This document shows positions 1 through 64,000 of a DNA stretch of 64,000 bases, piece after piece. Both the position numbers and the translations under genes were made by a program. Origin of the DNA: Multifurca ochricompacta (Eukaryota; Basidiomycota; Agaricomycetes; Russulales; Russulaceae); assembly GCA_022496185.1 (NCBI GenBank), contig WTXG01000103.1, positions 62,001 through 126,000 of the forward strand, written 5' to 3'. The notes beneath the pieces are model-generated. The model worked only from the letters and a program-made list of their open reading frames with translations. It searched no databases and was not told the DNA's origin. The first letter of the stretch is position 1; the number at the start of each line of letters is the position of its first letter.

Positions 1-2274
1 AAGGGGGAGTGTCTTGAAAGAGTATGAGGATATCGGAACGCCACTTGTTATGGTTGATAATAATGACTGGTCCATGTGAAGCAGCAGAACGAATATTTTC
101 GAACGACGGTGTCTTCAGAAAGTCTCCGTACCCTGGTAATTCTTGGATCTGTGACACGAGCAGATCCCGCTCCTCCAGAAGCTTCTGTTGCTTCACCACC
201 AGACGACCGAATGGGTCCATCCCATCATCAACCTGTGATCCAGCATCGCTGATCCCTATAGTCCCACTCGGTGTGACAGACATGGTGAGTGACTCGAGAT
301 CCTTATCAATTGCTGCAAGTTTCGCCGCTAAAGGTGAATTGACACCAGAAAGGTGATCCATGGAATTGCGAAGACTACGCATTTCAGACCATAGTAAGGC
401 TCTCCCTCGTTCTAGAGTCTCAATAGCCTGAGTGAATTGACCCATGTCGATCTGGTAAGAAGCATAGTCCAGCGGCATCTTGTCACCGATCCCTCGGATT
501 GCGACCAGTCGAGCATGCTGTATTTCTAAGGTAGGCGCGGAGACATATGAGCTCTGTATTATTGACATGGCCTTCTCATACATAACCGCGACAGATGGGT
601 GTCGGGCCGTTCGAGCAGCGGATGCCCAGACACATGACAAAGCAAATAGGTCAGGTACCTTCGCGAATTTGTCATTGACAGCCAAAGGAAATAGCTCAAT
701 CATTTCATCCAAATCCTGTCTTCGACCAAGCAACCTGAAGCGTTTGGATAAAGTCACAAAAAGTTGTAGAATTGAAATGAAATAGTATGGCTGCGTGCTT
801 TGCATTTCGAGAACACCACGATTCATGGTGATAGACTCGTCAAGGTACTCCATTTTATTCGAACACTCAAACGCCATGTAGAGGTTAAAGCCCAAATAGA
901 ATGCCGTTTTGGATCCAAATGAATGGCTCGTGTCAGCTGACGCAAGTAGTACCCGGCGGCATTTGATCACCTCTTCAAGGTCTGTGATATCGTTGGTACG
1001 AGAGAACTTCGTTTCGTACCAATTCACAAGATCCATGATGTGTGTGTTGTGATTGGAGTTGCCCGGGGGTGTTTTGGAGATTAGTTCGCGAAGATTTCGG
1101 ATTATCTCCTCTACCACCTTCATCGGATACGCCGCTCGAACAGCACCCAGTTTATCAATCAAGCCATGAGCTGAGGACGATGAGGCAAGGCTGACCATTT
1201 CGGAAGTATATGAACGCGCTTCTTGAAGGATTTCTGTGAGACCGAAGTTATGGAAGCGCATCTTAGCGAGGGATCCCATGCCATGGGTAAATAGATGCCG
1301 AAGGTTGTTGTCAAGGGAAGAAGAGCCGAGTAAGGTACGACAACGGGAAATCGCCTCCTCTAAATATTCTGGGTTTAGAGAGATCATAGCCCGATTGAGT
1401 GCAAGAACCGCAGCTAATGCCGAAGCATAAATTTGATCATCCCGAGAAGGACTTGAGGCAATGAGACTTTCTAGGAGGGCCATTGCCTCATCGTAATCGT
1501 CGTTTGAATAATTTGTCAAGTATCGAATTGAGAAGGAAGTAGCCAGTCCAAGAAGAACTAGATGAGAGCCTGGTGGGAAGATCTTCAGCGCATCCCGAAA
1601 GCATTGAATGACTCCATCTAACGGCTGTACTGGCCTCCCTTGATTAAATTTCCATAAAAAGGCGGTGAACAAGGCGGTAATGGCGTGAGTTGGATATTTT
1701 GCTGAGCTATGACAGGTGAGAAGTTCTTGGCAGAGGATCACCATCTCCTCGATATCCCCGTCCCACCCGCTTCCAGCTTAACTTGAATACCCAGCGCCTG
1801 AACAAGCAATGTTTTGACGGCTTCGTGCGGGACCTCAAAGGTATCAAGGGGTAGTCCTCGGAGATAACGAAGGTATTCAACCGCACACTTGGCATCTTCA
1901 GGTTGCTCGAATTCATTGGAACGACGGAGAAGGGAAATTACAAGTTGAAAGAAGACTTGAACCACATTTAGGTAGAATCCCCAGGAAGGTGGAAGAAAGA
2001 TCGCTTCAGTGTAATGAAGAATGGATTTGTCAAGATCCTCCTTCTGTTTTGATAGCTTATGGCGTTCAAATCGTGATCTGGCCAGAAGGTGGATGTAGGC
2101 AGTATAAGTGGGATGAGATCTAGGGATCCATGAGAGAGCACGCTGATGAGAAGTGATGCTTTGGTCGAGTTCCATAATGGAGGCTGCGAATAAGAAAAAA
2201 TGAATTACGGATGATCGAAGGGCATATGCTTGGGAAAGAAGTGACCAAGTTGTGCACTTACATTCTTGGGCCAT
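1..2274 (-). pseudogene. TPR-CHAT protein, copy 1 (5' part, frameshifted)
   Basis: This is the 5' two-thirds of a TPR-CHAT gene; the C-terminal CHAT protease-like domain lies beyond the left edge. The ATG is at 2274. A 13-nt first exon (2262-2274) is followed by a 78-nt GTAAGT...CAG intron (2184-2261), as in the other copies. The frame then runs through TPR-like helical repeats until about 1755. There a C run has four C's where the sister copies have five, which shifts the frame. Downstream of that point the original frame stays open to the window edge, so this looks like a single lesion, either real or a base-calling error in a homopolymer. The 78-nt intron contains no stop and is a multiple of three, so unspliced mRNA would also translate through it. 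Confidence 0.85.
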
Positions 2275-2399
2275 GGTTTATTCAATGCACAAGAATCACG
2301 ATAACTGGGAGTCCTCTGGCAATTAATTGAGAGAGTAGATGGCGAAAATTATTGCAGGTGCTTGAGAACGGCGAACGAAGACCACGCCCATAATACATG

Positions 2400-2406
2400 T
2401 TTTATA
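2400..2406 (-). promoter_or_regulatory. TATA box of TPR-CHAT copy 1
   Basis: On the minus strand the sequence reads TATAAAA, about 126 nt upstream of the copy 1 ATG. The same motif in the same context (CTATAAAACATG) precedes the other TPR-CHAT copies, which supports it as the shared core promoter. Confidence 0.6.
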
Positions 2407-2435
2407 GAGCATGAGCATGAGGACAAAATGAGGCA

Positions 2436-5400
2436 ATGCAGGGCGGCTGTTCCCCGGCCCGTCAACCCGGAACCGCCCACGGTGCCTCAGACGGGACGTT
2501 TCCTTCAAGTATCTCAACGCCCACTTCTCCCATAGACTCTAATGTATCTTCCGTTGGTACCCTCAAAGTTTGTATATTTTTATTTTTTTCCCCCTCCCCA
2601 TCTGACAGACCATTTCCAGCCGGTTCATCATCCTTCCGTCGACCCCACTTATGTTGCGGGCTCTACCTCATCCTACGCACACGATTGGTCGCGGGATACG
2701 ACTGGCGGAATACGTACGCATGGAAGGCATTTCGTTGACGCGTATGGCCGTGTATGCAACCTTCGTGGTGTGAACCTTTCGGGGAACTGCAAGACGTGTG
2801 TTCCCCCCTTCCTTGTCACCACCGGTCTGCTCTCGCTCACGCGTCTGACATCCATGGCTGTGCCTACAGCCCGGTCAACGATGATCATGCTACCTTCCCT
2901 GCAGGGGCGGAAACCGTCACTTTTGTCGGACGCCCATTCCCGCTCGATAAAGCACCACAACATCTCGCCCGGCTTCGACGTTGGGGTCTCACATTCGGTG
3001 AGTCGTCTCTTTATCCTTTTTTTCTTTCTTTTTCTTTTTGCCCTTCTCTATTTTCCGTATTAAACCCTCTATCCCACTCGACTGCTTTCCAATCAAGTCC
3101 GTTTCCTCATCACCTGGGAGGCTGTCGAGCATGAGGGCCCGTATGTCCTTTCGTTCAACCAATTTCATATTATCCCTAACCCGCTGACCGACCCCTGCGT
3201 CACGTACCCGCTTCACCCAAAAACAGAGGCATTTATGATGTTTCCTATCTTTCCTACCTTCGTTCGGTTCTCTCGTTACTACCCCAATACGGCCTCACGG
3301 CCTTCGTCGCACTACACCAAGATGTCTGGTCGCGCTACGCAGGCGGGTCCGGCGCACCTGCATGGACGCTTGAGCACGTGGGATTTGATTTGCATGCACT
3401 CGAAGAGAGTGGCGCGGCGTGGCTGCGCGGCGTCTGTGGTGGTGGGCACACGGAGGCCGAGCGTGGGCTGTGGCCATGTGGGTATCAGAAGCTAGCGGCC
3501 TCGACAATGGCGTGCGTTACCCTTTCTCTCTTCCGAAAACCCACCGCACCGCACCGCACCGCACCGCCTAGTGGGTTGTCGCTGATACCCTGTCCTTTTT
3601 GTCGTCCAGGACGTGTTTCTGGGCCGGCGACGTGTTCGCACCGAAACTCCGTGTGCGCGACGGCGTGTCGATACAACGTTTCTTGCAGGACGCGTTTTTG
3701 GATATGTGGGAGGCGGTGGCGCGTGCCGTCGGTGACCTTGACGGTGTGCTTGGGTTCGAAGTACGCGCGGCGCCTTATCCTCCGCCCACACGGGTTTTCA
3801 CTTACGCTCGTTTTGTGTGGTGACTTTTGCATAGATGATGAACGAGCCGCATCCCGGATATGTTGACCTCCCCTCACTACATGGATTCGACTATAATACT
3901 GACCTACATTTGGGCGACGTCCGTGCGTTACGTTCCTCGCCTTGTTGTTTGGGGCAAATATATATATATATATATATATCTGACGTGTTCTCAGCCTCGG
4001 CATTCCAGTCTTTCCTCCTTGGCACAGGCCATCCGACCAACGTCGACCACTGGACGCGCTCCTTCCCGATGCCTACAAGGCGTACCGGGAAAACATTACT
4101 CAATCCACAGGGTCGCAAAGCCTGGCGCGAGGATGGCCCAACTGGCGGTCAGGACCTGTGGGAGATGCATGGCGTTTGGGAGTGGGATGATACGAAGAAT
4201 ATTGGGAAGGTGCTCCGTGAGAGTTACTTTGTCAACGATCCAACCACGGGTCGCAAGGTGCGCTCTCTTTCCCCGCGTTCTATTTGATGACGGGGTGAAT
4301 TATTTTTTCTGATGGTAGAATAGATAGATTGGTACACGGATTTTTATTATCCGTTCTTGAAGCGGTGGACGGAACGTGTACGCAACGCTGTATCCAATGG
4401 GCATGGCCACGAGAAACTATCCTTCGCAGAGCCGATACCTAATGAGGTGCTGAGATGATCTTTTTTATGCTTTTCCCCCATTGGCTCCTCACTCATCGTC
4501 GCACCAGTTTTGTCCAACGTCATGGACGCCGGAACACCAGCCCCCAAACATGGTATTCGCCCCCCACTGGTTGGTGCACTTTTCAAACCCTTCATGTTTA
4601 TATCACCAAGACAAATCAATTAGGTACGATCTTCGTGTACTCTTCGACAAGGCGCACGGGGAGTTTTCCGTTAATGTTCAAGCAATCTCGCGAGTACGGT
4701 CGCCCTCCTCGTTCTCACGCTTTTTAAATACCGCACAAAGTTGATAATACCATCTGTAGGGTGTAAACCCACTCAAGACGTTTTATTGGGGCCACAAGGG
4801 GGCGCGGGACAATTTTTCTACGCAAATTCGCTCCCTTGTGGAGGCTGGTTATAGTTCGCTAGGTGAACGCCCTGTGATCATCGGTGAATGTGGTCTGCCG
4901 ATGGATATGAATGGTCGCGTGGCGTTTAAGAGCGACGATTGGACATGGCAGCGACGGATGATGGACGCGATGATTACTGCGCTTGAACGGGCTAGCGTTG
5001 GTTTCACGTAAGATCCTCTGCTTTTAAATATCATCACTCGATCTCTGATGATCAACTTATTGGCACGGCTCATCCATAATAAATAGCCTGTGGAACTACA
5101 ACCCGGAGAATGACGACACGCGTGGAGACGATTGGAATGGAGAGAATTTTTCATGGTTTAGCAATTCACGCTCCGCGCATGCCCATGTCTATGCGCCTAA
5201 AAGAACTGAGCTCGGGCTCTCTCAGGATACGAAGGAGCTTGACTTTGGTGGACGCATCCTTGATGCCGTCGTACGACCTTACCCGGCTAAGACAGCGGGT
5301 ATACCGCTGAGCTTCGAATACGAGATGGCGACTGGGGCTTTTGCGTACTCTTGGGCGGTACCACCCCTCTCATCATCATCATTCCCAGGCGCTACCGCCA

Positions 5401-5708
5401 CCGCCACCGCCACCACGGAGGGCACGGGAACGACAGTGCAGGGAGAACAACAACAACAGCAACAGCAGCAGCAGCAGCAACGACTTACGAGAGGGCCAAG
5501 CGTGCACACGCCACCACTCAGGGGACACCCTCAACTTCTCGCACGGGAGACGGAGATATTCGTACCCTCGCAATTGACGCGGGGTCGTAGACTCATTGTG
5601 AATGGACTCAAAGCTGGAGATGCGTATGTGTACGATGAGGCGCGTCAGACGCTCTTCATCTTACCTGTGGCGACGGCAACACAAACACAAACGCAAACGC
5701 AAACGCAA

Positions 5709-5741
<33 letters not shown>

Positions 5742-5924
5742 GCCGAGGAGCAGCAGTCGGGGCAGGCGGTCTCGGTGGTTCACACGGTGAGGGTAAGATT
5801 TGACCCGCCGTTGGAAGGGGAATTGCCTAATGACTTTTGGGGGGATTTTGCGGGGCCGATCGGTGCTGTGTCTGTGGTTTTACTAGCTTTGGTCGCGTAT
5901 TATGTTTTGCTGGAGCGTATATAA
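2436..5924 (+). CDS. GH5 steryl/ceramide beta-glucosidase-like protein, 13 exons
   Basis: Proposed exons: 2436-2567, 2620-2795, 2870-2997, 3098-3140, 3227-3511, 3610-3760, 3835-3922, 3995-4257, 4324-4446, 4508-4569, 4624-4693, 4760-5007, 5087-5924. All introns are GT-AG, and the sum is 2,607 nt (868 aa). The protein resembles fungal EGCrP/EGH1-type GH5 enzymes, which cleave glucose from ergosteryl glucoside or glucosylceramide. The acid/base is E309 in MMNEPHPGY, the nucleophile E550 in IIGECGLPMD, and the final exon carries the family's C-terminal beta domain. Oddities: an 11-Gln run (5448-5480), a Thr-Gln repeat (5679-5741), one hydrophobic segment at the extreme C-terminus (tail anchor?), and FVALHQDVWSR where the family usually has DPHQD. 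The first exon is the least certain. The ATG at 2436 lies in the TPR-CHAT upstream repeat; the alternative ATG at 2542 would need intron 1 to be exonic. Confidence 0.85.
3957..3979. repeat. (TA)n microsatellite in GH5 intron 6
   Basis: An uninterrupted alternating TA tract lies just upstream of the branch/acceptor region of the 72-nt intron 3923-3994. Confidence 0.9.
5448..5480 (+). repeat. CAA/CAG tract encoding 11 glutamines
   Basis: A mixed CAA/CAG run in the last GH5 exon, in frame, inside a low-complexity linker rich in Ala, Thr and Ser. Reading frames opened on either strand by this tract are artefacts. Confidence 0.9.
5679..5741 (+). repeat. ACN-CAR repeat encoding (Thr-Gln)n
   Basis: Ten Thr-Gln dipeptides in a row, encoded by a 6-nt tandem repeat that drifts from ACACAA to ACGCAG. 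It lies in the C-terminal part of the GH5 protein, shortly before the last conserved beta-domain segment and the terminal hydrophobic helix. Confidence 0.9.
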
Positions 5925-6213
5925 ATATTTGGAAATTCCACCTAGATAAGTTTTTTTTGTTTTTTGTTTTGGGTGGGTCGGTGAATACCTTGTAACCCAC
6001 CCACTACTAAAGATTGGGAATATATATTTCTGAGTAGTTACTTTACCCACTTGGGTGATGCCAAAAAATAAATACTATTTCCAATCATATACCTCCACAC
6101 GAACTGATATACTGTCGAACAAAAATGCATCACATAGAATGTGAATAGATGAAGTTGAAGGCTCTTACCCAAACGTTATTAAAATACTAACCGCTAGCAA
6201 AAGCTTTCCTCCA
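5925..6213. other. Convergent intergenic region, GH5 / TPR-CHAT copy 2
   Basis: A 289-bp AT-rich spacer between two convergent 3' ends. From about 6054 it matches the sequence downstream of the other TPR-CHAT copies (for example 16450-16627 and 57090-57270), so the array unit begins there. No coding potential is seen. Confidence 0.7.
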
Positions 6214-9200
6214 TCACGCACCATAATGAACAAAGTTCACCCACCGCTCCAGAGTCATCCCTTTCTTTCTCCTCATCTTCCGCGTCGCATCACGAAGCGC
6301 CCTCGCAGACCTCAAGTGGTAATGTACCCCTTGTCCATTCCCAGAGAACATTGACTTGTAGAAATTCTCTGCAATTTCAGATCCATCAACATCCGCCATC
6401 TCCCACATCGTCCCCACCACACTTCGAAACCCACAGTATTGCACTGCCGCAGTAAGATGAAGTCCCTCGTCAGCAATACTGTCATCTGTCAATTCCGCAG
6501 TGTGGCATGCAGCAAGGAATGCAAATTCAGCAGCAGGCAGTTGAGAGCGTACGATGTCGAGTAGAGTAAGGTGCTTATCATTGAACAGCTTGAATGATGC
6601 ATCGAATGGTTTCCCAGTCTCGAGCTTGCCATGACACACGAAATGTACCAATCCGTGATGTCGCAGTCCTTCCACCACACCAGCCGGTGTCGCATTCTTC
6701 CCACAGAGGGTGGTCACTGGCACCCGCGAATTGAAAGACTGTATGATTTCCATCTCTCCAAAAGCGCCTGGTAAGGATTCATCTGGATTAGCCACAAGGA
6801 GTAACGAAGGTTGGTAAGATGTTTTTGGACTAGGTTTGCGAGACTCGATGAGTGCAGAGAGTGTCGGTGTATATGAAGGGATATATAGATCTGAAAAGTA
6901 TCGCTTGACACCATCATTTGATGGGATTGGGCCCATCGCATGAAGTGGAAGTGAGCAGAAAACAGAGGTCGGACACCACCAGATTCGAGATTGTTCTGGT
7001 ACACCCAAAGTGCGGAACTTGTTAATGACTGGTTCGCCGACGAGGTTATAAAGGCCCTCGAGTACAGAACGTAAAGCACGTTTGTATTCGCCTGAATCGA
7101 GACCCTCCTTTCGTGCGACCACTAGGCGATCTCTTAGTTTATTTGCACGGTCGTAGAAATCGTTAGTTGTAGGGATAAGGGAAGGGGGAGTGTCTTGAAA
7201 GAGTATGAGGATATCGGAACGCCACTCGTTATGATTGATAATAATGACTGGCCCATGTGAAGCGGCAGAACGAATAGTTTCGAACGACGACGTCTTCAGA
7301 AAGTCTCCGTACCCTGGTAATTCTTGGATCTGTGACACGAGCAGATCCCGCTCCTCCAGAAGCTTCTGTTGCTTCACCACCAGACGACCGAATGGGTCCA
7401 TCCCATCACCAATCTGTGATCCACCATTGCTGATCTCTATAGTCCCACTCGGCGTGACAGACATGGTGAGTGACTCGAGATCCTGATTAATTGCTGCAAG
7501 TTTCGTTGCTAAAGGTGAATTGAATTGAGAAAGTTGATCCATCGAACTGCGAAGACCACGCATTTCAGACCATAGTAAGGCTCTCCCTCGTTCTAGAGTC
7601 TCAATAGCCTGAGTGAATTGACCCATGTCGATCTGGTAAGACGCGTAGTCCAGTGGCATCTTGTCACCGACCCCTCGCATTAAGACGAGTCGAGCATGCT
7701 GTATTTGTAAGGTCGGCGCGGCGACAGATGAGGTCTGTATTAATGACATGGCCTTTTGGTATGCATCAGAGACGGACGGGTGCCTGGCTGATCGCGCAAA
7801 GGTTGCCCAGCGGCATGACAAAAAAAATCGGTGAGATACCGTTGCTGATTTGTCATTGACACCCAAACGAATTAGCTCAATGATTTCATCCAAATCCTGT
7901 CTTCGACCAAGCAACCTGAAGCGTTGGGATAAAGACTCGAAAAGTTGTTGGATTACAATGAAGTGGTATGGCTGCGCGCTTTTCATTTCGAGAACACCAC
8001 GATGCACGGTGATAGACTCGTCAAGGTACTCCATTTTATTCGAACTCTCAAACGCCATGTAGAGGTCAAAGCCCAAATCGAATGCCGGATGGGATCCAAA
8101 TGGATGACTCGTGTCAGCTGACGCAATTAGTACCCGGCGGCACTTGATCCCTTCTTCAAGGTCCCTGATATCGTTGGTACGAGAAAACTTGGTTATATAC
8201 CAATGCGCAAGACGTTCGAGGTACTCGTTGTGCTTGGAGGACCTTGGCGGAGTCCTGGAGATCAGCTTTCGAAGATTTTGAATTTTCTCTTCTACCGCCG
8301 CCATCGGATACGCTGTCCGGACAGCTTCCACATAGTCAATATTTTCTGCAAATATACCGTGAGGTGAAGACGATGCAAAATCGACTATTTCGGAAGTATA
8401 TGAACGTGCTTCTTGAAGGGCTTCTGTGAGACCGAAGTTACTGAAGCGCTCCTTAGCGAGGGATGCCACGTGATAGGTAGCTATTTGCCGAATGTCGTTG
8501 TCAAGGGAAGAAGAGCCGAGTAAGGTACGATAACGGGAAATCGCCTCCTCTAAATATTCTGGGTTTGGATAGAGGATAGCCCGAACGCGCGCAAGAGTCG
8601 CGGCAAATGCCAAAGCTTCATTCTGAGTTTGACTGGGGTCATTTCCAAGAGGACTTGAGGCAATGACACTTTCTAGGAGGGTCATTGCCTCATCATAATC
8701 GCCATCCGAATAATCTCTCCGAAATCGAATTAAGAGGGCAGCAGCCAGTACGAGAAGAACTAGGTGAAAGTCCGGCAGGGATATCTTCAGCGCGTCCCGA
8801 AGGCATTGGATGACTCCATCTAACGGCTGTATTTGCTTCCCTTGAAGAAATTTGCGTAAAATGGCGTTGGCCAAGGCGGGAATGGCGTAAGTTAAATAGT
8901 TTTCTGAGCTGTGACAGGTGAGAAATTCTTGGCAGAGCATCACCATCTCCTCAATATCCCCCGTCCCATCCGCTTCCAGCTTAACTTGAATACCCAACAC
9001 CTGAACAAGCAATATTGTGACAACTTTGTGCGAGACCTCAAAGGTATCAAGAGGTAGTCCTCGGAGATGACGAAGGTATTCAACCGCACACTTGACATCT
9101 TCAGGTTGATTGAATTCCTTCCAACGATGAAGAAGGCAAAGTACGAGTTCAAAGAAGACTTGAACCACGTTTAGGTATAATCCCCATGAAGGTGGAAGAA

Positions 9201-9478
9201 AGATAGCTTCGGTCCAATGAAGAATGGATTTGTCAAGATCTTCCTTCTGTTTTGATAGCTTATAGCGTATGAATCGTGATTCAGCCAGAATATAAACGCA
9301 GGCAGTGTAAGTGGGATGAGATCGAGGGATCCTTGAGAGAACACGCTGAAGATAAGTGATGATTTGGTCGAGTTCAATAATGGAGACTGCGAATAAGAAA
9401 AAAATGAATTACTGATGATAGAAGGGCATATGCTCGGGAAAGAGGTGACAAAGTTGTGCACTTACGTTCTTGGGCCAT
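6214..9478 (-). CDS. TPR-CHAT protein, copy 2 (intact)
   Basis: A 13-nt exon 1 (9466-9478), a 79-nt GTAAGT...CAG intron (9387-9465) and one long exon (6214-9386) give 3,186 nt, or 1,061 aa. The intron length is not a multiple of three, so splicing is required. Roughly the first 700 residues form degenerate TPR-like repeats (for example RDLEEGIKCRRVLI and EYLDESITVHRGVL). The last 330 form a CHAT domain, a caspase/separase-fold peptidase module, with the expected dyad H923 in HFVCHG and C965 in FLAACHT. The protein is cytosolic by default: I see no signal peptide or membrane segment. In other organisms CHAT proteins act in regulated proteolysis and cell death; the role of this fungal family is not known to me. 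It is one of two intact copies in the window. Confidence 0.9.
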
Positions 9479-9598
9479 GCTTTATTCAATGTACAAGAAT
9501 CACAGTAACTGGGAGTCCTCTGGCAATAAATTGAGAGAGTAAACGGCGAAAAGGGTTTTGGGTGCTGGAGAACGGCGAAGACCACGCCAGAATACATG

Positions 9599-9605
9599 TT
9601 TTATA
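9599..9605 (-). promoter_or_regulatory. TATA box of TPR-CHAT copy 2
   Basis: TATAAAA on the minus strand, about 121 nt upstream of the ATG at 9478, in the same conserved context as the other copies. Confidence 0.6.
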
Positions 9606-9697
9606 GAGCATGAGCATGAGGTCAAAATGAGGCAACGAGGCAATGGTGGGCGGCTGTTCCCCGGCCCGTCAACCCGGTATGGTTTGCTTGATGAACA

Positions 9698-9753
9698 GAT
9701 CCAATCCGCGGTTCGATCCAAAAAAAAAAAACAAAAAAAGATCCAATCCGCGG
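9698..9753 (+). mobile_element. Minimal 28-bp poly(A) retroposon with 14-bp TSD
   Basis: GATCCAATCCGCGG occurs at 9698-9711 and again at 9740-9753. Between the copies are only TTCGATCC and an A-rich tail. The homologous uninterrupted site is at about 60754. With the two G's of the TSD, the insert reads GGTTCGATCC, which resembles a tRNA B box. It is either a drastically 5'-truncated LINE/SINE or a tRNA-end-derived retroposon. Confidence 0.8.
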
Positions 9754-10767
9754 TGAGTACGAGGAAAAGTGTGTCCCCAAAAGGGGAGAGGTAGGGTTTG
9801 CCGTGCTTGTACTTGCGAATACGCTGCTTGCTAGTTCCATTTGACCTTGCGCTTGTCGTCGTTGTGAAGTTATTTAGCACATAAAGATAAAGAGAAATAA
9901 CTTAGATTGCTGGTTCACTCGCTTTACTACAAGCATGGTAGATACCTTCATATTTTTGTTGAGAGTCCAGAGTGGTATAGTAAGAAGCAAGCCGTAGTGA
10001 GTAAATTTGGATAATAAAAAAAAGACAAATGAGATGAAGAGGCAATAAAGACAAAGTGACGACAGAGAGGTAATGGATGGGCAGGCAGCACAATCCATAG
10101 AGAAGTTCAACCAGGCGAAGGTTTCATGCTCAACGCCTGAGCCATCCTTACAGTGGGAGAGGTAGCAGGCAGCAGGGGTGGTGCACAATCATGTGTGTCA
10201 ATTCAAGGTAAGGGCCAAGGTAATGGCCAAACGATAGTCTGTACTGTAGTTATCACAGTTTATGTGCACAATACTTGAAAATAGAACATATTTGTGTATA
10301 AGGTTCAAGGTGCTCTGGTGATCCAATGGCCCTGGAAATTGGAAAACGAGGTAGCGACCCCACTAGTAAATTGACAACTAGGAAGGGAGGGTGAGAAAAG
10401 GCCATACTTTATCGCTCACACCTGGTGTAACCGTGGCTGACCGTTCTGCAAGGAGTTTGATGTCAGAGTATATTGACCATATAAAATGATGAGACTGTTG
10501 CTAAGCACGCAAGGCAAAGCAAAGAACGAGACGATTGGATTGCTGAGTTCCTGAGTTGATAAGCCTAGGAAGTGAACGACGTCATAAAAAGGAAACAGAG
10601 TAGAACAAGGGAAAGAGCGTTGAGGACGCTGCCTTTTCATAGTCGAGAACAGGGAAGAAAGGGCTGGAATGGCTTGGAAAGAAAAGAAGTGGAAAGGAAA
10701 TGTTATCGTACAAGAAAGGGTTATCATAATGAGTTATCGAGCAGGTATTTGTAACACCAGGGGCCAC
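9754..10767. repeat. Array segment S, copy 1
   Basis: Non-coding sequence that also appears at 21609-22650, 50919-51957 and 60754-61291, always upstream of a TPR-CHAT gene. Part of it (about 400 bp) also matches the LTR at 17563-18213, so S is probably an old LTR-element remnant carried along as part of the array unit. No credible gene. Confidence 0.7.
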
Positions 10768-10989
10768 TTTTTTTTTTTTTTTTTTTTTTTTTTTTGAATC
10801 AATTTTATAACGCGCTTGCGGGATGGCACCCAATCGCGCGGCCACATCCGGGTACAATGTGACTACTACTACTACGGACAGATAATGGAGCGACAAAGTC
10901 ATGCGTGGAAACCCAGAAGGAAAACCGTAAATAAATTCTAAGTGGAGAGGCCGTCCGAAACCAGAGACCGTTCAAGGGAAAAGGAAGAA
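10768..10989 (-). mobile_element. 5'-truncated LINE 3' end with 15-bp TSD
   Basis: The insert begins with a long poly(T) (poly(A) on the minus strand) and is flanked by AACACCAGGGGCCAC at 10753-10767 and 10990-11004. The tail sequence next to the poly(A) matches the plus-strand LINE end at 21540-21600, so both come from one LINE family. Confidence 0.85.
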
Positions 10990-11007
10990 AACACCAGGGG
11001 CCACATT

Positions 11008-11168
11008 TGTTGAGCCGGTAAAGGACCAGAGTTGGCCGGACCGGATCAGAGGTGACCGGAGTTGTTGGTGCAAGGCGGAGTTAAGTGGACATTGTAATAT
11101 ACTTACTGACACTCCACTCGTTCATTATGATTACTTATGATTAAGATACAATCCTTTATGACCATAAC
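11008..11168 (+). mobile_element. 3'-truncated copia-type LTR fragment
   Basis: It starts TGTTGAGCCGG and matches the first 150 or so bases of the complete LTRs at 20529-20940 and 23644-24039. It is cut off before the transcribed part of the LTR and abuts a copia pol remnant. Confidence 0.8.
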
Positions 11169-11858
11169 TCATTTTGATCCAACTATATTCTTGTTTTCTG
11201 GGCATGGCACTGTAATCCATGTTTTTGCCTTTTCCAGGGTAAGGATTTTGTGGTGGTCCATGGCCTCCTTCCAAAATGGCCAGTCTTCGCATGTTTGAGC
11301 TTCAATGAGTGATTTTGGATCGCCTTCGGCATCTTCAATAACTTCTGCAATCATATCGTCATATTCTGCCTGATAAGCATAAACTGCATCTGCGGATAGG
11401 TCAGTGATAAACACAGAGCCTTCTTCTTGGGTGTCCAGATGGTGATATTTGAGCTTCAATGGTATCTATCCATGCTGTTGCTGCTATTCCAATACATATT
11501 ACAGCTTGCATATTTCATTCTACATACTAAAAAATGTAAGAGCTAGAAAAGCAAGTAGCTACACAAAGAATTAGTAAAATGCAATGTAGCTACGAAGAGA
11601 ATAATACTGACCTCAGTCTTTGGAACAGAAAGACTGAGGACACTAACTACACTGGTAGTCCTATAATATAGTAAGAAATTTGCACGATACGATACCTCAT
11701 GCATTGTGTAGAATGGCCTCAATGTGATCGATCCCGGGTCGTCATCTCCGGTATCAATATGGCTGCGTGCCGTGGCTGTATTCTAACAAAAAAATGGTTT
11801 CCTGTTGTCAAACACCCGAAACTGAAATACACGATTCCAATGCAGAAGTCACCTTACT
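11169..11858 (-). pseudogene. Copia pol (reverse transcriptase N-part) remnant, P1
   Basis: The minus-strand frame 11169-11459 contains EAMDHHKILTLEKAKTW and PENKNIVGSKW, the start of a Ty1/copia reverse transcriptase domain (consensus W.xAMxxE...TWxLVxxP...VGxKWVF). It lacks everything downstream and is interrupted at 11535-11788 by a solo LTR. The related remnants at 23388-24290 and 52694-53200 occupy the same position in the other array units. Confidence 0.75.
11535..11788 (-). mobile_element. Solo LTR E (254 bp), intron-bearing, no duplication
   Basis: On the minus strand it runs TGTTAGAATACAGCC ... CTCTTACA and is flanked by A-runs (TSD about AAAAA). It is related to LTR D (15850-16159). 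It has the hairpin exon, a GTCAGT...GTGTAG intron and a short second exon ending TTCTAG, but not the spacer plus spliced duplicate found in D. The size difference from D is 56 bp, about the size of that duplicate. Confidence 0.8.
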
Positions 11859-13016
11859 CTCCCCCACCACTGACATCCCTAAAGTGGTAATATTGTCACA
11901 CAACATCCTTAAAGTGGCAATCTTGTCACACGACTGTGATTTGTAACATTATTTCTATTTAAGCAAGTTATCGTTAAATATTTATTTTTTTCGTTGATCA
12001 ACAAAAAATCATTACAAATCAATCATGTGACATGTACTCAACGTTTTCGAACGCCTTCATCTCCAAGTACACAGAGCATTCAGTCCTTCAAGAAATTCTC
12101 CAATAATCTTGATATTCTCACTCATGGCCTCTTCGCAAGTCTTGTGCAGTAGGTGTAAAAGTACAAGATTTTTACATCATGCCTTGGAACTTTTTTTTGT
12201 AGTAGAAGGAGTATTATTGTTGCATAGGAGGGAGGACATTAAGCATTTTCACTATTAGATTATTTTTTTGAAATTGATTTTATTTGCGCTTCAAGACCGT
12301 GCCCAAATCGCGCAGCTACTACCAGTACATAGTAACTACTGGGTGAACAATGGAATAGTGGGAGACCACAGTGTTAAACCTCTTGGCAGGGGGAAAGCAG
12401 GGGGCAAAGAGAGTGTGGGTTAAAGGAAGGGTGGTGGGGAAGTGGGAATGTAGAGAAGAGAAGTCGAGGTGCAGAGGTGCACTTACCAGAGTCACCCAAC
12501 TTCACCAACTCAGACTTAATCTAGCTCGCGAGGTCATTCCAAAGAAAAGGGCCTAGTGAAGGCCCACATGTCCTGGACAAATGTGAGCAAGTCCTTGACG
12601 AAAGGCTTGCAAGTGAAATGGATGTGCCGGGGGTCCGGGGCGTTGCAGGGGAGGAACTGAAGGTCAGCACAGCACGCGGCGTAGAGAGGGCATTGCAGAA
12701 GGATGTGGGGGAAGGTGGTGAGTGACGCCATCGTAAGTACACTGACAAGCAGAGAGTGTTTTGGTGGAGTGAAAATGCTCCATGTGCTTGGCAATGAAGG
12801 CGTGGCCAGTACTCGAAAATGTTGAGTACATGTCACATGATTGATTTGTAATGATTTTATGTTGATCAACGATAATTTTCCTTTTTAAAATAAATATTTA
12901 ATGATAACTTGCTTAAATAGAAATAATATTACAAATCACAGTCGTGTGACAAGATTGCCACTTTAAGGATGTTGTATGACAATATTACCACTTTAGGGAT
13001 GTCAGTGGTGGGGGAG
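11859..13016. mobile_element. Fold-back element with ~190-bp terminal inverted repeats
   Basis: The left arm (11859-12050) and right arm (about 12813-13016) are near-perfect inverted copies, beginning CTCCCCCACCACTGACATCC and running through a shared AT-rich block. The interior (about 12060-12810) holds a LINE 3' remnant. No transposase frame is present, so this is a non-autonomous fold-back/MITE-like DNA element that carries or acquired LINE sequence. Confidence 0.75.
12252..12869 (-). pseudogene. LINE ORF2 C-terminal remnant
   Basis: The minus-strand frame 12534-12869 ends with FPHILLQCPLYAACC and DLLTFVQDMWAFTRPF, the cysteine-containing C-terminal end typical of Tad/L1-like fungal LINEs. 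It is followed by a 3' UTR whose AT-rich end is at about 12252. The N-terminal codons of this frame come from the right arm of the fold-back element and are not LINE sequence. Confidence 0.65.
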
Positions 13017-13464
13017 CTCACCCATGAGGCGCGTTACATATTGTTTGTCTATGTATGTACATCACGTGATGCGTCACAATGTCTGTGCTGGGGTGACCAC
13101 AGAGCTTCACATTCACGTCCACGGCCTCGATGATCTTTTGTGAGGACAAGCCATGTAATCATTTAGCCACAATCACAACCAACTCGGAAGCTGAGCTGAG
13201 ACTGGGACTCACGACCCTGACAACCAAGTTCAACATTGTTCTGTTTACACCTTCAACTTTCCTCTTTCCGGTCCATTGCTCTTCAAGAGCTTGTTAACGG
13301 CAATGTACGCCTTTTGCAGCTACACAGGCAGTAATAAATAGGTATCGAAGAGATTGCTTTTCTCGGGAAAATTGTTGTTGAAAAGGGAATCAGGCTGGTA
13401 AATGAATGAGAGGGGGGGTACGGTTACATAAAAGGGGCGTCCGTGAGTGTCGCCAAAATTTGTA
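13017..13464. repeat. Array-unit region 3' of Zn-finger copy A
   Basis: No gene is seen. The sequence is shared with 24350-24800 and 53765-54300, including a conserved run reading ATATTGTTTGTCTATG and, further on, a plus-strand TATA-like motif before AAAAGGGGCGTCCG (degenerate here, intact in the other two copies). Confidence 0.6.
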
Positions 13465-14713
13465 TCATTCTCCTTCCTCACTTCTCCTCTTACGCTTCTT
13501 ACTGTTATCCTGCTGCCAAACTATCCCCTGCTCTTTGCAGTGCTGGAGGTGGAGTTTGATGGCGTCCTTTCGCATAATGGTCCTTCCACAACTGCAAATC
13601 GCAACCGCCGGCGCCTTGTGAACCTTGGTCGTCGACCTATGCCGATTCAGGTCCTTTCTACAGTTGAAACTCACCACACGGCCTTGCAGTTTCGTGCACT
13701 CCTCGCAGATATATTCTGCCCATTCTCTGTGAATTAGCGTTTTACGCACTGGTGTGGAAGGCTCCGCCGATGGAACTAGGACGGCCTGCACGGTTGCCGG
13801 CTCCAGGATTGTCCCCGAGCCTACCTTGGTTATATTCTCTGGCACTGACATGTATTTAAGCGCTTTGGCGCTGTGGATAACGGACGGAAATTTACATTGG
13901 GGGCGGCGCTGGGCCACGCCGTTGACGGCAATATCGGGAGCCTGGAAAGCAGAGTCGATGGAAATGACCCCACGCCCTGGTATCGACTCCGAGGCGCGCT
14001 GTCGCTCTTGACATGCTACTTCTTCATGCACTCTCGAGTTTGGACTAGCGCCTACGGATCTTTCAAGTGGAATGTTGGAGCAGGTAACGAATAGCGCACT
14101 GCGCACCATGGGGACCATGCCAAGGTATCCTGAGTCCCCATAGCAACCTGTTTCCTGTTTGCAAGTCCTCCGAGTTCTCCACAGTCGGCTTCCAGCCAAG
14201 GATCTGAGGCGCGTCAGATAGGTTTGAATTACCAAAGGTGTCGAGGGCTACCGATGTCATAGTAGGCGTCGACCCCTCTATAGGCAGCCGATCCAGGGGA
14301 CGTACAATTTTGGGGGATTTCTCATGTCTCTTCTCCTGAAAGCACGTTCGAGAACTCCGTAGGGTGGTTATCCATTGAGGTAAGATCCGAGAGAAATAAC
14401 GAGTCGCTATCGACCTGCAGGTCTAGATTGACGAGGATCTCGATGAACACGATGTGCTGTATGCGCTTACCATCCACTTGTCGAGGACCGGATTGCTGAG
14501 GGTTAGGACTAGGGGTGGCGGTCGATGGGTCCATTTGTGACCACTTAATCGCGCGGTGGGGCCTGTGACCTCCTGCTGTGCGAAGCCATTGATTCCTTGC
14601 TCGGGAACCTGAAACGGGGTGATCAGCGGGCTCTCTCGTACTGAACAACTCCTTTTACTCACCAGAAAGTCTTCACCTAATTGTGTTCTGAATTGTTGTC
14701 CATTGCTGGCCAT
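13465..14713 (-). pseudogene. C2H2-like Zn-finger protein, copy A (frame-disrupted)
   Basis: The likely start is ATG at 14713 (MASNGQQFRTQ), with a 17-codon exon and a 54-nt GTGAGT...TTTCAG intron before VPEQGINGF. The C-terminal 256-aa frame (13465-14235) holds one C-x2-C ... H-x(n)-H finger (EYICEEC ... LNRHRSTTKVH) and a second CSC ... HLQHC element, then a basic tail. Compared with copies B and C, about 84 nt of the middle region are missing and the frame is broken between 14235 and 14423. It is probably a nucleic-acid-binding protein of unknown function, or an old transposon-encoded one. Confidence 0.65.
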
Positions 14714-15849
14714 CGGTGAATCTGAGGACGCCTTTCCTGGGACTGTGACAAGAAAATAGGGACACCCTGCGGCACCCAGCCAAAGACAAAGACACAGGTC
14801 CATTGACCCAGACTCGATATCGGTCGTCTCTCCCCATGAGTTCGAAGTGGAGAGAGGTTCCACGAGAGTGAGGAAAAGGGAGAGAAGAAGGGATTCGATG
14901 TTGATGAGAACGCTGAGACAGACGAGTGGCCTTGCAAGTCTGGTAGGATGTTTGCTACACTTGAAGGCTTGAGCACACAAATGTAAATGACTGAGAACTG
15001 GTCTGCGTCAAATGTCGGTAACGCTGAATACGTCGATGAGGCTTAATACTAGTATGTCGAAAATTCTTGAAAGTTGATAGTCCGTTCACTACCTTTGAAG
15101 GGTGTGGCACACAATGAGATGAAGAGAAGAGACAAAGCGAGTATTTCATGGCTGGATAAGATACTCGTCTTTGTATACATGAGGTTTGTATGAAACGAGC
15201 CAAATTCAAGTTTAGTATGCAAAGATGTAAGTATTATAAGGAAGGACCCGATAAATGGAGGACATCACTTCAAGTGTTGAAGATGCCGGCCGCTTGATCG
15301 AGCATCATGTAGATAAGACCAGCTTCCGTATGTTGAAACGAGGTGGAATCTGTGCATGGAAGGAATTCCAATCCTGTCAGTTGTTTCAGATCTGGGAACC
15401 TGAGGGTGCCCCTGATGAGCAGTGAGTGAGGAGGGTGTGAGGCCCACAATTGGTAGAGCAGGATCATCATGCTTCCCTATACCACAGTCAAGCATAGATG
15501 CCACTGTAGCTGCTGCAGTGGTGGCTTGGGCAGTAGAGATGCCAAGTTCAGAGTCCTTGTTAAGGGGGTGAGTGATTGGCCCAGGTAATACAAGCTGTAG
15601 TCTGCGGCATTATCAGATAGGTCAGCCAAAAAGTTGTGTGGAACCTTTCGGTGACATAGTCTTTGAGTATTGTTGAAGGCATTGTCACCAACAGTGTCTC
15701 AGAGAGGGGGGTTAGTTTCATGGCTGCAATGTCCAGGGTCTGTGATGGCCTGGCAAAAGCCCAGTCATGGAAAACCTGGGGTTCGTTGGAGTGGGTCTGC
15801 TACCTGTAGGGCAGTATTGAGCCCAGTTGTCGTGGTTTGTAGCTGGGAG
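14714..15849. repeat. Array-unit spacer between Zn-finger A and TPR-CHAT copy 3
   Basis: Also present at 26281-27318 (continued at 40722) and 55657-56810. A region matching about 14880-15250 occurs inverted at 22890-23200 and 52220-52510. The short frames here are not conserved between copies, so I call no gene. Confidence 0.6.
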
Positions 15850-16159
15850 TGTTGGAAGTGCAGCCATAGCACGCAATCAATTGATACCGGAGATGGCGGC
15901 CCGAGTCCGATCACTACCGTATCAACGCAACGCAATATTCAGAGCACGCGGGTCGTGCAATTTTCCTTTATCATAAAGACTCAGTAGCGTAGTTAGAAAC
16001 CTCAGTCTTTCTATTCCAAAGACTGAGGTCAGTACTCTCTGTGTTACAGCTACATTATTACTTTACTGATTCATTGTGTAGCTATGCATTTATAGGTATT
16101 AACAAATCATATAGTCTTTCTATTCCAAAGACTGAGCTATGCATTTATAGCTCGCTACA
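15850..16159 (+). mobile_element. Solo LTR D (310 bp) with intron and its spliced duplicate
   Basis: TSD GGGAG at 15845-15849 and 16160-16164; the empty site is seen at about 56806. It starts TGTTGGAAGTGC and ends CTCGCTACA. A TATA-like CATAAAG sits at 15972. Exon 1 is 16004-16027, the intron 16028-16081 (GTCAGT...GTGTAG), exon 2 16082-16095 (CTATGCATTTATAG) and the spacer 16096-16112. Then 16113-16150 is an exact 38-nt copy of exon 1 joined to exon 2 with no intron. Confidence 0.85.
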
Positions 16160-16627
16160 GGGAGAATGTGAGGAGTGAGATGGAGGTGGGGTCTGAGGCC
16201 CCATCTCTATGTTTTGTGGCGGTAGCTAGGGCATCCATCCACCTCTGATCTTGGATGGGGGTGGTTTGTTCAAGTGGGGGGTAAAAAACAATGATTGTGG
16301 ACAGTTTATGGTGCGTATCTAATTACTCTAGAAGCCAGCAGTGCGAGCGATCCGAGGGACAAGCTCAAGCAGATGGTGGTGATTTCGAGAAGAAAGATGC
16401 ACAACCGTCCTTAAGCGATACTCAAACTAGTTATTTTTTAAACAAATCCCACGGGTGATGCCAAAAAATAAATACTATTTCTAATCATATACCTCCACAC
16501 GAAGCGATATACTATCGAACAAAAAAGTATCTATACAAATTTCTTGACATACGATGTGAATAGGTGAGGCCGAACGCTCTTACCCAAACGTATTAAGATA
16601 CTAACCACTAGCGAAAGCTTTCCTCCA
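16160..16627. repeat. Array-unit spacer 3' of TPR-CHAT copy 3
   Basis: Matches 56810-57270, and its right end matches 40820-41030 and 6054-6213. It holds no conserved open frame. It marks the 3' flank shared by all TPR-CHAT copies. Confidence 0.65.
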
Positions 16628-19600
16628 TCAAGCACCATAATGAACAAAGTTCACCCACCGCTCCAGAGTCATCCCTTTCTTTCTCCTCATCTTCCGCGTC
16701 GCATCACGAAGTGCCTTCGCAGACCTCAAGTGATAAGGTACCCCTTCTCCGTTCCTAGAGAACATCGACTTGTAGAAATTCTCTGCAATTTCACTTCCAT
16801 CTATATCTGCCATCTCCCACATCGTCCCCACCACACTTCGAAACCCACAGTATTGCACTGCCGCCGTAAGATGAAGTCCCTCGTCAGCAATACTGTCATC
16901 TGTCAATTCCGCAGTGTGGCATGCAGCAAGGAATGCAAATTCAGCAGCAGGCAGTTGAGAGCGTACGATGTCGAGTAGAGTAAGGCGCTCATCATCGAAC
17001 AGCTTGAATGATGCATCGAATGGTTTCCCAGTCTCGAGTGTTCCATGACACACGAAATGTACCAATCCGTGATGTCGCAGTCCTTCCACCACACCAGTCG
17101 GTGTCGTGATCTTCCCACAGAGGGTGGTCACCGGCACCTGCGAATTGAGAGACTGTATGATTGCCATCTCTCCAAAAGCGCCTGGTAAGGATTCATCTGG
17201 ATTAGCCACAAGGAGTAACGAAGGTTGGTAAGATGTTTTTGGACTAGGTTTGCGAGACTCGATGAGTGCAGAGAGTGTCGGGGTATATGAAGGGATATAT
17301 AAATCTGAAAAGTATCGTTTGACACCGTCATCTGATGGGATTGGGCCCATCGCATGAAGTGGAAGTGAGCAGAAAACGGAGGTCGGACACCACCAGATTC
17401 GTGATTGTTCTGGTACACCCAAAGTGCGGAACTTGTTAATGACTGGTTCGCCAACAAGGTTATAAAGGCCGTCGAGTACAGAACGTAAAGCGCGTTTGTA
17501 TTCGCCTGAATCGAGACCCTCCTTTCGTGCGACCACTAGGCGATCTCTTAGTTTATTTGCACTGTACGGACGTGGTCCGCGGTGAGTAAGAGGCAAAGCG
17601 CGTTTCCCGAGAGGAGAGAGAGAGACAGAGGAGAGAGGAGGAAGGAAGAAACCCAGGATAACTTTGATGTCGAAGGAGAGATGTCGTTGTACTTTTTGAA
17701 CTTGCAAATACGTGCTTGCTGGTTCCGTTTGACCTTGCGCTGGACGATGTTGAGGTTCTTTAGCACACAGAAGAGAAAAGAGAGAGAGAGAGAGATTCCT
17801 AGGTTGCTTGTTCACTGGCTGGTCTACTACAAGCATTGTATGTACCTTTATATACTTGTGGAGAGACCTAGCTGAAGGAAAGTTTTAGAAAATAAACAGA
17901 GGTGAAGCCATGTGGGGTGAACGAAAGTGGAATAAGTAAAAGGGAGTAAGGGAGAAACCGGGTAGCCGGGTGTACGGAAAAGAATAGGCAGGCGGCCCGG
18001 AACGCGCACAATCCCTGTAATATGCTAAGTAAAATTACTTGTACCATAGATCAATCACGCTTTGCACCGGTGTCAGAGTCTGTCCGAAACTAAAGTCAGG
18101 CAAATGTTAGAAAATTTATTGACAGTATAGTATGGAAGAATGAGAGCAAACGGGTCCTGCCAGAAGTGGTGATGACCGGAGGTTTCGCGTCCAACGCCCG
18201 AGCCATCCTTACAGCACGGTCGTAGAAATCTTTAGTTGTAGGGATAAGGGAAGGGGGAGTGTCTTGAAAGAGTATGAGGATATCGGACCGCCACTCGCTA
18301 TGGTTGATAATGACGACTGGCCCATGTGAAGCAGCGATACGAATGTTTTGAAATGACGGCGTCTTCAGAAAGTCTCCAAACACTGGTAATTCTTGGATCT
18401 GTGACACGAGCACATTCCGCTCCTCCAGAAGCTTCTGTTGCTTCACCACCAGACGACCGAATGGGTCCATCCCATCGTCAACCTGTGATCCAGCATCGCT
18501 GATCCCTATAGTCCCACTCGGCGTGACAGACATGGTGAGTGACTTGAGATCCTGATTGATTGCTGCAAGTTTCGCCGCTAAAGGTGAATTGACACCAGAA
18601 AGGTGATCCATAGAATTGCGAAGACCACGCATTTCAGACCATAGTAATGCCCTCCCTTGTTCTAGAGTCTCAATAGCCTGAGTGAATTGACCCATTTCGA
18701 TCTGGTAAGATGCGTAGTCCAGCGGCATCTTGTCGCAGAGCCCTCGCATTGCGACGAGTCGAGAATGCTGTATTTGTAAGGTCGGCGCGGAGACAAATGA
18801 GGTCTGTATTAATGACATGGCCATTTGGTATGCAGCAGAGACGGACGGGTGCCTGGCTGATCGCGCAAAGGATGCCCAGAAACATGACAAAGCAAATCGG
18901 TCAGATACCTTTGCTGATTTGTCATTGACAGCCAAAGGAATTAGCTCAATGATTTCATCAAAATCCTGTTTGTGACCAAGTAATTTAATGCGTTTGGATA
19001 AAGACAAAACAAGCTCATGAATCACTTTGAAGCGGAATGGCTGCACCCTTTGCATTCCGAGAACGCCACGATACACGGTGATAGACTCGTCAAGGTACTC
19101 CATTTTATTCGAACACTTAAACGCCATGTCGAGGTCTAAGCCCAAAGAGCGTGCTGATAGGAACCAAGATATGTTACTCGTGTCAGCTGACGCAAGTAGT
19201 ACCCGACGGCACTTGATCACCTCTTCAAGGTCCTTTATATCGTTGGTATGAGAGAACTTGGTTTCATACCAATTCACGAGATCCCCGATGTGTGTGTTGT
19301 GATTGGAGTTGCCCAGGGGAGTCTTGGAGATTAGTTCGCGAAGATTTCCGATTCTCTCCTCTACCACCGTCATCGGATAGGCCACTCGAACAACATCCAT
19401 ATTATCAAATTTGCCCAGAGCTGATGGTGATGCAAGGTTGGCCATTTCAGAAGTATAATAACGTGCTTCTTGAAGAGCTTCTGTGAGACCAAAGTTCTTG
19501 AAGCGCATCTCAGCGAGGGATGCCATGACATGGGTAAATATATGCCGAAAGTAGTTGTCAAGGGAAGAAGAGCCGAATAAGGTACGACAACGGGAAATCG

Positions 19601-20523
19601 CCTCCTCTAAATATTCTGGGTTTGGATAGATGCCAGCCCGAGTGAGTGCAAGAATCGCGGCAAATGCCGAAGCCCGAATCTGATCATCCCGAAGAGGACT
19701 TGAGCCAATGATACTTTCTAGGAGGGTCATTGCCTCATCGTAATCGTCATTCGAATAATTTGTTCTGTATCGAATGAAGAGGGAAGTAGCCAGTCCAAGA
19801 AGAACTTGATGAGGCCCTGGAGGGAAGATCTTCAGCGCGTCCCGAAGGCATTGAATGACTCCATCTAACGGCTCTACTTGCTTCCCTTGACAAAATTTGC
19901 ATACAATGGCAGAGAACAAGGCGGTAATGGCGTGAGTTGGATAGTTTGCTGAGCTGTGACAGGTGAGAAGTTCTTGGCAGAGCATCACCATCTCCTCAAT
20001 ATCCCCCGTCCCACCCGCTTCCAGCTTAACTTGAATACCCAACGCATCAACAAGCAATATTGTAGCGACTTTGTGTGGGACCTCAAAGGTATCAAGGGGC
20101 AGTCCTCGAAGATAACGAAGGTATTCAACCACACACTTGACATCTTCAGGTTGCTCGAATTCATTGGAACGACGAAGAAGGGAAATTACAAGTTGAAAGA
20201 AGACTTGAACCACATTTAGGTATAATTCCCAGGAAGGTGGAAGAAAGATCGCTTCAGTGTAATGAAGAATGGATTTGTCAAGATCTTCCTTCTGTTTTGA
20301 TAGCTTATAGCGTTCAAATCGTGATCTGGCCAGAAGGTGGATGTAGGCAGTATAAGTGGGATGAGATTGAGGGATCCATGAGAGAGCACGCTGATGAGAA
20401 GTGATGATTTGGTCGAGTTCCATAATGGAGGCTGCGAATAAGAAAAAAATGAATTACTGATGATAGAAGAGCATATGCTCGGGAAAGAGGTGACAAAGTT
20501 GTGCACTTACGTTCTTGGGCCAT
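16628..20523 (-). pseudogene. TPR-CHAT protein, copy 3 (split by an LTR)
   Basis: ATG at 20523, exon 1 20511-20523, 79-nt intron 20432-20510, then open sequence to 18218, where it is interrupted by a 651-bp LTR (17563-18213, TSD GCAC). The rest, including the whole CHAT domain with HFVCHG and FLAACHT, resumes at 17562 and ends at 16628. Apart from this insertion the two halves are open and highly similar to copies 4 and 5. The break falls between the TPR-like region and the CHAT domain, so two truncated products could in principle be made. A second LTR (20529-20940) lies only 5 bp upstream of the ATG. Confidence 0.85.
17563..18213. mobile_element. Solo LTR (651 bp) inside TPR-CHAT copy 3
   Basis: Runs TGTACGGACGTGG ... 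CCATCCTTACA with GCAC on both sides (17559-17562 and 18214-18217). The other four copies show the uninterrupted target TTTGCACGGTCG. It shares about 400 bp of diverged sequence with array segment S, which suggests S derives from the same retroelement group. Confidence 0.8.
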
Positions 20524-20528
20524 GCTTT

Positions 20529-20940
20529 TGTTGAGCCGGTAACGGATCAGAGTTGGCCGGACCGGATCAGAGGTGACCGGAGTTGCCGGTGCAAGACGGA
20601 GTTAAGTGGACATTGTAATATACCTACTGACATTCCACTCGTTTACTATGATTACTTATGATTAAAGATACAATCCTTTATGACCATAGCACAGCACACT
20701 CTTTACAGTATTTAAGGACATTATTTCTGTGTTGTACACTTCAGTTTTGACCATTCACAAACTGAAGTGAGTATCTACTTAGATTATCTTTACCACGCGT
20801 ATAGCTAACATTACTCGCGTAGTTATCTTGCTACCCGTTTAGGTAAAGACTAATTAATGTACAGTTTTGACCATTCACAAACTGAATTATCTTGCTACCC
20901 GTTTAGGTAGCGCTTATCTAACCTCAGCTGCGTTTCCACA
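20529..20940 (+). mobile_element. Solo LTR A (412 bp) with intron and its spliced duplicate
   Basis: TSD GCTTT at 20524-20528 and 20941-20945; ends TGTTGAGCC and TTTCCACA. TATA-like TATTTAA at 20709. Exon 1 20742-20766 (palindromic, CAGTTT...AAACTG), intron 20767-20822 (GTGAGT, CTAAC branch-like motif, GCGTAG), exon 2 20823-20842 (TTATCTTGCTACCCGTTTAG), spacer 20843-20861. Then 20862-20906 repeats exon 1 plus exon 2 exactly (45 nt) without the intron. It separates TPR-CHAT copy 3 from its own TATA box. Confidence 0.9.
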
Positions 20941-21061
20941 GCTTTATTCAATGTACAAGGATCACGGTAACCGGGGGTCCTCTGGCGATGAATTGAGAGA
21001 GTAAATGGCAAAAATGGTTGTGGGTGCTGGAGAATGGCGAAGACCACGGCTATAATACATG

Positions 21062-21068
21062 TTTTATA
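21062..21068 (-). promoter_or_regulatory. Displaced TATA box of TPR-CHAT copy 3
   Basis: TATAAAA on the minus strand in the conserved context. It now lies about 540 nt from the ATG at 20523, because LTR A (plus TSD) sits in between. Confidence 0.55.
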
Positions 21069-21181
21069 GTAGAGCATGAGCATGAGGACAAAACGAGGCA
21101 ACGAGGCAATGCAGGGCGGCTGTTCCCCGGCCCGTCAACCCGGTACTGTTTGCTCTTTGGCGGGTGAACGGATCCAATCCG

Positions 21182-21608
21182 AGTGACTTGGATGCTTACC
21201 CCACGGGACCTTGATGGCCTTACCTGGCCTCAGGTCTTCAATCACCGTGGCCATGTTGACCACCTACTCGAGTTCATCCAGGACACTAGGGCCTTTACAA
21301 ACCCTATATCTGCCCGACGACCCCGTGAACCAGACTGAGTCTGTCGGACACAGGTGACTTGTAAGTTTCAACTTTATTGCTCACTGAACGGCTAACCGGG
21401 GGGGGTCTTTCTTTCTCCCCCCTCAAGGCCTCTCTATCCTATCCCCCTACTTAGCATTTTCCCTCTGGGTTTGGCACCATGACTTTTGTCGCTTCCATCA
21501 CCTGTTCGTAGTACCAGTAGCCACATTGTACCCGGATGTGGCCGCGCGATTGGGCGCCGTCCCGCAAGCGCAAATTAAAATTGATTCAAAAAAAAAAAAA
21601 AAAAAAAA
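21182..21608 (+). mobile_element. 5'-truncated LINE (427 bp) with 16-bp TSD
   Basis: Flanked by GAACGGATCCAATCCG at 21166-21181 and 21609-21624; ends in poly(A). The 5' part encodes a LINE ORF2 C-terminus (HLLEFIQDTRAFTNP), followed by a 3' UTR matching the fragment at 10768-10989. Confidence 0.85.
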
Positions 21609-23387
21609 GAACGGATCCAATCCGCGGTGAGTGTAAGGTAAAGTGTGTCCCCAAAAGGAGAGAGGCAGGGTGTGCCGTGCTTGTACTTGCGAATACGCTG
21701 CTTGCTAGTTCCATTTGACCTTGCGCTTGTTGTCATTGTGAAGTTATTTAGCACATAAAGTTAAAGAGAAATAACTTAGATTGCTGGTTCACTGGCTCTA
21801 CTACAAGCATTGTAGATACCTTTATATTCTTGTTGAGAGTCCAGAGTGGTACAGTAAGAAGCAAGCCGTAATGAGTAAATTTTTTGGATTAAAAAAGACA
21901 AATGAGATGAAGAGGCAATAAAGATGAAGTGACGACAGAGAGGTAATGGATGGGTAGGCAGCACAACCCATAGAGAAGTTCAACCAGGCGAAGGTTTCAT
22001 GCTCAACGCCCAAGCCATCCTTACAGCGGGAGAGGTAGCAGGCAGCAGGACATGTTGACAAAAGAAGAGGTGGTGCACAATGATACGTGTCAAGTCAAGG
22101 TAAGGGCCAGGGTAATGGCCAAAAGATAGTCTGTACTGTAGCTATCACAATTTCGTTTATATGCACAATACTCGAAAATATAACATATTTGTGTTTAAGG
22201 TTTAAGGCGTTCTGGTGATCCAATGGCCCTGGAAATTGGAAAACGAGATAGCGACCCCACTAGTAAATTGACAACTAGGAAGAGAGGGTGAGAAATGGCC
22301 ATGCTTTATCGCTCACACTTGGTGTAACCGTGGCTGACCGTTCTGCAAGGAGTTTGATGTCAAAGTATATTGACCAAGTATAATGATGAGACTGTTGCTA
22401 AGCACGCAAGGCAAAGCAAAGAACGAGACGATTGGATTCCTGAGTTCCTGAGTTGATAAGCCTAGGAAGTGAACGACGTCATAAAAAGGAAACAGAGTAG
22501 AACAGGGGAAAGAGCGTTGAAGATGCAGTCGAGAATAGGGAAGAAAGGGTTGGAATGGCTTGGAAGGAAAAGAAGTGGAAAGGAAATGTTATCGTGCAAG
22601 AATGGGTTATCATAATGGGTTATCGAGCAGGTATTCGTAATACGTGGGGCCACATTCTCCTTAAGTCTCCGCTCGTTCTGGCCCGTCTTGCCTTTTCACT
22701 CGTCTCGCTCGTTCAACCAGTCATCCTCGTCTCCACAGTGACCCTTGTATTGTCAATCGTGATGCCACTCAGGTTAATATCGAAGGAAGGGGGCTGTCGT
22801 GCGTCATCAACCAATTCTTGTTGACTTTTCATCTCCCTTTCATCTTCACACCCATGAAGCGTGTCCTTCCTTATACCACTTACATCTTTGCTTAATAAAC
22901 CTGGAATTGGCTTGTTTCATACTGATCTCATGTATTTTAAGATGAGTATGTTATCTATGAAATACCAGCTTTGTCTCACCTCTTCATCTCATTGCATGCC
23001 ACAACCTTTGAAGGTAGCGAACGGTCTAGCCAGTTTCAAGAGATTTCAAGATATTGACACAGACCAGTTCTCAGATTTGTATTTTCCAGCTTTCAAATGT
23101 AGCAAACGGCCTACCGGACTTGCAAGGCTACTCGTCTGTCTCAGCGTTCTCATTGACATCGAATCCCTTCTCTCTCCTTTCTGTCCCAGAACCTCTTTCT
23201 GCTTTGAACTCACCCAGCATATTGTGACACATCACATGATGTGAAGTGTACATGAGGCTTCCAATTGCCTCTCGGTATTGCGTTTTCTTCATCTTTTCGG
23301 CGTCGGTCGGTGTTCGCGGTGAGTCATTGGGGAGTATACTCCTGGTGGCATCGCAGTGTCGTAAGGTTTTTTATCTTCAAGTTTGAA
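21609..23387. repeat. Array segment S, copy 2, and following spacer
   Basis: Nearly identical, with only scattered substitutions by eye, to 50919-52693. This is much closer than S copy 1 (9754-10767), which implies a recent duplication or conversion between the second and third units. It includes an inverted, diverged copy of the Zn-finger 5' flank (about 22890-23200). No gene is supported. Confidence 0.75.
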
Positions 23388-24290
23388 TCATGCATTAGAA
23401 GAACTTGGCGATCGAGAGAGAATGTGTTGAAATAATCGACTCCTTATATTTGAGTGAAACTGTATGCGACAAGTCTTGCTATGTACTTGTCCACGGTACT
23501 GTCGGCCTTGCGTTCGACATGAGAAACCCATTTTGATCTGACTATATTCTTGTTTTCTGGGAGTGGTACTGTAATCCACGTTTTCACCTTTTCCAGTGTA
23601 AGGATTTTGTGGTCCATGGCCTCCTTCCAAAAAGGCCAGTCTTTGTATAGAAACGCAGCTGAGGTTAGATAAGCGCTACCTAAACATAGCAAGATAATTC
23701 AGTTGTGGTTTGACCATTCACAACCAATGGTCAAAACTTTGTATTAATTAGTCTTTACCTAAATGTAGCAAGATAATTACGCGAGTAATGTTAGCTATAC
23801 ACGCGATAAAGATAATCCAAGTAAATACTCACTTCAGTTGTTGATGGTCAAAACTGAAGTGTACAACACAGAAATAATGTCTTCAAATACTGTAAAAGAG
23901 CATGCTGTGCTATGGTCATATCTTTAATCATAATGAATGAGTGGAATGTCAGTAATGTCCACTTAACTCCGTCTTACACCAGCAACACCGGTCACCTCTG
24001 ATCCGGTCCGGCCAACTCTGATCCATTACCGGCTCAACACTTCGCATGTTTGAGCTTCAACGAGTGACTCTGGATCGCCTTCGGCATCTTCAATAGCTTC
24101 TGCAATCATATTGTCATATTCTGCCTGATAAGCATAAACTGTGTCTGCAAATAGGTCAGCGATAGATGCAGAGATTCTTCTTGGGTATCCGGATGGTGAT
24201 ACTTGAGCTTCAATGGTATCTATCCATGCTGTGGCTGCTATTCCAATACATAATACAGCTTGCATATTTCATTCTATGTAACTCAAAAAA
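23388..24290 (-). pseudogene. Copia pol remnant P2, interrupted by LTR B
   Basis: The minus-strand frames contain DWPFWKEAMDHKILTLEKVK, PENKNIVRSKW and DKYIARLVAYSFTQ, the fingers region of a Ty1/copia reverse transcriptase. Upstream residues (DAEGDPESLVEAQ) lie on the far side of the inserted LTR at 23644-24039. No catalytic YVDD is present, so this is a dead fragment. Confidence 0.75.
23644..24039 (-). mobile_element. Solo LTR B (396 bp), degraded intron/spliced-duplicate LTR
   Basis: On the minus strand it runs TGTTGAGCCGG ... TTTCTATACA, and is related to LTR A. The hairpin exon is at 23833-23856, with the intron donor GTGAGT reading leftward from 23832. The acceptor AG is mutated to AA next to exon 2 (23759-23776). 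A rearranged but recognisable spliced duplicate is at about 23667-23742. Flanks share only CTT, so the TSD is imperfect. Confidence 0.75.
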
Positions 24291-24791
24291 TGGTTTCCTG
24301 TTGTTAAACACCCAGAACTACTCCAATGCGGATAGCAACTATGGCGGGCTCAGGAGAAGTGAGGCGCGTTACATATTGTTTGTCTCTGTATGCACATCAC
24401 GTGATGCATCACAATGTGCTGGGGGTGAATAGCGTTCAGTTCACGTCCACGTCCTCGATGATCTTTTGTGAGGACAAACCATGTAACCATTTAACCACAA
24501 TCACAACCAACTAGGAAGCTGAGCTGAGACTGAGACTCTCGACCCTGACAACCAAGTTCAACATTGTTCTATTTACACCTTCAACTTTCCTCTTTTCCTG
24601 TCCGTTGCTCTTCAAGAGCTCGTTAACGACAATGTACGCCTTTTGCAGCTACACTGGCAGTAATAAATGAATACAATATAACTATCCGTAACAAGCCGAA
24701 GACATCCTAATGATCCAAATAGCTGTTGAAAACTGAAAACAAGGTATCGAAGAGAATGCTTTTCTCGGGAAAATTGTTGTTGAAAAGGGAA

Positions 24792-26280
24792 TCAGGCTGG
24801 TAAATCAATGAGGGGGGGGGGGGGTACAGCTATATAAAAGGGGCGTCCGTGAGTGTCGCCAAAGTCCATCCCATTCCAGAGTCCGCCAAGGTCATTAAGT
24901 CTTGTATCATTCTCCTTCCTCACTTCTTCTCTTACGCTTCTTCTTACTGTTATCCCCTGCCCTTTGCAGTGCTGGAGGTGGAGTTTGATGCCATCCTTTC
25001 GCATAATGGTCCTTCCCCAACTGCAAATTGCAACCGCCGGCGCTTTGTGAACCTTGGTCGTCGACCTATGCCGGTTGAGGTCCTTTCTACAGTTGAAACT
25101 CATCACACGGCTTTGCAATTTCGTGCACTCCTCGCAACAGATATATTCTGCCCATTCTCTGTGGATTAGCGTTTTACGCACTGGTGTGGAAGGCTCCGCC
25201 GATAGATATTGGATGACCTGCACGGTTGCCGGCGCCAGGATTGTCCCCAAGCCTACTTCAGTTAAATTGTCTGGCACCGACATGTATTCAAGTGCTTTGG
25301 CGCTGTGGATAACGGATGGACATTGGGGGCGGCGCTGGGCCACGCTGTTGACGGCAACGTCGGGAGCCCGGAAATCAGAGTCGATGGAAATGACCCCACG
25401 CCCTGGTATCGACTCCGAGGCGTGCTGTCGCTCTTGACATACTACTTCTTCATGCACTCTCGAGTTTGGACTAGCGCCAACGGATCTTCCAGTGGAATGT
25501 TGGAGCAGGTAATGAATAGCGCACTGCGCACCATGGGGACCATGCGAAGGTATCCTAAGTCGCCATAGCAGCCTGTTTGCAAGTCCTCTGAGTTCTCTGC
25601 ATTCGGCCGATAGGTTTGAATTACCAAAGGTGTCGAGGGCTACCGATCTCACAGTAGGCGTCGACCCCTCTATAGCCAGCCGATCCAGGGGGTGTACAGC
25701 TTTGGGGGATTTCTCATGTCTCTTTGCTTTCACGCGCTGACTTGGAGTCAACTTGGCATAGGACGCAACACAACAACTCCGGCTGAATCGGGATGGTACT
25801 CTTGCTGGGCCGTTAGGTCTGTGACTCTCCTGAAAGCGCATCCGAGAACCCTGTAGAGTGGTTATCCATCAAGATGAGATCCGGGAGAAATAACGAGTCG
25901 CTATCGACCTGCAGGTCTAGATTGGCTAGGGTGAGAGGGTCGTTGCCTCGACCACTAAATTCGAAGCCCACAGGTGTTTCTAGTGGCGACGAATCTGACG
26001 AGGAGCTCGATGAATATGATGCGCTGTATGCGCTTACCGTCCACTTGTCGAGGACCGGATTGCTGAGGGTTAGGACTAGGGGTGGCAGTCGATGGGTCCA
26101 TTTATGACCACCTATTCGCGCGGTGGGGCCTGTGCTTTCCTGCTGTGCGAAGCCATTGATTCCTTGCTTGGGAACCTGAAACGGGGTGATGAGCGGGCTC
26201 TCTCGTACTGAACAACTCTTTTTACTCACCAGAAAGTCTTCACCTAATTATGTTCTCAATTGTTGTCCACTGCTGGCCAT
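24792..26280 (-). pseudogene. C2H2-like Zn-finger protein, copy B (disrupted)
   Basis: The start at 26280 (MASSGQQL) is followed within 11 codons by TAA, where copies A and C have CAA. The middle frame (25813-26229) and the C-terminal frame (24792-25841, 349 aa) overlap in different frames, so at least one frameshift separates them. The finger region reads YICCEEC ... LNRHRSTTKVH. In the second element the first CSC is changed to CSW, removing a predicted ligand. Confidence 0.65.
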
Positions 26281-27318
26281 CGGTGAATCTGCGGACGCCT
26301 TTCCTGGGGTTGTGACAGGAAAATCTCCCTATGAGTTCGAAGCGGAGAGAGGTTCCACGAGAGTGAGAAAAGGGGAGAGAAGAAGGGATTTGATGTCGAT
26401 ATTAAAATAATAATAAAAATATATAAAAATTGTCGATGAGAACGCTGAGACAGGCGAGTGGCCTTGCAAGTCTGGTAGGCTGTTTGCTACACTTGAAGGC
26501 TTGAACACACAAATGTAAATGGCTGAGAACTGATCTGCGTCGAACATTGGTAACATCGATAATGCCGAAGGAATTGATAGAGAGAATATAAAGTCGAGCA
26601 AGGTGGCAAGAGCGAGAGTTTTAGGGCGATGAAGCGACAGACGGGGACGTTTCTCGAACAGGATAAATTCTAGGGGCTATTCCACAGCCCCTCTTATGTA
26701 GTTTATTGTGTACAATACTTCACAATCTACATGATGGATCGAGACAGTAATAAGTAATCTGAAACCAATAAAGACAAAAGGTGTCGCGTTTGCTTTCGTA
26801 CGCGAACATTCTAGAGTAGCAGTAAGACCCTCAATAACAAGGAGGGTGAGACAGAAGTGTAATCATAAGTAAATCATCACAAAAGAAACAAGACGGAAAC
26901 ATGCCCCCAAAGGGGGCGTCCAAAAATTCTCTTCGGGCTCGCACAAGGCGATCCCCGAAGCCAAGTATGGCAGATCAAAATCCGCCAGTTGATGAGGCTG
27001 AATACCAGTACATCAAAAACTGTTGAAAGTTGATAGTCCTTTTGCTACCTTCGAAGGCTGTGGCACACGATGAGATGAAGAGAAGAGACAAAGAGAGTAT
27101 TTCATGGATAAGATACTCGTCTTTATATACATGAGGTCTGTATGAAACGAGCCAAGTCCAAGCTTAGTATGCAAAGATGTAAGTAGTATAAGGAAGGACC
27201 CGATTCATGGCATGGAGGACATCACTTCGAGTGTTGACGATGCCGGCCGCTTGATCGAGCATCATGTGGATATGATCAACCCTCATGTGCGTCGTGTTGT
27301 CAAACGAGGTGGAATCTG
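26281..27318. repeat. Array-unit spacer left of the gypsy element
   Basis: Continues at 40722 after the retrotransposon. Together these flanks correspond to 14714-15849 and 55657-56810 of the other units. The last five bases (ATCTG, 27314-27318) are the gypsy target-site duplication. No gene is seen. Confidence 0.65.
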
Positions 27319-27663
27319 TGTCCTGGATGCGCATTTTTGGCATCCCGGACTGATTGAAAACCATCCTGAGGGCATCACGCGATTGCGTGTCTTGTAGAGT
27401 CGATCTTCTTTAACTTAGATAAGATAAGGAGGAGTTCGGACCGATCTGACCCAGTCCACGCGATGCAAAGTAGTCGCTGCCCTATGCAGCAATGGACATT
27501 ATAGATACACGTGGCCTTTGTTTGAGTAATACAATTTGATGATTTGATTATAGAGTGATCCAAAGTAGTCTAGTATGTATTTTAGATAATGCCAGACCAG
27601 CGGAAAGGATCGCGTGTTAGTAAATAAGATGTGTCAGGGCACTCAGGAGAGCGGGCCACTGAT
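27319..27663 (+). repeat. Gypsy 5' LTR, first part
   Basis: Begins TGTCCTGGATGCGC; corresponds to 39982-40326 of the 3' LTR. It ends at the copia insertion point, and the last five bases are the copia TSD CTGAT. Confidence 0.95.
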
Positions 27664-28012
27664 TGAGGAAACAGGCATGGCGCAGACTGTACTTTAGATG
27701 CTACTTTACTACTCTATCTCACCTTGTTTGTGTAGAGGCTTAGATGCTTTCAATAATGCGATAGCAACTTAATTCTTGTAGCATATTTACATAGGCTTTT
27801 ATATACATCTGCATGTACTTAATCGGCTATTAATCTAATCGTAAGTACAACGCGTTTATAATGTGATTATAGTCACATGACCGCTTTCGGATGTATTAGG
27901 ATCATTAAGTATCTAAGTGATTGTGATCGGCTGCGTTATCTCTGAAACGCATGATCACAATCTTATGTCGGACCGATCTCCGGTAGCTCTGTACCGGTAC
28001 TCTGGTTCAACA
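27664..28012 (-). repeat. Copia 3' LTR (349 bp)
   Basis: Reads TGTTGAACC ... TTTCCTCA on the minus strand. Preceded in that orientation by the purine-rich AGCAAGGGGGAG. Confidence 0.95.
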
Positions 28013-28058
28013 CTCCCCCTTGCTAAGTGCCGCTGCTAAGCGTGCTAAGCAATTATCC

Positions 28059-29807
28059 TTACTTAGGCGAGTTAATCTCTAGCCCAAGTTGACTCCTGAA
28101 TTTCAGGAATTTGACGCGTCCCAAATTCTTGGTGAACATGTCTGCGGGATTCTCAGAGCCTTCAATAAAGAATAGCTCAATTTTCTTCTCCTGTATAATT
28201 TGTCTGATGTAGTGGAAGCGGATATCAATATGTTTTATCCGTCGCTCTTGTACAGGATTAGAGGCCATAAAGATGGACCCCTGGTTATCACCGCAGAGAG
28301 GAATGGGTCCTAGATCAATGCCAATTTCGCTTAGAAGCGATTTGATCCATACAATCTGTCGCGTTGTGTCAGAAAGCGACATGTATTCTGCTTCAGTGGA
28401 TGAGAGCGCTGTGGTCTTTTGCGCTCTAGAATTCCAGCTGAATATCCCATTCGCTATTTTCACCATGTATCCAGTAGTGGATCGGCGATCTATTGGGTTT
28501 GACGCCCAATCGGAATCAGCGCACGCGATCAATCCGCCATTTGATCTGCCATCGTAGATAAGCGTGTAATCGGATGTGCCGGCTAAATATCGGCAGATAT
28601 ACAGCGCTCGATCAAGATGATCTTGAGATGGATTAGCGGCAAATTGAGATAGCCTTGTAACTGCAAAGGCAATATCTGGTCGCGTGCCCAACATAATGTA
28701 AAGTAATGAGCCGATTACTTGTTGGAACTTTGAACGAATGGAAGGATCTGCAGGTTCAGTGTTAGGATCTGGATGATAGCCTTCTGGGAGAGGAGTGGGC
28801 GCAAATTTCGCGTTAAGCATCCCAAAGCGTTGCAGCACTTTAGTTAGGTATGGCTGTTGATCAAGTAGAATTTTGCCATCCTTCCTAGTTATGCGCATTC
28901 GCAAGAACTCCTTTGTGTCTCCTAGATCCCTGCACTCCCATTTGTTCATGAAATCAGTCTTTAGTTTACTGACTAGGACTTTGTCATTTCCCATAAATAA
29001 AGCATCATCGACATATACAATGATGATGACGATTGACCCATTATTAGCCTTATATAGAAATAGGCCTGAGTCCGAGAGTAGGCGTTTACAGCCCATCGCA
29101 GCCATGGACTTATCTAGCGCCTTCCACCATGCTAAGGCAGCTTGTTTAAGACCATAAATGGCGCGTTGTAGTCGTAGTACTTTGGTTTCTTGTCCTTTAA
29201 TTTTGAAACCTTCAGGTTGTTCCATGTATAGCTCTTCATCTAGTTCACCATACAGGAAAGCGCTTTTGACATCTAGTCCAGTGATGTGCCAATCCTCAAG
29301 CGCGGCAAGCGCGAGCATCAATCGGACAGTCTCAAACCTTACAACAGGCGAGAATATTTCATTGAAGTCAACGCCTTCAACCTGAGAAAAGCCTTTGGCT
29401 ACGAGCCTGGCTTTCTTACGACCATCAGATTTCTGGTCAAAGACCCATCTGTTTTTAATTGTCTTCCTCCCTTTGGGAGGGTCCACAAGCGTAAAGACTT
29501 TCCGTCTGCGAAGTGCCTCAAGTTCTTCGCGACATGCAGTCTTCCATTCCTTTTGTTGCGCGTCAGGCATGCGCAAAATATCTTTATATGTCCACTCTCG
29601 TATATTGGACATGTCTAGTGGCTGTGAATCATGTGGAACTGCTTTGGCGAGCAGATAATTCACAAATTCTCCTCCCCCTTCCTGGGCTAGTTGAGATACG
29701 AGATCTACTAGATCCTCAACTTCATCATCACTCCCATTTATGGGTGTAAGCGGATCGTCGCTAGTGCGGGCCGGAGTGTCGAGACTAGGACCAGGAACCT
29801 GTCTCAA
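28059..29807 (-). CDS. Copia reverse transcriptase-RNase H (intact frame)
   Basis: A 582-aa frame covering the C-terminal half of copia pol. In order it carries KNRWVFDQKSDG...ARLVAKGF (fingers), VYVDDALF (RT catalytic motif, about 29004-29015), DSDWASNPIDRRSTTGY and SSTEAEYMSLS (RNase H), and NPADMFTKNLG near the end. The first 90 or so residues are the linker after integrase. It overlaps the integrase frame at 29804-29807, where the frame changes, so as it stands it is separated from its upstream domains. Confidence 0.9.
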   Translation of the reverse strand: MRQVPGPSLDTPARTSDDPLTPINGSDDEVEDLVDLVSQLAQEGGGEFVNYLLAKAVPHDSQPLDMSNIREWTYKDILRMPDAQQKEWKTACREELEALRRRKVFTLVDPPKGRKTIKNRWVFDQKSDGRKKARLVAKGFSQVEGVDFNEIFSPVVRFETVRLMLALAALEDWHITGLDVKSAFLYGELDEELYMEQPEGFKIKGQETKVLRLQRAIYGLKQAALAWWKALDKSMAAMGCKRLLSDSGLFLYKANNGSIVIIIVYVDDALFMGNDKVLVSKLKTDFMNKWECRDLGDTKEFLRMRITRKDGKILLDQQPYLTKVLQRFGMLNAKFAPTPLPEGYHPDPNTEPADPSIRSKFQQVIGSLLYIMLGTRPDIAFAVTRLSQFAANPSQDHLDRALYICRYLAGTSDYTLIYDGRSNGGLIACADSDWASNPIDRRSTTGYMVKIANGIFSWNSRAQKTTALSSTEAEYMSLSDTTRQIVWIKSLLSEIGIDLGPIPLCGDNQGSIFMASNPVQERRIKHIDIRFHYIRQIIQEKKIELFFIEGSENPADMFTKNLGRVKFLKFRSQLGLEINSPK

Positions 29808-30952
29808 ACGCGCGATGGAATCGGGGAGCTACCCCGGGGTTCCACTGCTCGTCTCCATTGCCGCATCCGCTGAATGTCTGTAATCTGATCGACGGGGTGC
29901 CTGTTATCCCCATAGACATTCCCAGGGCGAAGTGCAACTTTCCTTTCCCGTGTAGAGCGCCGCAAAGGCACTGGTTGTTGTTCTGGCACAGGAGAAGGCA
30001 AGGGTACCTCTGGCTGTGAAGCGCTAGGTTCTTCGTCAAGAACCTGAGGTCCTTCTATTTGTTTGGAAGGTGGAAGGCGAGATGGTAGGAAATCATCATC
30101 GTCCACTAAAGGAATGGGCTGTGTTTCTGGCCCTTCATTAATTAGAGGCTCATTCAATTTAGTAACTCCACGCCGTCTGGTGGAATCACACTTAGGGAAG
30201 AGATTCTCATCAAATAGGGCTGTGGCTTGCGTGTACAATGTATTATTGCCAAGCCGCATGAACAGATGGCCTTTAATGCCATCTGCATGCCCAATATACA
30301 CCATAAGTTCTGACTTAGGTGATAGTTTATTGCCACGACGTTCTTCCGGAATGTAGACATAAGCACCACATCCAAAGACGCGCAAATGAGAGATCTCTGG
30401 TGCTTCTCCATACAGTATCTCATAAGGTGTCTGCCATTTCAGGCGACGTACAGGAGTCCTATTGTAGAGATGTACCGCATGTAGTACAGCAAATTCCCAC
30501 CAAGAGTCTGGAAGACATGACTCAATGCGCATTGATTGCGCTTTATCCATACAAGTGCGCATGAAGCGCTCCGCGCGGCCATTTTGTTGGGGAGTATAAG
30601 GCGCGCTCTGTAGAATTTTATCCCTTCATCTTTTAATACATTCATAAATACATCAGATTTGTATTCTCCACCAGCATCAGACATCCACTCTTAATGGTGG
30701 TGTTATGTTGATTTTTGATCATGGCAAGGAATTGTCGCAAAGCGTTTATTGCAGCAGACTTAGTGCGCAAACATACAATCCATGCAAATGACGTATAATC
30801 ATCAATAAAGCTGATAAGTATTTGTATTTGTGATAAGATTCTACCGGGAAAGTCTTAAGATCTGAATGAATGCGCTCAAAAGGCTTTGAGGCACGTGTTT
30901 CAGATGGTAGATAAGATGCGAAGGCATCTTGCCTTGCGCGCATCCCGGGCAT
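29804..30952 (-). pseudogene. Copia integrase (frameshifted)
   Basis: Pieces in different frames: FERIHSDLKTFPVESYHKYKY (30746-30952), SDAGGEYKSDVFMNVL (30439-30684) and the C-terminal part AVHLYNRTPV ... PYEILYGEAPEISHLRVFGC (29804-30562), with the acidic linker ending in STRERK. The two Asp-bearing motifs (HSDL, SDAGGEY) are present, but the region after FYRARLILPN is out of frame with what follows, so there is no continuous integrase. Confidence 0.8.
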
Positions 30953-31333
30953 AGGGAGCTGTCTTCGGATAAGATAGATCTAGGGGGAATCCCTTAGTGT
31001 GATCTTTGGCATGACGTAAGACTTCCTTAGAAGGATGTCCTAAGCGCTTATGCATTAGATCGTAATCTACATTATAGATTGTGGAGTAAGATCGCGAATT
31101 AGCGATCTTAGAATGAAGCCAATAGATAGTTTGGCCAGTAATTGCCGGATGGCATTGAATAATTGGGATTTTAGATCCCTATTTCGCAAGGTTAATTCAT
31201 GTTCGTCCCCATAGACGTACAATCCTTGCTTGAGAACTCTCCGACGCTCAGAAGTCTTCCAGTTATATCAGGGATGTAATATACTGGATATAAACGCGTT
31301 GTACGCGTTTTCGTGACTCCGTTGTGTGTGACA

Positions 31334-31699
31334 TCATGTTCTAATAGAACAGTACCTTTCCCTTAATATAAATAGGTTTAGAAGCCGTTTGACGGGTTCT
31401 GGGGTACTAATGTCTTCATATTCAATGAAATCGTCGAGAGAAAATGTAAAGTGCGATGAAGCACCTGAATCTAAGAGCCAAGTTATATGGCCTTCATCCT
31501 TAGTCTTTCCTTTGCACTTAGCACACTGAACATGATGTGGAGAATGCAATATATTTGTACATAACCTAAAGTCATGTATAGTGCTAACTACGCCTGCATT
31601 TCTAATGCTCTTTGTAGGGGACTCCCTAGAAGCGCGAACTAATGAAGCATAAATGCATCTGTTAGTTTTACAGGGTAGAAGGAAAGAGGGGACATACAC
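31334..31699 (-). pseudogene. Copia protease region
   Basis: Contains TWLLDSGASSHFTF, the aspartic-protease active-site motif of Ty1/copia polyproteins, preceded by CAKCKGKTKDEGH. The frame closes shortly after, at YCSIRT, and is not in frame with gag (ending 31963) or integrase. Confidence 0.8.
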
Positions 31700-31962
31700 A
31701 TCCTGATCGTCGTCCTCATCTAGGCCAGCCAGATCAGCCAGCTGATCATCAAGATGATCGGAGCCCCAATCAAGAGGATCATTGGGGTCCTCTTCGTCTT
31801 CTGTATCGACGGTGATAGGTGAGGGGGATCTAGATTTTTGCGCGGTCGCTCATCTCCATCCTCTTCAAGGTCCTCCAGCTTGGTCTTGCTGGACGACGTC
31901 TTGAGAAACTATCAGTTATGCGGGTCTCAAGGGGTTTAAATTGTGAGCGGTCCCCGGCACAC

Positions 31963-32982
31963 CTATGTCTTCGCACAGATCCATAGCTTGGTTAAAAGCA
32001 TGATACGGCCAGGGATTCGCTCCTTAGGAGTGGTGCGCATAACGATACGAGGCCTTCCATTCCTATAGTGAGTTTTAAAGGAAGGAGGAGAGGGAACGGA
32101 TGGCACGGTGGTGAATCGAGGAGGGGGGAAGAACGCTTGATTAGCGATGTGTGAGTGCCCCTGTGCCTTAGATTGCTGATTATCTCGATTCTGCCTTCCG
32201 GCACGACGCCCGCGTTGGTACTTGTGATCCGCCTGTTTTTCCGCGTGCTCTGGCTGTTTGCCTCCAGATTGTTTCTGCTGGCTGAAGCGAGGATCACCTC
32301 GCTTCCGCTTGACTGCTGAGAGCTTATTAGCAGAATGGGGGTTTTTACCCCTGGAGCGGTCTTGCTCCCACTGAGCAAGGATGGCACTGCGGACTACTGG
32401 GAGGTTTATGTCAGAATGAGATCTTCCGACAAGGATGGTTGGGATGAGAGCCTCCCATCTAGGAGGAAGGGTGTGTAAGAGCAGCATTCCCTGCAGCATA
32501 TCAGGGATGGTAACGCTATTGGACTCAAGCCGCTCAAAAGCGACTTGGAGACGATTGATCTGAGGGGCAGGGTGCTTTGATGAGTCCAAGCGGAAGTTCA
32601 GGGCCTCCTTGAAGTCCCTGAAGATCGCAGATGGTCCCACAGCGCCGTACTTAGCTTTGAGGGCTACCCATAAAGCGTTAGCGGAGATCGTGGAGCGGTG
32701 TTCCTGCTGAATAGAAGCAGATAGGCGCAGGACAATGGTGCCGATGGCTCGATTGTCAGCGCGCTCCCATTCCTTCTGATCTCTGAGCTCATCTGCAGTG
32801 GGATGCTGCTCATCCTTGGCAGTAATTTTAAGATCAGTGCCATTGGTTATTTCCCAGAGTCCATTGGCCATGAGGTAGGCCTGCATGATTCCAACCCATT
32901 CGTGGTAGTTGGATCCGTCACAGACGGGACAATGGTAGTGAGTTGAGACGACATTGTTGGGATGTGATAAGGGTTTTGACAA
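31963..32982 (-). CDS. Copia gag polyprotein
   Basis: A 339-aa frame with the UBN2/Retrotran_gag type fold: YHCPVCDGSNYHEWVGIMQA near the start, EWERADNRAIGTIVLRLS, and ALWVALKAKYG. A basic, Gln-rich C-terminal half could bind RNA. The first in-frame start-like codon is TTG at 32982, and there is an in-frame TGA not far upstream. The true initiation site may therefore lie in another frame (an ATG at about 33019) or be joined by a leader intron with acceptor TTTTACAG. Confidence 0.8.
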   Translation of the reverse strand: MSKPLSHPNNVVSTHYHCPVCDGSNYHEWVGIMQAYLMANGLWEITNGTDLKITAKDEQHPTADELRDQKEWERADNRAIGTIVLRLSASIQQEHRSTISANALWVALKAKYGAVGPSAIFRDFKEALNFRLDSSKHPAPQINRLQVAFERLESNSVTIPDMLQGMLLLHTLPPRWEALIPTILVGRSHSDINLPVVRSAILAQWEQDRSRGKNPHSANKLSAVKRKRGDPRFSQQKQSGGKQPEHAEKQADHKYQRGRRAGRQNRDNQQSKAQGHSHIANQAFFPPPRFTTVPSVPSPPSFKTHYRNGRPRIVMRTTPKERIPGRIMLLTKLWICAKT

Positions 32983-33091
32983 AAGGGTTTGAGTAGTTGA
33001 TTTCTGTAAAAGAAGTCATGGTCAGCATTGAATGCGACAACCGGTACTCAAAACACAAAGCAAAAACCCAGGCTCTTTAGACTCCATTGAT

Positions 33092-33312
33092 GCGGCCATA
33101 AAGGCGCAAATGGTGAGCTTTTTAATAGCCTTATGCAGCCTTAAAGGCGCATTTTGCAGTGCAGCCATAAAGGCGCATGAACGTTTCGTTCACTGGTAGC
33201 ATCACTTCTGCAGCCGTATAGGCGCAGGAACTTATTGCAGCCATTGAAGGCGCAGATAATTTTGTTGCAGCCATTAAAGGCGCAAAGTATGTATTGCAGC
33301 CATAGAGGCGCA
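33092..33312. repeat. Seven spaced 17-18-bp repeats in the copia leader
   Basis: Consensus GCAGCCATWAAGGCGCA at 33092-33108, 33135-33151, 33161-33177, 33210-33226, 33237-33254, 33267-33284 and 33296-33312. Spacers are 9-32 nt and unrelated in sequence. The block fills the leader between the primer-site-like motif (about 33320-33336) and gag. Confidence 0.9.
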
Positions 33313-33336
33313 AGATGCCCACCAGGGCCCATAACC

Positions 33337-33685
33337 TGAGGAAACAGGCATGGCGCAGACTGTACTTTAGATGCTACTTTACTACTCTATCTCACCTTGT
33401 TTGTGTAGAGGCTTAGATGCTTTCAATAATGCGATAGCAACTTAATTCTTGTAGCATATTTACATAGGCTTTTATATACATCTGCATGTACTTAATCGGC
33501 TATTAATCTAATCGTAAGTACAACGCGTTTATAATGTGATTATAGTCACATGACCGCTTTCGGATGTATTAGGATCATTAAGTATCTAAGTGATTGTGAT
33601 CGGCTGCGTTATCTCTGAAACGCATGATCACAATCTTATGTCGGACCGATCTCCGGTAGCTCTGTACCGGTACTCTGGTTCAACA
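33337..33685 (-). repeat. Copia 5' LTR (349 bp)
   Basis: By eye identical along its length to the 3' LTR at 27664-28012. A TATA-like run (ATGTATATAAAAGCC on the minus strand) lies mid-LTR. Confidence 0.95.
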
Positions 33686-33690
33686 CTGAT

Positions 33691-34079
33691 AACTAATTAG
33701 ATTTACATTGCACGCTCAATCGGCTTTGGTATTTCATAGAGTAGTACTAGGACATATTTAAAGACACCTGTAGCACGCTGCAGACCCCATCTTGTCCTCT
33801 TGGGGCTGTAGGTGCGCTTTATCACTTTATCTTTGTATTTACTTAGGCCCAACTAATCTTGTCCTCTTGGGGCTGTAGGCTCTTAGCAAAGTTCAATATA
33901 GGTCTATTCTTGCTGCATAAGCAAGGCAGAGTCCTCTGACTGCTTCAAGCCTTACGCGTGCATTAATCTCCGCGTTCTGGGCAGCTTTCCGACTAGGATA
34001 TTTTCACCTCTGAGTTACCACGATCTCTACATCTTATCTAATCTTACATAGCAAGTGCGGGATAGAAGCACCCGTTACA
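33691..34079 (+). repeat. Gypsy 5' LTR, second part
   Basis: Corresponds to 40327-40716 of the 3' LTR and ends CCCGTTACA. The next bases (TTAGGACAAGATCC) are where the primer-binding site should be; I cannot assign a tRNA. Confidence 0.95.
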
Positions 34080-34732
34080 TTAGGACAAGATCCTCATTCG
34101 CGTTCTCCCTCACGACAGGGCCGATGCGCTCACTAACAGCCAGACAGTCTTAGAGTAGTGACCCCCTGGGGTGGTGCCAGTGAGGTGCTTACTGTGTCAA
34201 GCCAATAATTCATAGCCTGCATGGTGATCTCTGAAGCCCGAGTAGCGGTGACAGAGGTTGCTTGGTCATTAAGGGGTGTTATCGCGGGATCGTGTGCATC
34301 CTGATCACTGGTGCGGGATCTTCTACCAAGGAGTGTAAAACCCGGTCAGACAAAGGGGGCCCCGCGAGAGCGGTGACAGGCACAGAGAGGAGGCCGAACT
34401 GAACCATTTTAGGAAGCTCTTGGGCTTGTGTCCCCTGAGTGAAGAGGCAGGCAACAGGTCGAGAAGACTGAGCCAGACAGCCTTGGGCAACGCTACTTTT
34501 CTCATTTCATTTTCTTGGTACGATCGTCATCGCCGCTGCATCGGGTCTGGATCTTTGAATCCGAGATCTATTGGCCAGCTTGATCGATCTACCCTTTCCT
34601 CCTGTGCTTAGTGTTGCGCGGCACTTGTATCTTTGCTGTTAGTTCCCCAGATTTTTCGGACTGGCTTCTAGGAGAGACGTCCACCCCCACACACACTACC
34701 GACCGTACTCAGTTTCACACTCACGCGCGCGA
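34080..34732 (+). other. Gypsy leader
   Basis: A 5' untranslated leader between the LTR and gag. The small frames on both strands have no recognisable features. Confidence 0.6.
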
Positions 34733-36160
34733 TTGCGCATTGCTTCAGCTTCTCGAGCATCCTCACGCTCTCCCTCTCCCATTTCAATTCACTCTCCTGA
34801 AACTCAACGTAGAGGTAGACAGACAACTAGACAGTTAGATCGACGACCCAGGACAGCTACAGTCAGTGGACTTGTACTTGCACCCGCAAACGAGCCACTT
34901 CCTAGTCAGACTACTCCTGAATCGACTACTCCTGTCCCAGAAAGTTCTAGTATTTCCGCCCCTACTCCACAAATTCAAAGTCCAGAAATGTCCGCACCCA
35001 CCGCATCCACTTCCACCTCTACCCTCTCCCGCGATGATGTTAACCGAGCGCTCCACGACATGGCGGTCACTGTTAGGGATTTGGCCCGAGATGTGCAAAC
35101 GCTGACGCAGCACCAGGCACAAGCTTCGGCATCTCCACCTCAGCACACCCTTGCTACTGGGAAGGATTCTCCAGTAGCGCGCCCTGCGTCTTGGGATGGC
35201 AAGGGGACTTCAGTGGACGTGTGCCATTTTCTGGCAGCTTACCACAATTGGGCTCACTCACAGAAGAATAGTCTAAACGATTACAATGTGCAAACCCAAA
35301 AGTGGATTAGGAGAGACTCTGATTGGATCTTATCCGTTCTCAATCTTCTAGCCGGAGACACCCGGACTTGGGCTCTGCCGCATTTGGAAGAATTGAAGGC
35401 CGGGAGGATCCCCTTTAACCAAAGATGGGATAATTTTGAAAAGACATTCACAGAGCGATTTATTCCTTACGATATAGGGGAGGCTGCGCAAGAAGCATTG
35501 AAGAAACTCAAACAGGGCAAGAATTCAGTCGCTGAGTACAAGGCTCGCTTTGATGAACACTCAGCTCAAACTGGCTGGTCTGCGACCGATCTGAAGACTC
35601 GATTCTATGACGGGTTGACAGATAAGATCAAGGACATCTTGGCCCTCATGCCGACTACTCCTGCAACGCTAGAAGAGCTTGTCACCGCCGCAAATAAAAT
35701 CGACATGCGACAGAGACAACGCGATGCAGAGAAAAGAGGGGTGATTACCACACAAACTTAAACTCAGACTACGCGCGATCCCAATGCTATGGAGGTCGAC
35801 GCTTCGAAGACTCAGTCAGGGGCTGGTACTAAGACGCTGCGCCAGTACATGCTGACTGATCTCAAAGGTAAATGCAAGGGTTGTGGGACCACCGCTCACG
35901 AGTATAAGCAGGGAAATCATGAGTGCGAGATTTGCAATTATTGTGGGAAGACAGGACACCGAGCTAACGTTTGTTATGATAAGTGGTTGGGTAAACCCAA
36001 AAAAGCAAAAGTTGCTGCCAGCACAGAAGCGGCGGCAAGTTCAAGTACGAGTGTCTCGGCGCCGTCAGACACCTCAGCCAGTCAAAAGGAGAAAGCTGAT
36101 TTGAAGGCGCAGGTAGAATCACTACGGAAAGAAATGGAGGCGTTGAAAGCGTCTTTTTAG
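34733..36160 (+). pseudogene. Gypsy gag with one in-frame TAA
   Basis: A single reading frame, open from about 34733 (first in-frame ATG at 34988) to TAG at 36158-36160, interrupted only by TAA at 35759-35761 where a Gln codon (CAA) is expected in a Gln/Thr run. The capsid-like region includes FNQRWDNFEKTFTERFIPYD and KQGKNSVAEYKARFDEHSA (Retrotrans_gag). A CCHC zinc knuckle (CNYCGKTGHRANVC) lies at 35933-35974, followed by a coiled-coil-like tail. Confidence 0.85.
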
Positions 36161-39100
36161 AAACTGTCTCAGTTCCAGCTGCGACTGAGGCAGCATGTGT
36201 AAATAGTGTGCTTATTGATTCTGATTCCAATGTATTTACGAGCGTTCAAGAAGTTACTGATACAACTGTCTGTGAAACGGCCTCTGTAAATAGTGTAAAT
36301 AGTTGTGTAATCGCGTCAGATTCGGTCTCGCAGAAAATTAAAAATGTTTTCATTGATGAGGCTGATTACTTAGATAAGATAACTGCATGTATTTTACCTG
36401 AGACGAAGCACGATACTCAGCATTTCCATATTTACATTACATTGAGAGGAAGAAACCACCTATACACGACAGCAGCTATGGTAGATTCAGGGGCTACTGC
36501 ACTGTTCCTGGATGAGAAATTCGCTCAGCACCGGAAGATGCTTCAAATCCCACTCGATCACCCCATAAAAATTCATAATATTGATGGGACGCACAATCGA
36601 GCAGGGGATATCACGCATTATGTATCGCTAGCGATTATAATAGGCCAACAGGAGGAGAGCCACCGTTTCCTGGTCACAGACTTAGGACCAGAGAAAATTA
36701 TATTGGGGCTTCCTTGGCTGCGACGTAACAACCCAAGCATCGACTGGAGCAAGGGTGAACTGATGATCGACTCCGAGAGCGGGACCGCTGAGGAGATTGG
36801 ATCTGTCGAACGCATATCGGCTAGCCGTATGGAGCGCCGATCACTGTGTCGAACCGGAGTCCTGGAGACGCTGTCCGATCAAGTCTGGTGTCTAGCCGGC
36901 TATACATATTCACAGCAAATAGCCAAGCGTGAGAACCTGAAAAGGGGCAGTAGATCTTTTGAGGAGATGGTACCCTCGCAGTACCGGGACTTCGCGAAAG
37001 TTTTCTCCGAGGAGGAATCACAGAGACTCCCTCAGCATCAACCATGGGATCATGAAATAGATTTAGAACCAGGTGCTAAGACGCACTGGAAGACTAAGAT
37101 CTACCCCATGGCACCGAATGAGCAAGCGGAGTTAGACAAATTTATTGACGAACACTTATGAAAGGGATACATTGTACCATCTAAGTCACCGATGGCCGTC
37201 CCCGTGTTCTTCCTGAAAAAGAAGGACGGGAAATTAAGACTTATACAGGATTACCGTCCTCTTAACAAAATTACAATTAAAAACTGTTATCCGCTACCGC
37301 TTGCTGCAGACATCATTAACCGGCTGAAAGATGCTAAGATCTTCACCAAATTCGATGTCAGATGGGGATATCACAACGTCAGAATTAAGGAAGGGGACGA
37401 ATACAAGGTGGCCTTTGCTACTAACCGTGGATTATATGAACCGCACGTTATGTACTTTGGCCTGACCAACAGTCCTGCCACCTTCCAGGCGTTGATGAAC
37501 TCAGTCTTTGCTGACATGATTGCAAGAGGAGAGGTCGCAGTATACATGGATGATATACTGATATTTTCATCTAACTTGGAGAAACATCGGAAAGATGTGT
37601 GTAGAGTACTTAGCCGTCTCCAAGAGTATGACCTTTTCCTCAAGCCTGAGAAATGCGAATTTGAGAGAGATCAAATGGAGTATCTTGGGATGATTATCCG
37701 TCCCGGAGAGGTCAGGATGGACCCTGCCAAGGTCCAAGCGGTCAGAGAGTGGCCGATCCCACAGAATTTGAAGGACGTTCGCGCCTTTGTGGGATTCACT
37801 AACTTCTATCGACGCTTCATTAAGGACTTTGCTGGTATAGCACGTCCCTTACATGACCTGACTAAGAAAAATATCCCATGGCAATGGGGCAATGTGGAGA
37901 TGAATGCGTTCGCAGCGCTGAAGGCACGCTTCATAGAAAAGCCAATATTAGCAGTCTATGATAGCGAGAGGCCAACGCGCTTGGAGACGGACGCTTCCGG
38001 ATTCGCTACCGGTGGAATACTGTTGCAGAAACACGACGACGAGCTATGGCACCCAGTCGCATTCCGATCTGAAGCAATGTCGGACACGGAACGTAACTAT
38101 GAGATTTACGACTGGGAAATGCTCGCATTGATCTGAGCACTGGAGGATTGGCGACACTTCCTTGAAGGACTATCTACCTTTGAGGTTGTAACTGATCACA
38201 AGAATATGGAATGGTGGGCTAGCATGTGCGACTTAACATGACGTCAAGCACGCTGGGCCCTGTACCTCAGTAGATTCAACTTTGTGATTAGATACAAGAA
38301 GGGATCAGCAATGCAAGCTGATGCTCTTAGCCGATTCCCTACAGATCGCATGTATGACAGTGAGGACAACCGTCAGGTACAAGTCCTCAAGCCGGAACAG
38401 TTTCTCCGGGCCGCACGTACCCATTACAAGCCAGAGAGCTCTCCTCTCACAGATCGCATCAGAGCAGCAGGCGCACGTGAAGCGGAAGTCATAGAGGGGT
38501 TGAAATCCCTATCCAGATCCGCTCCGCGCGTTCTTACTGATGGCGTTTCTCACTGGGAGGAGGAAGACGGTCTCGTTTATTACAAGGGAAAACTTTATGT
38601 ACCTAATGTACCAGATCTCAGAAAAGATATCATTAAACAGTGTCATGATTTGGTTACTGCAGGACATCCCAGTAAGAATGGGACTATAGAACTTGTCAGC
38701 CGTTATTATTGGTGGCCGCGTATGTCTACATACATCGCCAAGTACATAGAGGGCTGCGATCGCTGTCAATGCTACAGGATCGACCAGCACCCTACAGCGC
38801 CTATACAGCCGCACGAAGTACCGGAGGGACCCTGGCAGATCATCGGAGTTGATCTGATCACTGGGCTTCCTTCTTCACAAGGGAAAGACGCAATATTAAT
38901 GATAGTGGACCACTATACGAAACAAGTCCACTTCTTCCCTGTGACCAGCAGCATCACGGCAGATGGTGTAGGGCAGATCTACTATAACGAGATCTTCCCG
39001 CTGCATGGGATCCCTAAGTCTATCGTCAGCGACAGGGGACCACAGTTTGCAGCACGGACAATGCGGGCCGCTTTAAAGCACCTGGGAATAGATAGTAGTT

Positions 39101-39867
39101 TGACCACAGCGTATCATCCTCAAGCTAACGGACAGGCAGAACACAAAAACCAAGAGATAGAACAGTATTTGCGTATGTTCGTAGATAAGCGTCAGGATGA
39201 TTGGATCGAACTATTACCCACTGCGGAATTTGTGTTGAACGCAAGATTGACATCTGCGACCGGCCACACACCCTTTGAACTACTCTACGGGTACACGCCG
39301 GACTTCACGATTCCAGCTGGGCGCCCTACAGGCATTCCCAGTTTAGACAAGCGACTTCAACAGCTCCGTCTTGCCAGGACAGATGCTGAGGCAGCGCTGC
39401 GACTTAGCAAAGAATGCATGATCGCCGGGCCAGGTTACCGCCAATCTTATCGCTTCAGCACAGGCGATATGGTATGGCTCCAAGCCAAGAACATTAAGAT
39501 ACACCAACCTTCTCAGAAATTAGGGCCAAAACAGATGGGTCCCTTTAAGATTATCGAGAAGATTGGCGATCTTGATTATTGGTTAGAACTCCCAGCAGCG
39601 CTGAGAATCCACAATGTATTCCATGTGGATCGCCTTAGTCCCTACAAAGGCAATGACGTTAATGGACTTATGCCACCACCGCCTGACCCTGTACTGATCG
39701 AGGGCGAGGAAAAGTATGAGGTTGACCATATTCGCGATGTGAAACTGTTTGGTTGAACACTCAAATTCCTTGTGCGGTGGAAAGGATACGGCGAAGGGGA
39801 GGACTCATGGGAGCTGGCCAGAAACTTCAAGCTCGCTCAGGAGGCTGTCAGAGACTTTTACGCTTGA
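36158..39867 (+). pseudogene. Gypsy pol (PR-RT-RH-IN-chromodomain), four TGA stops
   Basis: One frame, -1 relative to gag, from the gag stop to TGA at 39865-39867. It contains protease MVDSGATALF (about 36480), RT VYMDDILIFS (catalytic 37543-37554), RNase H LETDASGFATGG, an integrase HHCC finger ending CDRCQ (about 38640-38770), the catalytic-core motifs GVDLITG, SDRGPQF and HPQANGQAEHKN, and a C-terminal chromodomain (FLVRWKGYGEGEDSWE). TGA interrupts it at 37159, 38134, 38239 and 39754. Each sits where chromoviruses carry Arg and is explained by CGA to TGA. No indels are needed. Confidence 0.9.
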
Positions 39868-39981
39868 CACCCTGGTGCGCCATGAAAGATAGCCACGCTC
39901 GCCTTCACGTCCGCTCCATGGCAGTCGCCACTTTATTTCACTGAGGCTTGCGAGGATGCAACGCCCTGAGAAGGGGGGTAC

Positions 39982-40716
39982 TGTCCTGGATGCGCATTTT
40001 TGGCATCCCGGACCGATTGAAAACCATCCTGAGGGCATCACGCGATTGCGTGTCTTGCAGAGTCGATCTTCTTTAACTTAGATAAGATAAGGAGGAGTTC
40101 GGACCGATCTGACCTGGTCCACGCGATGCAAAGTAGTCGCTGCCCTATGCAGCAATGGACATTATAGATACACGCGGCCTTTGTTTGAGTAATACAATTT
40201 GATGATTTGATTATAGAGTGATCCAAAGTAGTCTAGTATGTATTTTAGATAATGCCAGACCAGCGGAAAGGATCGCGTGTTAGTAAATAAGATGTGTCAG
40301 GGCACTCAGGAGAGCGGGCCACTGATAACTAATTAGATTTACATTGCACGCTCAATCGGCTTTGGTATTTCATAGAGTAGTACTAGGACATATTTAAAGA
40401 CACCCTGTAGCACGCTGCAGACCCCATCTTGTCCTCTTGGGGCTGTAGGTGCGCTTTATCACTTTATCTTTGTATTTACTTAGGCCCAACTAATCTTGTC
40501 CTCTTGGGGCTGTAGGCTCTTAGCAAAGTTCAATATAGGTCTATTCTTGCTGCATAAGCAAGGCAGAGTCCTCTGACTGCTTCAAGCCTTACGCGTGCAT
40601 TAATCTCCATGTTCTGGGCAGCTTTCCGACTAGGATATTTTCACCTCTGAGTTACCACGATCTCTACATCTTATCTAATCTTACATAGCAAGCATGGGAT
40701 AGAAGCACCCGTTACA
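39982..40716 (+). repeat. Gypsy 3' LTR (735 bp)
   Basis: TGTCCTGGATGCGC ... CCCGTTACA, uninterrupted, and shows the empty site for the copia insertion (CCACTGATAACTAATTAG). Confidence 0.95.
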
Positions 40717-40721
40717 ATCTG

Positions 40722-41030
40722 TGCATGGAAGGAATTCCAATCCTGTCAGTTGTTTCAGATCTGGGAACTTGAGGGCGCCCTGATGAGCGCTGAGTGAGAA
40801 GGGTGTGAGGCCCATGATCGATACCCAACCTAGTTATTTTTTAAACAAATCCCATGGGTGATGCCAAAAAATAAATACTATTTCTAATCATATACCTCCT
40901 CACGAACTGATATACTATCGAACAAAAGAGCATCTATACAAATTTCTTGACATACGATGTGAATAGGTGAAGCAGAAGGCTTTTACCCAAACGTATTAAG
41001 ATACTAAACGCTAGCGAAAGCTTTCCTCCA
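40722..41030. repeat. Array-unit spacer right of the gypsy element
   Basis: Continues the sequence cut at 27318 and leads into the conserved 3' flank of TPR-CHAT copy 4. It is shorter than in the other units: from about 40820 it joins directly to the sequence at 16428, so about 1 kb of spacer is missing. No gene. Confidence 0.65.
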
Positions 41031-44000
41031 TCAAGCACCATAATGAACAAAGTTCACCCACCGCTCCAGAGTCATCCCTTTCTTTCTCCTCATCTTCCGC
41101 GTCGCATCACGAAGTGCCTTCGCAGACCTCAAGTAGTGATGTGCCTGGCCCGGCTCAAAGCCGGAAGCCGGGCCAAGCCGGGCCTGTTTGGGCCGGGCCA
41201 AGCCAGGCCGTTGTGACGGCCCAGCAAGGGCTTTGGCCCGGCTCAGAGAAACTAAAAGCCAAAGCCGCCGGCTCAGGCCGCGGCTTTCAACAGCACATAC
41301 AAGTGCAATAGCAATCATCAAAATCAGTACAAATCTGATCACAAAGTGGTTGATTTGGGTCACGTGATCATGTTTATCGCGGCATTTCAAACTTTTTCTT
41401 CGATATAGCTTTGCAATACGTAACACACTAAGTCATATTTGGATTAGCTGAACTATAACTACTAGTTATATGTCATAAAATTTTCTCTGCCAAAAGCCGC
41501 GGCTTGGGCCAAGCCGGGCCAGGGCCAAGCCGTCTGTGGCGGCTTTGGCTCGGCCCAGACTTCAGGAAAGCCGGAGCCGCCTCAGGCCGAGCCAAAGCCG
41601 CGGCTTTTGGGCCAAGCCGGGCCGGAACATCACTAACCTCAAGTGATAAGGTACCCCTTGTCCATTCCCAGAGAACATCGACTTGTAGAAATTCTCTGCA
41701 AGTTCACGCCCATCTATATCCACCATCTCCCACATCGTCCCGACCACACTTCGAAATCCACAGTATTGCACTGCCGCAGTAAGATGAAGTGCCTCGTCAG
41801 CAATACTGTCATCTGTCAATTCCGCAGTGTGACATGCAGCAAGGAATGCAAATTCAGCAGCAGGCAGTTGAGAGCGTACGATGTCGAGTAGAGTAAGGCG
41901 CTCATCACCAAACAGCTTGAATGATGCGTCGAATGGTTTCCCAGTCTCGAGTTTTCCGTGACACACGAAATGTACCAATCCGTGATGTCGCAGTCCTTCC
42001 ACCACACCAGCCGGTGTTGCGTTCTTCCCACAGAGGGTGGCCACCGGCAGCCGCGAATTGAGAGACTGTATGATTTCCATCTCTCCAAAAGCGCCTGGTA
42101 AGGATTCATCTGGATTAGCCACAAGGAGTAATGAAGGTTGGATCGACGTTTTTGGACTGGGTTTGCGAGACTCGATGAGTGCAGAGAGTGTCGGTGTATA
42201 TGAAGGGATATATAGATCTGAAAAGTACCGCTTGACACCGTCATCTGATGGGATTGGGCCCATCGCATGAAGTGGAAGTGAGCAGAAAACGGAGGTCGGA
42301 CACCACCAGATTCGTGATTGTTCTGGTACACCCAAAGTGCGGAGCTTGTTAATGACTGGTTCGCCGACGAGGTTATAAAGGCCGTCGAGTACAGAACGTA
42401 AAGCGCGCTTGTATTCGCCTGAATCGAGACCCTCCTTTCGTGCGACCACTAGACGATCTCTTAGTTTATTTGCACGGTCGTAGAAATCTTTAGTTGTAGG
42501 GATGAGGGAAGGGGGAGTGTCTTGAAAGAGTATGAGGATATCGGAACGCCACTTGTTATGGTTGATAATGACGATTGGCCCATGTGAAGCAGCAATACGA
42601 ATAGTTGGGAACGACGGCGTCTTCAGAAAGTCTCCAAACTCGGGTAATTCTTGGATCTGCGACACGAGCACATCCCGCTCCTCCAGAAGCTTCTGTTGCT
42701 TCACCACCAGACGACCGAATGGGTCCATCCCATCATCAACCTGTGATCCAGCATCGCTGATCCCTATAGTCCCACTCGGCGTGACAGACATGGTGAGTGA
42801 CTCGAGATCCTGATTAATTGCTGCAAGTTTCGTCGCTAAAGGTGAGTTGAATCGAGAAAGTTGATCCATTGAATTGCGAAGACCACGCATTTCAGACCAT
42901 AGTAAGGCTCTCCCTCGTTCTAGAGTCTCAATAGCCTGAGCAAATTGGCCCATGTCGATTTGGTAAGATGCGTAGTCCAGCGGCATGTTGTCACCGACCC
43001 CTCGCATTGCGACGAGTCGAGAATGCTGTACTTGTAAGGTCGGCGCGGAAACCAATGAGGTCTGCATTAATGACATGGCCTTCTCATATGCATCGGAGAC
43101 AGATGAGTGTCTGGCCGTTCGAGTAATGGATGCCCAGTGGCATGAATAAGCAAATTGGTCAGATACCTTCGCGAATTTGTCATTGACAGCCAAAGGAAAT
43201 AGCTCAATAATTTCATCCAAGTCCTGTCTTCGACCAAGCAACAAGACGCGTTCGGATAAGATCTTAAGAAGGTTTTTGATTACAGAGAAATGGTATGGCT
43301 GGGCGCCTTTCATTTCGAGAGCACCACGAAGCACGGTGATAGACTCGTCAAGGTACTCCATTTTATTCGAACACTTAAACGCCTTGTAGAGGTCACCGCC
43401 CAAAGAGTGTGCCGGTTGGGATCCAAATGGATGACTCGTGTCAGTTGACACAAGTAGTACCCGGCGGCACTTGATCACCTCTTCAAGGTCCGTGATATTG
43501 TTGGTACGAGAAAACTTGGTTTCATACCAATTCATAAGATCCCGGATGCGTGAGTTGTGATTGGAGTTGCCCGGGGGAGTCTTGGAGATTAGTTCGCGAA
43601 GATTTCGGATTTTCTCCTCTACCACCTTCATCGGATACGCCGTTCGAACAGCATCAATTTTGTCAATTTCTTGAGATATGACGTGAGCTGAGGGCGATAA
43701 GGCCAGGCTGACCGCTTCGGAAGTATATGAACGTGCTTCTTGAAGGGCTTCTGTGAGACCGAAGTTCTCGAAGCGCTTCTCAGCGAGGGATGCCATGACA
43801 TGGGTAAATAGATGCCGAAGGTCGTTGTCAAGGGAAGAAGAGCCGAATAAGGTACGACAACGGGAAATCGCCTCCTCTAAATATTCTGGGTTTGGATAGA
43901 GTTCAGCCCGAATGCACGCAAGAGTCGCGGCAAATACCGAAGCCCGAATCTGATCATCCCGAAGAGGACTTGAAGCAATGATACTCTCTAGGAGGGTCAT

Positions 44001-44792
44001 TGCCTCCTCGTAATCGTCGTTTGAATAATTTTTTATGTATCGAATTAAGAGGGAAGCAGCCAGTCCAAGAAGAACTCGATGAGAGCCTGGCGGTAAGATC
44101 TTCAGCGCGTCCTGAAGGCATTGAATGACTCCATCTAACGGCTCTACTTGCTTCCCTTGAAAATATTTCCATAAAATGGCATGGACAAAGGTGGTAAAGG
44201 TGTCAGCTGGATAGTTTGCTGAGCTGTGACAGGTGAGAAGTTCTTGGCAGAGGATCACCATCTCCTCAATATCCCCCGTCCCATCTGCTTCCAGCTCAAC
44301 TTGAATAGCCAATGCTTGAACAAGCAATTTTGTGACGACTTCGTGCGAGACCTCAAAGGTATCAAGGGATAGTCCTCGGAGATGACGAAGGTATTCAACC
44401 GCACACTTGGCATCTTCAGGTTGATTGAATTCATTGGAACGACAAAGGAGGGAAATTACAAGTTGAAAGAAGACTTGAACCACATTTAAGTAGAATCCCC
44501 AGGAAGGTGGAAGAAAAATCGCTTCGGTGTAATGAAAAATGGATTTGTCAAGATCTGCCTTCTGTTTTGATAGCTTATAGCGTTCAAATCGTGATCTTGC
44601 CAGAAGGTGGATGTAGGCAGTATAAGTGGGATGAGATCGAGGGATCCATGAGAGAGCACGCTGATGAGAAGTGATGCTTTGGTCGAGTTCCATAATGGAG
44701 ACTGCGAATAAGAAAAAATGAATTACTGATGATCGAAGGGCATATGCTTGGGAAAGAGGTGACCAAGTTGTGCACTTACGTTCTTGGGCCAT
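41031..44792 (-). pseudogene. TPR-CHAT protein, copy 4 (3' end altered by hAT-type insert)
   Basis: ATG at 44792, exon 1 44780-44792, 78-nt intron 44702-44779 (stop-free, in frame), then one long exon. The TPR-like region and the CHAT dyad (HFVCHG, FLAACHT) are intact. A 502-bp element (41134-41635) interrupts the last 33 or so codons. Read-through ends at 41562 with about 22 foreign residues after YHLR, giving 1,050 aa when spliced instead of the ancestral 1,057. The original tail survives beyond the insert (to 41031). Since both catalytic residues remain, a product with an altered C-terminus is conceivable. Confidence 0.85.
41134..41635. mobile_element. hAT-type non-autonomous element (502 bp), 8-bp TSD
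   Basis: Ends TAGTGATGT ... ACATCACTA. The TSD ACCTCAAG lies at 41126-41133 and 41636-41643. Both subterminal regions are very rich in GGCCCGGC/AAGCCG motifs and the centre is AT-rich. There is no transposase. Eight-bp duplications and short TIRs of this kind fit the hAT superfamily. Confidence 0.9.
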
Positions 44793-44912
44793 GGTTTATT
44801 AAATGTACAAGAATCACAGTAACCGCGGATCCTCTGGCGATGAATTGAGAGAGTAAACGGCGAAAATGGTTGCGGGTGCTGGAGAACGGCAAAGACCACG
44901 CCAGAATACATG

Positions 44913-44919
44913 TTTTATA
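44913..44919 (-). promoter_or_regulatory. TATA box of TPR-CHAT copy 4
   Basis: TATAAAA on the minus strand, about 121 nt upstream of the ATG at 44792, in the conserved context. Confidence 0.6.
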
Positions 44920-45000
44920 GAGCATGAACATGAGGACAAAACGAGGCAACGAGGCAATGCAGGGCGGCTATTCCCCGGCCCGTCAACCCGGTACTGTTTG

Positions 45001-45667
45001 TGGAGGGAAAAGACTGTAGACAGGCTCGATTCCAAAAAAAAAAAAAAAAGACTGTAGACAGGGGTACCGGTGTTAGTCCGGTACGGCGAGCTGAATTTGC
45101 CGGTACGGTTGGCAATAGCACAGAAATCAACCTAAGAGCAGAGCGAGCGCAAATAAGAGTAAAAGTGATTGTGTTAGTTCGCTTTTGTGAGAACTAAGTT
45201 GAAGCAGACAGGTGGATAGAAAGGATCAAAACTGGATGATTGATTTAAGACAAACTACTAGGGCTTTTATACAATTTAACTATAGGAGTAAATATAGGGG
45301 AGATAGCACAGTAAAGTCAAAACTGGAGGCCAAAGATCTGGCCAGAGAATCATACAATGTAAACTACAAGTCAATCAGAATCAAATGCAAGGCAAGGAAT
45401 GCAAGAAAGAGGGGTGCGCGAAAGAAGCGGGTCTGTAATGTATAACTGTGTGGGTTTTAGTTGCACTTGTATCAAATGAGACCGGAATAAATGAAAATGG
45501 AAATATAAAATGCATCAACTCTTCTGAACATAAAACCATAATTTTGCAGTAATCTTGAGTAGCCATGAATGAACGCAGCGATAATCTTGTGTCCGAGTGT
45601 GATCTTGACACTCCTAAGATCCTTCTCCTCTTGCCGGGCCGGTCTGTCCGGAATGCGCAATGCAGCA
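45001..45667. mobile_element. Solo LTR (667 bp) with TSD GTTTG
   Basis: TGGAGGGAAAAG ... CGCAATGCAGCA, flanked by GTTTG at 44996-45000 and 45668-45672. The flanking array sequence (ACTGTTTGCTCTTTGG) is continuous at 60728 and 21148. No relation to the other LTRs was noticed. A tiny retroposon lies inside it near the left end. Confidence 0.8.
45012..45062 (+). mobile_element. Minimal 25-bp poly(A) retroposon with 13-bp TSD
   Basis: GACTGTAGACAGG at 45012-45024 and 45050-45062 encloses CTCGATTCC followed by 16 A. It is the second example in this window of a retroposon with only a YTCGATYCC-like core and a poly(A) tail (compare 9698-9753). Confidence 0.8.
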
Positions 45668-46042
45668 GTTTGCTCTTTGGCAGGTGAATGGGTCCAATCC
45701 ACGGTTTTTTTTTTTTTTTTTGGACTCAACTTTATTACGTGCTTCAGCCAAACAGGCAAATCACATGGCTACTACAGGGACATAGTAACTACTGTAAGAA
45801 GGGACAAATGCCCTGGAGGTAATGGGTGGGAAACCCAAAGGGAAAACCTGGGGTTGTAGTAAGTGGAAGACCCAGAGTACCAGGACCCCCACCCCAGAGG
45901 GTGGGGAAAAGGAAGATATAAAATAAAATGGGGGGATGGCTAGGCGCATTTGCCAGGTCCAGACCCCGTGTGCCATCAAGGTCAAGACCCAACCTATCAG
46001 TTCAGTAAAAGTAGTGATTGGCAGGGGTCACCCGTGAAAACG

Positions 46043-46809
46043 CGTGCAAGTTCTTTACTTGCATCGCGCATTTCGGATAACCAGCCTGGGCCTTCCCGGA
46101 CCAAGAAGATACACAACACGTTTATTTGTGGCTGCTTAAGATCCCTCAATGGCTCTTGTTTTATGTTCAGAAGATTAAGATAATTCATTATTCCATTATT
46201 ATTTTATTATTCTGCTTTCAATTTTATACAAGCACAACTAAAATCCAGTATACAGAGATGATTAGATAGGATGTTATAGAACATTGATGAATAGCCTGTC
46301 AGATAACCACACAGAATGCAAAAAAATTTAATGAACACATAGACATTTGCAGGGGTAACCCCTGGATAATTGTTTTGATACCTGGGTTGCCCATAAAATG
46401 AAACGTGTGCAAGTTCTTTACTTGCATCGCGCATTTCGGACAATCGGCCCGGGCCATCCCGGTCAAGGAGATATGCACTCAGACACAACGCGTTCATTTA
46501 TGGCTACTCAAGATCCCTCAAAGATTCCTATTTTATGTTCATTAGATTAAGATAATTTATTATTCCAATTTTATTTTATTATTCTGGTTTCAATTTTATA
46601 CGAGTGCAACCGATCTTTGCATTTCTGCACATTTCGGATAAATGGCCCGGGCCATCCTGGTCAAGGAGATAAGCACTTGGACACAACGCGTTCATTTATG
46701 GCTACTCAAGATTCCTCAAAAATTGTTGTTTTATGTTCAGAAGATTAAAAGGATCTTTTATTTACATTATTATTTTATTATTCTAGTTTCATTTCATACA
46801 AGTGTGACT
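46043..46809. repeat. Three ~190-bp direct repeats
   Basis: Copies at about 46043-46238, 46405-46610 and 46614-46809. All share CGCGCATTTCGGA or a close variant, then a GGCC-rich block, then TTTTATGTTCA and a TTATTTTATTATTC stretch. Copies 2 and 3 are adjacent. They resemble tandem parts of a degraded gypsy-type LTR. Confidence 0.65.
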
Positions 46810-47215
46810 GTCCTGGTCCCTGGATGCACAATTCTGCGCGTTTAAGTCAACCTTCCTTAATAGGAAGGAGGTCAGACCACCATGCAATGCAATGTAGTCG
46901 CTGCCCCATGCAGCTTGTAGATACACACGGGCCTTGTTTCAATAAATTAATTTGATAATTAGATTATAGAATAGTCTTAAGTAGTCTAGAGAGTATTTTA
47001 GATAGTGCCAGACCGGCAGAATTGGTCGCGCATTAATAAAACAGATGCATCATGATTTTCAAGAATGTAGATCACTGATAACACTTTTATTTTACATCGC
47101 ACCGTTGATCTGCTTTGATATTTTGTAGGATAACATTAGAACATATTTACATTCACCCTGTATCATACATCAGATGAGATCTTGTATTTTTGTGGCTGCA
47201 GATGTGTTTTATCTT
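46809..47215 (+). mobile_element. Degraded gypsy-type LTR
   Basis: Begins TGTCCTGGTCCCTGGATGC and follows the order of the gypsy LTR (39982-40716) with many substitutions and deletions, including the GTAGTCGCTGCCC block and AGATAGTGCCAGACC. It is an old relative, not a copy of the same insertion. Confidence 0.7.
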
Positions 47216-47237
47216 GGAAATTCCACTGATCTTGTCA

Positions 47238-47365
47238 ATGGATAATCAGCGCCTATACCCGCCAAACCCGCTGCGTGGGTATGGGTTTCCACGGGTTGGG
47301 AGCCATATACCCGTACCCGTACCTGGCAAAACCCGTGGCGCTTACCTGCGCGGGTATGAAAACCC
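47238..47365. repeat. Small GGGTATGGGT palindromic element
   Basis: Alternating CCCGTACCC / GGGTATGGGT motifs form an imperfect inverted repeat. A diverged, similar block is at about 62165-62290. Probably a small non-autonomous DNA element; TSDs are not clear. Confidence 0.4.
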
Positions 47366-47877
47366 TTGACAATCACTAAGTAAAAGTCTGAAACACAAAA
47401 GTGACAAGGAAAATAGAAAAGTGCTGCTAAGCAGCAGGTGTGGGGGCCGGGACAGCCAGCTTCTTGATGCGGGGCGGCTTCTTCCAATGATGGACTGCAC
47501 CAGCATGCCTGAAGGCATAGAGGGTGCGCTGGGCCAAAAGGCCCACCAGTGCTGCACCATCCAGATCCTCAAAGGCCACCACCACTGAAGAAGTGGAGCC
47601 AGGGAGGAGAGTGGAGGGGGCATGGACCCAGGAGGGAAGGGCTGTCACTTTGAGTGCCCTGTACACTGGATTCTCACAACCCAGGGCCTCATGACAGGCC
47701 TGGGGAGAATGCGCCCCAGTGTGTGGGGTCACACCAGTTGCAAGGCTGTTGATGGTCACCCAGGACCACCAAACGTTCGGGTGGGAGGAGGGGGAAAGGG
47801 GCTGGCCCATTACTGACAAAAAGGGACCGAGCCTGGAGGTGATGAGGGGCTGTGTAATGCCTGGTGTGGGCATTCAG

Positions 47878-49020
47878 CACAATGTGTGACAGGTCACATA
47901 GCGAAACTATGAAGTCAAGTGTGCACTGTCTTTCAAGTACACAGAGATCAGGGGAGAAGTCAATACCAAGGAGCTAATCCCTTAGTACCGGTGAGTGGAA
48001 GAGTGCCAGAAGCACTGAGATGGTTTCAAGAGTCGGGTCTTAGAGATCACCCAGAAGGTAATGCACCAAGTCGATTAAGAAGTCGAGTCTAAGGCATACA
48101 GGCTATCTAGGCAGGCCTTATATACGTAATAGGGATCGGAGTCTAAATTGGAGTAACATACTTGATGTATCAATGAAGTCGTAATGTAACCAAATGGGGA
48201 ACGGAGTCAATGTGGGCCAGGTGAGAATATACATAGACGGATCCGGTATAGTTGCGATTCTGGTGGGAAAATACATAAGAGTTCTTGTGTAAAGTATGAG
48301 TCAGAGATAAGCACAACCCAGGTCAAAGATAAGGGACAAATATGTACAAAGGAAGTCATAACACGGTCAACAAAGGGCAAACAGGGCCAAATGACATGTC
48401 ACGTGATGGAAAAAGGAAACAAGATGACGCAGCGGGGTTTGTAACAGGCTGGGCAGAGAGGAGGTTAGCCTCCGAGACATCGGGGCCAGCCGTAAGAACC
48501 AGGTTCTTCTTCGGTGTCCACCATGTGGCAGACAGAGATGTTGACACAAGACGTGTCTGGAGATGCTTCAGGCATCTAAGGTTCGCTTCAGCTGTAGATT
48601 AGATTAGATTAGATTCCGGAGTATCGGACTTTTTATGTTATCTTTATTACATTTCTTTCTCACCTTACTCAGCTGATTAGTGATGGACTTAGTAATGTGC
48701 AGTAAGCATGTGATATCTCCTTGGCCAATGGCCATTATCCCTCTCTGTTTATTGTCTGGCACTTGTTGACTTATTCCCAGTGCGCACAGACCATTTCCCC
48801 TGGCCCCCATGGGTATATAAGGGTGTCTGTTTTGTCCTTTACACTTCAGAGTTCTTCTTCCTCTGAAGTGTAAGTCGTCTTTACTTTACTTTCTACTTTT
48901 CCTTTGACTAACATTCTCTGTGTAGTTAACTTGTCTTTTAGGTCAGTAGTATAGTATTACAGAGTTCTTCTTCCTCTGAAGTTTAACTTGTCTTTTAGCC
49001 TAACATGCTACTAACCACAG
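47878..49020 (+). mobile_element. 1.1-kb insert ending in LTR C (intron plus spliced duplicate)
   Basis: TCAG lies on both sides (47874-47877 and 49021-49024). The right 430 bp form an LTR: TATATAAG at 48814, exon 1 48847-48869, intron 48870-48925 (GTAAGT, CTAAC, GTGTAG), exon 2 48926-48941 (TTAACTTGTCTTTTAG), spacer to 48959, then 48960-48998 is an exact 39-nt spliced exon 1-exon 2 copy. The left boundary of the LTR is not resolved (about 48590). The left 700 bp show no coding features I recognise. Confidence 0.75.
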
Positions 49021-49628
49021 TCAGTATAACCAGCAGCATGATTGTTTGACAAGAGAGACCTGGGTCCCAGAGCCAGACAGCTCAGAGTTCAAATAGGAAA
49101 CAATAGCCCCAGGGGGCTTGCACATATACATATTGTCAGAAGGGTCCTGCACAGAACCAGGAAAGACCACCAGAGAGGGTCTCACACGCCTCTTGGCAGC
49201 AGCAGCGTAGGATGAAGGGGGGGAGGGGGCAGGGGCAGCAGGGGTAGTGGGGGCAGGAGGGGGTGCAGGGGAAGGAGCCAGGGCAGAGGGCTTGGCCTTG
49301 GTCTTGAGGGCCTTGGCTGGGGCAACCTGGGCTGGGGCCTGGGTGGGTGGAGCAGGAGGGGTCTGGGCCAGAGCCTTACCTCTTTTGGAAGGGCCTGGAG
49401 TGGAAGCAGGAGGGGGAGCAGCAGGAGGGGGGGGTGCTGGCATGCCACCAGTAGAAAGCACATCAAGTTTTCTGCAAAAGAGCCATAGATCCTCATTGAT
49501 GAGGGCCAGGTCTTCATGGAAAACTCTGGTAAAAGAGGAAAGGGGGGTAGGAAAAGCAGCCTGGAAGGCAGCCACAAAGGCTGGGGAGTGCTGTGCATAG
49601 GAGTGAATGAGGGAGGGGGCCCCAGGAA

Positions 49629-50643
49629 TAGTGTTGTGACGGCCCCGGCTCGGCCTGAAAGCCGCGGCTTAGGCTCGGCTTTGGGCGGCTCAGGCTTTTC
49701 AAAACTCAAGCCTGGGCCGTAGCGACGGCTTCCGGCCGGCTTAGGCCCAAGCCGCGGCTTTACAGCTTTTGCATCTTTACTAGTTTACATTATGTCAACC
49801 CCTGGCCACTGCTTTGGCCTCCTGCTTCGACTCCATCATATTATGTCTCCTATTTAACTCCTGTAACATAAATTGTATAAAAACCTCTTAGTTTAGCTTG
49901 TATCAATAACAGCATTGAATTTGTTGAACCAGAATACTGGTACAGAGATACTGAGAAAGCGGTCCAACATAATTGTGATCGCGTTTAGATAAAATAAAAA
50001 CGCGTCTCACATTAATTAGATACTGAGTATATATATCTCAGATCGATCATGTGATTAAATCACATTGCAAGATAATGCGTTCATTTACTTTAACTTAGTA
50101 GCTGATATAGTACATCTAAATCATAGGAATTCTGAAAGAAACGGGCATGGTGAAGACTTATATTTTAGATACTTTGTTAACTTAGAGACTTAGGTGCTTG
50201 CGATAATGCGATACAAACTGCTTTATCTATAGCAGATTTAGTGGCTTTATATACAATTTAGATGTACTATATCACCTACTAAATTAAAGTAAACGAACGC
50301 GTTATCTCGCTCGTTAATGAATGTGATTTAATCACATGATCAATCTGAGATGTATATACTCTCATCTTTTGTTTTACAACACGAGCGGACCGCTATCTCG
50401 GTATCTCTGTACCGGTATTCTGGTTCAACACCACCCTTACACTGTAAACTGCCCAGTTGAAGCTCGCAAAAATCCAGGTAGAAAGCGTGATTCAGCCACC
50501 AAAAGCCGCGGCTTCAGGCTTTCCATAGCTTAAGCCTGAGCCGTAGGCCGCTGGAAGCTGTTTTCACGGCCTATGTCGGCCCGGCTTTTTCCGGCTCAGC
50601 AACGGCCGGCTTACGGCTTCGAGCCGAGCCGTGCACATCACTA
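49629..50643. mobile_element. hAT-type element (1,015 bp) in LINE ORF1
   Basis: TAGTGTTGTG ... CACATCACTA with TSD CCCAGGAA at 49621-49628 and 50644-50651. Its subterminal GGCTCGGC/AAGCCGCGG-rich sequence is related to the element at 41134-41635. Its centre (49922-50430) is made of two copia-type LTRs pointing at each other (TGTTGAACC ... GGTTCAACA). No transposase. Confidence 0.9.
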
Positions 50644-50918
50644 CCCAGGAACAGGGACAAAGTTGAGGAAGGCATGGAGGTGTTCATGGAGGGTGGCAAC
50701 ATAAGCATCATCATCTCCAGGGAAGGAAGCCTCAGCCTCAACCATCCCATCATAAAGCTGGGTAATGGCCAAGGTGAGCACCTGGGCAGGGGAAGGAGGC
50801 AGTGGGGGAGGGGGCTCAGAAAGAGCAGCAAAGCGATTGGACATGTGAAGCAACTCAAGCAGCAGATCAACATGAAAACCTCAAAGGAGATGGTGGTGGT
50901 AAGTGGTCAAGAAGGGAT

Positions 50919-52693
50919 GATCCAATCTGCGGTGAGTGTAAGGTAAAGTGTGTCCCCAAAAGGAGAGAGGCAGGGTGTGCCGTGCTTTTTTGCGAATACG
51001 CTGCTTGCTAGTTCCATTTGACCTTGCACTTGTTGTCATTGTGAAGTTATTTAGCACATAAAGTTAAAGAGAAATAACTTAGATTGCTGGTTCACTGGCT
51101 CTACTACAAGCATTGTAGACACCTTTATATTTTTGTTGAGAGTACAGAGTGGTACAGTAAGAAGCAAGCCGTAGTGAGTAAATGTTTTTGGATTAAAAAA
51201 GACAAGTGAGATGAAGAGGCAATAAAGACGAAGTGACGACAGAGAGGTAATGGATGGGTAGGCAGCACAATCCATAGAGAAGTCCAAGCAGGCAAAGGTT
51301 TCATGCTCAACGCCCAAGCCATCCTTACAGTGGGAGAGGTAGCAGGCAGCAGGACATGTTGACAAAAGAAGAGGTGGTGCACAATGATACGTGTCAAGTC
51401 AAGGTAAGGGCCAGGGTAATGGCCAAAAGATAGTCTGTACTGTAGCTATCACAATTTCGTTTATACGCACAATACTCGAAAATATAACATATTTGTGTTT
51501 AAGGTTTAAGGCGTTCTGGTGATCCAATGGCCCTGGAAATTGGAAAACGAGATAGCGACCCCACTAGTAAATTGACAACTAGGAAGAGAGGGTGAGAAAT
51601 GGCCATGTTTTATCGCTCACACCTGGTGTAACAGTGGCTGACCGTTCTGCAAGGAGTTTGATGTCAAAGTATATTGACCAAGTATAATGATGAGACTGTT
51701 GCTAAGCACGCAAGGCAAAGCAAAGAACGAGACGATTGGATTGCTGAGTTCCTGAGTTGATAAGCCTAGGAAGTGAACGACGTCATAAAAAGGAAACAGA
51801 GTAGAACAGGGGAAAGAGCGTTGAAGATGCAGTCGAGAACAGGGAAGAAAGGGCTGGAATGGCTTGGAAGGAAAAGAAGTGGAAAGGAAATGTTATCGTG
51901 CAAGAATGGGTTATCATAATGGGTTATCGAGCAGGTATTCGTAATACGTGGGGCCACATTCTCCTTAAGTCTCCGCTCGTTCTGGCCCGTCTTGCCTTTT
52001 CACTCGTCTCGCTCGTTCAACCAGTCATCCTCGTCTCCACAGTGACCCTTGTATTGTCAATCGTGATGCCACTCAGGTTAATATCGAAGGAAGGGGGCTG
52101 TCGTGCGTCATCAACCAATTCTTGTTGACTTTTCATCTCCCTTTCATCTTCACACCCATGAAGCAGGTCCTTCCTTATACCACTTACATCTTTGGATAAT
52201 AAACCTGGAATTGGCTTGTTTCATACTGACCTCATGTATTTTAAGATGAGTATGTTATCTATGAAATACCAGCTTTGTCTCACCTCTTCATCTCATTGCA
52301 TGCCACAACCTTTGAAGATAGCGAACGGTCTAGCCAGTTTCAAGAGATTTCAAGATATTGACACAGACCAGTTCTCAGATTTGTATTTTCCAGCTTTCAA
52401 ATGTAGCAAACGGCCTACCGGACTTGCAAGGCTACTTGTCTGTCTCAGCGTTCTCATCGACATCGAATCCCTTCTCTCTCCTTTTCTGTCCCAGAACCTC
52501 TTTCTGCTTTGAACTCACCCAGCATATTGTGACACATCACATGATGTGAAGTGTACATGAGGCTTCCAATTGCCTCTCAGTATTGCGTTTTCTTCATCTT
52601 TTCGGCGTCGGTCGGTGTTCGCGGTGAGTCATTGGGGGAGTATACTCCTGGTGGCATCGCAGTGTCGTAAGGTTTTTTATCTTCAAGTTTGAA
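50919..52693. repeat. Array segment S, copy 3, and following spacer
   Basis: Nearly identical to 21609-23387. It begins at the LINE target motif GATCCAATCTGCGG. No gene is supported; the short frames are shared only because the segment is duplicated. Confidence 0.75.
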
Positions 52694-53225
52694 TCATGCA
52701 TTAGAAGAACTTGGCGATCGAGAGAGAATGTGTTGAAATAATCGACTCCTTATATTTGAGTGAAACTGTATGCGACAAGTCTTGCTATGTACTTGTCCAC
52801 GGTACTGTCGGCCTTGCGTTTGACATGAGAAACCCATTTTGATCCAACTATATTCTTTTTTTCTGGGAGTGGTACTGTAATCCACGTTTTCACCTTTTCC
52901 ACTGTAAGGATCTTGTGGTCCATGGCCTCCTTCCAAAAAGGCCAGTCTTCGCATGTTTGAGCTTCAATGAGTGATTTTGGATCACCTTCTGCATCTTCAA
53001 TAACTTATGCAATCATATCGTCATATTCTGCCTGATAAGCATAAACTGTGTCTGCAGATAGGTCAGTGATAGACGCAGAGCCTTCTTCTTGGGTGTCCGG
53101 ATGGTGATATTTGAGCTTCAATGGTATCTATCCATGCTGTGGCGGCTATTCCAATACATATTACAGCTTGCATATTTCATTCTACATTCTAAAAAAATGG
53201 TTTCCTGTGAAATACACGATTCCAA
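52694..53225 (-). pseudogene. Copia pol remnant P3
   Basis: Same reverse-transcriptase fingers fragment as P1 and P2, uninterrupted here, and showing the empty site for LTR B (CCAGTCTTCGCATG at about 52946). Frames are broken and there is no catalytic motif. Confidence 0.7.
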
Positions 53226-53235
53226 TGCAGATAGC

Positions 53236-53754
53236 TATGACTCCCTCCAGCACGTGTTGCTGGACTGCCCCCTACACGACCTCCCCCGCGCGGAACACTG
53301 TTACCGCATCACCTTACTCCCCCGGTCCGACCCCGGACTGGACCGCCATCTTCAACAACAGGTTCCTCTCTGAGGACCTGCTGAACTTCATTGAGCACTC
53401 CCGCGCCTTCACGGCGCCGCCTTCCTCCCTACGACCTCGCGAGCCTGGATGAGTTGAGCGCGTGACATCGGGTAACTCTTTGTCTGCAATTTCGCATTCG
53501 GTCTTTACCTATCCACTCTGCACCCTTTGATACTCTACATTCTCTGAGTGCGCCTTTCCCTTACCAAACCCATATTCGATCCTTTTATATCCATTCTTTA
53601 GTTAAGCTTTTTCCTCCAAGTGAGGTTTTCCCTTTCGCTACTTTACTCACAAGTAGTTACCACTGCCCATCCTAATAGCTGCTCTGTACCGTAGTAGCCG
53701 TGCGATTTGGGACACACCCTGAAGCGCGAATAAATTCAATTTAAAGAAAAAAAA
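53236..53754 (+). mobile_element. 5'-truncated LINE (519 bp) with 10-bp TSD
   Basis: TGCAGATAGC at 53226-53235 and 53755-53764. The coding end includes HVLLDCPLHDLPR and, in another frame, LLNFIEHSRAFTAPP, the C-terminal end of LINE ORF2 with one frameshift. It is followed by a 3' UTR ending in an A tract. Confidence 0.85.
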
Positions 53755-53764
53755 TGCAGATAGC

Positions 53765-54354
53765 AATGAGGCGCGTTACATATTGTTTGTCTATGTATGT
53801 ACATCACGTGATGGGTCACAACGTTCGTGATTCTCGATGATCTTTTGTGAGGACAAGCCACGTAACAATTTAATCACAATCAACCAACTCGGAAGCTGAC
53901 CTGAGACTGAGACTCTCGACCCTGACAACCAAGTTCAACACATCCCTTGTTCTCTTTACACCTTCAACTTTCCTCTTTTGGTGTCCATTGCACTTCAAGA
54001 GCTTGTTAACGACAATGTACGCCTTTTGCAGCTACACTGGCAGTAATAATTGAATACAATATAACTATCCGTAACAAGCCGAAGACGTCTTAATGATCCA
54101 AATAGCTGTTGAAAACTGAAAACAAGGTATCGAAGAGAATGCTTTTCTCGGGAAAATTGTTGTTGAAAAGGGAATCAGGCTGGTAAATCAATGAGGGGGG
54201 GGGGGGGGGGGGGCACAGCTATATAAAAGGGGCGTCCGTGAGTGTCGCCGAAGTCCATCCCATCCCAGAGTCCGCCAAGGTCATTAAGCCTTGTATCATT
54301 CTCCTTCCTCGCTTCTTCTCTTACGCTTCTTCTTACTGTTATCCTGCTGCCAAA
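53765..54354. repeat. Array-unit region 3' of Zn-finger copy C
   Basis: Matches 13017-13464 and 24350-24800. Contains a long G homopolymer (about 54197-54212) followed by a plus-strand TATATAAAAGGGGCGTCCG motif. Confidence 0.6.
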
Positions 54355-55656
54355 CTATCCCGTATCCCCTGCCCTTTGCAGTGGTGAAGGTGGAGTTTGA
54401 TTGCTTCCTTTCGCATTAATGGTCCTTCCACAACTGGAAATCGCAACCGCCGGCGCCTTGTGAACCTTGGTCGTCGACCTATGCCGATTCAGGTCCTTTC
54501 TGCAGTCGAAACTCACCACACGGCCTTGCAGTTTCGTGCACTCCTCGCAGATATATTCTGCCCATTCTCTGTCAACTAGCGTTTTACGCACTGGTGTGGA
54601 AGGCTCCGCCGATGGAACTTGGACGGCCTGTATGGTTACCGGTGCCAGGATTGTCCCCGAGCCTACCTGGGTTAAATTGTCTGGCACCGACATGTATTCA
54701 AGCGCTTTGGCGCTGTGAATAACGAATGGACATTGGGGGCGGCGCTGGGCCACGCTGTTGACTGCAACGTCGGGAGCCTGGAAATCAAAGTCGATGGAAA
54801 TGACCCACGCCCTGGTATCGACTCCGAGGCGCGCTGTCGCTCTTGACATGCTACTTCTTCACGCACTCTCAAGTTTGGACTAGCGCCAACGGATCTTTCT
54901 GGTGGAATGTTGGAGCAGGTAACGAATAGCGCACTGCGCATCATGGGGACCATGCGAAGGTATCCTAAGTCGCCATAGCAGCCTGTTTGCAAGTCCTCCG
55001 AGTTCTCTGCATTCGGCCGATAGGTTTGAATTACCAAAGGTGTCGAGGGATACTGATGTCACAGCAGGCGTCAACCCCTCTATAGGTAGCCGATCCAGGG
55101 GATGTACAACTTTGGGGGATTTCTCGTGTCTCTTCGCTTTCACGCGCTGACTTGGAGTCAACTTGGCATAGGGCGCAACACGACAACTCCGGCTGACTCG
55201 GGATGGTACTCTTGCTAAGGTCGTTAGGGTCTGTGACTCTCCTGAAAGTGGGTCCGAGAACTCCATAGGGTGGTTATCCATCGAGGTGAGATCCGAGAGA
55301 AACAACGAGTTGCTATCGACCTGCAGGTCTAGATTGGGTAGGGTGAGAGGTTCGTTGCCGCGACCACTAAATTCGAAGCCCACAGGTGTTTCTGGTGGCG
55401 ACGAACCTGACGAGGAGCTCAATGAATATGATGCGCTGTATGCGAGGGTTAGGACTAGGGGTGGCGGTCCATGGGTCCATTTGTGACTACCTATTCGCGC
55501 GGTGGGGCCTGTGCCCTCCTGCTGTGCGAAGCCATTGATTCCTTGCTTGGGAACCTGCAACGGGTGATGAGCGGGCTCTCTCGTACTGAACAACTCTTTT
55601 TACTCACCGAAAGTCTTCACCCAATTGTGTTCTGAATTGTTGTCCATTGCTGGCCA
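54355..55656 (-). pseudogene. C2H2-like Zn-finger protein, copy C (frame-disrupted)
   Basis: Start at 55656 (MASNGQQFRTQLGEDF), with one T missing just before the GTGAGT donor. The central frame (54880-55593) shows the continuous ancestral middle region, joining GESQT to ARVPSRVSRSCRVAPY, which is broken in A and B. Frame changes at about 54860-54890 separate it from the finger region (54355-54849: EYICEEC ... LNRHRSTTKVH). In the second element the first Cys is lost (ISSCGRTI). Confidence 0.65.
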
Positions 55657-57270
55657 TCGGTGAATCTGAGGACGCCTTTCCTGGGACTGTGACAAGAAAA
55701 TAGGGACACCCTGCGGCACCCAGCCAAAGACAAAGACACAGGTCCATTGACCCAGACTCGATATCGGTCGTCTCTCCCTATGAGTTCGAAGCGGAGAGAG
55801 GTTCCACGAGAGTGAGAAAAAGGAAGAGGAGGTATTTGACGTCGATGAGAACGCTGAGACAGACGAGTGGCCTTGCAAGTCTGGTAGGATGTTTGCTACA
55901 CTTGAAGGCTTGAACACACAAATGTAAATGACTGAGAACTGGTCTGTGTCAAACATTGGTAACGTCGATAATGCCGAAGGCGTTGGTGAGGCTGAATATC
56001 AGTACGTCAAAAACTGTTGAAAGTTGATAGTCCGTTCGCTACCTTCGAAGGCTGTGGCACACGATGAGATGAAGAGAAGAGACAAAGAGAGTATTTCATG
56101 GATAAGATACTCGTCTTTATATACATGAGCCAAGTCCAAGTTTAGTATGCATTGATGTAAGTAGTATAAGGAAGGACCTGATTCATGGCGTGGAGGACAT
56201 CACTTCAAGTGTTGAAGATGCCGGCCACTTGATCGAGCATCATGTGGATATGATCAACCTCCGTGTGTGGCCAGGGCGTCATGTTGTGAAACGAGGTGGT
56301 ATCTGTGCAAGGAAGGAATTCCAGTCCTGTCAGTTGTTTCAGATCTGGGGACCTGAGGGTGCCTCTGATGAGCACTGAGAGGAACAAGCCTGCAAGACGT
56401 GTCCATGAGGATGGCGTGAGGCCCACGATTGGAGAGCAGGGTCTTCATGCTTCCCTATGTCACTATACATAGATGCCACTGTGGTCACTGTGATGGTGGC
56501 TTGGGCAGTAGAGATGCCAAGTTCAGAGTCCTTGTTAAGGGGTGAGTGATTGGCCCAGGTAATACAAGCTGTAGCCTGCGACGTTATCAGATAGGTCAGC
56601 TAAAAGGTTGGTGACATAAGTCTTTGAGTATTGTTGAAGGCATTGTCACCAACAGTGTCTCAGAGAGGGGGGTTAGTTTCATGGCTGCGATGTCCAGGGT
56701 CTGTGATGGCCTGGCAAAAGCCCAGTCGTGGCAAACCTGGGGTTCGTTGGAGTAGGTCTGCTACCTGTAGGGCAGTATTGAGCTCAATTGTCGTAGTTTG
56801 TAGCTGGGAGAATGTGAGGGGTGAGATGGAGGTGGGGTCTGAGGCCCCATCTCTATGTTTTGTGGCGGTAGCTAGGGCAGCCATCCACCTCTGATGTTGG
56901 ATGGGGGTGGTTTGTTCAGTGGGGGGTAAAAAACAATGATTGTGGACAGTTTATGGTGCGTATCTAATTACTCTAAAAGCCAGCGGTGCGAGCGATCCGA
57001 GGGACAAGCTCAAGCAGATGGTGGTGATTTGGAGAAGAAAGATACACAACCGTCCTTAAGCGATACCCAACCTAGATATTTCTTAAACAAATCCCACGGG
57101 TGATGCCAAAAAATAAATACTATATCTAATCATATACCTCACGAAGTGATATACTATCGAACAAAAGAGCATCTATACAAATTTCTTGACATACGATGTA
57201 AATAGGTGAAGCAGAACGCTCTTACCCAAACGTTATTTAAATACTAACCACTAGCGAAAGCTTTCCTCCA
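55657..57270. repeat. Array-unit spacer between Zn-finger C and TPR-CHAT copy 5
   Basis: The least interrupted version of this spacer. It shows the empty sites for LTR D (at about 56806) and for the gypsy element (at about 56302, in slightly diverged sequence). No conserved frame. Confidence 0.65.
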
Positions 57271-60200
57271 TCAAGCACCGTAATGGACAAAGTTCACCCA
57301 CCGCTCCAGAGTCATCCCTTTCTTTCTCCTCATCTTCCGCGTCGCATCACGAAGCGCCCTCGCAGACCTCAAGTGGTATGGTACCCCTTCTCCATTCCTA
57401 GAGAACATCGACTTGTAGAAATTCTCTGCAATTTCACTTCCATCTATATCTGCCATCTCCCACATCGTCCCGACCACACTTCGAAACCCACAGTATTGCA
57501 CTGCCGCAGTTAGATGAAGTCCCTCGTCAGCAATACTGTCATCTGTCAATTCCGCAGTGTGACATGCAGCAAGGAATGCAAATTCAGCAGCAGGCAGTTG
57601 AGAGCGTACAATGTCGAGTAGAGTAAGGCGCTTATCATCGAACAGCTTGAATGATGCGTCGAATGGTTTCCCAGTCTCGAGTGTTCCATGACACACGAAA
57701 TGTGCAAATCCGTGATGTCGTAGTCCTTCCACCACACCAGCCGGTGTCGCATTCTTCCCACAGAGGGTGGTCACCGGCACCTGCGAATTGAGAGACTGTA
57801 TGATTGCCATCTCTCCAAAGGCGCCTGGTAAGGATTCATCTGGATTAGCCACAAGGAGTAATGAAGGTTGGATCGAAGTTTTTGGACTGGGTTTGCGAGA
57901 CTCGATGAGTGCAGAGAGTGTCGGTGTATATGAAGGGATATATAAATCTGAAAAGTATCGCTTGACACCATCATCTGATGGGATTGGACCCATCGCATGA
58001 AGTGGAAGAGAGCAGAAAACAGAGGTCGGACACCACCAGATTCGAGATTGTTCTGGTACACCCAAAGTGCGGAGCTTGTTAATGACTGGTTCGCCAACAA
58101 GGTTATAAAGGCCGTCGAGTACAGAACGTAAAGCGCGTTTGTATTTGTCTGAGTCGAGACCCTTCTTTCGCGCGACCACTAGGCGATCTCTTAATTTATT
58201 TGCACGGTCGTAGAAATCGTCAGTTGTAGGGATAAGGGAAGGGGGAGAGTCGCGAACGAGTATGAGGATATCGGAACGCCACCTGCTATGGTTGATAATA
58301 ATGACTGGCCCATGTGAAGCGGCAGAACGAATATTTTCGAACGACGGTGTCTTCAGAAAGTCTCCAAACCCTGATAATTCTTGGATCTGCGACACGAGCA
58401 CATCCCGCTCCTCCAGAAGCTTCTGTTGCTTGACTACCAGACGACCGAATGGGTCCATCCCATCATAAAGCTGTGATCCAGCATCGCTGATCCCTATAGT
58501 CCCACTCGGCGTGACAGACATGGTGAGTGACTCGAGATCCTGATTGATTGCTGCAAGTTTCGTCGCTAAAGGTGAATTGAATTGAGAAAGTTGGTCCATC
58601 GAATTGCGGAAACCACGCATTTCAGACCATAGTAATGCCCTCCCTTGTTCTAGAGTCTCAATAGCCTGAGTGAATTGACCCATGTCGATCTGGTAAGATG
58701 CGTAGTCCAGCGGCATCTTGTCACAGAGCCCTCGCATTGCGACGAGTCGAGCATGCTGTATTTGTAAGGTCGGCGCGGAGATAAATGAGCTCTGTATTAA
58801 TGACATGGCCTTTTGGTATGCATCAGAGACGGACGGGTGCCAGGTTACTCGCGCAATGGGTGCCCAGCGGCATGACAAAACAAATCGGTCAAATACCCTT
58901 GCGAATTTGTCATTGACAGCCAAATAATTTAGCTCAATGACTTCATCCAAATCCTGTCTTCGACCAAGCAACCTGAAGCGATTGTATAAAAACATAATGA
59001 GTTGTTGGATTACAAAGAAGTGGTATTCCCGGGCGATTTGCATTTCGAGAAGACCACGATGCACGGTGATAGACTCGTCAAGGTACTTCGTTTTATTCGA
59101 ACACTTAAACGCCTTGTAGAGGTCAGAGCCCAAAGAGAGTGCCAGTTGGAATCCAAATAGATGACTCGTGTCAGCTGACGCAACTAGTACCCGGCGGCAC
59201 CTGATCACCTCTTCAAGGTCCTTTATATCATCGGTATGAGAGAACTTTGTTTCGTACCAATTCGAAAGATCTTGGATGTGTGTGTTGTGATTGGAGTTGC
59301 CCGGGGGAGTCTTGGAGATTAGTTTGCGAAGATTTCGGATTTTCTCCTCTACCACCGTCATCGGATACGCCGCCCGGACAGCATCCACATCATCAATTTG
59401 TTCTTGAGATGTCCCGTAAGCTGAGGACGATGAGGCAAGGCTGACCATTTCGGAAGTATATGAACGTGCTTCTTGAAGGTCTTCTGTGAGACCGAAGTTC
59501 TCGAAGCGCTTCTTAGTGAGGGATGCTATGTTATGGGTAAATCTATGCCGAAAGTGGTTGTCAAGGGAAGAAGAGCCGAGTAAGGTACGACAACGGGAAA
59601 TCGCCTCCTCTAAATATTCTGGGTTTGGATAGAAGCCAGCCCGAACTTGCGCAAGACTCGCGGCAAATACCGAAGCCCGAATCTGATCATCCTGAAGAGG
59701 ACTTGAAGTAATGATACTTTCTAGGAGGATCATTGCCTCCTCGTAATCGTCGTTTGAATAATTTGTCATGTATCGAATGAAGAGGGAAGCAGCCAGTCCA
59801 AGAAGAACTCGATGAGAGCCTGGAGGTAAGATCTTCAGCGCGTCTCGAACGCATTGAATGACTCCATCTAACGGCTCTACTTGCTTCCCTTGACCAAATT
59901 TGCATAAAATGGCGTAGACCAAGGCATCAATGGAGTGAGTTGGATAGTTTACTGAGCTGTGACAGGTGAGAAGTTCTTGGCAGAGCATCACCATCTCCTC
60001 AATATCCCCCGTCCCATCCGCTTCCAGCTTAACTTGAATACCCAACGCCTCAACAAGCGATGTTGTGACGACATTGCACGGGACCTCAAAGATATCAAGG
60101 GGTAGTCCTCGGAGATAACGAAGGTATTCAACCGCACATTTGGCATCTTCAGGTTGCTCGAATTCATTGGAACGACGAAGAAGGGAAATTAAAAGTTGAA

Positions 60201-60525
60201 AGAAGACTTGAACCACGTTTAGGTAGAATCCCCAGGAAGGTGGAAGAAAGATCGCTTCGGTGTAATGAACAACAGATTTGTCAAGATCTTCCTTCTGTTC
60301 TGATAGCTCATAGCGTTTAAATCGTAATTTAGCCAGACGGTGGATGCAGGCAGTGTAAAGAGGATGGGATCGGGGGATCCTTGAGAGAGCACGCTGATGA
60401 GAAGTGATGATTTGGTCGAGTTCCATAATGGAGACTGCAAATAAGAAAAAATGAATTACTGATGATAGAAGGGCATATGCTCGGGAACGAGGTGACTATC
60501 TTGTGCACTTACATTCTCGGGCCAT
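57271..60525 (-). CDS. TPR-CHAT protein, copy 5 (intact)
   Basis: Exon 1 60513-60525 (start MARE...), 78-nt intron 60435-60512, exon 2 57271-60434; 3,177 nt, 1,058 aa. The TPR-like region includes IKDLEEVIRCRRVLVASAD, KYLDESITVHRGLLEM and QDLDEVIELNYLAVND at about 40-60-residue spacing. The CHAT domain begins near SVLDGLYNLVGEPVINKL, with H920 in HFVCHG and C962 in FLAACHT. It ends with a basic patch (RKMRRKKGMTLERW). No signal peptide or TM segment. Together with copy 2 it is one of two copies with an undamaged frame. Substrates and partners are unknown. Confidence 0.9.
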
Positions 60526-61291
60526 GGTTTATTCAATGCACAAGAATGACGGTAACCGCGGGTCCTCTGGCGATGAATTGAGAGAGTAAATGGCAAAAAG
60601 AGTTGCGGGTGCTGGAGAACGGCGAAGACCATGTCTATAATACATGTTTTTATAAAGCATAAGCATGAGGACAAAACGAGGCAACGAGGCAATGGAGGGC
60701 GGCTGTTCCCCGGCCCGTCAACCCGGTACTGTTTGCTCTTTGGCGGGTGAACGGATCCAATCCGCGGTGAGTGTAAGGTAAAGTGTGTCCCCAAAAGGAG
60801 AGAGGCAGGGTGTGCCGTGCTTGTACTTGCGAATACGCTGCTTGCTAGTTCCATTTGACCTTGCGCTTGTTGTCATTGTGAAGTTATTTAGCACATAAAG
60901 ATAAAGATAAATAACTTAGATTGCTGGTTCACTGGCTCTACTACAAGCATTGTAGATACCTTTATATTTTTGTTGAGAGTCAAGAGTGGTACGGTAAGAA
61001 GTAAGCCATAGAGAGTGAATTTGGATAAAAAAAAGGCAAATGAGATGAAGAGGCAATAAGGACGAAGTGACAACAGAAAGGTAATGGATGGGTAGGCAGC
61101 ACAATCCATAGAGAAGTTCAACCAGGCGAAGGTTTCATGCTCAATGCCCAAGCCATCCTTACAGTCAGAGAGGTAGCAGGCAGCAGGACATGTTGACAAA
61201 AGAAGGGGTGGTGCACAATGATACGTGTCAAGTCAAGGTAAGGGCCAAGGTAATGGCCAAAAGATAGTCTGTACTGTAGCCCCATCACAAT
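60526..61291. repeat. TPR-CHAT upstream region and array segment S, copy 4
   Basis: The only uninterrupted version of the upstream region plus start of S. It gives the empty target (GAACGGATCCAATCCGCGG at about 60750) for three LINE-type insertions elsewhere. It is cut at 61291 by a hAT-like end. Confidence 0.7.
60648..60654 (-). promoter_or_regulatory. TATA box of TPR-CHAT copy 5
   Basis: TATAAAA on the minus strand, about 123 nt upstream of the ATG at 60525; the surrounding motif is slightly diverged (extra T). Confidence 0.55.
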
Positions 61292-61592
61292 TAATGTTGT
61301 GACGGCCCCGGCTCGGCCTGAAGCCGTGGCTTAGGCTCGGCTTTTGGCGGCTCAGGCTTTTCAAAACTCAAGCCTGGGCCGTAGCGACGGCTTCCGGCCG
61401 GCTTAGGCCCGGCTTAGGCCCAAGCCGCGGCTTTACAGCGTCAAATCAAGTTTTAGCTGCATTTTTTGAAGGACTTGTAGTTTACATTATATCAACCCCT
61501 GGCCACTGCTTTGGCCTTCTGCCATATTATGTCTCCTATTTAACTCCTGTAACATAAATTGTCTTAGTTTAGCTTGTATCAATAACAGTGTT
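61292..61592. mobile_element. hAT-type element, left end
   Basis: TAATGTTGTGACGGCCCC and the following GGCTCGGC-rich block are close to the left end of the element at 49629. The AT-rich interior (CCCCTGGCCACTGC) is also shared. The matching right end with TSD was not found, so it may be truncated. Confidence 0.65.
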
Positions 61593-62034
61593 TGTAACAG
61601 GTGCTTCTATCCTGTGCTTGCTATGTAGATAAGATAAGATGTTGAGATCATGGTGAAACTAAGAGTGAAAATCCAGCAAGAATAGACCTATATTGAACAA
61701 TTGCTAAGAGCCTACAGCCCCAAGAGGACAAGATGGGGTCTGTAGTGTGCTACAGGGCATCTTTAAATAGGTTCTAGTACTATTCTATGAAATACCAAAG
61801 CCAATCGAGCATGTGATGTAAATCCAATTAGTTATCAGTGGCTTACTTTCATAAGTACCCTGACACATCTTATTTACTAATGTGCGATTGTTTCTGCTGG
61901 TCTGGCATTATCTAAAATACATACTAGACTACTTTAGACTACTCTACAATCAGATTATCAATTAATATTACTCAAAAAATGGCTGTGTGTATCTATAATG
62001 TCCTTTGCTGCATGAAAAATGCACATCTGGGACA
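61593..62034 (-). mobile_element. Solo gypsy-type LTR (442 bp)
   Basis: Minus strand TGTCCCAGATGTGC ... GCACCTGTTACA, a shortened and diverged relative of the gypsy LTR at 39982-40716. The sister sequence at 49909 reads AACAGCATTGAATTTG uninterrupted, so the target was GCATT; the left copy is now GTGTT (two transitions). Confidence 0.75.
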
Positions 62035-62757
62035 GCATTGAATTTGTTGAACCAGAATACCAGTACAGAGATAGTCCAAGATAATTGTGATTGCATTTAG
62101 ATAAAACAATTGATGAGATAAAAATGCATCTTACATTAATCAAGATACTGAGTATATACATCTAGGGCTGTGTGCCATACCTGTAGCTTACAGTATGATG
62201 GTGCCATAGTATGGTGCCGTACCCATACCATAGCAGCTCAAGTCAATCATCGAGACGGATGGTTACGGGTATGGAGAACGCAGTCCAAACCCATCAAAAA
62301 ACAGCCGTAGATGGCATTAGACAGCATGGACGGCATTGACTGAATGAGCTTTAATCTTGTCATTAAGCCACCAAAACTCCCCCACTATAGTATCTTTACC
62401 TATTTAGATAGCAGATAAGTGTTAGCTAAATATGGTAAAGGTAATGGATAAGATAAACTAGCTAATACTCACTTCAGTTTATGTGGTCAAAACTGAAGTG
62501 AGCATGTACATAGGAGCATGACAATAAGTAGAATAAATATAGTTATTTAAATGTGACAAGGCAGAAGGAATGTGTTGTGTGTGCAATGTCTCTGAATCAT
62601 TATCTGACACACTTTAGATTATCTTATCATGATCATGAGATCAAGTCCACCCAGGAGCCTGGCTGTCCAGTCCCCAGTTCCTAACAATCCAGTCACAACT
62701 GGCCCATCTCAATATTATGGATTATGGAGCAGATTAGATTAGTGGATGGGGCACAAT
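62035..62757. other. Retroelement debris
   Basis: Contains the first 120 or so bases of a copia-type LTR (TGTTGAACCAG, from about 62043), a palindromic CCATACC/GGTATGG block (about 62165-62290) and a fragment of an intron-type LTR on the minus strand (hairpin exon and GTGAGT donor at about 62470-62505, truncated before a duplicate could be seen). No gene. Confidence 0.6.
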
Positions 62758-63160
62758 TGTTGGAAATGGATCAATATGGCCAGGTCGGATCAATCGCTAA
62801 GTGTGTGGTACTAACAAGCGAGTTGTGTGTTGTGCAGTAGCACGCGGACTGTGTTTCACCTTCCTGTGAATACTTTGATACCTTACTTGATTAGACACAA
62901 TCCTTTATTGTCTTGGTTACTATAAGCACACTCGTTTACAGTATTTAAAGGACGCTTTTACTGTACAGTTCACTTCAGTTCTGACCAACACAACTGAAGT
63001 GAGTATTTTGTTATCTTATCTTTACCTATGTAGCTAATGCGTACTAGTTATAACTACCATTCTAGGTAAAGACTAATATTATCAGTTCTGACCAACACAA
63101 CTGAATTATAACTACCATTCTAGGTAGTTTGGATTATCTAACCTCAGGCTGCATTCTTTA
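62758..63160 (+). mobile_element. 5' LTR of a copia element with intron and spliced duplicate
   Basis: Starts TGTTGGAAATGG, homologous to LTR A. TATTTAAA at 62942; exon 1 62976-62998; intron 62999-63047 (GTGAGT, GCTAATG, ACTAG); exon 2 63048-63065 (TTATAACTACCATTCTAG); spacer 63066-63082; exact 41-nt spliced copy 63083-63123. It is followed at 63161 by GGTTATGGGCCCTGG, the same motif that borders the 5' LTR of the nested copia element, probably the primer-binding site. Confidence 0.85.
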
Positions 63161-63524
63161 GGTTATGGGCCCTGGCCGTAACTGAATTAATCCAGAAGAA
63201 GATCGAATTTAATACACAAGCTTCCTTACTCAGTAATTCACGCATTTTTGCATCTCCCAATAAGGCAAGCCTCTGTTCTTTTGTAGTCCTATTCCCTGGT
63301 CCCTGGAACCAGTGGATCGGTGTAGACTGGGCCCCTCACCGGGCTTTGCGCGAGCCGTGCGATGGAGTGTGGCAACGCTGAAGCACGTGTGAGCAATCCC
63401 TAATCGGGACTGGACCCTTTGCGGTTCAGAGCGTACAGTTGGATACATCGGGACTTGATCAGTCTTCATGATCTGGGTCTGACAGCTCCTCTACCCAGAT
63501 TGGAAATCATCGCTTACACGCACC

Positions 63525-64000
63525 ATGGCACCTGCATTTACTTTCCCACCCTCTGCTGCAATCGAGATCCTAGATGGATTGAACTGGCCAGTCTGGTCAG
63601 CGCGAATGATGGCCCTGTTCCGTTTGAATGGCGTCCGGAACCACCTGCTTGAAGACAAGCCTGCTAGCCCTCCTGCTGACTGGGAGGCTACTGAAGGTGT
63701 TCTCTTAGCAATCCTCGAGCTCTATGCTCAGAAGGATGTCTGGACAGCCATGGCAGACGACACTAAGTTTGTCACATGTAAAGCAAAATGGGACAAGCTC
63801 AAACGCGTCTATGGGGGAGTCGGATCTATGTCCACATTCAATACTTGGTCTGCCCTCACTGGCACCACGCTGGACGAGTCCTCCCCCATGCTCCCGCAAT
63901 TGCAGAAACTCAATGATGCCTGCGTCACACTGAAAAACAACGAGATGGAGATTTCAGATCTCCAGTTTAGTTTCATCCTGATCAAAGCACTACCTGAATC
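63525..64000 (+). CDS. Copia gag polyprotein (N-terminal part, runs off the edge)
   Basis: ATG at 63525 opens a frame that is uninterrupted to the window end (158 codons). It begins MAPAFTFPPSAAIEILDGLN and contains WSARMMALFRLNGVRNHL, KAKWDKLKRVYG and LQKLNDACVTLKNNEMEISD, the UBN2/Retrotran_gag_2 pattern of Ty1/copia gag. It lies about 365 bp downstream of the LTR. An intact start, LTR and primer-site motif suggest this element may be complete beyond the window. Confidence 0.85.
   Translation, partial: MAPAFTFPPSAAIEILDGLNWPVWSARMMALFRLNGVRNHLLEDKPASPPADWEATEGVLLAILELYAQKDVWTAMADDTKFVTCKAKWDKLKRVYGGVGSMSTFNTWSALTGTTLDESSPMLPQLQKLNDACVTLKNNEMEISDLQFSFILIKALPE

Follow-up and report, generated by a model that had tools for sequence, protein, structure and literature searches.

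An intron lies within the 5' leader of the LTR elements HIV-2 and SIV, and in cDNA-mediated intron loss a spliced RNA is copied to DNA from which the intron is gone. The LTR family described in this work would share a leader intron with HIV-2/SIV, in which, however, no intronless copy is kept in the LTR to our knowledge. Its intronless LTRs recall cDNA-mediated intron loss; the difference is that the intron-bearing version and the spliced one adjoin within a single LTR and stay alike. As for foamy viruses, we know of no intron wholly inside their LTR and of no stored spliced copy. In the foamy-virus study (Schrom 2013, PMC3694450), the LTR carries a splice donor close to where the RNA starts, which governs poly(A) choice, and SHAPE probing with and without 13 upstream nucleotides gave different donor folds, a difference interpreted as blocking U1 at the 3' LTR. 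The likeness to that work is a donor fold that depends on upstream bases, in our case a prediction made on four examples. No description of an LTR that contains both an intron and its spliced copy was found in the searched literature, in which subscription journals were thinly covered; in PMC3411680, PMC2657110 and PMC5086612, term matches gave nothing on such an LTR arrangement.

LTR A and the element to which it belongs

The material comprised a 64-kb stretch of DNA, here called the window, and the 53.8-Mb genome of Multifurca ochricompacta. LTR A has the order U3-E1-I1-E2-spacer-E1'E2'-U5 (Table 1). Its second copy (E1'E2'; 45 nt, 20862-20906) equals E1 joined exactly to E2, and the identity extends by 3 nt (GTA). 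The direct repeats begin 120 bp (E1 to E1') and 64 bp (E2 to E2') apart. A preliminary description of this DNA had given E1, I1, E2 and the 45-nt copy correctly to the base; the TATA-like box that it placed 33 nt before E1 was recovered as TATTTAAGG at 20709, and its limits of the LTR hold, being flanked by the 5-bp duplication GCTTT. The window contains several related gene copies, and LTR A is inserted at the 5' end of one of them; its homology to the other gene copies breaks off at 20528 and picks up at 20941-20943. Open reading frames of at least 785 aa are present in four of the related gene copies, and a CHAT domain in the one at 41562-44795.

Table 1. Features of the window; positions are those of the whole 64-kb stretch.
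Feature	Position	Strand	Basis or remark
LTR A, solo LTR, Ty1/copia, family I	20529..20940	+	sequence, 5-bp duplication, genome matches
Target-site duplication GCTTT, left	20524..20528	+	paralogous gene region runs on across the insertion
Target-site duplication GCTTT, right	20941..20945	+	sequence
TATA-like box TATTTAAGG	20709..20717	+	sequence; begins 33 nt upstream of E1
Predicted hairpin, CACTT (U3) + E1 versus AAGTG of E1/I1 junction	20737..20769	+	fold prediction
E1, 25 nt	20742..20766	+	predicted RNA start A20743
I1, 56-nt GT-AG intron (GTGAGT...GCTAAC...TAG)	20767..20822	+	sequence, family comparison
E2, 20 nt, ends TAG	20823..20842	+	TAG end in 57/60 long LTRs
Spacer, 19 nt	20843..20861	+	sequence
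E1', intronless E1 copy	20862..20886	+	sequence identity to E1
E2', E2 copy fused to E1'	20887..20906	+	sequence identity to E2
I2, proposed second intron: spacer (GTAAAG...) + E1' + E2', TAG end	20843..20906	+	GTAAAG/GTAAAC in 56/60, acceptor-shift variants
U5	20907..20940	+	sequence
Related gene copies with shared flanks	1-2473, 6214-9677, 16628-20528, 41562-45049, 57271-60764		sequence comparison
Family I LTR fragment (U3 part) + few flanking bases	10998..11166	+	sequence comparison
LTR B, old family I copy; E1' with inverted insert, differs from own E1	23650..24039	-	sequence
Another copia-type element (RVT_2)	28059-33015	-	domain matches
Gypsy-type element (RVT_1, RNase H)	34643-39756	+	domain matches
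Family V site	62300-62490	-	E1 + I1; likewise at L010, L013, L020
LTR C, family II	62758..63160	+	start set by similarity within family II
LTR C: E1, I1, E2	62976-62998, 62999-63047, 63048-63065	+	sequence
LTR C: spacer, E1', E2'	63066-63082, 63083-63105, 63106-63123	+	sequence
PBS-like GGTTATGGGCCC after LTR C	63161	+	sequence

The LTR A family is a variant of Ty1/copia replication and no new element class. In the element L141 the domains are of copia type and follow the order gag - integrase - RT: one ORF carries Retrotran_gag_2 together with Pol_BBD, and a downstream ORF contains, in this order, rve/rve_3 (both under the curated cut-off), SH3_retrovirus and RVT_2; two further pieces of 179 and 142 aa had no Pfam match, and RNase H was not confirmed there. 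Besides copia-type gag, integrase-core, SH3 and RVT_2 domains, the family shares with copia the 5-bp target duplications (AGGCG in the L018/L019 pair, GTCAC in L141, GCTTT in the solo LTR A). A PBS-like GGTTATGGGCCC follows the LTRs and may correspond to the half-tRNA-iMet site of copia. The family differs from copia in that its LTR has two GT-AG introns, as proposed below, and also contains its own spliced start as an intronless copy. Pairs of LTRs were picked by spacing and strand, and the target duplication was checked in two; the LTRs stood 4600-4868 bp apart in eight elements presumed to be of the long form, and in an intronless element the distance was 4742 bp. The eight pairs showed 0-6 substitutions per about 375 compared bases, and as two pairs were identical over this length, the long form has been copied recently.

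The 15-mer spanning the E1/I1 border had 428 matches in the genome (53.8 Mb) and a control with the reversed pattern none. With the 412-bp LTR A as query, at least 41 genome matches were found among those listed, 40 of 680 candidates having been scored. The sample consisted of 92 of the first 100 listed 15-mer sites and 51 of the 85 matches for E1 joined to a base other than G. It yielded 140 different E1 sites preceded by U3 bases, of which 139 were parsed and one was not: 60 long LTRs (L), 38 intronless ones (P), five with I1 present but the second copy absent (S), 20 sites of family V and 16 truncated or odd ones. The long LTRs belong to four families (I, 20; II, 22; III, 11; IV, 7), so that the pattern for which a genome search had been proposed is a widespread architecture. 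Of 98 15-mer sites in the loci examined, 11 fell outside the 140 E1 sites because the first E1 was cut or degenerate, and three of these have a second copy: L059, whose first E1 is truncated away, and L040 and L070, which are degenerate and have differing copies. LTR B was excluded from the long forms because of the insert in its E1', and L069 (degenerate, family IV) from the identity counts. Exact patterns for families I-III, which cover the matched segment only and leave the rest of each LTR unchecked, had 258 genome-wide matches for AG-E2-GTAAA (the I1-E2-GTAAA part of the first copy), 289 for E1-E2-GTAG (second copies plus P) and 16 for AG-E2-GTAG, four of the latter being non-S (L128, C495 and two at C501).

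Several other elements of the window were inspected. The insert in E1' of LTR B is an inverted part of E1 (GTTTTGACCATT...AATGGTCAAAC) and resembles a snap-back in cDNA synthesis. Named matches of the copia-type polymerase at 28062-29828 include Trametes, Ganoderma, Rhodofomes and Phanerochaete (among 120 listed of 5884). At the 20 sites of family V, E1-I1 is present with the same hairpin and donor, and there is no second copy, which speaks against the model proposed below; pairwise likeness extends up to about 800 nt before E1, where the comparison stopped, and 340 nt after it. A subgroup (L100, L117, L118, L126, L127) has E1 joined to TTCTAGGTAG and shares the same downstream sequence on several contigs; it was therefore probably spread by segmental duplication.

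Agreement of the two copies and variants of their junction

In the 60 long LTRs, I1 is 49-70 nt long, ends with AG in 59 and has a branch-like YTRAY in all. As its donor GTGAGTAT belonged to the search pattern, conservation of the donor is no independent evidence. The segment designated I2 measures 54-65 nt; GTAAAG or GTAAAC follows E2 in 56 of the 60 LTRs, and E2' ends with TAG in 57, so that spacer, E1' and E2' together can be an intron. We take the I2 donor GTAAAG/GTAAAC to be weak compared with the general splice consensus. At the level of sequence, spliceosomal features are present in I1 (GT, branch, AG, short length) and in I2 (GT...AG). A second copy containing I1, stacked copies and E1E2-spacer-E1 forms each had no match in the genome. 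Splicing of I1 only would stack copies or leave E1E2-spacer-E1, and a second intron is proposed because neither was found; its removal would give E1E2-U5, the content of the second copy plus U5. I2 is thus probably a second intron that would be removed together with I1.

The two copies agree within individual LTRs. E1 equals E1' in 19/20, 21/22, 11/11 and 5/6 LTRs of families I, II, III and IV, respectively, and E2 equals E2' in 16/20, 22/22, 9/11 and 3/6, while LTRs of different families are 3.4-5.0 edits apart for E1 and 5.3-9.4 apart for E2. When second copies were shuffled within a family, an equally good fit was obtained in 0, 0 and 20 of 10000 trials for families I, II and III; family IV, with 10000 equal fits in 10000, has too little variation. 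At the eight LTR pairs with full-element spacing, E1 and E1' were identical in 16/16 LTRs and E2 and E2' in 15/16. E1 is unlike E1' in four of the 60 long LTRs (L006, L017, L065, L069), and also in the older, uncounted LTR B, L040 and L070. Tests for co-change on a U3 tree, with at most four independent pairs per site, gave no significance, and they pointed in one direction throughout. Spacer length differs within families of long LTRs. In front of AGTT, all 60 first copies have C, a base favoured by the search pattern, and second copies have C, T or A in 35, 17 and 8 cases; a variable base at the border of spacer and E1' fits a copied block that would begin at the RNA start. We consider it very probable that the second copy has been renewed in each lineage, more than inherited, and that this renewal takes place in every cycle.

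A few LTRs deviate at the junction. The preliminary description had named second copies diverging at the junction as evidence against its proposal. The outcome is mostly in its favour: the intron is absent from the second copy in 60/60 long LTRs; three further LTRs (C495 and two at C501) do differ at the junction, in the way that a moved acceptor predicts. A search for family I E1-TAG-E2 gave two places, C495 (long) and L128 (intronless). In C495, I1 ends with CTCGAGTAG (CTCGAG/TAG/, slashes marking junctions) as opposed to the usual CTCGCGTAG/, which places a new AG 3 bases upstream of the old one, and the E1-TAG-E2 of its second copy is the product of this new AG. Among 73 family I introns, 16 have a tandem acceptor, so that the coincidence in C495 is by itself not rare and no significance is claimed for it. 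L042 has a tandem acceptor and a normal second copy, in which case both acceptors would be used. The two LTRs at C501 have a tandem acceptor and a second copy of the form E1-E2-E2, in which the 20-nt E2 is repeated precisely from end to end; one of the two LTRs shows a single base difference there. This form would be expected if a C495-like parent spliced I2 from E2/GTAAAG to TAG/E2'. In L033, E2' is joined to CTGCG, before which relatives have CACAG; it was the sole case when families I and IV were searched for E2' joined to CTGCG. In L060, L071 and L148, E2' or E2 is joined to CGC, before which relatives have GTAG. The search for E2 joined to CGC gave seven matches, two of them ambiguous, and this junction could be due to slippage in TAGGTAG. 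Across these variants the ends of E1 and E2 are preserved, and the junction has shifted to an AG.

Intronless LTRs recur. The 38 P forms read belong to four families, four of them being cut short or deleted behind E1E2. On a U3 tree of 103 sequences the P label needs 29 changes (mean of shuffled labels 31.0; 124 of 500 shuffles as low), and at least 11 changes are forced by supported branches. In L141 both LTRs within one 5-bp target duplication are intronless; the intron was therefore lost there during replication. Landing of the cDNA on E1 would account for P forms, as would splicing of the 3' end; alternatively, P and S forms are also expected from deletion between the E1/E1' or the E2/E2' repeats. 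As such repeat-mediated deletion gives the same product, P forms alone were dropped as proof of splicing.

Proposed replication route and competing explanations

In the route that we propose, transcription would begin at E1. Near the capped 5' end, I1 and I2 (from E2/GTAAAG to ...TAG/GTAG) would be removed, which would give an RNA starting with E1E2-U5. The 3' end, by contrast, would be left unspliced, plausibly for two reasons: its I1 donor would be hidden in a U3-dependent hairpin, which a 5' end beginning with E1 could not form, and the RNA, with its putative poly(A) site, would end in or behind E1'E2'. The R repeats would then be E1E2 at the 5' end and E1'E2' at the 3' end. Strong-stop cDNA of E1E2-U5 would pair with E1'E2' and prime synthesis through spacer, E2, I1, E1 and U3, and the new LTR would regain both introns, its E1'E2' being a new copy of spliced E1E2. 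An intronless U3-E1E2-U5 LTR would result instead if the cDNA landed on E1 or if the 3' end were spliced. That the second copy derives from spliced cDNA is held with high confidence, and the model as a whole, in which strong-stop cDNA of doubly spliced 5' RNA rewrites E1'E2', appears likely. It seems reasonably probable that splicing is obligatory for renewal of the LTR, that R is split, that the acceptor is rewritten in each cycle and that the U3 hairpin picks the spliced end.

The predicted hairpin consists of the last five U3 bases (CACTT), E1 and the start of I1, and pairs the donor GTG. Folds were predicted for a single example per family in the four families: with the U3 bases, energies lay between -13.5 and -15.2 kcal/mol (z between -3.4 and -4.8), as opposed to -2.1 to -5.0 kcal/mol (z -0.2 to 1.3) for an RNA beginning with AGTT and hence devoid of them. 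We give an even chance to the idea that these folds act as a switch, with the donor free at the 5' end and closed at the 3' end. The E1 hairpin was also looked for in viral contigs, without a match.

A chance repeat or a one-off event was ruled out by the genome-wide copies together with the co-variation within LTRs. The spacer is recognisably related across the four families, as it would be after an old tandem duplication of E1E2-spacer in which one copy gained or lost the intron and no copying has occurred since. As the families have diverged and the copies nevertheless mostly agree within an LTR, a lone ancestral duplication without later copying is insufficient; the second copies of C495 and C501, which match shifted acceptors, also speak against this history, and we regard it as highly improbable. 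Homogenisation without splicing, by a reverse transcriptase that jumps between direct repeats or by gene conversion, is unlikely. In its favour, the repeats begin only 120 and 64 bp apart, and intronless and I1-only LTRs would be products of E1/E1' or E2/E2' jumps. It leaves unexplained, however, the TAG of C495, the exact doubling of E2 at C501 and the junction of E2' with CTGCG, and it predicts triplicates and E1E2-spacer-E1 forms, for which there were no matches. In addition, the shorter deletion, between E2 and E2', is the rarer one (at most 12 of 16 sites S-like versus 27 intronless LTRs in families I-III, with P partly read).

The proposal of the preliminary description was that the spliced 5' end of the element's RNA had been copied into cDNA and that strong-stop transfer had put this cDNA in place as the second copy. 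This idea is strongly supported by the co-variation and the junction variants; the particular route, in which I1 alone is spliced and the cDNA joins, once, an RNA ending in the spacer, is very unlikely. It would account for a second copy that resembles a splice product and begins where the RNA is predicted to start. Over repeated rounds, however, copies would be stacked, and no stacks were found; moreover, U5 follows directly after E2', so that the donor RNA must lack the sequence from E2 to U5. Strong-stop transfer is thus retained, while the single event gives way to renewal in each lineage, splicing of I1 alone is replaced by splicing of I1 and I2, and the old E1'E2' is the better acceptor than the spacer, the 3' end of the RNA presumably lying in or behind it. 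Strand transfer requires R homology, and selection, on this homology or on binding sites, might keep the copies alike in place of copying. It would not fix the fast-diverging E2 equally at both places in each family, nor would it produce odd junctions, and we attach hardly any credence to it.

Introns in the repeated end sequence of LTR elements that replicate through RNA should be lost. With renewal of the second copy from doubly spliced RNA, the LTR A family seems to solve this problem by storing an intronless R beside an intron-bearing R and refreshing it from spliced RNA. If this is true, splicing would be part of reverse transcription in this family, and the genome would record the choice of splice sites, including tandem and shifted acceptors, in many copies. 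Strand transfer and discrimination between the 5' and 3' ends in an LTR retrotransposon would thereby become directly testable.
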